Shown piece after piece: positions 1-43,818 of a stretch of DNA of 43,818 bases. This stretch comes from Lachnospiraceae bacterium Zagget2 (lineage in GTDB: Bacteria; Bacillota; Clostridia; Lachnospirales; Lachnospiraceae). The position numbers were made by a program, and so were the translations under genes. How positions within the stretch are numbered: the first letter of the stretch is position 1; every line of letters starts with the position of its first letter. The notes under the pieces are model-generated. The model did no database searches. It was given only the letters and a program-made list of their open reading frames with translations, and was not told the origin of the DNA. The stretch lies in the NCBI GenBank assembly GCA_001941045.1, contig MSHD01000034.1, forward strand, positions 1 to 43,818. Direction: 5' to 3'.

Positions 1-6
1 GAACAT
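1..6 (-). CDS. Start of an unknown gene leaving the left edge
   Basis: On the minus strand an AGGAGG ribosome binding site (positions 15-20) is followed after eight bases by an ATG at position 6. Only two codons are inside the window, so no product can be named. It would be transcribed in the same direction as the GNAT gene. Confidence 0.4.
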
Positions 7-65
7 AATGAGTTCCTCCTAAAAAATATTTGGCCTGACTGTCGGTAGGTGCCCACCCGTTTATA

Positions 66-87
66 TTTGAAAGCATAGCTTTTCAAA
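66..87. repeat. Near-perfect inverted repeat in a leader
   Basis: TTTGAAAGC and GCTTTTCAAA form a stem with one bulge and a tiny loop, between the GNAT stop codon and the start of the gene that leaves the left edge. There is no T-run, so a terminator is unlikely; an operator or an mRNA leader hairpin is possible. Confidence 0.4.
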
Positions 88-132
88 TTTCGATTTGTAA
101 TTAGCTTGGCTCCGGAGAATCCTTCCAAGCTC

Positions 133-777
133 TCAGCAAGGGGCTTTCACTCTGCGAACCATTTTTTCATATTTGTTTTGCGTTGGAGTCCCTTTCACAA
201 TTTCTTTGGGCGGAAATAATTTGTCGAATTGTTCCGCTTTTGCCACATCGACATCATAAATTTCATCTTCATAATATCGTCCGCTGACTCCAAGAAGCGC
301 ATCTTCGTAAAGCTCGCAGACATGAAGTGCGTCCGCATACATATTTTCACTGTTGCGAATATCATAGACTTGAGCAGCGGCAAATCCCTGTCGGGTATAG
401 TAATCAGGATCGCCGCAAAGCAAAATCGCACGACATCCAAGCTGCCTCGCGATTTCTTTTGACCTTGCAATCATTTTTCCACCAATTCCCTGTCTCTGAG
501 AATCCGGCAGGACACCAATCGGACCGAGAGACACGACATCAAATACTGCTCCATCGTCTCTCTTTATATACGATTTCAGTGACATTACGTTTCCGACTAT
601 TCTGGTCCCATCGACAGCGACAAGGTCAAGCTCCGGGATAAACGCGGGGCAGTCCCGCATGATATGGATGAGATAATGGTCATTGCATCCTGGTGTATAG
701 TGATTCCAGAAGGCTTCCCGAATTACATTTTCCGTTTCCCGGTATTCATCTGGCTTTTCATTTCTTATGATAATCAT
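133..777 (-). CDS. GNAT family N-acetyltransferase
   Basis: The 214-residue product is a GNAT acetyltransferase that would move an acetyl group from acetyl-CoA to an amine; the substrate is not predictable. The acetyl-CoA loop is visible at residues 91-102 (the stretch around QRQGIGGKM), preceded by the beta-4 strand VVSLGPIGVL. A later GDPDYYTRQGF segment is typical of YhbS-like members of the family. The C-terminal 60 residues go beyond the compact fold. The ATG has GGAG four bases upstream. It follows a small unknown gene by 33 bp in the same direction. Confidence 0.85.
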   Translation of the reverse strand: MIIIRNEKPDEYRETENVIREAFWNHYTPGCNDHYLIHIMRDCPAFIPELDLVAVDGTRIVGNVMSLKSYIKRDDGAVFDVVSLGPIGVLPDSQRQGIGGKMIARSKEIARQLGCRAILLCGDPDYYTRQGFAAAQVYDIRNSENMYADALHVCELYEDALLGVSGRYYEDEIYDVDVAKAEQFDKLFPPKEIVKGTPTQNKYEKMVRRVKAPC

Positions 778-810
778 GATTCTCCACTCATATTCCGATC
801 TCAGCGCCTA

Positions 811-1146
811 TTACTTCAAAAGGAAAAATCCACAAACATCATTACTGAATTCGCCCGCTGCAAACTCATGCTCTTCCCCTTTGATATCAACAGTATAAAC
901 CGGGAAACTGTACTTCTGATTGTAGCGAGGATCACATACTTCTGCTTTCTGCCCCGTTCTATTCCATTGATAGTCAAATATATTGACGCCAAACAAAATT
1001 GTGTTTCCGGCAAAACCTGTTATTTCATGCTGCCATGTTTTCTGTTTCCGCGTTTTCATGGTACACGAACCATTCCCTTCCGCAATATTCCGATTTTGCA
1101 GTCTGTTGAGTATCGCTGATACAGGTGAATAAGCATCCAGCTTCAC
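811..1146 (-). CDS. Hypothetical protein, start uncertain
   Basis: An open frame of 111 codons beginning at a GTG without a visible ribosome binding site. The part from the internal ATG at codon 30 (MKTRKQ) looks most protein-like and ends in an aromatic and acidic stretch (HEFAAGEFSNDVCGFF). I do not recognise a family. It sits between the thioesterase and the GNAT gene on the same strand. The weak start suggests that the gene is either shorter or a decayed remnant. Confidence 0.5.
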   Translation of the reverse strand: MKLDAYSPVSAILNRLQNRNIAEGNGSCTMKTRKQKTWQHEITGFAGNTILFGVNIFDYQWNRTGQKAEVCDPRYNQKYSFPVYTVDIKGEEHEFAAGEFSNDVCGFFLLK

Positions 1147-1162
1147 ATAGACAAAAGCTGAA

Positions 1163-1903
1163 TTATGTAATTACCTCTGTCTTCAGCATTCCCTGCACTG
1201 CGACGGAACCATTATCCTTCATTCCCAACAGCCAGACGCATTCTTCCGCTTCCTGCGCATACACAAGGATCTTCTCTTTTTCAAAGCATTGGTTCACATA
1301 ATGTATCTCCATATCCGTTACCATATAATCCCTGTAAAACTGGCTTCCAAACGCATTCAGCAACAGGTCAACATATTTCAGGTTTGTCATATGTCCCGAC
1401 TTGTCAAGGTCCGCGTAGTGAACCGTATGCGTGTAGCGGTACTTCATGCCATCCGCTGTTTTTGGCATCTTTCTCAGGAACGGCTCCAACTCGGCCAGAC
1501 GTCTTTCTTCCATATTCTGAGGGAAATCTACCGCCGCCGGCCTTGCCAGCCGCCTCTTTTTCATATCATAGAAGCAGCTTTCTACTCTGCCGGAAGCATA
1601 CACCTCCCCATCCCTCGTGACCACGAAGCCATGATGAAACAGGGCGGGGGAACTGGTTTTCTCCAGCCAGGTCTCCATATGCAGTGGAGCCGTATAATCC
1701 GCCTGCCTTTCCAGATGCATCCTGTATTTTGTATAAATGCCGCAAATGCCATACTCCTCCGGCAGCGTGTCATTGCCCTTGCCGAGATTATGCATATAAT
1801 AAGTTGCCATATCCTGGAAATAATACAGGTATCCCCTTATTCCAATCAATCCATTTGCCTCTGCATCCCGGTACATCGGCAGATAGTCTCTTTCAAGCAC
1901 CAT
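1163..1903 (-). CDS. Acyl-ACP thioesterase (FatA/FatB-like)
   Basis: The 246-residue product matches the bacterial acyl-ACP thioesterase family (PF01643), a tandem double hotdog fold that hydrolyses acyl-ACP to free fatty acid and ACP. The first hotdog spans about residues 1-130. The second opens with the motif DLDKSGHMTNLKYVD near residue 165, equivalent to the conserved D-x-N-x-H-x-N-x-K-Y region of FatA/FatB. The start has AAGGAGATG upstream. The chromosomal fatty acid cluster is more than 30 kb away. Free fatty acid release for membrane remodelling or export is inferred; chain length cannot be predicted. Confidence 0.88.
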   Translation of the reverse strand: MVLERDYLPMYRDAEANGLIGIRGYLYYFQDMATYYMHNLGKGNDTLPEEYGICGIYTKYRMHLERQADYTAPLHMETWLEKTSSPALFHHGFVVTRDGEVYASGRVESCFYDMKKRRLARPAAVDFPQNMEERRLAELEPFLRKMPKTADGMKYRYTHTVHYADLDKSGHMTNLKYVDLLLNAFGSQFYRDYMVTDMEIHYVNQCFEKEKILVYAQEAEECVWLLGMKDNGSVAVQGMLKTEVIT

Positions 1904-1968
1904 CTTCCCATCTCCTTTCGTCTTCTGGTGCTTTCAAGCTCCGAATTAGCCTTCTTTTGATTATGTAA

Positions 1969-2607
1969 TCATTTTCCCGACAATTTCCTGTTTTTCGGCT
2001 GAAGAACCACTACCTGCGCTCGCAACGCGGAGGCCGTCTCGATCTCACTGCCCGGAATCGTCGTGACACTGTCCATAAGTTCCGTAAACTCGTCCACCGT
2101 TCCGATCACATCATAACCATACTGATCCCGATCGCTCCGGTAATGCATCGGGATCACAATCCGGGGCTTCAGCCTCCGGACAAGTTCCGCAGCCTGCCGT
2201 GCGTCGATCGTGTAAAAACCTCCAACCGGAATCATCACAGCGTCCAGATTCCGCAGCTTCTGCAGCTGATCCGGCATCAGCTCACAGCCAAGGTCGCCCA
2301 GATGCGCGATCCGGTTCTCCCCATCGTCGATAATAAAAATCTGATTGTTCCCCCGTTTCGCGCCCTTCACTTCATCATGCCAGGTACTGACCTTTTCAAT
2401 GGAGAACGGCATTTTCGTCCTGCCGCTCAATGTCACGCCGCCGCGGAAATTATGATCTGCATGCTCATGGCTGCAAAGCACCAGATCGGCGTTTTCCCGC
2501 ACCGGCTTAAGCCCCGGAACGCTCCCGTCCTCATAGGGATCAACAACGATCGCGTAATCCTCTTTTTCAATTTTAAAACAGGAATGTCCAATCCATGTAA
2601 TCTTCAT
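1969..2607 (-). CDS. MBL-fold metal-dependent hydrolase (UlaG/UPF0173-like)
   Basis: The 212-residue product has the metallo-beta-lactamase hallmark SHEHADH at residues 46-52, a later GDLG and a C-terminal PMHY, which supply the metal ligands. It begins MKITWIGHSC, typical of the UlaG-like branch (PF13483), which includes lactonases and many uncharacterised hydrolases. The ATG follows AAGGAGC. It stands alone between the CAP-domain lipoprotein and the thioesterase, so context does not identify a substrate. Confidence 0.85.
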   Translation of the reverse strand: MKITWIGHSCFKIEKEDYAIVVDPYEDGSVPGLKPVRENADLVLCSHEHADHNFRGGVTLSGRTKMPFSIEKVSTWHDEVKGAKRGNNQIFIIDDGENRIAHLGDLGCELMPDQLQKLRNLDAVMIPVGGFYTIDARQAAELVRRLKPRIVIPMHYRSDRDQYGYDVIGTVDEFTELMDSVTTIPGSEIETASALRAQVVVLQPKNRKLSGK

Positions 2608-2680
2608 CTGCTCTGCTCCTTTTTTCTTATTCTATCAGGAATTATCCGTTTATAAAAGAGTCTTTTACAGCGGTAATGCC

Positions 2681-3556
2681 CTATATTCCAAACATCACCA
2701 CTACATAGTACATATTCCCTGCCCTGCAGACCGCCGCGGCGGCGCGTCCATTGTACTGGGACAGCATGGCGCTCCGATGCGTTGCGGAATTATAAAAGGC
2801 GTCATACCAAGCAGCCACGTTGCTGCTCGTAGAGCTCTGGATAATCTCGCCGGTGCAATTCCGCATCCCGGAATGGGACAAATCTGTTACCAGCTCCTGC
2901 GCTCTCTCCAGAGCAGTCTCTTCCATAGAGCTGTCCCAGGTAAGCTCACTGAGCCCGGCTTCGCTGCGCTTTCCATTCAGGTAATCGACAAAGTCCTTCG
3001 ATAATTCGACCGTCGTCTCCGTGCTCTCACTGCTTCCCTGCCCGGAAACGGCTGCCGAGGTATCCGCTCCATAATAGCTCTCATACGCGGCTTCATATTC
3101 ACTCATCATCTGGTTGTACCGTTCGATGTCCCCCTGAAGGTATACCACATACATCTCATCATAAGTATAGGGCGGTGTAAAGCTGGACGCGGAGACAGTG
3201 GCGGCAACGGCGCCTGACTCTACCGTGCTGGATACTTCTTCCGCCTCTGCAGAAACGGCTGCCTCACTGCCCTCTGTTTGGGTGGACTCTGTCGCGTTCT
3301 GTGTTTCTTCCACAGACTCGCCTACCCCGGCTTCCGGTTCCTCCTCCGAAGATGTCTCATCATCTGTTTCCTCCACGTCGTCGGTGTCCGGTTCAGCGGC
3401 CTCGACCTCTTCTTCGCTTTCATCTTCCAAAATTTCCTCCGACGCAGAGGCATCTTCTGCCTGCACAGTCTGTCCTTCCGTCTCCCCGCTGCAGCCGATC
3501 AGCACCATTGCCGTCATACTGCAGGCCAGCATTGCCATCAAGATTCTCCTCTTCAA
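2681..3556 (-). CDS. CAP-domain lipoprotein with long acidic stalk
   Basis: The product begins with a basic n-region, a hydrophobic core and a lipobox ending LIGC, so it is probably anchored outside the membrane. Residues about 30-120 are a low-complexity stretch very rich in Glu, Asp, Ser and Thr. From about residue 188 to the end there is a CAP/SCP domain (PF00188), recognisable by LNGKRSEAGLSELTWD, the helix ETALERAQEL, and the AWYDAFYNSATHRSAML region. The start chosen is a TTG at 3556, because it keeps the positive charges of the signal and has GGAGGGGAG upstream; an ATG lies six codons in. It overlaps the DUF2325 gene and is the last gene of the SOS-box operon. Confidence 0.82.
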   Translation of the reverse strand: MKRRILMAMLACSMTAMVLIGCSGETEGQTVQAEDASASEEILEDESEEEVEAAEPDTDDVEETDDETSSEEEPEAGVGESVEETQNATESTQTEGSEAAVSAEAEEVSSTVESGAVAATVSASSFTPPYTYDEMYVVYLQGDIERYNQMMSEYEAAYESYYGADTSAAVSGQGSSESTETTVELSKDFVDYLNGKRSEAGLSELTWDSSMEETALERAQELVTDLSHSGMRNCTGEIIQSSTSSNVAAWYDAFYNSATHRSAMLSQYNGRAAAAVCRAGNMYYVVVMFGI

Positions 3557-3927
3557 GATTCTCCCCTCCTCTCTTCCGACTCGGTTTCTTCCGCGAGCCC
3601 CGCGTCCACCATCTTCTCATAAATTTCATGTTCCAAAAGTTCCATCGAAGTCACCGGGCTTATGTAAGCACAGGGAATCTTCTTTGCCTCCGCGATGCCC
3701 TGCACCTTCGCCGACATGGCATGGCATAGTGAATCATACTTGAACATGACAAGATCCGCGTTTGTGATCATCGCTCCGCAGCTGCTTTTCCGCTCGGAGT
3801 GATAGCAGCGGATGTCCGGATAACGGTTCCGCAGCTTTTTCGTCAGGTTCTGGTTCCCGCCGATCAGGTAGATCTTATGGTGCCTGCTCACCTGCCGGAT
3901 CGTGTCCTGCATCCTGTCTTTCTGCAC
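3553..3927 (-). CDS. DUF2325 domain protein
   Basis: The 124-residue product has the DUF2325 (PF10087) pattern: an opening strand IYLIGGNQNL, a mid-region ITNADLVMFK, and a helix-rich second half. The family is a small Rossmann-like fold of unknown function. A second, clearly distinct DUF2325 protein is encoded at 39446-39727. The GTG start has AGGAGG nine bases upstream and directly follows the stop of the previous gene. Its own stop overlaps the lipoprotein start, so the genes are translationally coupled. Confidence 0.7.
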   Translation of the reverse strand: MQKDRMQDTIRQVSRHHKIYLIGGNQNLTKKLRNRYPDIRCYHSERKSSCGAMITNADLVMFKYDSLCHAMSAKVQGIAEAKKIPCAYISPVTSMELLEHEIYEKMVDAGLAEETESEERRGES

Positions 3928-4284
3928 TCATCCACACCTCCTGACGCCGCCCCAGCGATACGAGGTATAGCCGTCTGGCAGGGTCTTACTCCACTCATAG
4001 GAAGCACCCGGCCGGTTCTCTTTTACCAGGTACATTCCTCTGCATTGAAGAAGCTCCTCCTTCTCCCGGAACAGGAATTTCGCATTCTGATAGTCGAGCC
4101 TTCCATCCTCATAACGGATGACTGCCATCAGAAATGTAGGGTTGCTGTGCATGTCGCCCCCGCTTCGGGATCGGATCAGGCGCTCGATCCACGCCTGCCG
4201 GAATGCCTGCTTCCCATCCATCCCTGTATCAATTACCCATACGCTGTCTCCAACTCTCCAATCTCTTACGTCTCTCAGCTTCAT
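3928..4284 (-). CDS. Hypothetical protein in SOS-box operon
   Basis: A 118-residue soluble protein that I do not recognise. The ATG at 4284 overlaps the stop of the upstream gene (ATGA) and has GGAGGAGAG before it; the longer frame to 4311 is therefore unlikely. The sequence starts MKLRDVRDWRVGDSVWVID, which resembles the first strands of a small beta-barrel, and it is rich in Arg and Trp. It lies between the 251-residue unknown protein and DUF2325, in one tightly packed operon. Confidence 0.7.
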   Translation of the reverse strand: MKLRDVRDWRVGDSVWVIDTGMDGKQAFRQAWIERLIRSRSGGDMHSNPTFLMAVIRYEDGRLDYQNAKFLFREKEELLQCRGMYLVKENRPGASYEWSKTLPDGYTSYRWGGVRRCG

Positions 4285-5036
4285 ATCTCTCCTCCTCGCT
4301 TTCTCACCCATTTTCGGTATTTGACGCTGTTCCCTGCGATCTCCATGTCCGCCCCCAGCGGCAGTGCTTTCAGCTTCTTTCGATAGTAGTGCACATAATG
4401 CGGCAGTCCTGTCTTCTGGAAATCATAGCAGAACAGGTGCATCTCGTCTGACCCTGTCTCTTCCCACTCCTGTTCCTCCAGATAGACCCGCGGCTTTCCC
4501 GGAATCACCCTGTCCCAGTCATGCGGCACATCGGACTTCAGAAGGTAGCAGTTCCCGGCGTCTTCCGGTTTTTCAAACTCCACGGCGTACAGCATGCTTG
4601 TCGCCGCCACATCATAATCCCAGATCACCCGGACGGTCTCAATCTCCTTCAGCTCCTCATAGGACTTCATGTGGATGACCAGGCCGATATCCGTCACCTT
4701 CTTGCCCGCTTCAATCCGCAGAAGCTGCTGTGCGAAATTAAGCGGCGTCATACCCGGCGGGATGCGCTTTGCCCCATACCGGCTTCCGGCAATCGCCGTC
4801 CCCCGATGCTGGAACGGGTGGACCGGAACCGTATAAAGTGCTGTCCGCTCTTCCTGGTTTCTTTCATAAAGATCGACCATACAGGTTACCTCCGCTTCCT
4901 TCTCATCCCGTATCACCTGATCGAGCGCGATGATCGACTGGATGATGAGGAAGACATCCCTGCCAAGATCCGCCCTCGGATACATTTCCTGTACGACCTC
5001 ATGAATATACATCCTGTGCATTTCCTGTTCTGTCAT
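4281..5036 (-). CDS. Hypothetical protein, first gene of SOS-box operon
   Basis: A 251-residue soluble protein with no motif I can assign. The N-terminal 50 residues are helical and acidic; the middle has alternating strands (VTDIGLVIHMKSYEE, ETVRVIWDYDVAA) that suggest an alpha/beta domain; the C-terminus is basic. It is the first gene after a promoter that carries a perfect LexA box in its initially transcribed region, so it should respond to DNA damage if the host LexA recognises that box. The three genes behind it overlap or abut. Confidence 0.72.
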   Translation of the reverse strand: MTEQEMHRMYIHEVVQEMYPRADLGRDVFLIIQSIIALDQVIRDEKEAEVTCMVDLYERNQEERTALYTVPVHPFQHRGTAIAGSRYGAKRIPPGMTPLNFAQQLLRIEAGKKVTDIGLVIHMKSYEELKEIETVRVIWDYDVAATSMLYAVEFEKPEDAGNCYLLKSDVPHDWDRVIPGKPRVYLEEQEWEETGSDEMHLFCYDFQKTGLPHYVHYYRKKLKALPLGADMEIAGNSVKYRKWVRKRGGEI

Positions 5037-5101
5037 TCCTGCAAATTCCTTTCTACAAAATAATTATTATGGCTGAAAGGAACCTGTCTTCTCTCAAGGT
5101 G

Positions 5102-5115
5102 CGAACTTCTGTTCG
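5102..5115. promoter_or_regulatory. SOS box (LexA operator)
   Basis: CGAAC-TTCT-GTTCG is an exact match to the Gram-positive LexA consensus CGAAC-N4-GTTCG. It lies about 8-21 bases downstream of the start point predicted from the promoter at 5129-5158, a position suited to repression. Confidence 0.85.
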
Positions 5116-5128
5116 ATTTTGTACCAGC

Positions 5129-5158
5129 ATTGTAAATGCCGCACGCGCTGAAAGTCAA
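5129..5158 (-). promoter_or_regulatory. Promoter of the SOS-box operon
   Basis: On the minus strand TTGACT (5153-5158) is followed by TACAAT (5129-5134) with an 18-bp spacer, or by TTACAA with 17 bp. It lies in the 182-bp gap upstream of the gene starting at 5036 and just upstream of the LexA box. Confidence 0.65.
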
Positions 5159-5218
5159 TGGATTTTATAGAAATTTAATCACTTTTCAGGCGTTCCTCAG
5201 TTTCGAGAAAATTTCCTT

Positions 5219-6361
5219 TCAGTCTTTCACCGGGAGAATGTCGAAAGCCGACAGTTTCTCACTAAAAATTCGCTCCAGCGTTTCCCTGTACTCTGCATAG
5301 CCAAGCAGCCGGAACGCTTTCTTCTGTTCCATCAGGAAGTGGAGTTTCTGAAGCTCCAGCTGGTCAATCTGGTAGAGGTCAACCTCTTCACCCCCGGCAG
5401 TTTCCCCGCCAAATTCCGCACGCTGCATCCGGCTTATCTCCCGTGCTGCCGCGTCCAGCGGAATGTAATGGATTTTCCAGAAGAACTCCGCGTTCTCACA
5501 GCAGAGCAGGCGCGCGCTGCGGTAAGCCACCCTTTTCCTTGTCTCCTCCGTGGGCGCTTCCTTTGTGTTGCCCCACAAAAGCGGCAGGATGCCGTTCATA
5601 TCCTTGCCAAACACAATCGCCTCAATCTCCACATCTCTTAGCTTCAGCTCGGCAGAATATTTTAATAGCAGCTGGCGGACGCCGATCACGCAGTTCCTCT
5701 CGCAGCTTTCGCTCCAGCGCATCATCCGTTCCATGACGTTATAGCAGAGGTATACCCGATCTCGCAGGATCAGAATCCCGCAAAATCGGCCCATCCGCAA
5801 AAGGTCAAGGTATCCCAGCATGGCCGCCGCCCTGCGCACCTCGGCGGATTCAAAATAGACGCCTTCCGAAAACAGGGTTTCCGCATCATATTTTTTCAGC
5901 TTCCCCTCCCTGTTATAGCTCCACGCCTCCCTTTTCTCCTCCGCCATGCCAGTACCCCGCAGCCGCAGCAGATCGGCAAACGATGGTCGCTCATCCGGCC
6001 ATTCCCGGAAGCCGTATCTGGCCAGCCTCTGCAGGACTTCCGCGTCCCGCACCTGTTCCCGGATCTGTTTTCGATAAAACCGATGACGCCGGTAGTTCTC
6101 TGCATTGACCAGATAACGCCCATCCGTCTCCTTCAGGAGGGTAAAGCCCCGCTCCGTCAGATAACAGTACCTGCGCCGCAGGAAGCTCTGATATGCAATA
6201 TAGCCATCCCTTTCCAGCTCCTGCATCGCCCGGCACACATACCGGTAGTTCCAGTCCAGCATGCTCCTGTCTGTCAGAAGCTTTCGCGGAAGGATCTTCG
6301 CAAAATAAAGTTCCCGCAAAACCATCAGCTTAAAGGAGCCGTCCCGCAGCTTTTCCGCCAT
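5219..6361 (-). CDS. Winged-helix-like protein of the conjugative element
   Basis: A 380-residue protein. The first 80 residues read like a winged helix: helices LMVLRELYFAKILPRKLL and YVCRAMQELERDGYIAY, then a wing and YCYLTERGFTLLKE. This layout recalls replication-relaxation type proteins (PF13814) of Firmicute mobile elements, but I cannot confirm membership. The remainder is unassigned and very rich in Arg, Glu and Leu. It lies just before the SOS-controlled operon and downstream of the VirB4 segment on the same strand. A role in DNA processing or regulation of the element is inferred. Confidence 0.6.
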   Translation of the reverse strand: MAEKLRDGSFKLMVLRELYFAKILPRKLLTDRSMLDWNYRYVCRAMQELERDGYIAYQSFLRRRYCYLTERGFTLLKETDGRYLVNAENYRRHRFYRKQIREQVRDAEVLQRLARYGFREWPDERPSFADLLRLRGTGMAEEKREAWSYNREGKLKKYDAETLFSEGVYFESAEVRRAAAMLGYLDLLRMGRFCGILILRDRVYLCYNVMERMMRWSESCERNCVIGVRQLLLKYSAELKLRDVEIEAIVFGKDMNGILPLLWGNTKEAPTEETRKRVAYRSARLLCCENAEFFWKIHYIPLDAAAREISRMQRAEFGGETAGGEEVDLYQIDQLELQKLHFLMEQKKAFRLLGYAEYRETLERIFSEKLSAFDILPVKD

Positions 6362-6387
6362 ATCCTGTCACCCTCTCTTAAGACCCC

Positions 6388-6516
6388 CTAAAGCCCCTCC
6401 GCAAAGTTTTCCGTTATCCCAGGAAAAGAATAGTCCGGATAACCGGTCTCAAAGAAGCCCTGTATTTCCGGCACTTTCCCGCTTCCCTCACGGTGGAATT
6501 TCTGTACTTTTCCCAT
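6388..6516 (-). CDS. Possible small ORF overlapping the end of the upstream gene
   Basis: A 42-codon frame starts at an ATG inside the last codons of the gene ending at 6488, in a different frame, and fills the otherwise empty gap up to the next gene. The composition looks coding (IQGFFETGYPDYSFPG). There is no clear ribosome binding site, so translation would depend on coupling. It could also be the former C-terminus of the upstream gene after a frameshift near a run of A and G. Confidence 0.35.
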   Translation of the reverse strand: MGKVQKFHREGSGKVPEIQGFFETGYPDYSFPGITENFAEGL

Positions 6517-7138
6517 TTTGCAAAAAGTGTACCGTATTCGTAAGGAAATCCGGCAGTCTCTCCTCCTCTACCAGACAGATACAACAGCCCTCATAGTCCC
6601 TGCTTTTCCTGGTGGTAAAGAGGTACTGCACACGGTAGGGATTGTCATCCATGCCGAGCGCCTCGACTACGGCGTCCCCTACCTGATGCGCCTCCGTATT
6701 ATCATTGTCGAAAATCCGTTTTGTCTCTCCTTTTACAAACCGCACATACGCCAGATAAAAGCGCCCTTCCAGCCCGGATGGGACTCCATATAGTTCGCAG
6801 TATGCTGCCACCGCGTCCCGCACGAGAGCTTTCAGGAACCAGCCATCCTCTGCCCGGCGGTTGTAAAGCTCCGGTGTACGGATCACGAGACAGCCGTCTT
6901 CCATGTCTACCTTCACCAGTTCACTGCCCGCAGACTGCGCGGTGCCGCAGCTCCTTTTCCCACGTCCATCCTTCCATCTCTCCCGAAGCGCCATAACGAT
7001 GAGCTCCGCCTGATGCAACATCCTTTCCGTCTCTTTCTCTGTCAGGCGTCCGCTGCCTCCCAGGGCGACCAGCCGCGCAGTCCTCTCGATCCTGGCGGCA
7101 CAGTCCGCGATAAATTCTACTGAAGTTTCATAAGCCAT
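6488..7138 (-). CDS. Hypothetical protein of the conjugative element
   Basis: A 216-residue soluble protein. The first 60 residues form a helical region (FIADCAARIERTARLV, then ERMLHQAELIVMALRERW); the rest alternates strands and helices and ends with a proline pair. I do not recognise the family with confidence; elements of this kind often carry an accessory protein here. It directly follows the 194-residue gene with no gap. A frame that continues past its stop in another register is listed separately. Confidence 0.6.
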   Translation of the reverse strand: MAYETSVEFIADCAARIERTARLVALGGSGRLTEKETERMLHQAELIVMALRERWKDGRGKRSCGTAQSAGSELVKVDMEDGCLVIRTPELYNRRAEDGWFLKALVRDAVAAYCELYGVPSGLEGRFYLAYVRFVKGETKRIFDNDNTEAHQVGDAVVEALGMDDNPYRVQYLFTTRKSRDYEGCCICLVEEERLPDFLTNTVHFLQNGKSTEIPP

Positions 7139-7723
7139 CTATAAGTCCTCCCATGCATGCGCCACGTCGACCACATCGAGGATCTCAAGCCGGTTCTCCG
7201 GCGGCGCATCCTGCCTGATAGTGACGAGGTAGTAAAAGCCCACCTTTTTCATCCGCTCTTCCCCTTTTGGGTCCTCCAGAAGCGCGATCCGGCAGTCGCA
7301 TTCCTGCTCGTACTCGTTCTTCGGTATTTCCCGCACAAAGCGGCAGACCGCCGTTTCCATATGCCGCGGCACGTAGGCCACCTGGACAAGCTGCTGGTGC
7401 TTGTTGATATAGGACAGCTGGAATGTCTTCTGAAAGCTCAGGATAAAATTCCTGCTGTAGGGCATCGCGTCAAGCAATACCCAGAACAGTTCCATTGCCA
7501 TCCTCTGCTCGCGCGTTATCTCCCTGATCGGAGAAGCCGAGACGTAGACTTCCGTCTCATCCAGATAAAGCTGCCTCGATCGCAGCAGCGCATGGAAAGC
7601 CTTCTCGATCGTCTTTTCCCCATTTCCATATTCATCGAGCGCTCCCGCATACCACAGCACCTGCCCGGTTTCCAGTACCTCGACCTGTGACAGCAAATCC
7701 AAAATTACACTGGAATACTGCAT
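7139..7723 (-). CDS. Hypothetical protein of the conjugative element
   Basis: A 194-residue protein following virB4. The ATG at 7723 has GGGAGG nine bases upstream; the longer frame begins with TTG inside the end of virB4 and is less likely. The sequence has no signal peptide and no membrane segment. The N-terminal third looks like a winged-helix or helical bundle (YSSVILDLLSQVEVLETGQVLW, then IEKAFHALLRSRQLYL), and the C-terminal part is beta-rich. I cannot name the family. The position suggests a cytoplasmic accessory role in transfer. Confidence 0.6.
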   Translation of the reverse strand: MQYSSVILDLLSQVEVLETGQVLWYAGALDEYGNGEKTIEKAFHALLRSRQLYLDETEVYVSASPIREITREQRMAMELFWVLLDAMPYSRNFILSFQKTFQLSYINKHQQLVQVAYVPRHMETAVCRFVREIPKNEYEQECDCRIALLEDPKGEERMKKVGFYYLVTIRQDAPPENRLEILDVVDVAHAWEDL

Positions 7724-7739
7724 ACTCTCTTTCCTCCCT

Positions 7740-10292
7740 TCATACAATCATGGATTTCTGCCGCTTCCGCCTCGCAGCCAGCTGTGCAAGCACCTTCGGA
7801 TCGGTGGAATAGAGTTCGTATTCCGAATCCGAAGAACGGAAATTGACGGCAATGTTGCTGTGGTTGACACAGATCAGCCCCTTCCCTCTCTGGAAGGATT
7901 TCACCAGCTCAATCTCCGAATCATCCAGCTCCAGTACCTGCTGCACCCGCTTCGCCTCCTCCTCTTCCAGCCCCATCACAAACTTGAACTTGCAGGCATT
8001 GATGATCCCTTTCCCATAGGCTCCGCCCTCGTAGGCAAAGAAGTCGTTGAGATCCTGGGTGCTGCAGACTGCCGCGCCGCCGTAGCCTCGGATCAGCTTG
8101 AAAATATTCAGGACAAAGTCCGCCGCAACCCGGTTTGCGCTTGCCCCGATGAGCGCCCACAGCTCGTCAAGAATGATCACCTTGCGCTTTGTCTTGTCCT
8201 CCTTTACCTTATCCCACACCAGGTCGAGCACCAGGAACATGCCTGCCGGCAAAAGATCGGCGGAGAGATAATCAAGGTCGAAAACCATGTAAAGACTGTC
8301 CACATCCACATTGGTCTGCCCATTGAATGAGGATGCGGAGCCACAGACCAGCGGCTTTAAGATGCCCGCCACACGCTCCAGCGCCGCGTCCTCCAGGATC
8401 ACGCCATAGAGGTCGCCCAGAACGGGCATTTCCTTAAAGTCTTTCTGGTTCTCCGCAAGCAGGGAGCGGTTTTTCCTTGTGATCCCCTTCTTCTCATAGG
8501 TTTTCACCAGCGCGGAATCCAGCCTCTGCCGCTCCTCCAGCGTAATGTCCTGTATCAGCAGGGAAAAGAAGGTTTTCACCGACTGGATCTTCTGGGATAA
8601 AAGCGACTGCTCGATATCGTCTCCGTACAGGAGCCGCATATTTTCATCCTGTGGCTTTCGGATTTCGAGGATATTGATACAATGTGGCGACGCCCCGCTG
8701 ACAATCACATACTGCCCGCCCACCGCGTCGCAGGCCGGTTTGAACTCCACGCCCTTTTTGGGGATGATGGCAAAGACCTGATACTGTTTCAGGCGAAAGC
8801 GCAGCGACATACACTGCATGGTGAAGGTTTTCCCCGCACCGGAGGAACCAAGGATCGCGATATTGCCGTTTCGGTAAAGCTCACTGTTAAAGTTATCGAC
8901 GATGGTGCAGCTCTGGTTGATCTCGTTGACACCCAGGAAAATGCCGTTGCTGTCACACATGGAATAACTCGTAAAAAGATAGGAACTGGCTGCGTCCGTC
9001 GTCAGCATATTCTGCTTCCCCTTCTCAAAGAAAAAGCGGCTCAGCCATCCGAACGGCATCGTGCTGAAAAAAGCCTCCTCCTGATGATAGTTCGCCGCCT
9101 TGAGCCGGAAGTCCACCTGATACATCTGCTTTTCCATGCTCTGGTAAATACTCCGCGCCTCCTCAAGGGAATCCGCGCACACCGTCACCAGAATGCACAT
9201 ATAATAAAAATCCTCGCCAACGCGGAAACCGTTTTTAAAATAGAAGCTACTGCTCACTGCGTCGCTCGCTGTCTCGTAGCTGTCGGAGGTATCCTGCGTG
9301 CTGTTCATCGCGATCCGGCTATGCGTGATCGTCCGCTTGATCCCCGCAATGACCTCTTCCTTCGGCTTCCGCTCAAAATAAATATCCACATCAATGCCCT
9401 CTCCTGCGTTCACCAGATCGGAAGTCCAGCCGCCCGGAAGGCCGACGGTCGGATACCCATTGGACGGGATATAACCGGTGATATAGTACTTGCCGTCAAT
9501 CACATAGTAGCCTGGGTGCGTGAAGTCCATATACTCCGGCGCAACCAGTTCCGCCGCCGGAATATACGGCGGCATCGTAAGCGGCGTGTGCGCGCTGCCG
9601 CAATACTTTTTCAGGATTCCCGCGGCTCTCCTGCGATACAGGATTTCCTCGCTTTTTCTGCGATTCAGAAGGTCATAGAGAATTTCAGCCAGGGCATAGT
9701 CCTCCTGATCCGGCTCCACCTCGACGGCAGGATTGCCGACCCACCGGAACATCTCGGTGAGTTCCGCCGCCTGCTGGTTCAATAAGGATACAGCCTCCCC
9801 TACGCTTCCAGGCGCCTCCTTTGCGCTAAGCGTCAGGATACAGAAAAAACGCCGGGAGACGCTGTCTGTCTGGGAAATACTTTTGATCAGCTGCATCTGG
9901 TCCGTGTGGCGCTGCCTGCACTTTAACACCTGTTCCTGTGCCTGCTCTTTTTTCAGCGTCTCAATGTAGCGGTCAATGCTGGCCTTCCTTGCGACCGACT
10001 TCATCCGGATTCGGTCCGGTGCAACCCGCATCAGCTTCGCGAACTTATGGATGATCTCTGTCTGCTTGTCCGGCGGCTTTAAGACAAAGTTGGTGGGATA
10101 CAGCTCCAGTATTTTTGTATAGCTGCCGTCCTTCAGGATGACGCAGCCGTTGAAAATATCCTCAACAGGGAGCGTCATCTGCGTACTTTTGCGGAATTTC
10201 ACAGAGGATCGGTACTCCTTTTCCCGTATTTCCTCCGCGTTCTCTTCCCGCAGAACCGCCTGCCTGTGGCTTACATATTCCTTTAGTCCCAT
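7740..10292 (-). CDS. virB4: VirB4/TrbE-type conjugation ATPase
   Basis: The 850-residue product is the VirB4-family ATPase that powers assembly of the type IV secretion channel on the cytoplasmic side of the membrane. The N-terminal half corresponds to the CagE/TrbE domain. The Walker A GSSGAGKTF lies near residue 484 and Walker B VIILDELW near residue 704, followed by the CSTQDLNDF segment typical of the family. Full length for Gram-positive VirB4. The ATG at 10292 follows GGCGGTGG closely; a GTG three codons upstream is an alternative. It is preceded by the PrgI-like gene, the usual order in Firmicute elements. Confidence 0.93.
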   Translation of the reverse strand: MGLKEYVSHRQAVLREENAEEIREKEYRSSVKFRKSTQMTLPVEDIFNGCVILKDGSYTKILELYPTNFVLKPPDKQTEIIHKFAKLMRVAPDRIRMKSVARKASIDRYIETLKKEQAQEQVLKCRQRHTDQMQLIKSISQTDSVSRRFFCILTLSAKEAPGSVGEAVSLLNQQAAELTEMFRWVGNPAVEVEPDQEDYALAEILYDLLNRRKSEEILYRRRAAGILKKYCGSAHTPLTMPPYIPAAELVAPEYMDFTHPGYYVIDGKYYITGYIPSNGYPTVGLPGGWTSDLVNAGEGIDVDIYFERKPKEEVIAGIKRTITHSRIAMNSTQDTSDSYETASDAVSSSFYFKNGFRVGEDFYYMCILVTVCADSLEEARSIYQSMEKQMYQVDFRLKAANYHQEEAFFSTMPFGWLSRFFFEKGKQNMLTTDAASSYLFTSYSMCDSNGIFLGVNEINQSCTIVDNFNSELYRNGNIAILGSSGAGKTFTMQCMSLRFRLKQYQVFAIIPKKGVEFKPACDAVGGQYVIVSGASPHCINILEIRKPQDENMRLLYGDDIEQSLLSQKIQSVKTFFSLLIQDITLEERQRLDSALVKTYEKKGITRKNRSLLAENQKDFKEMPVLGDLYGVILEDAALERVAGILKPLVCGSASSFNGQTNVDVDSLYMVFDLDYLSADLLPAGMFLVLDLVWDKVKEDKTKRKVIILDELWALIGASANRVAADFVLNIFKLIRGYGGAAVCSTQDLNDFFAYEGGAYGKGIINACKFKFVMGLEEEEAKRVQQVLELDDSEIELVKSFQRGKGLICVNHSNIAVNFRSSDSEYELYSTDPKVLAQLAARRKRQKSMIV

Positions 10293-10307
10293 GGAATCCA
10301 CCGCCTT

Positions 10308-11012
10308 TTATTCCAGAATCTCATATTCTTCCACCTCCATAATTTCAGGGGGCTCCCACGCTTCCGAAGGCTCTGCAACCTCTGCCTGCGGAAGCTCCGC
10401 CTCCATGACCATTTCGTTCTCCGGCGCTGATCTCTTACGGAAAAAGAAGCGCCTGCCCGCTTCCGGTTTTTCATATTTTCCCATGCCCTGTTTCCGCTTT
10501 CTGCGATCCTTCCTCTTCTCCGCGCCGGTCTTTAAGGCCTCCGGTTTTTCTACGACGCCGATATCATCCTCAAAGTAAATTTCATTGGCTTCCCACAAAT
10601 ACTGTTCTTCCGTTTCTGCCTCCTCCATACGGCCAAGAAAACGCTGGATGCGTTCCCGCGGGAGCAGCGTCTTTTCCTTTTCCTCAAGGTACTCCGGCTT
10701 CGCCTCCAGCTTAACGCGGGGATTGTAATAGACAATCCTTCGCCCCTGCGCATAGCGAAACAGTGTGAGCAGGAACTCGCTTAGGTATTCTCCGTTGAAC
10801 CCAAAGCTGCCCGCAAGGATGCACAGAATTGCAGCCGTCACGCAGGCCGTAAGCTTCCATGTGCCGTCGATCTGAAGCAGCGTGATGCCCTTCAGGATCG
10901 GCAAGGCCAGAATGACCCCTTCTGCCAGCCCCCGCGCATCCGCCAGGTCCGCCAGCTTCCGGCTGGTATTATAATTCTGCGGGATATGGTACTCCGCTCT
11001 TTTATCCGCCAT
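10308..11012 (-). CDS. PrgI/VirB3-like membrane protein
   Basis: A 234-residue protein with a short basic N-terminus, two closely spaced hydrophobic segments at about residues 31-48 and 53-72, then a long charged cytoplasmic tail rich in Glu, Arg and Lys. The two-helix hairpin just upstream of virB4 is the typical form and position of PrgI (PF12666), the Firmicute counterpart of VirB3. The tail is longer than in usual PrgI proteins and ends in a strongly acidic segment. The assignment rests on topology and position. Confidence 0.65.
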   Translation of the reverse strand: MADKRAEYHIPQNYNTSRKLADLADARGLAEGVILALPILKGITLLQIDGTWKLTACVTAAILCILAGSFGFNGEYLSEFLLTLFRYAQGRRIVYYNPRVKLEAKPEYLEEKEKTLLPRERIQRFLGRMEEAETEEQYLWEANEIYFEDDIGVVEKPEALKTGAEKRKDRRKRKQGMGKYEKPEAGRRFFFRKRSAPENEMVMEAELPQAEVAEPSEAWEPPEIMEVEEYEILE

Positions 11013-11027
11013 TCCAGCATCCCCAGC

Positions 11028-12080
11028 CTAAATTTTGCGGCAGTTGCATTTGAGGAAACGATCTCCCAGGCCGTATACCTCCAGCGCCACCTGATCCCCA
11101 TAGTTCAGCCGGCTCTCATTCATGCAGCGCCGGATCGGAATCGAACAGGGCAGGTTCTCCGCCAGGCAGTACGCCGTATAATACTCGTCGTTGATCCCTA
11201 CAATCTCTCCTAAGAAACGGCGTCCGATCATGCTCTCGGAAAGCTCCGGCTTATAGATTTCGTCCTCCACCGCGCGGTGGGAAAGCCGCCAGTCCACCGT
11301 CCGGTTTTCTTTGTCCACTTCCATGTTGACGACGGACATCCAGACTGCCTGATCCTTACTGAAATGCTCCAGGACATTCCTGCTGCTTAAGTGCCGCCGC
11401 CCGGTGAGCAGCGCGTAAGGAACGCGGCTCTCGATCCCGCAGGCCTCGACGCGCACCGAGCTCTCCGATACCAGCAGGATACGCGCTTTCACCGTATCCC
11501 CAACTTTGGGCATATGCCTCTGCGAGCGGCGGCCGAAGAAATAGTAATTCTTCATCACATCCGCCGCCATCACCCTGCTCGCCGCCACAGAATAGGTCTT
11601 TTCCCCGTCCGCATAGACCGACGCCGCGTTCGTGATGATCACGCGCATATGTGCACCCAGCATCTTCTGGATCATCTGCAGCTGCCTCTCCTGCCGCACC
11701 TCCTCGCTGACCGTCCCGATGTTCGCTGAAAAGGTTCCCGGGAGGAAAAACTCATCTGCCTTGATAAAGGTTCGGAAATCATTCAGCTTCGTGATCGCAT
11801 AGACTCCTGCCCTGTTCGGCGCAACCGCTCCGCCCAGGACAACGCAGTCCCTGATCCGGTGCCTCCTTGCGTCCGATACCAGCTCCGCCCATTTCAGTCG
11901 GATCTCATCCTTCGGATGGATGCTGTCCATCACGTCCCCGAAGTCATCCGCGATCATCCGGCTCTCCTCGGGTTTTTCCAGCTCAGCGCTCTCCTCAATG
12001 ACCGCATCCGGAATCTTCGCCTCCTCCGTTGCCACATACATGTCTGTCTCTGCTTCCCTGACCTGTTTTGCTGTTTCCAT
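11028..12080 (-). CDS. S1-like nucleic-acid-binding protein within the transfer operon
   Basis: The 350-residue product has two segments resembling S1/OB-fold domains: around residues 185-220 (KVGDTVKARILLVSESSVRVE) and in the C-terminal 80 residues (FLGEIVGINDEYYTAYC, then YGDQVALEVYG). The part before them, about residues 45-180, is alpha/beta and unassigned. The ATG at 12080 has AAAGGAGAA upstream and lies 15 bp after the coupling protein stop; the longer frame through that gene is rejected. An S1-type protein is not a standard secretion component. RNA or single-strand DNA binding is inferred from the fold. Confidence 0.65.
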   Translation of the reverse strand: METAKQVREAETDMYVATEEAKIPDAVIEESAELEKPEESRMIADDFGDVMDSIHPKDEIRLKWAELVSDARRHRIRDCVVLGGAVAPNRAGVYAITKLNDFRTFIKADEFFLPGTFSANIGTVSEEVRQERQLQMIQKMLGAHMRVIITNAASVYADGEKTYSVAASRVMAADVMKNYYFFGRRSQRHMPKVGDTVKARILLVSESSVRVEACGIESRVPYALLTGRRHLSSRNVLEHFSKDQAVWMSVVNMEVDKENRTVDWRLSHRAVEDEIYKPELSESMIGRRFLGEIVGINDEYYTAYCLAENLPCSIPIRRCMNESRLNYGDQVALEVYGLGDRFLKCNCRKI

Positions 12081-12094
12081 TCTGTTCTCCTTTC

Positions 12095-14620
12095 TTATGG
12101 CAGCCTCCCGCCCCGTGCGCGCCGCCCCGGTGCAGGAGCCGCTGCCTTTTGATCCTGTTCCGTTTTTTTCGTTTCTTGCCCTTGTTCCGGCGCGCCGCAA
12201 AGCCGCTCAATCAGGCGGCTGATATTCACATTGGCAAGCCCCATCTGCCGACCGTCCTGCGTCCTTGTCGCAGCCACCCTGCTGTCATTACAGAAGAAGC
12301 TGTCCACACAGAAGTCATAAAGCGGATATTTGTCCTTGCTCCTCATATACTCTGTCGTCATCATCTGTGGCAGCTTTCCTCCATTCGCCTTTGGGTGCAG
12401 GTCGTAACCGAAGGTATTAAGCTCCATCACATACATGCCGCGCCTGGTAAGCAGAAGCCTGCGCGGCGGCAGGGTGAGGATCTCGTCCCGATTATAGACG
12501 TTCCGCTGCCCTTCCCCCGATGAAGCGTCATAGTCCTTAAAGGCCGCATCAAATCCGATCTTTTTCATCCGTTCCCGCTCTGTTGAAACCTGAACCGTGG
12601 CGACGCCCGCACGGCTCTCGAAAAACTGCGCCGTCTCCAGATCATTGCAGCCGAGGAACACGGTATAGTCACAGCAGGAAATGATCGTACTGGCCGCGTC
12701 GCCATAATTCTTGTTAAGCTGCGTGATATTCTGCAGAATCAGCACCATCGCGATTTTCCGCCCGCGCACGGAAGAGATTGCGACAGGCAGACTCTCGATC
12801 ACCCCGCAGTTTGCCAATTCGTCCATGAGCAGCGTGACCGGCAGCCTCTTTTCCGGATGCTCCGAATGGTCATAGGCATCGGACAGGTCTTTGATCAGGA
12901 AGGAAAAGAACAACGAGGTCAGTGCGCTGTAGGCCGCGCTCTTATCCGAGATTTTCACGAAGATCGCCGTCTTTTTCTCACCCATCCTTGCAAAGTCAAT
13001 ATCCCGATTGCTCGTGATCCGGCGAATCTTCGTGTCCTTAAACATGGAAAGCCTGGTCGTAAGCCCCTGCTTGTAGCCAATCTGTGCCTGTTCCGCTGAA
13101 TCGCAGTAATTCCGGTAGGCAATCCCCGCCAGGGAGCTTGGTTCAATCATGCGGAAATCCGTTTTCAGGGACGTCGGCGTCGATTCGACGATCCGGTAAT
13201 AGACCTCCGACATGTTACACTTTGGCGTGGCCTCCCCGTTCTCGATGGTTTCGATCACATCCAGTATTTCCTGTTCCCCCGCCCCTGCCAGGCGGAGGAG
13301 TTCAGACAGGACGCTCCTTTTCTCTGTCCGGTGCATCCCCTTAAGGCCGCTTTTGCACCAGCCAAGAAGATGTTCACGGTCGAATACCCAGACCTCCTCC
13401 GGAGAATCACACATGTATTCCATGAAAATGGCTGCCGCGTCCGCATCATAGCTTCCAGGCTCCCCGCGGCGCAGGAACTCCTCCAGCCGCTCCCTGCTCT
13501 TTCTCCTCCTTTCCGGAACGATGATGTCTTCCTTCCCGATACATGCCTGTATCCGCTCCATCGTCCGGCTGATCGCGGCGACCGGAATCCGTTTCTTCCA
13601 CATACCGGCCATTGCGCGGTTCAGGAGCCTTACATACACCCAGTTATCGTAAATGGCCTTTGTACACGGCAGCGCTTCCGCACAGATCCCCTTCTGCGCT
13701 TCAATGAGCTGGCTGATCGTATCCCGATACTCCCCATTCACATAGGCCATATAAGTCTGCACCACATAATTGACGTGCATCGAAAACAGGTTGCGTTCCC
13801 CGTCCTCCCAGAAGGAATCCAGCTTCTCGCTGCTCCGCGTATTGCGCATCATGATATCCACAAATTCCTCCGCACGGGTGGAATCGAGATCCCCATATTC
13901 GTCAAAGCACTCCCCCAGGCAGTCCCAGGCGTCACTGTAATCCGTCTCAACCAGATTATAGAGCTGTGTGGTATAGCCGCCGCTTTTCACGGTAAGATAC
14001 ATATCCCGGAACAACTCCCCTTTGGGATCAACAACCACGATGGATTCTCCGCGCTCCATGCACTGCAATACCGCGCTTCGTATGATTGCATAAGATTTTC
14101 CCGTACCCGGGCAGCCAATCACCAGTACGTTCCGGTTATCTGTCTCGCCCGCCCGCATCGCACATACCTCTCGCCCAGCCGTGTCAAACTGTCCCAGAAT
14201 CATGCCCTTCACCTTCTCTACAGGGCCGATTTCAAAATACTGTCCTGCTTCGCGCTTCTGCACCCTTCTGGCGGAACCATAGGTCGCGCGCTCTTTCCGA
14301 ATCACGCCTCGCTCATCCGTCTCTGCAATCTGGTTTCGGAGTGAATCCTTCGGCATGGTGAAAATCAAAATAAGTACGATGCCCGCCACGCACAGGCCAA
14401 ACAGCTTCCAGCCCGCCGCACTGAATAGCCCGTAGCGCAGGCAGACGAAGGGTGAATAACTGAGCTTCTGGTCAAAGCGGAACATCCGATCCATCAGCTG
14501 AAGGATCAGCCCGATCAGGTAGAACAGGACAAGAACTGCTCCTCCCAGCATCCACAGGAGTCTCCCTGCCCGTCCTGATTCCTTTTCCTTTTTGATGTAC
14601 TCCCACACTTTTAAGAGCAT
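12095..14620 (-). CDS. virD4: VirD4/TraG-family coupling protein
   Basis: The 841-residue product is the type IV coupling protein, the hexameric ATPase that brings the relaxase-DNA complex to the secretion channel. Two hydrophobic segments near residues 20-42 and 70-92 anchor it. Walker A GCPGTGKSY lies near residue 170 and Walker B LLMDELANCG near residue 600, followed by LQNITQLNKNYG, the family's sensor region. The ATG has GAGGAGAGGCGG upstream. The relaxase it would serve is not in the window. The C-terminal tail after residue 790 is Ala/Arg/Pro rich and probably disordered. Confidence 0.94.
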   Translation of the reverse strand: MLLKVWEYIKKEKESGRAGRLLWMLGGAVLVLFYLIGLILQLMDRMFRFDQKLSYSPFVCLRYGLFSAAGWKLFGLCVAGIVLILIFTMPKDSLRNQIAETDERGVIRKERATYGSARRVQKREAGQYFEIGPVEKVKGMILGQFDTAGREVCAMRAGETDNRNVLVIGCPGTGKSYAIIRSAVLQCMERGESIVVVDPKGELFRDMYLTVKSGGYTTQLYNLVETDYSDAWDCLGECFDEYGDLDSTRAEEFVDIMMRNTRSSEKLDSFWEDGERNLFSMHVNYVVQTYMAYVNGEYRDTISQLIEAQKGICAEALPCTKAIYDNWVYVRLLNRAMAGMWKKRIPVAAISRTMERIQACIGKEDIIVPERRRKSRERLEEFLRRGEPGSYDADAAAIFMEYMCDSPEEVWVFDREHLLGWCKSGLKGMHRTEKRSVLSELLRLAGAGEQEILDVIETIENGEATPKCNMSEVYYRIVESTPTSLKTDFRMIEPSSLAGIAYRNYCDSAEQAQIGYKQGLTTRLSMFKDTKIRRITSNRDIDFARMGEKKTAIFVKISDKSAAYSALTSLFFSFLIKDLSDAYDHSEHPEKRLPVTLLMDELANCGVIESLPVAISSVRGRKIAMVLILQNITQLNKNYGDAASTIISCCDYTVFLGCNDLETAQFFESRAGVATVQVSTERERMKKIGFDAAFKDYDASSGEGQRNVYNRDEILTLPPRRLLLTRRGMYVMELNTFGYDLHPKANGGKLPQMMTTEYMRSKDKYPLYDFCVDSFFCNDSRVAATRTQDGRQMGLANVNISRLIERLCGAPEQGQETKKTEQDQKAAAPAPGRRARGGRLP

Positions 14621-14630
14621 CCGCCTCTCC

Positions 14631-16178
14631 TCACTGTGAAAAACCTGTATAGCGATAACAATATTGATAGCTGCTGATATTGCCGTAATAGCAGTCGCCG
14701 TAGGTCATCACGGAACCCGGCGAGGTACACTCGATGTAGAGATCCTGCCCTCCGATATTCCCTGCGTAAATCACTACATGCCTGGTTCCCCGGCTGTTCT
14801 GGTGCCAGAACACGTCGCCCGGCAGCTTTTCCGATGGGTCAATCACATAAAACATAGAAGATCCGGCATAGTATGCTGTCGTATAGCAGTCATTTTCCAG
14901 ACCCGCGTTCCAGTACGCCCACTGTACAAAGCTGCTGCAGTCCAGATAGAGCCCCACCTGAAAATCCGAAGGGCCGCTTCCGGTGAGTGAACGCCTCGCC
15001 TGGCTATACTGGAAGCGCCCGACCCCCTCCAGCGCGGACTCTACGAGCGCAATCCGCTCTTCACTGATCCCCTGCGCACGAAGCTCATTCAAAATCTCCT
15101 GAATTTCCACGGTCTCCACGGAACTGCCGACAGCCTTACCAAGGATGAGCGCATAGCATTCAGCCTGTCCCAGCGCATAATTGTAATCACCGTCCGAGAG
15201 GCAGAAAACATTATCTTTCAGATACTCCTCCGCCGTGTATTCAATATAGGTCAGTACGGACATCGAGTATTTCTGAATGCTCTTTTCATCTGCCCCTTCG
15301 CCCTCATAGGAAATCCCCAGGTCTTCAACCGTAACCGCGTAATATGCCGTCGCGTTCACCGCCGTATCCCCGTCAAAGGAAAAGGATTCCGGAGAAAGCT
15401 CCGTGACTCCCGCCGGCACAGCCGTGAACATATTACTGCTGTTCTTCCGGATCTGGCTCTGAAGCCCTCTCAGGGTTGGCATGAATTTCTCCTCTTCATA
15501 GTCAGAAGAAACATCTCCCAGATACTCGTCCCAGTTGTCATCCTCCGTGATATTCACGTAGTAATCGGATTCATGCGCAGTGCTCTCCTCCTCGGAAATG
15601 GCTGCATTATATAGGTTATAAATGCACATAAGACGGATAATACTCCCGTCAATCGCCGCGGTATCGTCATCGGCGTCATCCGCCACATCATCCCCAAAAA
15701 GACCCTCATAAGAAAAAGAAATGGAAATCTCTACTTCATCCGCATCGGAATCCATTTCTTCCCACGCGCTTTTCACAGCCCCCAGTTCAAACGCGTAAGT
15801 AAGCGCGGCGGATGTCCTGCACTTCCGATAAGCCTTCTTGAGCATCTTCTCGATCTTCGCGCTGTATTCTTCGTACTCCGCGTCAAGAGTCCATTCATCT
15901 GCCTCGATAAGACTGGTAAAGGCTGAGCCAATCGAGGCGAATGTCCCGACAATCCCACAGATAAGGAGACTGATAAAGAGAAAGACCATCAGAAGGAGAA
16001 AAGCGATCATTTTCAGGATACGCAGTAAAATCCCGGGATTTTTTACAATCTCGATCACCGCGCCGACTTCGTCTCCGGCAGCGGCTTTGACCCCGGCCTT
16101 TGCGAGCGCCGCGGCGTCGGAGGCCACCGATTTACCCTTCTGCTTTGCCCGGTTCTCCTGTCTCTCGTCCCTGTCCAT
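14631..16178 (-). CDS. Membrane-anchored NlpC/P60 cell-wall hydrolase
   Basis: The 515-residue product starts with a basic cytoplasmic segment, one transmembrane helix at about residues 55-80, then a long extracellular region. The C-terminal 110 residues are an NlpC/P60 (C40) peptidase with the catalytic Cys in LDCSSFVQWAYW near residue 413 and the His in TRHVVIYAG near residue 465. Such enzymes cut cell-wall peptides to let the conjugation channel through, the job VirB1-type proteins do in Gram-negatives. The middle is acidic and unassigned, where related proteins often have a lysozyme-like or VirB8-like domain. The start has GGAG 9 bases upstream. Confidence 0.88.
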   Translation of the reverse strand: MDRDERQENRAKQKGKSVASDAAALAKAGVKAAAGDEVGAVIEIVKNPGILLRILKMIAFLLLMVFLFISLLICGIVGTFASIGSAFTSLIEADEWTLDAEYEEYSAKIEKMLKKAYRKCRTSAALTYAFELGAVKSAWEEMDSDADEVEISISFSYEGLFGDDVADDADDDTAAIDGSIIRLMCIYNLYNAAISEEESTAHESDYYVNITEDDNWDEYLGDVSSDYEEEKFMPTLRGLQSQIRKNSSNMFTAVPAGVTELSPESFSFDGDTAVNATAYYAVTVEDLGISYEGEGADEKSIQKYSMSVLTYIEYTAEEYLKDNVFCLSDGDYNYALGQAECYALILGKAVGSSVETVEIQEILNELRAQGISEERIALVESALEGVGRFQYSQARRSLTGSGPSDFQVGLYLDCSSFVQWAYWNAGLENDCYTTAYYAGSSMFYVIDPSEKLPGDVFWHQNSRGTRHVVIYAGNIGGQDLYIECTSPGSVMTYGDCYYGNISSYQYCYRYTGFSQ

Positions 16179-16182
16179 CCGA

Positions 16183-16626
16183 TTACTCCGTCTGTTCCGG
16201 TATCTTTACCGGGAGACGCTCAAACGTGAGCAGAGTCTGCTCAGTCAGCTCCTCCTTCTTCCGGAACACGAACTCATATACCTCCCCTGTCCGAAGTCGG
16301 AGCCTTTTCGATTCCTTCAGAAAGATAAGCTGTTCTTCCTCTTCCGGAAACCTCAGGAGAATTTTATATTCCACCGGCTCTGCCCTGCCCAGAAGCTTTC
16401 CCTTTCGCTCCGCCGCCCCAATGCAGACCCCGCTGACAACACACAGACCGCCTTTCTTCCAGCCGATATAATAAGTTCCGGCGTTGAAAAGGACAGCCAG
16501 AAGCAGCGCCGCACAGAAAGCTACATTATCATACGCGCCGCGAAGGAGTTGCTGCAGACAGACGAGCAGCAGCGCCACTCCCGCCAGAGAGGAGCGTATA
16601 ATCCGGCTTCTGATAATTTTCGGCAT
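16183..16626 (-). CDS. Small membrane protein of the transfer operon
   Basis: A 147-residue protein with two adjacent hydrophobic segments at about residues 12-28 and 36-55, then a soluble beta-rich tail (EYKILLRFPEEEEQLIFL). I do not recognise a family. Its ATG overlaps the stop of the VirB6-like gene, and its own stop lies a few bases before the hydrolase start, so the three are coupled. The hairpin topology with a cytoplasmic or outer soluble tail would fit a channel accessory component. Confidence 0.62.
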   Translation of the reverse strand: MPKIIRSRIIRSSLAGVALLLVCLQQLLRGAYDNVAFCAALLLAVLFNAGTYYIGWKKGGLCVVSGVCIGAAERKGKLLGRAEPVEYKILLRFPEEEEQLIFLKESKRLRLRTGEVYEFVFRKKEELTEQTLLTFERLPVKIPEQTE

Positions 16627-18848
16627 CACAAATCCTCCTCTCCGCCATCCGGCGCTTCCGGCTCCTGCTTATCACCAAACGGGAAATCCTCCGGATCGCC
16701 GCCGGACTTATTCCACCAGTAGGCATCCGCATAATTATGGGGGCTATCATCCGCGGTATGGATTTCTTTCTCCCTGATCCAGTCTTCCATCGCCTCGTAA
16801 GCCGCGCTGCCATACTTCTGAAGCTCCCTGCTTGGCCCGATATACTCCCCTTCCTCGTCAAACGCAAGGAACTGCCTTTCATTCACCGGATCATCCACAT
16901 AAGCGGCGTTCCCTTTCGCAATCTCGGCGCACACCTCATCGCGGACTTCTTCATCCGGCACGTAGATGGAGTTTTCCCTCTTGTAAACCTCCTCCTGTTC
17001 CCGGATCGCCTGCGGCGTCTTTCCGATATAACAGACATACTCCGTTCCTTCCGCCCCTTTGGATTGCACAAAGGTCTCCGAGCCGGGGGAACTCTCCGCT
17101 ATGCTGTGCGCCTTCTGGTAGTTGGGCTTCCCCGTCAGGGCATAGGCGTCCACGTTGGTGCGTTGCACTTTTCCGTCGAAATCGGTCTTTTCAAAGCTTG
17201 CGGTTCCATGCCCGGTCGCCGCGTTATAGGAAACGCCCACACAGTTACCCAGTCCCTGTATCTGGGCGTTCCGAAGCAGATTGTCTCCAAACAGGCTCCT
17301 CGCGGACTTCTCCGGATTGTCTCCGTAGGACGTCGCTTTTGGCTCACTTAGATTGTTAAACTGCGGCACCTTCTCTTTCCGGTTGATCATTTTCCCTGTC
17401 GTGTCAATACCGGACAGATACCTCTTTGCCTGATCCTGCGCCGAGTGGGAGGAGGCGACCTCCATCCGCTGCTCCGCATTCCGGATATCTGACGCGGTCG
17501 CAGCACTGGCTGCTACCTTTTTTCTCCCCGTTATGCCGCCTGCCACGGCCCCGATTCCGGCTCCCACCGGACCGGCAACTGCGCCTCCAATCCCGGCTCC
17601 CGCTGCTGCCCGCGCCGCCCTGGGATTCTCTCTTGCGATATCCGCGATTTTCTGGTTTGCCTTCTGGATTCCGCTGTTCACCTTCTCACTGCCGCTCCTC
17701 CAGCCATTGGCAAAACCGTTCCGTGTTACCACCCCCTTTATGCCTCCGATGATTCCTCCCGCGGCACGCGCGGCCCTGCCGGGAACTCCTTTTCCGGTAA
17801 AGCCCTTCGGAAGCCCATGGGAAGACATAAAGCCTTTAAGCCCTCCGACGCCGGAAAAACCGCCCGCTGCCGCACCGCCGGAACCTCCAAAGCCCGCAAT
17901 CCTGCCGGTGATCAGCTGCGTTGCCGAACGATAAGCGCTCATCATCTCGCCTAGATCGCCCGTAATCCTGCCGGATGACAGCGCCATCAGCCCCCAGTTA
18001 TTGAAGATTTGCTCCGCGTTCTGCGCCACCTTCAGAAAAGCGATCTGGAACATGCAGTAGATCAGCAGATTATCCGTGGTCCCCACCAGGGACATCGCCG
18101 TGCCGATCGTGAAACCGTACAGGAACACCTTTACGAACCACACGTTCATGATCAACAGCGCAAACTGAGAAATGATGCACCTTAACCAGCAGAAAAACAC
18201 CGGGCAGGCCGTGTTGGACGCCAGCGCACAGAAGGCCAGCGGACAAAGGTACAGCTCCACAACAAAATTAGCGAAACGCTCAAACAGCTGAAACCAGAGC
18301 TTGATAAAATTCCAGACCAGGATCAGCGCCAGCACAATCAGGATCACAAGGCCGACGACGCTCACGGAAATCCAGGCATTTTCCGCGATATTGAGGACGC
18401 GCGACACATCCAGCGAAAACAGGTTTTCAATCTGTTCCGAAAAAGAATTCTGGTCGATCTCTGCCCCCAAAATCACCTGATAAAATTTATTGCCATACAG
18501 AAGGACATAGTCGATCACGCTGGAGCTATAATAGGTCAAAAACAGCGCCATGAAGAACCGCACCAGTATCATCCCCGCCGACTCGGTCTGGCTGTCCGGC
18601 ATCCACATATAACGCAGGATATTCCAGAGCACAAGCAGGATCGCGATCCCAAAGCCAATGGAGATCAACGCCTCGTGGAACATATAGATTCCTCCGAAAT
18701 GAGACTCCACCTGTGCGGTCGTCGCAAAAGTAAAGGGCGAGAGAATCGCGGAGGTAATAACCGTGAGGACTGCCGAGATAAAGCTTCGGATAATCGACAC
18801 AATCCCTTCCGAGAGAATATTTACGATACCGATGAGTAATTCTTTCAT
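16626..18848 (-). CDS. VirB6/TrbL-like polytopic membrane protein
   Basis: The 740-residue product has an N-terminal third with about seven hydrophobic segments, which fits the TrbL/VirB6 inner channel component. Residues about 325-470 are a Gly/Ala-rich linker with several GxxxG repeats, and the last 250 residues are soluble and hydrophilic with an acidic C-terminus. TrbL-like proteins of Gram-positive elements often have such a tail; its role is unknown. The ATG follows AAGGAG. It sits after the pilin candidate gene and before a small membrane protein. Confidence 0.82.
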   Translation of the reverse strand: MKELLIGIVNILSEGIVSIIRSFISAVLTVITSAILSPFTFATTAQVESHFGGIYMFHEALISIGFGIAILLVLWNILRYMWMPDSQTESAGMILVRFFMALFLTYYSSSVIDYVLLYGNKFYQVILGAEIDQNSFSEQIENLFSLDVSRVLNIAENAWISVSVVGLVILIVLALILVWNFIKLWFQLFERFANFVVELYLCPLAFCALASNTACPVFFCWLRCIISQFALLIMNVWFVKVFLYGFTIGTAMSLVGTTDNLLIYCMFQIAFLKVAQNAEQIFNNWGLMALSSGRITGDLGEMMSAYRSATQLITGRIAGFGGSGGAAAGGFSGVGGLKGFMSSHGLPKGFTGKGVPGRAARAAGGIIGGIKGVVTRNGFANGWRSGSEKVNSGIQKANQKIADIARENPRAARAAAGAGIGGAVAGPVGAGIGAVAGGITGRKKVAASAATASDIRNAEQRMEVASSHSAQDQAKRYLSGIDTTGKMINRKEKVPQFNNLSEPKATSYGDNPEKSARSLFGDNLLRNAQIQGLGNCVGVSYNAATGHGTASFEKTDFDGKVQRTNVDAYALTGKPNYQKAHSIAESSPGSETFVQSKGAEGTEYVCYIGKTPQAIREQEEVYKRENSIYVPDEEVRDEVCAEIAKGNAAYVDDPVNERQFLAFDEEGEYIGPSRELQKYGSAAYEAMEDWIREKEIHTADDSPHNYADAYWWNKSGGDPEDFPFGDKQEPEAPDGGEEDL

Positions 18849-18872
18849 AGAGCTCCTTCCAGCCTGTCTGTT

Positions 18873-19268
18873 TTAAAAGAAACCGGCGATGGTGTTCACC
18901 ACATAATTGTTCGTCACAATGTAAATCATGAACAGCCCGACCACCGCGCGGATAAACCAGCTCTTCGCGCTCTGGCAGGTCCGCTCGTTCGATGAACAGA
19001 TATAAAGGATTGCGGAGATCACGCCTACCACGATCGACACCGTGACCCCCAGCGTCTGGATCTTACTGACCACGGACGTAAGCATCGTGTTCATTTTGTC
19101 AAAAATATCCGTCGCCGACGAAGAGGACGTCGTCGTTGTCGTCGAAGTTCCCGATGTCAGCGCATAGGCGGTGCTGATACTCAAAAGCAACGCCTGCACC
19201 TGTGTGAGCATAATCTTCCATGCCATTCCTGACTTTTCCCTCAAGTTCCCGGTTTTTACTGCTTCCAT
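18873..19268 (-). CDS. VirB2-like pilin candidate
   Basis: The 131-residue product has a long basic N-region, a hydrophobic core and a likely cleavage site after STAYA (near residue 36), then a Thr/Ser-rich segment and two hydrophobic helices (about residues 73-93 and 103-130) separated by a short polar loop. This size and topology fit VirB2/TrbC-type pilins. The ATG at 19268 has AAGGAGG nine bases upstream. A type I signal peptidase gene lies 15 bp upstream in the same operon, which fits a processed pilin. Sequence motifs alone do not prove the family. Confidence 0.65.
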   Translation of the reverse strand: MEAVKTGNLREKSGMAWKIMLTQVQALLLSISTAYALTSGTSTTTTTSSSSATDIFDKMNTMLTSVVSKIQTLGVTVSIVVGVISAILYICSSNERTCQSAKSWFIRAVVGLFMIYIVTNNYVVNTIAGFF

Positions 19269-19282
19269 CTTAAAAATCCTCC

Positions 19283-19774
19283 TTAAATCCATTTCCAACA
19301 GAAACCATCCTGATACCACACAACAAATACCCTCCCGGTCAATTCCGCCCTGCTCACCGTCGGTGTCTCCCATTCCCGCGAATCCCAGGACTCATCCCGA
19401 TTATCACCCATCAGAAAGTAATTCCCATCCGGAACCTTATAGGGTCCATAATCCGAGAGATCCGCCTCGGCATAAGGCTCGGCAAGCACCTCCCCGTCTA
19501 TCAACGTGACGCCTCCGCGAACCTCAACCGTCTCTCCCGGCAGGCCGATAATCCGCTTACAGTACCACGTCCCATCTCTTCGGAATACTACAATACTGCC
19601 CCGGCTTAGAGGCTCCATGAAAATTCCTCTGGATACCATCACCATGCTTCCCGCCGCGATGGTCGGTTCCATGGATGCCGTCGGAATATAGACGCCGGGA
19701 AGCATGCAGAACCTGGTGAGCAAAAATACGAGCGCCAGCTCCGCAATACAAAGCCATGTGACGCGACTACGCAT
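19283..19774 (-). CDS. lepB: Type I signal peptidase (S26) of the element
   Basis: The 163-residue product has one N-terminal membrane helix, the catalytic Ser34 in ASMEPT, the catalytic Lys73 in CKRIIGLPGE, and the GDNRDESWDSR box. It would cleave signal peptides on the outer face of the membrane. It lies just upstream of a candidate pilin gene and is part of the transfer operon, so a dedicated pilin-processing role like that of the S26 enzyme TraF of RP4 is a reasonable inference. The ATG at 19774 is used; an in-frame TTG two codons upstream is less likely. It overlaps the preceding gene by eight bases. Confidence 0.9.
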   Translation of the reverse strand: MRSRVTWLCIAELALVFLLTRFCMLPGVYIPTASMEPTIAAGSMVMVSRGIFMEPLSRGSIVVFRRDGTWYCKRIIGLPGETVEVRGGVTLIDGEVLAEPYAEADLSDYGPYKVPDGNYFLMGDNRDESWDSREWETPTVSRAELTGRVFVVWYQDGFCWKWI

Positions 19775-20420
19775 CCGCAAACAGTTCCTTCGCGTAGATC
19801 CATTCCGCAGCTTTCAGCGGAAGGTACTGATTTTCCTTCAGCCTCGCCTTCAAAAGGACGTCCTGTTTCGGCGTAACGATACCGACAACCGAGCCAAGAT
19901 GCTGCAGGGCGAACATCAGAAAGTCCGTTAAATTCTCCGCGATCAGCTCCTCCGCCTCATTTTTCGCGATAAACGGGGAGTAGGTAATATTTTTTACCAG
20001 AACCGCACAGCCAGGCGTCCTCTTCTGTCCGTAGACCGCCAGCACAAACGCTTTCACCTCCTCGTCCTCCAGCCCTTCAAAGGCTTCCTCATCCAGCGCG
20101 CTCAGCATGTAGCTATGGCAGAAAAGACGAAGCAGCGGAAAGACCGCGTAATCCCCGCCCGGATTGATGCCTGCCTGCAGATCCTCATGCTCCCTGGCAA
20201 GAAGCATATACTGGTTCCAGTCCTCGATGTCGGACTTGGTAAAACCCATATCGCGAAACTCCTTTAACGGGACGCTCGCAGATACCGTCAGTGCCGCAAA
20301 CATGGCGTTCCCGTAGTTCAGCTCCTTTCCCTGTAAATAGGCAAAACTCGTGCTCTCACAGGCGAAGCTTAAGCACCTGGTTTCCCCATTTTTACAGGAA
20401 ACTCTTATGAAATTTTTCAT
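19767..20420 (-). CDS. Hypothetical protein of the conjugative element
   Basis: A 217-residue soluble protein with a good ribosome binding site (AGGAGG six bases before the ATG). No signal or membrane segment is visible. The sequence is rich in acidic helices (LDEEAFEGLEDEEVKAFVLAVYG). I do not recognise the family. Its end overlaps the signal peptidase gene, which places it in the transfer operon. Confidence 0.65.
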   Translation of the reverse strand: MKNFIRVSCKNGETRCLSFACESTSFAYLQGKELNYGNAMFAALTVSASVPLKEFRDMGFTKSDIEDWNQYMLLAREHEDLQAGINPGGDYAVFPLLRLFCHSYMLSALDEEAFEGLEDEEVKAFVLAVYGQKRTPGCAVLVKNITYSPFIAKNEAEELIAENLTDFLMFALQHLGSVVGIVTPKQDVLLKARLKENQYLPLKAAEWIYAKELFADA

Positions 20421-20462
20421 CGCCCACCTCCTGAACGCATTATTGCACAGGCAGGCGGCTTT

Positions 20463-20570
20463 TCAAGCAACGGAAATGAAGGGCGGAATGCCCATGGGAT
20501 TTAGAAAAGAGTACAGCTTCATCAGGTTTCCGGAAAGTATCAGCTCTGTCACGCAAGGCTCATCAGGCAT
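20463..20570 (-). CDS. Possible small ORF of 35 codons
   Basis: In the 152-bp gap between two genes there is a 35-codon frame with an ATG three bases after the previous stop codon, with GGTGGAG 12-14 bases upstream. The composition is plausible for a peptide (ELILSGNLMKLYSFLNP). No homology can be judged. It may equally be non-coding leader of the next gene. Confidence 0.3.
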   Translation of the reverse strand: MPDEPCVTELILSGNLMKLYSFLNPMGIPPFISVA

Positions 20571-20572
20571 CT

Positions 20573-20788
20573 TCAGTTGGAATCTCCACCCGAGGCGTAA
20601 CCTCTCTGCCGCTCCTGCGCGGCATCGGCGGTGTATTTCCTGCCTTCCGGCACCCGCCTTAACTCTGTGCGAAGCTGTGCCTCGTCAATATACAGGATTC
20701 TGGCTATGTAAGGAACCGGCGTCTGCAATTTCATCATCACTTCAATCATCTGCCGCTCCGCGTAACCGATCTGGTCCCTGTTTTTCAT
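20573..20788 (-). CDS. Small hypothetical protein with helix-turn-helix look
   Basis: A 71-residue protein. The core QMIEVMMKLQTPVPYIARILYIDEAQLRTELR resembles a helix-turn-helix of a small DNA-binding protein, and the tail is basic and Gly/Ser-rich. Its ATG overlaps the stop of the upstream gene. A regulatory role is only suggested. Confidence 0.55.
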   Translation of the reverse strand: MKNRDQIGYAERQMIEVMMKLQTPVPYIARILYIDEAQLRTELRRVPEGRKYTADAAQERQRGYASGGDSN

Positions 20789-21039
20789 CGTCCGTCATCC
20801 TCCCACAAATGTGCCGCAGTCTCCCTGTCTGGTTTTTCGTCATCAGCATCCTGCTCATCCCCGTCGGGGATATCCGGATCGCCTTCACCTTCCGCGTTTT
20901 CATCATCCTTCTCATGTTTCCTATTCAGCTTTCCTTCCCGCCGCAGCTGCTCCATGCGGGCATCCGCATTCTTTCCGGTGATCAGGAGGCTATAAAGGCC
21001 TGCCACAAGAAACAATAGAATCATCACTTTTATCAACAT
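20785..21039 (-). CDS. Small single-pass membrane protein
   Basis: An 84-residue protein with a hydrophobic segment at residues 3-20 followed by a strongly charged tail rich in Asp, Glu and Lys. No lipobox. GGATGGAGAG lies before the ATG. It is the first gene after the repA 3' region and is translationally coupled to the next. Function unknown. Confidence 0.6.
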   Translation of the reverse strand: MLIKVMILLFLVAGLYSLLITGKNADARMEQLRREGKLNRKHEKDDENAEGEGDPDIPDGDEQDADDEKPDRETAAHLWEDDGR

Positions 21040-21129
21040 TTCTCTCCATCCTCTCTACTTTTTGCGCAAAAAAGCAGCCAAAGATTGTTTTCTCTGCCTG
21101 CGTCTACTCTTTACCTTATTCAGTTCTGT

Positions 21130-21287
21130 AACTTTATGTCACGGTGTCACAAAGTTCGCCTCATCCCACCGCAGCACGCTGCTACCCGGCTCCTTCAACT
21201 TTATGACACGGTGTCACAAAGTTTTCTGTTTCTGCATCTGCAACGCCAGACATGCCTTCCAGCTTTGTGTCACGGTATCGCAAAGTT
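21130..21287. repeat. Three 27-bp palindromes at the 3' end of repA
   Basis: Near-identical 27-bp imperfect palindromes lie at 21130-21156, 21197-21223 and 21261-21287. Each has AACTTT-like and AAAGTT arms around a TGTCACGGTGTCAC-like centre. The starts are 67 and 64 bp apart, about six helical turns, so they should face the same side of the helix. The first is outside repA, the others inside its last 106 bases but read in different frames, so the conservation acts on DNA. A centromere for ParB or a second set of initiator sites is likely. Confidence 0.8.
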
Positions 21288-22330
21288 CGCCTCTGTGCAT
21301 CTGAGCCACGAGCCGCCCCATACATGTCATAGTTGACCCGTGCCTGATAATAGTTACCGATCGTCAGCACCGCATTGTAAAGCACCGTTAGAAGATACGC
21401 CTTGATATTGCCCACTCTTCCCGTGTTCTCCGCCAGGCAGGTGAGCACATAGCGGATGTGTTCACAGGTAAGCTTCAGGAAATGGTCCTTTACAACCGCT
21501 GCCGGCTTTTCTGTCTGCGCAATCCGCACAGGGGCATCATCCGGCATCATCAGTACGTCCACGATCAGTTCCACCAGCTCATCCACCGCCTCCTTTTCAC
21601 ATCCCGGATCTCCCAGAAGACACTCGTAGTCTATATTCTTGCGTACCAATGCCCGATACTGGTTCATCCTCTCCATCATATCCTGAACTTCGCCGGCCAT
21701 GCTGCTACAGGTATCCGACAGATTTGATAGGATAAGGGAATCTGTCTCGTTTAATTCAGTCTCATTTATATCAGTCTTATTACCGTTTGATTTTGGAACT
21801 TCCGGAAGTTCGGAATTCATACTTCCTGAATTTCGTTTTTCGCACTTCCTGAAGTATGATTTTCGAACTTCAGAAGATTCACTTTTCATACTTCCTGAAG
21901 TGTGATTTTCATACTTCTTTGAATTTTCGGCGTTTTCCGGCGCTTTCTCCTCTTCTGAGGTCTGCTTTACCATAAAGTTTTTGACGTAGATCACATTCGG
22001 GTGACCCAGCCCCACCCTGCGTTTTTCGATGAGACCGATCCCCTTTTGCACATCCAGTTCGGCAAGAGTCCGAACCGCTTTCTGCCTCCCGCAGTTCAAA
22101 AGCTCCATCACGTCCTCGACCGTGAAAATAATATAAACCCGATCCTCCTCGTCAAACCAGCGGTTCTTCACGCTCAGGCTCATACGGTCCAGCATCAGAC
22201 CGTATAAGACCTTCGCTTCGCAGGAAATCCCCTTAAAATAGTCTGAAGTAAATAATAGCTTCGGAATCCGGTAAAAGCTGTACTGCTCCGCCTCCATTCC
22301 CCGGAAATAGTCAAATTGAATCTCCTGCAT
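21182..22330 (-). CDS. repA: RepA_N family replication initiator
   Basis: The 382-residue product has the RepA_N domain (PF06970) at about residues 15-110: YSFYRIPKLLFTSDYFKGIS, AKVLYGLMLDRMSLSVKNRW, VYIIFTVEDVMELLNCGRQKA. These proteins start replication of Firmicute plasmids and are also common on ICEs. As in plasmid members, the centre of the gene carries iterons (residues about 134-179) that encode a poorly conserved Ser/Lys/Glu-rich linker. The C-terminal domain is helical and would bind host factors. The gene follows parB by a few bases. The ATG is preceded by GGGGTGG. Confidence 0.92.
   Translation of the reverse strand: MQEIQFDYFRGMEAEQYSFYRIPKLLFTSDYFKGISCEAKVLYGLMLDRMSLSVKNRWFDEEDRVYIIFTVEDVMELLNCGRQKAVRTLAELDVQKGIGLIEKRRVGLGHPNVIYVKNFMVKQTSEEEKAPENAENSKKYENHTSGSMKSESSEVRKSYFRKCEKRNSGSMNSELPEVPKSNGNKTDINETELNETDSLILSNLSDTCSSMAGEVQDMMERMNQYRALVRKNIDYECLLGDPGCEKEAVDELVELIVDVLMMPDDAPVRIAQTEKPAAVVKDHFLKLTCEHIRYVLTCLAENTGRVGNIKAYLLTVLYNAVLTIGNYYQARVNYDMYGAARGSDAQRRTLRYRDTKLEGMSGVADAETENFVTPCHKVEGAG
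21793..21930. repeat. Six 23-bp iterons inside repA (candidate oriV)
   Basis: Six units with the core ACTTCCTGAAGT or close variants start at 21798, 21821, 21844, 21867, 21890 and 21913, exactly 23 bp apart. Because 23 is not a multiple of three, each copy is read in a different frame, so selection acts on DNA. In RepA_N plasmids the initiator binds iterons inside its own gene, so this is the probable vegetative origin. Confidence 0.88.
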
Positions 22331-22336
22331 CTTTTG

Positions 22337-23215
22337 TCACCACCCCTGTTCTCTTTTCCATTGCTCCAGCAAGTCATAGATTATGTTTTCTATTTGTTCC
22401 TTCGTATAGGCCGACGGAAAGAACTGCGAAATCTTTTTTGCTGTAAGCGTCACACTGCCGGACGCGCTCTTCTTTTTTTCAAGAATCCCGGCAATCTGTT
22501 CCGCTGACAGCGCATCTGTCTGGCTGAGATTCTTTAACTCCTCAGCCTGATCTTTTGAGGGTAGGACGCTTCCACGCTGGATTGCTTCCACAACCGTCCG
22601 CTGTTCTTCCTGTCCAAGATAAGACAGGCGTTCGCCTGCAAGCATCGTGACCCGCCCCTGATCTACATAATCCAGAAGCTCCGGCACCAGTTCCGTAAGA
22701 CGTATGTACCGATGAACAGTTCTGCCGCTGTCCCCTGCTGCCTCCCCTACCATGTCCGCCGTGTTCTTTTCGCCACGGCTGCCCTGGTGCTTCAGCGCCT
22801 CATACTTCATCCGGTATGCCCTGGCTTTTTCACTTGGAAGGATATCCTCCCTCTGGATATTCGCGTCCACCATGATCACCGTGGCAGCGTCATCGTCGAG
22901 ATCACGGACAATGGCCGGCATTTCTTCCAGGCCAGCCAGCTCGCACGCCCTCCATCTTCGATGCCCGGAAATCACTTCGTATCCGCCGTCCGGATGCTTC
23001 CGCACAATTCCCGGAACCAGCACCCCGTATTTCTTCACACTCTCGACCGTCTCCAGCATCTTCTCGTCATCAAGCACGCGAAACGGATGATTTTTAAACG
23101 GGCGCAGCTCGCTAAGCGGAATGGATATCATTGCTTCCCCGGTCGGTATTTCCGGTTTTCCAAAAAGATCATCATAGGAAGTCAGCTTTACCTTCTGCGC
23201 ACTGCTACTCCTCAT
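22337..23215 (-). CDS. parB: ParB/Spo0J-family partition protein
   Basis: The 292-residue product has the ParB N-terminal domain with LRPFKNHPFR, the GHRRWRA CTP-binding box and NIQREDILPSEKARAY, then a helix-turn-helix region (TVHRYIRLTEL). It would load at centromere sites and stimulate ParA for stable inheritance of the element when it is circular and replicating. It overlaps the end of parA by 11 bases and precedes repA by a few bases, a par-rep unit. Confidence 0.93.
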   Translation of the reverse strand: MRSSSAQKVKLTSYDDLFGKPEIPTGEAMISIPLSELRPFKNHPFRVLDDEKMLETVESVKKYGVLVPGIVRKHPDGGYEVISGHRRWRACELAGLEEMPAIVRDLDDDAATVIMVDANIQREDILPSEKARAYRMKYEALKHQGSRGEKNTADMVGEAAGDSGRTVHRYIRLTELVPELLDYVDQGRVTMLAGERLSYLGQEEQRTVVEAIQRGSVLPSKDQAEELKNLSQTDALSAEQIAGILEKKKSASGSVTLTAKKISQFFPSAYTKEQIENIIYDLLEQWKREQGW

Positions 23216-23990
23216 AGTCCAGCACCTCCCTTGTCAGGCAGCGATATCCCTCCGCCACGATTCCGTTCGGATCATGCAGATAGATGCTTTTCCCTTCCGC
23301 CGTTGTCTCCGCCGCGCGTACTGACAGAGGAATGCAATTCTTAAAAATATGTATGTGATCCCCATAAGCCTCTCTTAACTGATCTGAGATATCCCTGGCG
23401 AAATTGGTTCTCCTGTCCACCTTCGTGAGCAGGATTCCCATAATGAAAAGTTCCGGATTCAGTTTCCGATGTACTTTCCCGATCGTTTTGATCAGCTGCT
23501 GCAGACCCTTGACCGGCAAATAGGCCGCCTCAACCGGAATCAGCACACAGTCCGCCGCCACAAGCGCATTGATCGTAATCATACCCAGCGAGGGCATACA
23601 GTCGATCAAAATGTAATCGTACTGATCACGGACGCTTCGGACATACTGTCTTAAGATCGTCTCCCTGCTCATCACATTCACAAGGGAGGTCTCCAGCCCG
23701 GCCAGTTCAATATTGGCCGGAATGAAATCGACGCCCTCCTCATGGTGAAGGATACCTTCCCGCGGCCCGATATCCTCGTCATTGATGATTTTATCCATGA
23801 TATTTACCAGCGTCACCTCCAGCTCATCCGGCTCCGGAATGCCGAGGCTCGCCGCCATACTTCCCTGTGCATCCGCTTCGATCAACAGCACCCGCTTCCC
23901 GGCTCCCGCCAGGCCGATGCCCAGATTGACACAGGATGTCGTCTTGCCGACTCCGCCTTTCTGATTTGCGACGGAAATTACTCTACACAT
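23205..23990 (-). CDS. parA: ParA/Soj partition ATPase
   Basis: The 261-residue product is a deviant Walker A ATPase with KGGVGKTT at residues 11-18, the DADAQ-equivalent IEADAQG and the switch region DCMPSLGMI. It forms a nucleoid-bound gradient that positions ParB-DNA complexes. The ATG at 23990 gives the standard MCRVISVANQKGG start; the open frame continues 16 codons upstream but without support. It is the first gene of the long element operon and has its own promoter. Confidence 0.94.
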   Translation of the reverse strand: MCRVISVANQKGGVGKTTSCVNLGIGLAGAGKRVLLIEADAQGSMAASLGIPEPDELEVTLVNIMDKIINDEDIGPREGILHHEEGVDFIPANIELAGLETSLVNVMSRETILRQYVRSVRDQYDYILIDCMPSLGMITINALVAADCVLIPVEAAYLPVKGLQQLIKTIGKVHRKLNPELFIMGILLTKVDRRTNFARDISDQLREAYGDHIHIFKNCIPLSVRAAETTAEGKSIYLHDPNGIVAEGYRCLTREVLDYEE

Positions 23991-24032
23991 AATCCCACCT
24001 TCCTCTTCAAACAATTTTTGACCATAACAAAA

Positions 24033-24067
24033 GGACACTGTCCAAATTACTTATCTGGAAAGTGTCC
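24033..24067. promoter_or_regulatory. Paired 11-bp operators in the parA leader
   Basis: GGACACTGTCC (24033-24043, a palindrome around a central C) and GGAAAGTGTCC (24057-24067) lie 24 bp apart, just downstream of the predicted parA start point. The outer parts also pair as AGGACACT and AGTGTCCT. Autoregulation by the partition proteins or control by an element repressor is plausible. Confidence 0.6.
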
Positions 24068-24076
24068 TCGAAGTGC

Positions 24077-24104
24077 AAAATATGAAATAACGAATGTCGT
24101 CCAA
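24077..24104 (-). promoter_or_regulatory. parA promoter
   Basis: On the minus strand TTGGAC (24099-24104) is followed, after 16 bp, by TATTTT (24077-24082). It is the only good promoter in the 219 bp between parA and lysS and should drive the par-rep genes and probably the transfer genes behind them. Confidence 0.55.
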
Positions 24105-24141
24105 AACGTATTATGGCTTATTATCACGTATTGTACGCCAC

Positions 24142-24163
24142 AAATTTGTAGTAAATTTGTAGT
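24142..24163. repeat. Tandem 11-bp repeat near the element's right end
   Basis: AAATTTGTAGT occurs twice in direct tandem in the non-coding DNA between parA and lysS. Short tandem repeats of this size near an element end resemble arm-type sites of tyrosine integrases. The crossover site itself cannot be placed without the left end. Confidence 0.45.
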
Positions 24164-24209
24164 AGATTACCACTCCTGATCGCAAAAAACGTTGATTTTA
24201 CAGGCTTTT

Positions 24210-25694
24210 TCAGTCCACCGTTCGCATTGTCGGGAACAGCAGTACATCTCTTATCGCAGCCGAATCCGTGAGCAGCATGCACATCCGGTCGATCCCGAAA
24301 CCGATCCCGCCGGTCGGCGGCATGCCGATCTCGAGGGCGTTCAGGAAGTCCTCATCGGTCGTATTAGCCTCCTCGTTGCCCTGCGCGAGCTGCGCCTCCT
24401 GGTCCTTGAAGCGGGCGCGCTGGTCGATCGGATCATTCAGCTCCGAGTAGGCGTTCGCCATCTCCCAGCCGTTCAGATAGAACTCGAAGCGCTCCACGTA
24501 GTCAGGCTTATCCGGCTTCTTCTTGGTGAGCGGCGAAATCTCAATCGGGTGATCCATCACGAAGGTCGGCTGAATCAGATGCTCCTCGACGAACTCCTCG
24601 AAGAAAAGATTCAGGATGTCGCCCTTCTTGTGTCGCTCCTCGTACTCGACGTGATGCTCCTTCGCGAGCGCGCGCGCCTGCTCGAGCGTCTCCACCTCAT
24701 CCCAGTCCACGCCGGCATACTGCTTCACAGCGTCGACCATCGTGATACGCGCGAAGGGCTGCCCCAAGTCGATCTCCGTACCATTGTAGACGATCTTCGT
24801 CGTGCCAAGTACCTCCTGCGCCACCGTACGGTAAAGATTTTCCGTCAGATCCATCATACCGTGATAATCCGTATAGGCCTGATAGAGCTCCATCAGTGTA
24901 AATTCCGGATTGTGTCTCGTGTCGAGTCCCTCGTTGCGGAACACGCGGCCGATCTCGTAGACGCGCTCCAGACCGCCCACGATCAGGCGCTTCAGGTACA
25001 ACTCCAGAGAAATACGGAGCTTGAAATCCTCGTCCAGCGCATTAAAATGCGTCTCAAAGGGTCTGGCAGCCGCGCCGCCCGCATTGGCGACAAGCATCGG
25101 TGTCTCCACCTCCATGAAGCCCTGACTGTCCAGGTAACGGCGGATCGCGCTGATGATCCTCGAACGCTTGATAAAGGTATCCTTTACCTCTTCATTCATG
25201 ATGAGGTCTGTATATCTCTGCCGATATCTCACATCTGTATTCGTGAGTCCGTGATATTTCTCGGGAAGGATCTGCAGACTCTTGGAGAGCAGCGTCACCA
25301 CGGAAGCGTGGATCGATATCTCGCCCTTCTGCGTGCGGAATACTTCGCCCTCGATACCGACGATGTCCCCGATATCGTATTTCTTGAAATCCTTATAGGG
25401 ATCCTCTCCGACGCAGTCCCGCGCCACATAGCACTGAATGTTTCCCTTTAAATCCTGCACATTACAGAAGGAAGCCTTTCCCATGACGCGCTTCTGCATG
25501 AGACGCCCGGCCACACGGACCGTCTGCCCCTCCATCTCTTCAAAATGATCCTTGATATCTGCGCTGTGCGCGGTCACATCGTATTTCGTGATCTGAAACG
25601 GGTCCTTTCCCGCCTCCTGCAGCGCTGCAAGCTTCTCACGGCGTACCTTCAGTAACTGTCCCACATCCTGCTGCTGTACATTCTTCTCTGCCAT
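24210..25694 (-). CDS. lysS: Lysyl-tRNA synthetase, class II
   Basis: The 494-residue product charges tRNA-Lys with lysine. The N-terminal OB-fold anticodon-binding domain covers about residues 55-165, and the class II core follows with motif 2 VFRNEGLDTRHNPEFT and motif 3 GIGFGIDRM near residue 468. The length is standard. greA lies 12 bp upstream in the same direction, the usual order in Clostridia. The 3' end abuts the mobile element; no strong terminator remains behind the stop codon, which fits an insertion just downstream. Confidence 0.97.
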   Translation of the reverse strand: MAEKNVQQQDVGQLLKVRREKLAALQEAGKDPFQITKYDVTAHSADIKDHFEEMEGQTVRVAGRLMQKRVMGKASFCNVQDLKGNIQCYVARDCVGEDPYKDFKKYDIGDIVGIEGEVFRTQKGEISIHASVVTLLSKSLQILPEKYHGLTNTDVRYRQRYTDLIMNEEVKDTFIKRSRIISAIRRYLDSQGFMEVETPMLVANAGGAAARPFETHFNALDEDFKLRISLELYLKRLIVGGLERVYEIGRVFRNEGLDTRHNPEFTLMELYQAYTDYHGMMDLTENLYRTVAQEVLGTTKIVYNGTEIDLGQPFARITMVDAVKQYAGVDWDEVETLEQARALAKEHHVEYEERHKKGDILNLFFEEFVEEHLIQPTFVMDHPIEISPLTKKKPDKPDYVERFEFYLNGWEMANAYSELNDPIDQRARFKDQEAQLAQGNEEANTTDEDFLNALEIGMPPTGGIGFGIDRMCMLLTDSAAIRDVLLFPTMRTVD

Positions 25695-25706
25695 CTTATG
25701 CGCTCC

Positions 25707-26189
25707 TTAACCTGCTCTGTGGATGCTGAGCACCTTATACTGAAGCACTCCCGCCGGAGCCTCCACGTCCACCACATCTCCAACCTCTGCGCCAATCAGC
25801 GCTCTCCCGATCGGGGATTCATTGGAAATCTTATTCTGAAGGCTGCTGGCCTCCGAAGAACCGACGAGCTTGTACTCTTCCTCCTCGCCGTACTCCAGGT
25901 CGAGCACACGCACGACGCAGCCGATGCTGATCTTGTCATAATCGATCTCCTCATCGAGCACGACCTCGGCATTCTTCAGAATCTGCTCAATCTGCTCAAT
26001 ACGGGCCTCGATATCTCTCTGCTCATCCTTCGCGGCGTCATACTCCGCATTCTCGGACAGGTCGCCCTGCTCCCTGGCTTCCTTGATCTTCTGAGCGATC
26101 TCTCTGCGCTGTACAACCTTCAGATCCTGCAGTTCCTCTTCCAGTTTCTTAAGACCCTCATAGGTCAGTATGTTCTTCTTTTCCGCCAT
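25707..26189 (-). CDS. greA: Transcription elongation factor GreA
   Basis: The 160-residue product has the N-terminal coiled coil with the acidic tip ([15 protein letters not shown]) that reaches into the RNA polymerase secondary channel and stimulates transcript cleavage in backtracked complexes. The C-terminal FKBP-like domain is marked by [16 protein letters not shown]. Length and order before lysS are typical. Confidence 0.96.
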
Positions 26190-26211
26190 TTACTACACCT
26201 TCCAATCTGGT

Positions 26212-26652
26212 TCATTGATTTGAAATATTATTGTACCCTTCGCCCGGCAGTATGTCAAGCTGCTTTTCCCAGTCCCTCAGGTCAAGGGTAAGATTCCCGG
26301 ACGGCTTTCCGCCACGCACATCAGCGATTATGACAAGAAGACCATACTCCTCGAACGCCTCCTGCTCCAGTTCTGAAAAATACTCCTGCCGCCCGGTGAC
26401 GATCGTCAGGAGCTTCACCTCCGGCAATAGACGCTCAGCCACATGCGCGACCTGCCAGGCCGGCTCCTCCTCGTTATCGATCATAATCAGTTCAAGATCC
26501 CGCCGTGCGATCTTTCGTTCACGGCGTAGATAGCGCAGCACCTCCGGCGCCCTCTCCCGGTAGTCGAAAAAAGTCCGGGGAGAATCGTCCGCTTTTCCGG
26601 ATTCGGGCGCCTCCTTTTTCCACAGGAAGAATAAACTTCGAAAGAAATTCAC
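26212..26652 (-). CDS. Hypothetical protein
   Basis: A 146-residue protein beginning at a GTG with GGCAGGA upstream. The N-terminus is short and hydrophobic (FFRSLFFLW) and may associate with the membrane. The middle has alternating strands and helices (LELIMIDNEEEPAW, KLLTIVTGR, GLLVIIAD), suggesting a Rossmann-like fold. I do not recognise it. It lies between dusB and greA in the same direction, so it probably belongs to the host operon. Confidence 0.65.
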   Translation of the reverse strand: MNFFRSLFFLWKKEAPESGKADDSPRTFFDYRERAPEVLRYLRRERKIARRDLELIMIDNEEEPAWQVAHVAERLLPEVKLLTIVTGRQEYFSELEQEAFEEYGLLVIIADVRGGKPSGNLTLDLRDWEKQLDILPGEGYNNISNQ

Positions 26653-26719
26653 AGGATCCTGCCTTATTTTTTTCTTCTATATATATGATGACGCCCTGAA
26701 CAAATTCCAGACATCAGGC

Positions 26720-27682
26720 TCAAAGCTCACGAATCAGATCCTCCAGCTCCTGAAGGCTCTGCGCCTCGTTGACGCGCGCGCGCAACTTCGCGGAATTCGG
26801 ATAGCCCGCCGTATACCAGGCGACATGCTTGCGCATCTCCCGGATACCTGTATATTCGCCTTTATAATCTATAAGCATCCGCGCATGCCGCAGCATCATT
26901 TCCTTTACCTCTGCAGAAGACGGCGGCGCTTCCTCCTCCCCGGTCTCCATCCGGTGCAGAATCTGATGGAAAATCCATGGATTTCCCCTTGCGCCCCGGC
27001 CGATCATAATCCCGTCGCAGCCGGTCAATGCAAGCATCTTCTGAGCGGAATCCGGCGAATCCACATCTCCGTTTCCGATGACCGGGATGCTCACCGCCTC
27101 CTTCACCTGACGGATGATCTCCCAGTCTGCCCTGCCGCTGTAATACTGCTCACGCGTCCTGCCGTGCACCGCAACCGCCGCCGCTCCGGCATCCTCGGCG
27201 ATCCGTGCGATCTCGACCGCATTCTCATGCGCCGCGTCAAAACCCTTACGGATCTTCACCGTGACCGGCTTGTCGATCGCGTGCACAACCCGGGAAATAA
27301 TCTCCCCGGCAAGCTTCGGATTCTTCATGAGAGCCGAGCCCTCGCCATTGTTCACAACCTTCGGCACCGGACAGCCCATATTGATGTCCAGGATGGAGAA
27401 TGGCCGCTCCTCAATGCGCTTCGCCATCTCGCTCATAATGCAGGGATCGGAGCCGAACAGCTGCAGAGAGACCGGCGGCTCTTTTTCGTCAATCGTCAGC
27501 AGTGCCTCTGTGTTTTTATTCCGGTAATAGATCGCCTTCGCACTGACCATCTCCATACAGAGGAGTCCCGCACCCTGCTCCCGGCAGAGCAGACGAAATG
27601 GCAGGTCTGTGACGCCTGCCATCGGTGCGAGAATCAGATTGTTCGACAGCCGCACGCCGCCGATCGTAAGTTCTCTTTTCAT
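26720..27682 (-). CDS. dusB: tRNA-dihydrouridine synthase
   Basis: The 320-residue product is a Dus flavoenzyme that reduces uridine to dihydrouridine in tRNA. Visible are the FMN-binding start LAPMAGVTDLPFR, the catalytic Cys in NMGCPVPKVV, IGNGDV and GRGARGNPWIF of the TIM barrel, and a C-terminal helical domain. The ATG overlaps the stop of the upstream DUF6145-type gene (ATGA). Confidence 0.94.
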   Translation of the reverse strand: MKRELTIGGVRLSNNLILAPMAGVTDLPFRLLCREQGAGLLCMEMVSAKAIYYRNKNTEALLTIDEKEPPVSLQLFGSDPCIMSEMAKRIEERPFSILDINMGCPVPKVVNNGEGSALMKNPKLAGEIISRVVHAIDKPVTVKIRKGFDAAHENAVEIARIAEDAGAAAVAVHGRTREQYYSGRADWEIIRQVKEAVSIPVIGNGDVDSPDSAQKMLALTGCDGIMIGRGARGNPWIFHQILHRMETGEEEAPPSSAEVKEMMLRHARMLIDYKGEYTGIREMRKHVAWYTAGYPNSAKLRARVNEAQSLQELEDLIREL

Positions 27683-28011
27683 TCCAGATTCTCTCCGAGG
27701 AAAAAGACTTTGTAATAGAGCTCCAGATTCCGGAGAAGCTCCTTCTTCTCACGCTTGATCTGCCGGATCTTCAGCTCGCTCCCGATATCATCGTAGAGAA
27801 GGTCGCCCTCATCGGCCTCCACCTCCAGCAGCAGAGTGCCCTCCTCATCGAAGACAAGCGTAAGGATACCGCCCACATCCTCCGTGAAAAGCACGCACAT
27901 GATCTGCAGTTCATCGCGAATCTGCTGCGGGAGCCCCTTGAAATCCTCATTCAGATAATATTTTTTTTCATATGCGCTGGCTGCGCAGAGCGTCACACGC
28001 TCCTGATACAT
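27679..28011 (-). CDS. DUF6145-type small protein
   Basis: A 110-residue soluble protein with a beta-rich middle (GGILTLVFDEEGTLLLEVEADEGD) and a helical basic C-terminus. It resembles the small family DUF6145 that is found beside dusB and birA in Lachnospiraceae; I hold this assignment with moderate confidence. It overlaps dusB by four bases and lies 12 bp after birA, in one operon. Confidence 0.65.
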   Translation of the reverse strand: MYQERVTLCAASAYEKKYYLNEDFKGLPQQIRDELQIMCVLFTEDVGGILTLVFDEEGTLLLEVEADEGDLLYDDIGSELKIRQIKREKKELLRNLELYYKVFFLGENLE

Positions 28012-28023
28012 ACGATCTCTCCT

Positions 28024-29004
28024 TTACGTATAACCATAGAGACCCCTCACTGACACCTCTCCGGCATAGACGAGCACCTCCTCGCCGCTGTCTTTGCGGA
28101 CAACAAGCTCTCCGTGATCGTTGATGCCCTCTGTCGTTCCGGTGTAGGCCTCCCCGCGTTCCATAACGCGGATTCCATGCCCGCGATTCACGCAGCAGCG
28201 GTTGTAATCATCCTTCAGCGCAGATAAATCCTCCGTCTTCCGGAAAATGTCATACAACCTCTCCAGCTCGTCCATACCCGCCGCCACAATCGCCGCCCGG
28301 CCTGTCTCTTTTCCAAGATTCTGCCGGAGGGAACCCGCAATCTCACGAAGCTCTTCCGGGAACTCCTGCTGGTTCACATTGATGCCGGTTCCGATGACCA
28401 CATAATTGATGTAGTCCACTTCGGTATTCATCTCCGTCAGGATGCCGCAGATCTTTCTGCCATTTACGACCACGTCATTCGGCCACTTGATACCGGCCTC
28501 AAGACCGGTACAGCTGCGGATGGCTTCCCCGACCGCCATCGCCATCAGCAACGTAAGCTGCGACGCATGCGCCGGATGAATCTTCGGGCGGAGCAGCAGC
28601 GACATCGCGATGTTTTTGCCCTTCGGCGTCTCCCAGACGCGTCCGCGCCGTCCCTTACCGCCGGTCTGCTCCTCGGCGAGCACGAGCGTGCCTTCTTCTG
28701 CTCCGTCCTCTGCAAGCTTTTTCACATAATTATTTGTGGAATCCACGCTTTCAAGGCAGATACAGTTCTGCCCCATAAAGCCGGTGTGCAGGCGGCTTCT
28801 GATCTCCTCAGGAGTGAGCAGATCGGGTGCGGACAGAAAACGATACCCGCGATTGTTCACCGCGTCAATCTCATAGCCCGCCTCCTGCAGCTGACGGATC
28901 GCCTTCCACACAGCCGTCCGGGATACCCCGAAACGGCTGCACAGCTGCTGACCGGAGACATAGTCATCCGCCTGACGCAGCACCTTCAACAGTTCTGATT
29001 TCAT
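28024..29004 (-). CDS. birA: Biotin--[acetyl-CoA carboxylase] ligase / biotin repressor
   Basis: The 326-residue product has an N-terminal winged helix (YVSGQQLCSRFGVSRTAVWKAI), the biotinoyl-AMP binding loop GGKGRRGRVW, KWPNDV in the catalytic core and an SH3-like C-terminal domain. It is therefore a BirA with both ligase and repressor potential. The ATG at 29004 has GGGAGG six bases upstream; a longer frame that would overlap the next gene is rejected. It overlaps the upstream membrane protein by four bases. Confidence 0.94.
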   Translation of the reverse strand: MKSELLKVLRQADDYVSGQQLCSRFGVSRTAVWKAIRQLQEAGYEIDAVNNRGYRFLSAPDLLTPEEIRSRLHTGFMGQNCICLESVDSTNNYVKKLAEDGAEEGTLVLAEEQTGGKGRRGRVWETPKGKNIAMSLLLRPKIHPAHASQLTLLMAMAVGEAIRSCTGLEAGIKWPNDVVVNGRKICGILTEMNTEVDYINYVVIGTGINVNQQEFPEELREIAGSLRQNLGKETGRAAIVAAGMDELERLYDIFRKTEDLSALKDDYNRCCVNRGHGIRVMERGEAYTGTTEGINDHGELVVRKDSGEEVLVYAGEVSVRGLYGYT

Positions 29005-29270
29005 AGGATACCTCCCAAATGCAGAAGCGTCAGCACAAAGGCCGCCCCCGTGCAGACGGTGAGCCCCATTTCCACGAATGCCTGCGGACGGTGGCCGAGC
29101 CGCCACCCTCTCACCGCTCCGAAGGCAAACAGCAGCGTTCCCGCGAGAAACGCCAGCGCCGTACTGTGAAACCTCCATGTATCATCTGTCAGCGCCACTG
29201 CCGCCATCGCCAGGACAAACAGGCTCAGCCAGATGGAAATGCTCTCATATTTTTCCAGAATCCATCTCAT
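29001..29270 (-). CDS. Small three-helix membrane protein
   Basis: An 89-residue protein with three hydrophobic segments at about residues 12-27, 36-53 and 66-84, joined by short basic loops. No known motif. It overlaps birA by four bases (ATGA), so it is co-translated. Function unknown. Confidence 0.68.
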   Translation of the reverse strand: MRWILEKYESISIWLSLFVLAMAAVALTDDTWRFHSTALAFLAGTLLFAFGAVRGWRLGHRPQAFVEMGLTVCTGAAFVLTLLHLGGIL

Positions 29271-29288
29271 ATCCGCGCTCCGCAGACG

Positions 29289-30275
29289 CTATGCACCCAA
29301 TGTGGCCGCCATCACTGCCTTGATCGTGTGCATGCGGTTCTCCGCTTCATCAAAGACCAGCGACTGGGCGGACTCAAAGACCTCGTCCGTCACTTCCATC
29401 GCATCGATGTGGAACTTCTCATTGATCTGACGGCCGATTCCCGTACCCAGATCATGGAAAGACGGGAGACAGTGCAGGAAGGTCGCCTGCGGACCGGCAT
29501 TTTTCATAACCGCGGCGTTCACCTGGTACGGGAAAAGCTCCCGGATACGCTCCTCCCAGACCTCGTCCGGCTCTCCCATCGACACCCAGACGTCGGTGTA
29601 GATCACGTCCGCACCCTTCGTCGCCTTCTCCACATCCTCCTCAAAGGAGATTTTCGCGCCGGTCTCTTTCGCAATCTCCTGACACTGTGCGATCAGCTCC
29701 GGCGCCGGCCAGTACTTCTTCGGTGCGCAGGCTGTGAAATCCATGCCCATCTTTGCACAGCCGACCATCCAGGAATTGCCCATATTGTAACGGGCGTCGC
29801 CCATATAGACGAGCTTTACATCCAGGGAGCCGAAATGCTCGCGGATCGTCAGCATGTCCGCGAGAATCTGCGTCGGATGGAACTCATTCGTCAGTCCGTT
29901 CCAGACCGGGACGCCCGCATATTTCGCAAGCTCCTCTACAATCTCCTGTCCGAAGCCGCGGTACTCGATGCCCTCATACATCCTTCCAAGCACGCGCGCG
30001 GTATCCGCAATGCTCTCTTTCTTTCCGATCTGGGAACCGGACGGATCGAGATAGGTCGTCCCCATCCCGAGATCGTGCGCCGCCACCTCGAAGGAGCAGC
30101 GGGTCCGCGTGCTCGTCTTCTCAAAAATCAGAGCTACGTTTCTTCCGTGCAGCGTGTCCACCGGTATGCATTTTTTCTTCTTTTCCTTCAGTTCGGCCGC
30201 CAGGTCAAGGAGATACCCGATCTCCTCCGGCGTATAGTCCAGAAGCTTCAGAAAATTTCTTCCTTTTAAATCCAT
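29289..30275 (-). CDS. argF: Ornithine carbamoyltransferase
   Basis: The 328-residue product condenses carbamoyl phosphate and ornithine to citrulline. Carbamoyl phosphate-binding STRTR lies near residue 55, and the ornithine-binding HCLPSFHD box near residue 272. The start has GAGGAGG upstream. No other arginine gene is in the window, so an anabolic or catabolic role cannot be separated by context; no ARG box was recognised. Confidence 0.96.
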
Positions 30276-30302
30276 CTCTTATCTTTCCTCCTCATAGTAG
30301 AC

Positions 30303-30332
30303 GGGCTGGCGCCAGGTAAAGAGCGCCAGCCC
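30303..30332 (-). terminator. Strong hairpin between the SPFH gene and argF
   Basis: GGGCTGGCGC (30303-30312) pairs perfectly with GCGCCAGCCC (30323-30332) around a ten-base loop. It begins just after the SPFH gene. There is no T-run on the minus strand, so it may be a weak terminator, a processing site or an argF leader structure. Confidence 0.55.
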
Positions 30333-30353
30333 GGATATTCCTGTCTGAAAGCC

Positions 30354-31271
30354 TTACTCCTTCGCCACCTCGGTGACGGAGGTAACCAGCCCGGCCAGCT
30401 TCTGGATCTCCGAAGGGATAATGATCTTCGTCGCCTGACCATCCGCGGCCTTTGCAAAGGCCTCCAGGCTCTTGAGCTGAATGACCGACTCGTCGACGCC
30501 GACCTCTTTCAGGAAGCGAAGGCCGTCCGCATTCGCCTGCTGAACCTTGATGATCGCTTCCGCCTGGCCCTCGGCTTCCTTGATCATCTTCTCCTTCTGT
30601 GCCTCGGCCTTCAGGATCGCGGCCTGCTTCTCCGCCTCCGCATCCAGAATCGCGGACTCCTTGTGTCCCTCAGCCACGAGAATCGTGGACTTCTTCTCAC
30701 CTTCGGCTCTCAGGATCGCCTCACGGCGCTCACGCTCTGCCTTCATCTGCTTCTCCATCGCATCCTGAATCGCCGCCGGCGGAATGATATTTTTCAGCTC
30801 GACGCGGTTCACCTTGATGCCCCAGGGATCCGTCGCAACGTCAAGAGACGCGCGCATCTTGGTGTTGATCGTCTCGCGGGACGTCAGAGTCTGGTCAAGC
30901 TCCAGATCGCCGATGATATTACGCAATGTCGTCGCGGTCAGGTTCTCAATCGCCATGATCGGATTCTCCACGCCGTAGGCGAAGAGCTTCGGATCCGTGA
31001 TCTGGAAAAATACGACCGTATCAATCCGCATCGTGACATTATCTTTCGTAATCACGGGCTGCGGCGCAAAGTCCACGACCTGCTCCTTCAGCGTCACCTT
31101 CCGCGCCACGCGGTCGATGATCGGAGTCTTGATGTGGATACCCACGCCCCAGGTGCCATTGTAAGCGCCCAGCCGCTCCACAACCATCGCGGTCGCCTGC
31201 GGCACGATCCGTATGCAGGACGCCAGCACAATCACAATAATCAGCAAAAGAACTACAAGTAAAATGAGCAT
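30354..31271 (-). CDS. SPFH/band 7 (stomatin-like) membrane protein
   Basis: The 305-residue product starts with one hydrophobic segment (residues 2-20), continues with a band 7/SPFH domain (MVVERLGAYNGTWGVGIHI through NIIPPAAIQDAMEKQM) and then a long alanine/glutamate-rich coiled coil of repeated EAEKQAAILKAEA-type units. Such proteins oligomerise and organise membrane microdomains. It follows an NfeD-like gene by one base; the pair is a classic operon (QmcA/YbbK with NfeD). Confidence 0.92.
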   Translation of the reverse strand: MLILLVVLLLIIVIVLASCIRIVPQATAMVVERLGAYNGTWGVGIHIKTPIIDRVARKVTLKEQVVDFAPQPVITKDNVTMRIDTVVFFQITDPKLFAYGVENPIMAIENLTATTLRNIIGDLELDQTLTSRETINTKMRASLDVATDPWGIKVNRVELKNIIPPAAIQDAMEKQMKAERERREAILRAEGEKKSTILVAEGHKESAILDAEAEKQAAILKAEAQKEKMIKEAEGQAEAIIKVQQANADGLRFLKEVGVDESVIQLKSLEAFAKAADGQATKIIIPSEIQKLAGLVTSVTEVAKE

Positions 31272-31272
31272 A

Positions 31273-31725
31273 TCAGTTTTCCTCCTTGATTTCCTCCACG
31301 ATAAGTTTCACTCCCTCTATCGCGCAGATTCTGACTCTGCCTCCCACAGGTATGATGTCTGCCTCTCTGCGGCTTCTGGCCATCCAGCCCACATCGGCAA
31401 TCTTTACTTCGCCGGTCTGATCAAGATTGTTGATCTCTTCCGTCACAAGCGCATGCCGTCCGATCAGACTGTCCGCATTCGTCCTTACATGATCCTTCTG
31501 CATATAGCGCACTGCCAGAGGCCGTGTGACAATCAGAAGCACCAGGGAAAGCACGACGAAGACCGCAATCTGAACCGTGAGATTCGCGCCGATCAGTGCC
31601 GCCACAAAAGCTGCGGCAGCGCCTCCGGCAAACCAGATCGTCGTCAGGCCAAGCGTCACAGCCTCGACCGCCAGAAGCACGATCAGCAGTACAAGCCACC
31701 CGATCGGCGGTGTCGTAAGCAGCAT
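31273..31725 (-). CDS. NfeD-like membrane protein
   Basis: A 150-residue protein with three to four hydrophobic segments in the first 80 residues and a C-terminal OB-fold-like domain (LIGRHALVTEEINN, GWMARSRREADIIPVGGRVRI). NfeD proteins pair with stomatin/prohibitin homologues. The ATG at 31725 has AAAGGAGG eight bases upstream; an in-frame GTG three codons earlier overlaps the ribosome binding site and is less likely. Confidence 0.88.
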   Translation of the reverse strand: MLLTTPPIGWLVLLIVLLAVEAVTLGLTTIWFAGGAAAAFVAALIGANLTVQIAVFVVLSLVLLIVTRPLAVRYMQKDHVRTNADSLIGRHALVTEEINNLDQTGEVKIADVGWMARSRREADIIPVGGRVRICAIEGVKLIVEEIKEEN

Positions 31726-31756
31726 GGTCTCCACCTCCTTTATCAGAGATATGATT

Positions 31757-31785
31757 ATTATACATGATTTACGGTTCTTTTACAA
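31757..31785 (-). promoter_or_regulatory. Promoter of the NfeD/SPFH operon
   Basis: TTGTAA (31780-31785) and a perfect TATAAT (31757-31762) on the minus strand are 17 bp apart, 32 bp upstream of the start codon. Confidence 0.75.
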
Positions 31786-31829
31786 CCAAAGCCTTTCTTA
31801 AATTAATTCACAAAAAGTTCACATTTTTT

Positions 31830-31856
31830 TTGGCACTCGACGCTTGACTTGGCTAA
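31830..31856 (+). promoter_or_regulatory. Degenerate CIRCE-like element
   Basis: TTGGCACTC matches the left CIRCE arm TTAGCACTC at eight of nine bases. After exactly nine bases, CTTGGCTAA matches the right arm GAGTGCTAA at five of nine. It overlaps the hsp20 promoter. HrcA control is possible but the right arm is weak. Confidence 0.3.
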
Positions 31857-31872
31857 CAATATGTGCTATAAA
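31844..31872 (+). promoter_or_regulatory. hsp20 promoter
   Basis: TTGACT (31844-31849) and TATAAA (31867-31872) are separated by 17 bp. The only good promoter between the divergent NfeD operon and hsp20. Confidence 0.75.
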
Positions 31873-31924
31873 TCATATAACAGATAAAACAAATAGAATT
31901 CATTTACTTGAGGAGGTAATGATT

Positions 31925-32365
31925 ATGTTAATGACAGATGTTTTTGGAAGGAATTTTGTAGACGACTTTTTTGACGACTTTATGAGCCCGACTTACTACC
32001 GGGTGAGCCAGAGGAACGCAGTGCCGGCGATGAAGGCCGATGTGAGAGAACTTGAGAATGCTTACCAGATCGAGCTGGATCTGCCGGGATTCCGGAAGGA
32101 AGACCTGCACGCAGAACTGAAGAACGGTTATCTGACGATCCGGGCCGCGCACGAGGAGTCAAACGACCAGAAGGACAATCAGGGCCGCTATATCCGCCAG
32201 GAGCGCTACACCGGCCACTACCAGAGAAGCTTCTACGTCGGCAGCGAAGTGAAGCAGGAGGATGTCCACGCGGCATTTGAGAACGGCGTGCTGAAGCTGA
32301 CAGTCCCGAAGAAAGACGCCACGCCGAAGGTCGAGGAAAATAAATCGATTATGATCGAAGGCTGA
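31925..32365 (+). CDS. hsp20: Hsp20/alpha-crystallin small heat shock protein
   Basis: The 146-residue product is an ATP-independent holdase. The alpha-crystallin domain covers about residues 35-130, with the strands YQIELDLPGFRKEDL and FENGVLKLTVPK that mark the family, followed by a short C-terminal IMIEG tail. The ATG at 31925 is eight bases after GAGGAGG; ATGs at 31919 and 31931 are too close or too far. It is the only plus-strand gene between the left edge and the Etf locus and has its own promoter and terminator. Confidence 0.94.
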   Translation: MLMTDVFGRNFVDDFFDDFMSPTYYRVSQRNAVPAMKADVRELENAYQIELDLPGFRKEDLHAELKNGYLTIRAAHEESNDQKDNQGRYIRQERYTGHYQRSFYVGSEVKQEDVHAAFENGVLKLTVPKKDATPKVEENKSIMIEG

Positions 32366-32397
32366 AGCCATTATCCCATCCATTTTCCCCTAATAGC

Positions 32398-32426
32398 GGG
32401 GCTGGCACCAAAAAAGTGCCAGCCCC
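32398..32426 (+). terminator. Rho-independent terminator of hsp20
   Basis: GGGGCTGGCAC pairs with GTGCCAGCCCC around a CAAAAAA loop and is followed by TTTCTTCATTT. Convergent fab transcription meets the same hairpin from the other side but has no T-run there. Confidence 0.88.
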
Positions 32427-32446
32427 TTTCTTCATTTCTATATTCC

Positions 32447-32872
32447 TTACCCGATCGCAAAGGTCATCTCCGCCTTTGCGGCCAGCTGACCGTCGACAGT
32501 CGCCTTTGCGCTGCCCACGCCGATCGGACCTTTCTGTTTGATGATCTCCATCTCGAGCGTCAGCACATCGCCCGGCACAACCTTTCTCTTGAACTTCGCC
32601 TTGTCAATACCGCCGAAATAGACGACCTTGCCCTTATTCTCCGGCTGAGAGAGCAGTGCGACCGCCCCGGTCTGCGCCAGCGCTTCAAGGATCAGCACGC
32701 CCGGCATCACCGGCTCCTGCGGGAAATGCCCGTTGAAGAAGGGCTCATTATAAGAGACGCACTTCTTTCCGACCGCGCGCTTTCCTTCTTCAAGCTCCTC
32801 GATCCGGTCGATCAGCAGAAACGGCTGACGATGCGGAATGATTTCCATGATCTGTTTGATATCCATTACCAT
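32447..32872 (-). CDS. fabZ: 3-hydroxyacyl-ACP dehydratase FabZ
   Basis: The 141-residue hotdog protein dehydrates 3-hydroxyacyl-ACP to trans-2-enoyl-ACP. The catalytic His49 is in [11 protein letters not shown] and the catalytic Glu63 in LILEALAQ. The start at 32872 has GGGGGT at the right distance; the second ATG is too far. It follows fabF by six bases and is the last gene of the fab run. Confidence 0.96.
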
Positions 32873-32878
32873 ATTGCT

Positions 32879-34114
32879 TTACCCCCTGTACTTTTTGATC
32901 AGGATGCTCGCATTGTGGCCGCCGAAACCGAGAGAATTCGACAGCGCATAGTCGATATCCATCGTGATGCCATGCCCCTGCACATAGTCAAGGTCGCACT
33001 CCTCGTCCGGATTCTCAAGGCCTCTGGTCACATGGATGTAGGACTCCTGCATCTCCTTCACGCAGGTGATGAACTCCACCGCGCCGGCCGCGCCGAGCAG
33101 ATGGCCGATCATCGACTTGGTAGAATTGACCTTCATCTCCTTCGCATGCTCGCCGAACAAAGTCTTGATCGCGCGGGTCTCGCACAGATCGTTTAAATGT
33201 GTGCTCGTGCCATGCGCGTTGATATACATAATATCGTCGAGCGCCGCGCCGGATTCCTCCACCGCACGCTTCATCGCTACGACCGCACCCATGCCGTCCT
33301 CCGCCGGGGAAGTGATGTGGTAAGCGTCGCTCGACGCGCCGTAGCCGACAACCTCGGCGTAAATCTTTGCGCCGCGCGCCTTCGCATGTTCAAGCTCCTC
33401 GAGAACGACGACGCCCGCGCCCTCTCCCATGACAAAACCGTCGCGATCCTTGTCAAAAGGAATCGAGCAGCGATTCGGGTCTTCAATCGTGGAAAGCGCA
33501 GTCAGCGCCGAGAAACCCGCTACGCCCAGACGGCAGATTGCACTCTCGGTTCCGCCGGACACCATCACGTCCGCGTCGCCGACCTGGATACTGCGGTATC
33601 CCTCGCCGATGGAGTGTGTACCGGTCGCGCAGGCCGTCACCACATTCAGGCTCTTGCCCTTCAGGCCGTAGGCGATCGAGACATTGCCCGCCGCCATGTT
33701 GGAGATCAGAAGAGGCACCATCAGCGGGCTCATACGGCCCGGCCCCTTTGTGACCATCTTCTCATACTCAATCGCGGTGCGCTCCAGACTCCCGACACCG
33801 GAACCGATCGAGCAGCCCACCATGTAGGGATCTTCCTTCGTCATGTCAAGCCCGGAATCCTCGATGGCCTCTTTTGCCGCCGCGACTGCGAACTGCGCGA
33901 ACTTGTCCATTCTCCTGGCCGCCTTCGGATCCATGTACTCCTTCGCCACGAAGCCCTTTACCTCCGCCGCGGTATGTACCTTAAACTCCGTGGAGTCAAA
34001 GCTGGAGATAATCCCGAAACCGTGATTGCCGGCCTTTACATTCTCAAAATAATCATGCACATTCAGTCCCATGGGTGTAATCGCACCCATGCCTGTCACC
34101 ACTACTCTCCTCAT
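32879..34114 (-). CDS. fabF: 3-oxoacyl-ACP synthase II FabF
   Basis: The 411-residue condensing enzyme elongates acyl-ACP with malonyl-ACP. The catalytic triad is visible: Cys in TACATGTHS, His in AHGTSTHLND and His in GHLLGAAGA. Length is typical. Its ATG overlaps the fabG stop, so the two are translationally coupled. Confidence 0.97.
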   Translation of the reverse strand: MRRVVVTGMGAITPMGLNVHDYFENVKAGNHGFGIISSFDSTEFKVHTAAEVKGFVAKEYMDPKAARRMDKFAQFAVAAAKEAIEDSGLDMTKEDPYMVGCSIGSGVGSLERTAIEYEKMVTKGPGRMSPLMVPLLISNMAAGNVSIAYGLKGKSLNVVTACATGTHSIGEGYRSIQVGDADVMVSGGTESAICRLGVAGFSALTALSTIEDPNRCSIPFDKDRDGFVMGEGAGVVVLEELEHAKARGAKIYAEVVGYGASSDAYHITSPAEDGMGAVVAMKRAVEESGAALDDIMYINAHGTSTHLNDLCETRAIKTLFGEHAKEMKVNSTKSMIGHLLGAAGAVEFITCVKEMQESYIHVTRGLENPDEECDLDYVQGHGITMDIDYALSNSLGFGGHNASILIKKYRG

Positions 34115-34854
34115 CAGATCGCTATCCCTCCGTCTACACTGATTACCTGTCCTGTGATATAAGCGCCCTTATCCGACGCCAGATAAGCCGCCATATCCGC
34201 GATGTCCTCCGGCTTTCCAAAATGTCCAAGCGGAATCATGGAAACCGCGGCCTCTTTTGCACTCTCAGGCATCGCCTGCGTCATATCCGTGTCCACAAAA
34301 CCCGGAGCGATCGCATTGACCGTGATCCCACGGCTCGCAAGCTCTCTTGCCACCGTCTTTGTGAGGCCAATGATGCCCGCCTTGGACGCGGCATAGTTCG
34401 CCTGTCCCGCATTTCCCATAATGCCGGACACCGAAGAAATATTGATAATCCTGCCCGCGCGCTGCTTCAGCATCGGACGGCTGACCGCCTTGATCATATT
34501 GAAGCAGCCCTTCAGGTTCGCATCGATGACCGCGTCAAAGTCCGCCTCCGACATCTTCATGATCAGATTGTCGCGTGTGATACCCGCATTGTTTACGAGA
34601 ATATCGAGACGACCGTATTCCTTGATAACCGCCTTGACCATGGCATCCGCATCCGCTGTAACGGCCACGTTGCACTGATACACGCATCCGTCGGCGCCGA
34701 GCGCTTTGATCTCGCCAAGCGTCTGCTCCGCCTTCTCCTTCGAGCCGTTGTAATTCACCACGACCGTGGCGCCTTCCGCCGCCAGCGCAAGCGCGATCGC
34801 GCGCCCGATTCCCTTCGCCGCCCCGGTTACCAGGGCCACCTTTCCTTTCAGCAT
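34114..34854 (-). CDS. fabG: 3-oxoacyl-ACP reductase FabG
   Basis: The 246-residue SDR enzyme reduces 3-oxoacyl-ACP with NADPH. The cofactor motif TGAAKGIG is near the N-terminus, NNAG follows, and the catalytic Ser (ISSVSG) and YAASK complete the set. It lies between fabD and fabF. Confidence 0.96.
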
Positions 34855-34858
34855 CCGC

Positions 34859-35785
34859 TTACTCTCCTTTCAACAGGGCTGTGACTTTCTCAAAGTCCGC
34901 CATCGTCTCTATATTATACATCGTCACACTGCGATTAATTTTCCTCATAAAACCGGACAGCGTCTTGCCCGGCCCCATCTCAACAAAGGTATCCACACCG
35001 TCGACGATCATGCGCTCCACCGACTGCTGCCAGCGCACGCTGGACGAAACCTGTCTGCGAAGATAGTCCTTCACATCGTCTCCGGATTTCACATAATCCG
35101 CCGTCACATTGGTAAGATACGGCGTCGCGATCCCGGAAATCTCCACATCCTGTAGCTCCCCGGCCAGCTTCTCACCCGCCTCCTCGAGCATCTTCGAGTG
35201 GAAGGGACCGCTGACGTTCAGACGAATCACCCGCTTCGCCCCGGCATTTTTCAGCGCCTCACCGGCGGCCTCCACGGCCTGCTCCTCCCCGGTAATCACA
35301 ATCTGTCCCGGGCAGTTATAGTTTGCGATGGAAACAATACCCTCCGTCTGCTCACAGATCTCCTCGATCTTCGCTGCATCCATGGCCAGCACCGCCGCCA
35401 TGGCTCCGCCCACCGGCACGGCCTCCTGCATGTAAATGCCGCGCTTTCTCACCACGCGGAAAATATCCGGAAGGCTCATCACCCTCGACGCCGCCAGCGC
35501 CGCATACTCGCCGAGGCTCAGGCCTGCATTGACAGAAGAAGTAATTCCCTGCTCCTCTACAGCCTTCAGAATGGCAATCTCCACGGTCAGCATGCAAATC
35601 TGCGTGTACTCGGTCTGGTTCAGCTTCTCGTTCTCTTCAAAGCAAAGCGCCGGAATGTCCAGTCCTGACGCCGCTGAAGCCGCATCGAACACCTCGCGGC
35701 ACACAGGAAACGCCTCATAGAAATCCTTTCCCATGCCCACATACTGCGCGCCCTGTCCGGGAAATACAAATGCAAGCCCGCTCAT
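34859..35785 (-). CDS. fabD: Malonyl-CoA:ACP transacylase FabD
   Basis: The 308-residue product loads malonyl groups onto ACP. The N-terminal [14 protein letters not shown], the nucleophile Ser in GLSLGEY and the catalytic His in GPFHSKML are present. A FabT-like operator lies 22 bp upstream of its start, and a terminator-like hairpin separates it from acpP, so it may begin its own transcript with fabG, fabF and fabZ. Confidence 0.96.
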
Positions 35786-35806
35786 ATCTACACCTCACTG
35801 AAAAAG

Positions 35807-35819
35807 TTTGATAATCAAA
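35807..35819. promoter_or_regulatory. FabT-like operator upstream of fabD
   Basis: TTTGATAATCAAA fits the FabT (MarR family) palindrome TTTGA-N3-TCAAA. It lies 22 bp before the fabD start. No strong -35/-10 pair is evident nearby. Confidence 0.75.
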
Positions 35820-35838
35820 ATAACAAAATTGAAATACA

Positions 35839-35869
35839 GGCTGCCGCGATATATCAGCCGCAGGCAGCC
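35839..35869 (-). terminator. Hairpin between acpP and fabD
   Basis: GGCTGCC-GCG pairs with CGC-GGCAGCC with one bulged base. On the minus strand it is followed by a T-rich stretch with TATTTC and TTTTG. It probably reduces read-through from acpP into fabD, which would make acpP largely monocistronic. Confidence 0.65.
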
Positions 35870-35905
35870 CTCTCTTTGTCCGCGTATGGATTCCGGCAGC
35901 GCCGC

Positions 35906-36136
35906 TTACTCCACACCCTTGGATTTCAGATAATCCATCACAGCGCCTACCGTCGTGATATTCTCCAGCTCCTCGGACGGAATCTCGATCTCATACTCCT
36001 CCTCGAGCGCCATCACGAGCTCAAACAGATCGAGGGAATCCGCGCCAAGATCCTCTTTAAAAGTCGTCTCTGCGGTGATCTCACTCGCATCCACATTCAG
36101 CTGCTCCGCAACCATCTCTCTGATTTTGTCTAACAT
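35906..36136 (-). CDS. acpP: Acyl carrier protein
   Basis: The 76-residue acidic four-helix protein carries acyl chains on a phosphopantetheine attached to Ser34 in the ADSLDLFEL motif. It has its own near-consensus promoter and a FabT-like operator, which fits the high ACP level that cells need. fabH lies upstream and fabD downstream. Confidence 0.97.
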   Translation of the reverse strand: MLDKIREMVAEQLNVDASEITAETTFKEDLGADSLDLFELVMALEEEYEIEIPSEELENITTVGAVMDYLKSKGVE

Positions 36137-36174
36137 TGTTTTTCTCCTTTATTTCCTTATCCTTTTACGGATGG

Positions 36175-36187
36175 TTTGACATTCAAA
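36175..36187. promoter_or_regulatory. FabT-like operator upstream of acpP
   Basis: TTTGACATTCAAA (TTTGA-N3-TCAAA) overlaps the last base of the -10 element and the predicted start point of the acpP promoter, a position for direct repression. Confidence 0.8.
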
Positions 36188-36215
36188 GTATATGTGCTGA
36201 AAACACGTTTGTCAA
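36187..36215 (-). promoter_or_regulatory. acpP promoter
   Basis: A perfect TTGACA (36210-36215) and TATACT (36187-36192) with a 17-bp spacer on the minus strand, between fabH and acpP. Confidence 0.82.
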
Positions 36216-36223
36216 GGGCTTTC

Positions 36224-37189
36224 TCACCATTCCAGCACGCACGCGCCCCAGGTCAGTCCCGCGCCAAAGCCGGACAGCACAATCCGGTCGCCCGGATGCA
36301 GTCTTCCGCGCTCGTCAAGCTGCGCCAGCAGAATCGGAAGCGAAGCCGCCGATGTATTTCCGCACTCATCCATATTCATCGGGAATTCCTCCTCGGCCAT
36401 GCCGAGTCTTTTCGCCACCGCCTGAATAATCCGCTTATTTGCCTGGTGCAGAATAAACAGATCAATCTCCTCCGGCTTCAGCCCCGCTTTCGCAAGCGCG
36501 TCCTCGATACACTGCGGAACCGTGCGCACCGCAAATTTGAATACTTCCTGGCCATCCATCTTCAGATAGCCGCATTTCTGTCCCTTCGCACGAAGCGGAT
36601 TCTCATTCGGTCTTCCCTCGCAGAAAAGCACATCCCACTTCTCACCGTTGCTGCCAAGCGACTGCGAAAGCAGGCCGCCGTTCTCAGAGGCCGTCACAAG
36701 CGCTGCCCCCGCGCCGTCTCCAAAGAGAACGCAGGTAGTGCGGTCCGTCCAGTCCACAATCTTCGAGAGCGTCTCCGCCCCGATCAGCAGTGCATTCCGA
36801 TAAGTACCGCTCTCAATAAAAGCCTCCGCGACATGCAGCGAGTAGAGAAAACCGGAGCAGGCCGCATTGATGTCAAATGCAAGCGCATGCTTCGCGCCGA
36901 TCTCCTTCTGCACCTGACAGGCTGTGCTCGGCGTATCCATATCGCCTGTGATTGTCGCCACGATCAGCAGCTCCACATCCTCCGCCCGGAAATTCGCCCT
37001 TTCAAGCGCCATCCGCGCCGCCTCCGCCGACATGGAGAGCGTCGTCTCCTCCTTCGCCAGATGCCGCGCCCGGATGCCCGTCCGCTCCGATATCCATTCA
37101 TCGCTCGTGTCCACCAGCGTCGCCAGATAATCATTATCCGCCCGGAAAGCCGGCAGACTGTACCCGGTACCAATTATTTTTGCTCTCAT
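36224..37189 (-). CDS. fabH: 3-oxoacyl-ACP synthase III FabH
   Basis: The 321-residue enzyme starts fatty acid synthesis by condensing acyl-CoA with malonyl-ACP. The catalytic Cys is in NAACSGFLY, His in LHQANKR and Asn in GNTSAASLP. It is the first gene of the fab set and has a perfect consensus promoter plus a FabT-like operator in its leader. Confidence 0.97.
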   Translation of the reverse strand: MRAKIIGTGYSLPAFRADNDYLATLVDTSDEWISERTGIRARHLAKEETTLSMSAEAARMALERANFRAEDVELLIVATITGDMDTPSTACQVQKEIGAKHALAFDINAACSGFLYSLHVAEAFIESGTYRNALLIGAETLSKIVDWTDRTTCVLFGDGAGAALVTASENGGLLSQSLGSNGEKWDVLFCEGRPNENPLRAKGQKCGYLKMDGQEVFKFAVRTVPQCIEDALAKAGLKPEEIDLFILHQANKRIIQAVAKRLGMAEEEFPMNMDECGNTSAASLPILLAQLDERGRLHPGDRIVLSGFGAGLTWGACVLEW

Positions 37190-37206
37190 CTTCTGCCCTC
37201 AATTGC

Positions 37207-37219
37207 TTTGATATTCAAA
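37207..37219. promoter_or_regulatory. FabT-like operator upstream of fabH
   Basis: TTTGATATTCAAA (TTTGA-N3-TCAAA) lies 18 bp before the fabH start and about 14-26 bases after the predicted transcription start, where a bound repressor would block polymerase. Confidence 0.8.
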
Positions 37220-37239
37220 CCATTTTCACCAACTGCGCT

Positions 37240-37268
37240 ATTATAACGGGATATCCCCGCCCTGTCAA
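37240..37268 (-). promoter_or_regulatory. fabH promoter, perfect consensus
   Basis: TTGACA (37263-37268), 17-bp spacer and TATAAT (37240-37245) on the minus strand: an exact vegetative promoter. It directly follows the stop codon of the M23 peptidase gene. Confidence 0.9.
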
Positions 37269-37282
37269 GTGCAATCCACGCC

Positions 37283-38731
37283 CTACTCCAGATACAACAG
37301 CGGATTCACCTGCGTCCCGTTCACCAGAATCTCGAAGTGCAGATGCGCCCCCGTACTGTTGCCCGTATTTCCGCTGAGCGCAATCTTCTCATTCTGCTCC
37401 ACGGTTTCTCCGACTGACACAAGAATCTTACTCAGGTGCGCGTAACGGGTCTGCTTCCCGTCCGGATGCGAGATCGCGATACAATAACCATAACCGCTCG
37501 ACCAGCCTGCACTCACGACCGTACCGCCGCTGGAAGCCCGGACCGTTGTGCCGACAGGCACCGCCCAGTCGACGCCCTTGTGCATCCGTCCCCAGCGCCA
37601 CTTAAACGTGGAGCTCAGCGTACCGCCGGTGACCGGTTTGACATAGGTCGGCGGCGTCTGCGTTCCCTTCTCGATAATCTCGGGAACCGCTTCCACCATC
37701 ACCGTCTCAGCGATCGTTTCCCGATCCGTCTCTGTACCGTTCTTCGAGGAAATCAGCACGGTGACCTCGTGATGGCCGACCTCCGCCTCCTGCAGCACCT
37801 TCGTCTGTGTGGTATACCAGTCGTCGTTTTCAATATACTCGGTCTCTGCGTAGTAGTCCTCCTCATAGGTGGACTGCACCGTAGTGACGATCGACAATTC
37901 CGGCTCCGGCACACTGATGATAATCTCGTCGCCGACATTCAGCGTCGCGTCCCGCGTGAGCCCCTCATTCAGCGCAAGCACCTCATCCACATAATATCCG
38001 CGGCTGTTGGCAATCTCAGAGAGCGTATCCCCGGCCTGCACCTCATAGACCTGATTCTTCTCCGTCTCCTTCGTCACGAGATCAATTGCCTCCGCCACAT
38101 CGGTCAGATCTTCCTCATCAATATATGCCTCGCAGACCTCCACTTTCTCGTAAAAATCCAGGTCCTTCAGACCGTCTTCTTCTCCGAGCTCTTCCTTCGC
38201 GGTCACCTCGACCGTGAAACTGTTCAGCTCGCGGCTCGTATCAGCGACGACCTCGATGCCGAACAGCCCGTCCTCATTATAAGGCTCCATTGCCGCCAGC
38301 AACAGTTCCTCCACCTCATCCATGGAGGAGAGATAGACCGTGAACTCATTGACCTTCACCAGATAATATTTCTGTCTGGCCGTCTTCACCTTCTCCTGAA
38401 GGAGCTCGTAAATCACCTGCTCCAGCTCATCCTCTTCCAGCGTGGAACCGAGCAGACGCGATACGCGCTGATAACTGCACTCCACATTGGCCAACACCAG
38501 CCCGTCCATTTCCCGTGAGACCTGCGCGCGCGCGTCCAGAAACGCATTTTCGACCACGGACTCGTCCGCCACCGCTCCGATGACCTCACCGTCCAGCAGC
38601 ACCTCAAAATAGGTTGCCTCATCGTCCCAGCTGTCCCCCAGAATCGGATGAAAGCATAACATAAGGAAGGCAAAGAGGAACAGCGAGCCTGCGTATTTCA
38701 GTTTCCATCTTTTTCCGAACAGCCGCTTCAT
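37283..38731 (-). CDS. Secreted peptidoglycan endopeptidase: LysM, G5, M23
   Basis: The 482-residue product has an N-terminal membrane anchor or signal (residues about 13-33), a long N-terminal region, a LysM wall-binding domain (VQAGDTLSEIANSRGYYVDE), a G5-like domain (from about residue 275 to 365) and a C-terminal M23 metallopeptidase with the first zinc His-Asp in HKGVDWAVP and the HLHFE motif. It would cut peptide cross-links outside the membrane. The TGA overlaps nothing downstream; its ATG overlaps the flavin reductase stop (ATGA). Confidence 0.92.
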   Translation of the reverse strand: MKRLFGKRWKLKYAGSLFLFAFLMLCFHPILGDSWDDEATYFEVLLDGEVIGAVADESVVENAFLDARAQVSREMDGLVLANVECSYQRVSRLLGSTLEEDELEQVIYELLQEKVKTARQKYYLVKVNEFTVYLSSMDEVEELLLAAMEPYNEDGLFGIEVVADTSRELNSFTVEVTAKEELGEEDGLKDLDFYEKVEVCEAYIDEEDLTDVAEAIDLVTKETEKNQVYEVQAGDTLSEIANSRGYYVDEVLALNEGLTRDATLNVGDEIIISVPEPELSIVTTVQSTYEEDYYAETEYIENDDWYTTQTKVLQEAEVGHHEVTVLISSKNGTETDRETIAETVMVEAVPEIIEKGTQTPPTYVKPVTGGTLSSTFKWRWGRMHKGVDWAVPVGTTVRASSGGTVVSAGWSSGYGYCIAISHPDGKQTRYAHLSKILVSVGETVEQNEKIALSGNTGNSTGAHLHFEILVNGTQVNPLLYLE

Positions 38732-39303
38732 CTGTTACCCTTTTTCTTCCGCACCGAGAAGCCAAAGCTTCCCTTCTTCCTGCCAAGTTCAAAGTATTCA
38801 CCGTGAGAATAAGCGACAAGTCCCGCCCGGTTCAGGTCAAACTTTCCCTTTTCATCGAGATAACGGTCGTCGACTGTCACGCTCACGACCTTTGCCAGAA
38901 AGAGATCATGACTCCCGAGCGGCTTCACCTCCGTCACCCGGCATTCGATATTCACCGGACTCTCGGCAATCCCCGGCACGGCGACTTCCTTTGACGGAAG
39001 TGCCGTCAGATGACATTCACGGAATTTATCCACGTCCCGCCCCGAACGCACGCCGCAGTAATCCGCCGACCGCACCAGATCCTTTGTCACCAGATTGACC
39101 ACAAACTCGCTGGTCTCCTTTATGATATCGTAAGAGTGCCGTTCATGCCGCACCGAGATCGACACCATCGGCGGATCGGAGCAGACAGTTCCCGCCCAGG
39201 CAATCGTGATAATATTGGCCTTCTCCCCCGGTCTTTTGCAGCTCACCATCACTGCCGGCACCGGATACAGCATATTCCCGGGTTTCCATGTCTGCTTCGC
39301 CAT
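38728..39303 (-). CDS. Flavin reductase-like FMN-binding protein
   Basis: The 191-residue product resembles the flavin reductase family (PF01613), a split-barrel FMN-binding fold: PVPAVMVSCKRPGEKANIITIAW, the SVRHERHSYDII region and SPVNIECRVTEV. The basic C-terminal tail (GRKKGSFGFSVRKKKG) is unusual. The partner enzyme is not known. It shares a four-base overlap with the M23 peptidase gene. Confidence 0.85.
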   Translation of the reverse strand: MAKQTWKPGNMLYPVPAVMVSCKRPGEKANIITIAWAGTVCSDPPMVSISVRHERHSYDIIKETSEFVVNLVTKDLVRSADYCGVRSGRDVDKFRECHLTALPSKEVAVPGIAESPVNIECRVTEVKPLGSHDLFLAKVVSVTVDDRYLDEKGKFDLNRAGLVAYSHGEYFELGRKKGSFGFSVRKKKGNR

Positions 39304-39396
39304 CGCGCACTCTCCTCACGTTAGTCCTCAACATGAATCATTGTACTGACTTCGACAGGATTTTACAAGGAAAATCACATTCTTTTCACAAAAAAG

Positions 39397-39432
39397 TCCC
39401 CTCTCACGGTCCACTTTCTCCGCAAGAGGGGA
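39397..39432 (-). terminator. Terminator of the DUF3793-flavodoxin-DUF2325 operon
   Basis: TCCCCTCT (39397-39404) pairs with AGAGGGGA (39425-39432). Read on the minus strand the stem is followed by CTTTTTTG. It lies 14 bp after the DUF2325 stop. Confidence 0.78.
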
Positions 39433-39445
39433 TTCTTTCCTTATT

Positions 39446-39727
39446 TTACGCTACATACTCCTTCAGGATATTTTCAAGTGCCGTGCCGCTGCTCGTGTGG
39501 CAGCGCACGACCTCGACATTCCTGCGCTTTGCCTCGTCAACCGCCGTTTTTACCATCTTGTGCGATACCGTGCTGGTAAAGAGGATGAACAGATCCGGCG
39601 TGCCCATCTGCTTGTCCAGGCTGGCTGACATCTGCGTGAATACCTTTGCTTTACATTTGTAGTTTTTGCATATCTGCATGTACTGACGGACCATGCGGTC
39701 ATGACCGCCCACAATGACGACACTCAT
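39446..39727 (-). CDS. DUF2325 domain protein (chromosomal copy)
   Basis: The 93-residue protein is a single DUF2325 (PF10087) domain: SVVIVGGHDRMVRQY at the start, DLFILFTSTVSHKMV in the middle and a C-terminal HTSSGTALENIL. Function unknown. It is the last gene of an operon with flavodoxin and DUF3793 and ends before a strong terminator. A divergent paralogue lies in the mobile element. Confidence 0.85.
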   Translation of the reverse strand: MSVVIVGGHDRMVRQYMQICKNYKCKAKVFTQMSASLDKQMGTPDLFILFTSTVSHKMVKTAVDEAKRRNVEVVRCHTSSGTALENILKEYVA

Positions 39728-39751
39728 GAAGAAACAGCACCCCCTGTCTTT

Positions 39752-40183
39752 TTATGCACTCGCCAGCTTCTTTCCAAGCTCCATCAGCTTCGCTTCCGCC
39801 TCGTCGTCCGGCGCATCCGTGCAGATCGCATCTTCGCCGCCGAGCACTTCTGCACCGGCCTTCGTGAGGCGATCCACCCACAGGCGCATCCACTCGCCGT
39901 CGCCCCAGCCGTAGGAGCCGAAGAGTCCGATCTTCTTTCCGGCCGCGAATCCCTCAATCTCAGCGGTGAGCGGTTCCACGGTGTCCGCCTCGAGCTCTTC
40001 CTCGCCGAGCGCCGGGCAGCCAAGAGCGAATACGGTCTCCGCCTTCAGATCATCTGCGGTCACCTGATCTACCGTCACGACCTTTGCCTCACCGCCGGCC
40101 GCCTCTACGCCCTTTGCGACGATCCCCGCCATCTGCTCCGTATTTCCGGATTCGCTGTAATAAGCAATCACAATCTGTCCCAT
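39752..40183 (-). CDS. Flavodoxin
   Basis: The 143-residue protein has the FMN phosphate loop SESGNTEQM, the aromatic FMN-flanking loop GSYGWGDGEW and the usual five-stranded alternation of a short-chain flavodoxin. It carries electrons in place of ferredoxin, often when iron is short, which fits the metalloregulator-like operator upstream of the operon. DUF3793 lies upstream and DUF2325 downstream. Confidence 0.94.
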   Translation of the reverse strand: MGQIVIAYYSESGNTEQMAGIVAKGVEAAGGEAKVVTVDQVTADDLKAETVFALGCPALGEEELEADTVEPLTAEIEGFAAGKKIGLFGSYGWGDGEWMRLWVDRLTKAGAEVLGGEDAICTDAPDDEAEAKLMELGKKLASA

Positions 40184-40215
40184 TTTCTTTGTCCTCCTTC
40201 AGTGTTTGATTTCTG

Positions 40216-40773
40216 TTACGCTGACAGTCCTGCCTCACGCGGAACATCCTCCATGGAAAGCAGCCGCAGCAGAGCATCCCGCACGGCCCGGTAAGTCTGG
40301 AAAGTTCTCTTCGCCTTTCTCACGTTCCCATAGACCTTCCAGTAACCGGAACACAGATAATCCTTTCCGCTGTGCTCAATGAAGCCCTTCACATCGCAGA
40401 GCGGGTATCCGAGAAAGACGCCCATCTCATGCGGAAAAGCAGCCGTTCCATCCTTATACGCCGCATAACACTCCCGCAGCCTGAGAAGCATCGCATCAAG
40501 TCCCTCCGCTCCTGCACGGTAGGCGCAGGAATTCAGGAACGCTCTCGTCTGGGGCCAGACAAGCTCTGCCTCCAGACGGTCGCGGCGATACAGAAACCAG
40601 GTGGTTTTGCGCTCGCCGCAGCTTAAGACAAGCGCCTCAATGCCCTCCGGAAGCTCGCCTTCCGTAAAGCCGTCCTGCTCCTCCCGGGCCAGAATCAGGA
40701 GGTTCGACGGCTTGACGTCCGCCAGCACCGGCGCGCACTGTTTTACGATTGTCTCCCATAGCTTTCGTTCCAT
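40216..40773 (-). CDS. DUF3793 family protein
   Basis: The 185-residue protein ends in the DUF3793 (PF12672) hallmark FPHEMGVFLGYPLCDVKGFI followed by GYWKVYGN. The family is common in Clostridia beside flavodoxin and iron-uptake genes; its reaction is unknown. It is first in the operon with flavodoxin and DUF2325, behind a tandem inverted-repeat operator. Confidence 0.88.
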   Translation of the reverse strand: MERKLWETIVKQCAPVLADVKPSNLLILAREEQDGFTEGELPEGIEALVLSCGERKTTWFLYRRDRLEAELVWPQTRAFLNSCAYRAGAEGLDAMLLRLRECYAAYKDGTAAFPHEMGVFLGYPLCDVKGFIEHSGKDYLCSGYWKVYGNVRKAKRTFQTYRAVRDALLRLLSMEDVPREAGLSA

Positions 40774-40789
40774 GTTATGTCCCCATGAG

Positions 40790-40817
40790 TTAGTTTGCGC
40801 TAATTAGTTATTGCTAA
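40790..40817. promoter_or_regulatory. Tandem TTAG-N6-CTAA operator
   Basis: Two abutting 14-bp units, TTAG-TTTGCG-CTAA (40790-40803) and TTAG-TTATTG-CTAA (40804-40817), cover about -3 to +25 of the predicted promoter. The spacing of arms equals that in the first part of the DtxR/IdeR consensus. A metal-sensing regulator is inferred. Confidence 0.65.
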
Positions 40818-40820
40818 CTC

Positions 40821-40849
40821 AGAATACCAGAGCTCAGCCGGAAAAGCAA
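40821..40849 (-). promoter_or_regulatory. Promoter of the DUF3793-flavodoxin operon
   Basis: TTGCTT (40844-40849) and TATTCT (40821-40826) are 17 bp apart on the minus strand, directly upstream of the tandem operator. Confidence 0.6.
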
Positions 40850-40907
40850 GCCTCCTGTCGATAAATTTTCTCAGCAGAGGGATAACCCACAAATTTACAG
40901 AAAAACA

Positions 40908-40936
40908 TTGCCAATGATTTTCAAATATGTTACTAT
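40908..40936 (+). promoter_or_regulatory. Promoter of the acyl-CoA dehydrogenase/Etf locus
   Basis: TTGCCA (40908-40913) and TACTAT (40931-40936) are 17 bp apart, 81 bp upstream of the start codon, in the 244-bp divergent gap that also holds the DUF3793 promoter. Confidence 0.5.
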
Positions 40937-41017
40937 TTCTACTGGATTAGAAGCGGGCGATCTGGTTTTGTGTCTTATCCCCACTTCTTTTACTTTATAG
41001 AAAAGGAGTTTTTCATC

Positions 41018-43069
41018 ATGCTCTTCGATAACGAGACACAGGAACTGCTCACTATGGTTCGAGAGTTCGTAGACAAAGAGGTCATCCCCACTGTGGGAGA
41101 TTATGAGCGTAACAATGAGTTTCCGGAAAAGCTGCTGGACATGGCCTGCGATATGGGGCTGAACCAGCTCTGTGTTCCTGCCGAGTACGGCGGACCCGGC
41201 CTTACGAATGTGCAGGTCTTCGCCATCGCGGAGGAGATCGCCCGCGGCGACATCGGCATCGGCACCACGCTGATCGCGAATGCCCTGGCTTCTTTCCCGG
41301 TTCTGATCGCAGGTACCGACGCGCAAAAGAAGCTGTGGTTTGACACCATGATAAAGAAAAAATATGCCGCCTTCTGCCTGACGGAACCGAACGCGGGCTC
41401 GGATGCCGGCAGCGTCAGCACGACCGCTGTGGAGGACGGCGACGATTATATCATCAACGGTACCAAGTCCTTTATTTCAAACGGTCCGATCGCGGGCATC
41501 TACACCGTCCTGGCTTCCACCAAGAAATCCGCAGGAGCGATGGGCCTGTCCGCCTTCATCGTGGAGCGGGATCGCCCCGGCGTCTCGATCGGCCGTGAGG
41601 AAGACAAGATGGGCATGCGCCTGAGTTGCACCAGCGAGGTCATCTTCGACAATGTGCGTATTCCGAAGGATCATCTGCTCGGCCGCAAGAACCGTGGTTT
41701 CAAATACATCCTGGAGACCCTCGATCACTCCCGTCCGGGCGTGGGCGCCTTCGGCATCGGCATCGGGCAGCGCGTGGTCGAGGAAGCCACCAAGTACGCC
41801 AAACAGCGCAAGCAGTTCGGTCAGCCCGTCGCCAATTTCCAGATGGTCGAGGAAATGCTGGCCAATATGGAGATTCAGGTCCAGGCGGGCCGTCAGATGT
41901 ATCTGCATGTTGCGGAGCTCATGGACGCGGGTCTTCCCTTTACACTGGAAGCTTCCATTGCCAAGACCTTCGGCACCGACACCGGTATGAAGTGCGCGGT
42001 GGACGGCGTTCAGGTCATGGGCGGTTACGGTTATATGAAGGATTACCCGATGGAGAAGCTCATGCGGGATGCGAAGATTCTTCAGATCTATGAGGGCACG
42101 AACCAGGTGCAGCGCACAGTGATTGCCGGCGGTGTCAAGAAGAAATATCCCCGGAGCACACCGAAGTCCGCTCCCACCACGGCCCCGACAAAGCGCGAGG
42201 AAGCGCCGCGGATGACGATTCCTTCCCAGACGGCTGTCGAGGAGACGAAGGGCGATCAGAAAGCGCTGAACCTGCTGGTCTGCATCAAGCAGGTGCCCGA
42301 CACGACCCAGATCAAGATTGATCCGGTGAAGCACACGCTCATCCGGGAAGGCGTTCCGGCGATCGTCAGCACCTTCGACACCTACGCGCTGGAGACTGCC
42401 CTGCGGCTCAGGGATCAGGCAGGCGGCAAGGTCACCGTGATCACCATGGGAATCCCGAAGGCGAAGGACGCCCTGCGCGAGTGCCTGGCGGCCGGAGCGG
42501 ACGAAGCCTGGCTCATCACGGACCGTGCTTTCGGCGGCTCCGATACGCTGGCCACCTCAAAGATCATCTCCACTGCCATCAGCTATCTCGAAGAGAAGTC
42601 CGGCAGACCCTTTGACGTCATCTTCTGCGGCAAGCAGGCGATCGACGGCGATACCGGTCAGGTCGGTCCGGAGATCTCGCAGCACCTGAACCGTGCGCTC
42701 GTCTCCTACGCCGTAGAGGTCAGCCTGCAGGACGACGGAACGCTGAAGTGCAAGCGCGAGAGCGACGAGGGTTATGACTATTATTCCGCACCCGGCGGCT
42801 GCATCATCACCGTCAACAAGACCTCCTACGACCTGCGCTATCCGAACTTCAGGACCAAGCGCTTTGCACGGACTGCTGAGATCGGAGAACTGACGAGCGC
42901 TGAGGTGGTCGTCGATCCGCAGGAACGCGGTCTGGCAGGCTCTCCTACGAAGGTTCTCAAGACCTACACGCCTCACCACGAAAAGAATGGCATGAAGATC
43001 GAGAATCTGGATGGAAAAGCAGCGGCAGAGAAACTGACAAGGCTGTTGTCCGACGCCGGACTACTCTAA
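41018..43069 (+). CDS. Acyl-CoA dehydrogenase-EtfB fusion protein
   Basis: One 683-residue frame joins two usually separate proteins. Residues 1 to about 378 are a full-length acyl-CoA dehydrogenase: FAD/substrate loop CLTEPNAGSDAG, YAKQRKQFGQPV, VQVMGGYGYMKDYP and the catalytic-base motif IYEGTNQVQR with Glu359. Residues about 379-415 are a Pro/Thr/Ala/Lys-rich linker. Residues about 416-683 are an EtfB with VCIKQVPDTTQIKIDP and GKQAIDGDTGQVGPEI, sequences usual in Etf of bifurcating Bcd-type complexes. The ATG at 41018 has AAAAGGAG upstream; the longer frame is rejected. etfA follows after 19 bp. Enoyl-CoA reduction coupled to ferredoxin reduction is inferred, not shown. Confidence 0.93.
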   Translation: MLFDNETQELLTMVREFVDKEVIPTVGDYERNNEFPEKLLDMACDMGLNQLCVPAEYGGPGLTNVQVFAIAEEIARGDIGIGTTLIANALASFPVLIAGTDAQKKLWFDTMIKKKYAAFCLTEPNAGSDAGSVSTTAVEDGDDYIINGTKSFISNGPIAGIYTVLASTKKSAGAMGLSAFIVERDRPGVSIGREEDKMGMRLSCTSEVIFDNVRIPKDHLLGRKNRGFKYILETLDHSRPGVGAFGIGIGQRVVEEATKYAKQRKQFGQPVANFQMVEEMLANMEIQVQAGRQMYLHVAELMDAGLPFTLEASIAKTFGTDTGMKCAVDGVQVMGGYGYMKDYPMEKLMRDAKILQIYEGTNQVQRTVIAGGVKKKYPRSTPKSAPTTAPTKREEAPRMTIPSQTAVEETKGDQKALNLLVCIKQVPDTTQIKIDPVKHTLIREGVPAIVSTFDTYALETALRLRDQAGGKVTVITMGIPKAKDALRECLAAGADEAWLITDRAFGGSDTLATSKIISTAISYLEEKSGRPFDVIFCGKQAIDGDTGQVGPEISQHLNRALVSYAVEVSLQDDGTLKCKRESDEGYDYYSAPGGCIITVNKTSYDLRYPNFRTKRFARTAEIGELTSAEVVVDPQERGLAGSPTKVLKTYTPHHEKNGMKIENLDGKAAAEKLTRLLSDAGLL

Positions 43070-43088
43070 GATTAGGAGGTAACATACC

Positions 43089-43818
43089 ATGGAAAATAAA
43101 GATCTTTGGGTTTATATAGAGACTGAAAACGGTATCGCAAAGAACGTTGGCTATGAGCTGTTGAGTCCGGGCCGCGCCATGGCGGATAAGCTGGGATCCA
43201 GGCTGGTCGCCGTGGTTCTGGGCAAGAATGCAGAGTCTGTCGCACAGAAGGCCATCTCCTACGGCGCGGACCAGGTACTGCTGGTGGAGGGCGATGAATA
43301 CGACACCTACAACACCGACGCACAGTCCTATGCCATGGAGACGCTGATCCGGAAACATGCTCCGTTTATCGTCCTCTACGGAGCGACGAACAACGGCCGC
43401 GACGTGGCTCCCCGGGTAGCCTGCTCGCTGCACACCGGCCTCACCGCGGACTGCACCGGTCTGGATATTGATGAAAACGGACTTCTGGCCTCCACACGTC
43501 CCGCTTTCGGCGGAAACCTGATGGCCACGATCTCCTGCCCGGACCATCGTCCGCAGATGTCTACGGTTCGCCCCGGCGTGTTCAAAAAGGCGCCGGCAGA
43601 CGACAGCCGCAGCGGCGAGATCATCCGCGAGGACATTCACATCGATCCGGATAAGATCCGCGTTCACCTGCTGGAGCGGGTGAAGGAGGTGGCTGAAGCG
43701 GTTCATCTCGAAGAGGCTGATATCATTGTTTCCGGCGGACGCGGCCTTGGCTGCGCGGAAAATTTCTCCTATATCCGTGATCTGGCAGACGCTATGGGTG
43801 GTGTAGTCGGAGCCTCCC
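43089..43818 (+). CDS. etfA: Electron transfer flavoprotein alpha subunit, 5' part
   Basis: The first 243 residues of EtfA are present before the right edge: an N-terminal domain (IETENGIAKNVGYELLSPGRAMADKL, VLYGATNNGRDVAPRVA, ADCTGLDI, RPAFGGN) and the start of the FAD domain (ADIIVSGGRGLG). The missing part should hold most FAD contacts. AGGAGGT lies before the ATG. It is the partner of the EtfB moiety fused to the dehydrogenase just upstream, so a dehydrogenase-EtfB/EtfA complex is expected. Confidence 0.95.
   Translation, partial: MENKDLWVYIETENGIAKNVGYELLSPGRAMADKLGSRLVAVVLGKNAESVAQKAISYGADQVLLVEGDEYDTYNTDAQSYAMETLIRKHAPFIVLYGATNNGRDVAPRVACSLHTGLTADCTGLDIDENGLLASTRPAFGGNLMATISCPDHRPQMSTVRPGVFKKAPADDSRSGEIIREDIHIDPDKIRVHLLERVKEVAEAVHLEEADIIVSGGRGLGCAENFSYIRDLADAMGGVVGAS

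Follow-up and report, generated by a model that had tools for sequence, protein, structure and literature searches.

A fused acyl-CoA dehydrogenase-EtfB protein, the likely enoyl reductase of fatty-acid synthesis in a group of gut Clostridia

The Bcd-EtfAB and CarCDE complexes consist of three separate subunits and belong to a fermentation setting. Structures of Bcd-EtfAB include 4L1F and 4KPU, from A. fermentans, and 5OL2, from C. difficile. The reduction of enoyl-ACP, an essential step, is also a target for drugs. The known classes of enoyl-ACP reductase (FabI, FabK, FabL, FabV and the eukaryotic MECR) all draw their electrons, to our knowledge, directly from NAD(P)H. FabK is described as an FMN-containing TIM barrel working with NAD(P)H, and FabX of Helicobacter pylori as a flavin-dependent redox enzyme other than FabI that acts on acyl-ACP, a member of the NMO family with FMN and [4Fe-4S] that works in the oxidative direction (PMC8626469). 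A covalent union of an acyl-CoA dehydrogenase (ACAD) with part of an ETF is reported for BCR/BOOR of Fusobacterium nucleatum: Bcd forms one chain with a rubredoxin and the C-terminal portion of EtfA, and the partner is a flavodiiron protein (PMC12288474).

The window analyzed here, a stretch of 43,818 nucleotides from Lachnospiraceae bacterium Zagget2, encodes ACAD and EtfB as one chain (Table 1). Positions 41018-43069 of the plus strand form a single ORF of 683 aa, running from ATG to stop with zero internal stops. Its four Pfam domains, Acyl-CoA_dh_N (residues 5-113), _M (118-213), _1 (225-371) and ETF (440-628), are all far above their respective cut-offs. This agrees with the initial annotation, which had described a complete ACAD fused in frame to a complete EtfB, with EtfA encoded separately; etfA is indeed a gene of its own downstream of the fusion, starting at 43089. 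The Pro/Ala/Lys-rich composition given there for the linker stands as well, and only its length changes, from about 37 to 39 aa. Compared with BCR/BOOR, it is the whole EtfB that is joined: the PF01012 domain is whole, and neither an ETF_alpha nor a rubredoxin domain was identified by Pfam in the 683-aa protein. The NMO fold (PF03060/TIGR03151) was likewise absent from the fusion, both in Pfam and in the 25 of 27 NCBIfam matches listed. FabK differs in fold and cofactors from an ACAD-EtfB protein, with its ACAD FAD and ETF FADs.

Table 1. Position of the fusion gene, its parts and the neighboring fab operon in the window.
Feature	Position	Strand	Basis or remark
fabZ	32447..32872	-	TIGR01750 above cut-off
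fabF	32879..34114	-	TIGR03150 above cut-off
fabG	34114..34854	-	TIGR01830 above cut-off
fabD	34859..35785	-	TIGR00128 above cut-off
acpP-fabD spacer, 120 nt; place of fabK in two FabK-bearing relatives	35786..35905	-	
acpP (acyl carrier protein)	35906..36136	-	NF002148 and PF00550 above cut-off
fabH, first gene of the neighboring fab operon	36224..37189	-	NCBIfam TIGR00747 above cut-off
Promoter-like TTGCCA-17-TACTAT	40908..40936	+	Consensus match, no shuffle control
Ribosome-binding site AAAGGAG before the fusion ATG	41002..41008	+	Sequence
ACAD part, residues 1-377	41018..42148	+	Pfam; catalytic Glu359
Linker, residues 378-416, 39 aa, Ala/Pro/Lys-rich, in frame, varying length in relatives	42149..42265	+	
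EtfB part, residues 417-683, plus stop	42266..43069	+	Pfam ETF; AIDGDTGQVGP
etfA 5' part, 243 codons	43089..43818	+	Remainder behind a 145-N scaffold gap

Each part has a match in the solved complexes: the ACAD matches 4l1f, 5ol2 and 6fah (CarCDE) with E-values of 3e-95, 1e-93 and 4e-85; EtfB matches 4kpu (E 9e-67); and the EtfA of a related locus, L010, matches 6fah (E 3e-105). The catalytic glutamate of the ACAD, Glu359 in the motif IYEGT, is a glutamate in all 29 fusions. Equally conserved (29/29) is the glycine of AIDGDTGQVGP in EtfB, the equivalent of Gly123 of A. fermentans EtfB. This position is reported to be invariant in bifurcating ETFs and occupied by bulkier residues in canonical ones (PMC12630350). 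At this residue, the fusion EtfB carries the sequence signature of bifurcating ETFs. In an AlphaFold2 model built with 19 close relatives (mean pLDDT 59.9, pTM 0.59), residues 336-414 remain below a pLDDT of 50, for which reason the linker looks disordered; the remainder of the model is too weak for interpretation. A fixed ACAD:EtfB stoichiometry and the tethering of the two, as predicted initially, would follow from the single chain.

The etfA gene is preceded by AGGAGG and runs into 145 N (contig positions 43819-43963) immediately beyond the window edge; at the near-identical locus L005, the full-length gene encodes 330 aa with ETF and ETF_alpha domains. Upstream of the fusion, the same loose promoter pattern was matched in 27/27 loci checked, a count made with no shuffle control. 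Beyond etfA and the gap come a gene for an AstE/AspA-like hydrolase and a cluster named by eye as an oligopeptide-type ABC transporter; the crotonase, thiolase or CoA-transferase genes expected just past the right edge did not appear in the stretch read.

The joined frame is no assembly slip. Twenty-nine intact fusion ORFs were found at separate loci, one of them in NK3B98, to judge from its record an isolate; they form one clade, whose sister is a pair of genomes with the split pair. The linker varies in frame between 37 and 44 residues in 27 aligned proteins, and its codon differences against four near-identical copies sum to 29 synonymous and 13 non-synonymous. Among the 33 loci L005-L037, 26 hold unbroken fusions, that of L029 extending to the end of its contig; contig ends truncate another five, a break in frame affects the ACAD part of L032 but leaves the ACAD-EtfB joint intact, and in L037, ACAD and EtfB are split; split forms are adjacent acd-etfB-etfA genes. 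In favor of an artefact, the data come mostly from MAGs, and L032 has its frame break elsewhere in the gene; even so, the intact fusions, NK3B98 included, and the linker variation refute an error joining two genes, whose probability we consider negligible. G427, which initially resembled another fusion with an extended linker, was rejected, as it proved to hold three separate genes.

The fusion gene lies 3.8 kb from fabH, the neighboring fab operon being without fabK. Neither this operon nor the following gene run of relatives was mentioned in the initial annotation. In six genomes (L012, L013, L031, L032, L036 and L083), the genes are arranged as a run fusion-etfA-acpP-fabD-fabG; L031, L036 and L083 begin inside the fusion gene. 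No fab gene was present in the flank examined (up to 6 kb on each side) at 24 of the 33 loci L005-L037, and inspection by eye revealed no operator common to the fusion and the fab operon. In the FabK-bearing relatives L136 and L137, fabK is located inside the acpP-fabD spacer, which measures 969 and 994 nt. In comparison, this spacer spans 7-365 nt in all 18 fusion/split loci with a recognizable ACP (19 examined). It is also short, 31 and 166 nt, in L190 and L196, non-fusion relatives without a recognized enoyl reductase.

In Candidatus Onthomonas avicola (L224, its fusion being L033), a frameshifted, shortened fabK remnant lies between acpP and fabD. Against five FabKs, residues 1-19 are 63-74% identical and residues 20-89, in a different frame, 40-44%, with nothing beyond residue 89; the E-values, for a set of seven spacers, lie between 1e-15 and 8e-15. 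The sole candidate in the other six is G405, at 22.3 bits, a score reached by 5/300 codon-block shuffles. Sequence comparison gives firm support to the remnant in a single MAG; G405 is a possible but weak second.

In the window's order, FabK (TIGR03151) exceeds its cut-off in 221 of 392 genomes; in the 34 fusion/split genomes, it does so in none. FabI was not found in these 34 either: the best match to E. coli FabI scores 60.6 bits, whereas the 60 top-scoring PDB chains, every one an enoyl reductase by name, reach 105.8-571.3. FabV (PF12242) was above cut-off in 0/34, with one match slightly below, and 14 control genomes gave no positive either. FabF, meanwhile, is above cut-off in 33/34; the exception, G423, has its fusion contig (L036) ending inside fabG. 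Of 300 genomes sampled from the family of NK3B98, nine carry the fusion or the split pair, and 142, counted by hand, show a FabK-type match (E<=1e-60; 129 at 1e-100 or better), with an overlap of 0/9 (p 0.003, ignoring kinship). Among the genomes of the order searched, 25 members of the window's family are FabK-negative, 12 of which have FabF above cut-off; a FabX/FabK-like NMO gene lies in the fab region examined of seven of these 12 and is missing from that of five, and two of the five (G314, G331) have zero match to the fusion. The family therefore has further enoyl reductases that these searches did not detect, and the absence of a reductase by itself proves little. Furthermore, six fusion genomes also contain a FabX/FabK-like match (best piece 59-130 bits). 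The FabI/FabL motif check covered 16 SDRs of the fusion/split genomes, and MDR- and OYE-type reductases lay outside the search.

Taken together, we consider it likely that, in these gut Clostridia, enoyl reduction in type II fatty-acid synthesis is the task of the fused ACAD-EtfB with its free EtfA, which would replace FabK and serve in its role. The enzyme is probably electron-bifurcating, to judge from its sequence. Trans-2-enoyl-ACP, or the CoA equivalent, would enter the ACAD site, and the beta-FAD of EtfB would be reduced by NADH. Of the two electrons of each NADH, one would travel by way of the alpha-FAD, which EtfA carries in its mobile domain, to the FAD of the ACAD and saturate the chain, and the other would go to ferredoxin or flavodoxin. 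As the Etf shuttle domain swings, the linker may hold EtfB near the dehydrogenase. The preference between ACP and CoA and the bifurcation itself are predictions. No ACP-specific residue was identified in the fusion, and the net charge of the ACAD part, slightly more acidic than that of its relatives, gives no hint of a basic face for ACP docking. The fusion is the sole ACAD found in 7 of the 34 fusion/split genomes.

Could it be the Bcd/Etf complex of butyrate fermentation, merely fused? Among solved structures, its closest relatives are ACADs of the Bcd type and the EtfB chains of bifurcating ETFs, and the order of the split genes, acd-etfB-etfA, would fit. However, the fermentation setting implied by the first comparison with Bcd and CarCDE is not borne out: the window's genome contains no crotonase and one ACAD only. 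Of 27 genomes with several ACADs, 11 were inspected, for one further ACAD each, and in 11/11 it sits in its own acd-etfB-etfA cluster, is 36-40% identical to the ACAD of the fusion and lies far away in the tree. In L207, the cluster follows a 3-hydroxyacyl-CoA dehydrogenase, and inspection by eye of the window's contig, L005, L019 and L033 revealed no recognizable butyrate genes next to the fusion. The fusion is thus probably not a butyrate enzyme, and we regard this alternative as unlikely. A similarly low probability is given to an acyl-ACP dehydrogenase making unsaturated fatty acids, oxidative like FabX, with some unseen enzyme as enoyl reductase. ACADs naturally oxidize, the fusion is linked to fab genes, relatives without any recognized enoyl reductase exist, and FabX itself illustrates an acyl-ACP dehydrogenation route (PMC8626469). 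Against it speak the failure to find FabK, FabI or FabV in 34/34 genomes and the decayed gene, which is fabK, a reductase; a bifurcating-type Etf would, moreover, favor the reducing direction.

Marginally less probable still is a reductase of another enoyl-CoA (acryloyl-, cinnamoyl- or isocaprenoyl-CoA) in amino-acid or lactate fermentation. The best NCBIfam match listed for the ACAD part is the acryloyl-CoA reductase AcrC, yet its 386.7 bits are far below the cut-off of 640. No dehydratase or CoA-transferase neighbors were recognized by eye in the flanks read, and the fab gene run and the missing fabK would be left unexplained.

No description of an ACAD-EtfB fusion or of an ACAD/ETF enoyl-ACP reductase was found in the open-licence literature searched, subscription papers on ETF phylogeny being outside this scope. 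A broader reading, to which we give slightly less than even credence, is that the enoyl-ACP reductases gain a new class, in which an ACAD-ETF brings flavin-based electron bifurcation into lipid synthesis and which has displaced FabK and moved between bacterial families. The presence of the fusion in NK3B98 makes the enoyl-reductase reading testable in a strain. If it is true, lipid synthesis has co-opted a fermentation machine, 'butyryl-CoA dehydrogenase' is the wrong name for this gene in gut Clostridia, and fatty-acid synthesis may give back energy as reduced ferredoxin. On the broader reading, with two NADH oxidized and reduced ferredoxin returned in each elongation round, it would be an energy-conserving site in these anaerobes.

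The acyl-CoA dehydrogenase (ACAD) and EtfB lie, as the initial annotation had proposed, in one uninterrupted frame: 683 residues are encoded without a stop, with all three ACAD domains at residues 5-371 and the ETF domain at residues 440-628 (Pfam). EtfA is separate, as also claimed there, its gene starting 19 nt 3' of the fusion stop behind its own AGGAGG. The window's etfA is broken by 145 N immediately beyond the window edge; locus L005, which carries a fusion 98.5% identical to the window's, encodes a complete EtfA (330 residues). Matches to the loose pattern of the promoter-like site were found upstream in 27/27 loci, without a shuffle control. The tandem palindromes, which lie between the fusion gene and a divergent gene pair (DUF3793 and flavodoxin), are also present in L005, L006, L007 and L011 and may be an operator of that pair.

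Features of the window and of the fusion protein
Feature	Position	Strand	Remark
Conjugative-element genes	about 6300-24000	-	
TraG-type ATPase	7740-10301	-	
T4SS coupling protein	12095-14620	-	
ParB	22337-23215	-	
ParA	23205-24038	-	
Operon fabH-acpP-fabD-fabG-fabF-fabZ	3.8 kb from fusion	opposite to fusion	names by NCBIfam
Palindrome TTTGAATATCAAA	37207-37219		between promoter-like site and fabH
TTAGN6CTAA palindromes	40790-40817		two, perfect, tandem
Promoter-like TTGCCA-17-TACTAT	40908-40936		consensus match
Fusion gene	41018-43069		
Linker	residues 378-416		of fusion protein

A sequencing error joining two genes, the refutation originally considered, does not account for this frame. Scanning named genomes yielded 79 loci; in 33 of them (L005-L037) the best segment is at least 70% identical. 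Among these are 26 unbroken fusions, one of them (L029) reaching its contig end, five loci cut at contig ends, one frame break in the ACAD part and one split pair. Adding the window and two more genomes brings the fusion ORFs to 29; L083 is the tail of the fusion of L025, from the same MAG. Conservation is lowest in the linker (mean identity to the window 37%, vs. 88% for ACAD and 82% for EtfB), which is 37-44 residues long in 27 proteins and consists of 25% Ala, 18% Pro and 16% Lys. Its codon differences from the four closest copies sum to 29 synonymous and 13 non-synonymous. These features indicate that the linker is a coding tether, not an error, and probably a flexible one. At L032:223-2300, the ACAD part is broken and the ACAD-EtfB joint intact, readable as an error or a pseudogene.

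The fusion is a novel form of the Bcd-EtfAB architecture, with ACAD and EtfB joined. The butyryl-CoA dehydrogenase function implied at the outset was not borne out: the window's genome (98.4% complete) holds one ACAD, one EtfA match and one EtfB match, and a search of it for crotonase found none. The fusion is the sole ACAD found in 7 of the 34 genomes that carry the fusion or its split counterpart (fusion/split genomes). From 11 of the other 27, one further ACAD apiece was fetched; every one lies in a separate acd-etfB-etfA cluster and has 36-40% identity to the fusion's ACAD; in L207, this cluster stands behind a 3-hydroxyacyl-CoA dehydrogenase (Pfam). Together, these observations probably rule against a butyrate enzyme. 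BCR-like proteins occur in the family of Clostridiales bacterium NK3B98, another carrier of the fusion: a single chain of ACAD, EtfA FAD domain and rubredoxin (L276:5788-7701; Pfam) and a fusion recognized only through its similarity to ACAD and EtfA (L271:6797-8767).

Instead, the fusion with EtfA is probably an enoyl reductase of fatty-acid synthesis. The window's fab operon has no fabK; two FabK-bearing relatives of the same order (L136, L137) have the run fabH-acpP-fabK-fabD-fabG. In six genomes (L012, L013, L031, L032, L036, L083), the fusion gene and etfA immediately precede acpP-fabD-fabG, a run that continues to fabF and fabZ wherever the contig extends; three of the six contigs start within the fusion gene. 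No fab genes were found in the fetched flanks of 24 of the 33 loci L005-L037. The palindrome before fabH resembles a FabT/MarR-type box. An unfused, 51% identical ACAD accompanies a FabA/FabZ-like dehydratase, a FabG-like SDR and a 2-oxoacid-dehydrogenase-type cluster in L269:4266-15989 and L270, with EtfB and EtfA nearby in L269.

Known enoyl reductases were sought in the 34 fusion/split genomes, 33 of which have FabF over the cut-off. None has FabK over the cut-off (best 130 of 453 bits), and E. coli FabI as query gave at best 60.6 bits; the top 60 PDB chains, each of them named as an enoyl reductase, score 105.8-571.3 bits. FabV was over the cut-off in 0/34 and in none of 14 control genomes, hence without a positive control. 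The Yx6K of E. coli FabI is absent from the 23 SDRs inspected, a part of those found (16 from fusion/split genomes); all have YxxxK. In Candidatus Onthomonas avicola (fusion L033), the 365-nt acpP-fabD spacer holds a FabK remnant, consisting of residues 1-19 and, in a different frame, 20-89, after which it ends, the mark of a dead gene. Counted up to the longest fabD frame, the spacers of the other 17 fusion/split loci in which an ACP is recognizable span 7-273 nt, which leaves no room for fabK; no ACP was recognized in L225. Short spacers (31 and 166 nt) also occur in two FabK-negative relatives without the fusion.

FabK exceeds the cut-off in 221 of 392 genomes of the window's order, with further strong scores below it. 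Among them are 25 further FabK-negative genomes of the window's family: 12 with FabF over the cut-off, one (G336) with FabF under it at 451 bits, and 12 without credible FabF (G041, G180, G234, G242, G300, G334, G364, G367, G378, G384, G387, G388), which are 98-100% complete and apparently lack type II fatty-acid synthesis. A FabX/FabK-like NMO gene is present in the fetched fab region of seven FabF-positive members and absent from that of five, two of which (G314, G331) have no fusion match either. Enoyl reductases of non-classical kinds thus exist besides the fusion, and the absence of the known types supports the case without deciding it. Of 300 genomes sampled from the NK3B98 family, nine have the fused or split genes (six as full-length matches, two as split pairs and one as two halves at contig ends). 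A FabK-type match at E 1e-60 or better was counted by hand in 142, and none of these is among the nine (p 0.003, kinship ignored).

The FabX/FabK-like protein, encoded inside the fab operon or at its end in L190-L195 and L200 (FabK-less G283, G318, G347, G348, G354, G271 and G142), could be one more non-classical enoyl reductase or could act on unsaturated fatty acids; the FabI search among these seven covered G142 alone. Those of L190 and L200 have a Cys-rich tail. Six of the 34 fusion/split genomes also have a match (best piece 59-130 bits); in the two of them that were fetched (L218, L219), the protein is 54% identical to that of L190 and its gene does not adjoin fab genes, with an ACP-like gene 3 kb away in L218.

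The fusions form one group in both the ACAD tree (105 rows; support 99/88) and the EtfB tree (76 rows; 89/79); the split pairs from G424 (L037) and G504 (L266) are its sister, and the window's copy lies deep within it. The simplest reading would be a single fusion event from neighboring acd and etfB genes. At L030:1856-3913, the EtfB part, not the ACAD part, has a long branch (0.53). The fusions of the window and of NK3B98 share 80% identity, yet FabF in 11 loci of NK3B98-type genomes is only 48-52% identical to the window's, which suggests transfer between families, the two being presumed to belong to different ones; FabF of 12 fetched fab-bearing family members shows 54-74% identity. MAG carriers are labelled Lachnospiraceae, Oscillospiraceae, Ruminococcaceae, Clostridiales, Eubacteriales, Clostridia and Candidatus Onthomonas avicola; NK3B98 (taxid 877414) is not labelled a MAG.

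The catalytic Glu and the EtfB glycine are kept in 29/29 fusions. The five closest solved EtfB relatives (E 4e-50 or better) are from bifurcating or confurcating systems, and the other five (3e-15 or worse) are canonical. From these features, two NADH would be expected to be oxidized for every enoyl group, with one electron pair used to saturate the acyl chain and the other to reduce ferredoxin. According to PMC12630350, this glycine is invariant in bifurcating ETFs, with bulkier residues in canonical ones, and the potentials given there (crotonyl/butyryl-CoA -10 mV, NADH -320 mV, ferredoxin -500 mV) would make the proposed bifurcation downhill. If the enoyl-reductase function is borne out, the fusion would represent a new class of enoyl-ACP reductase.
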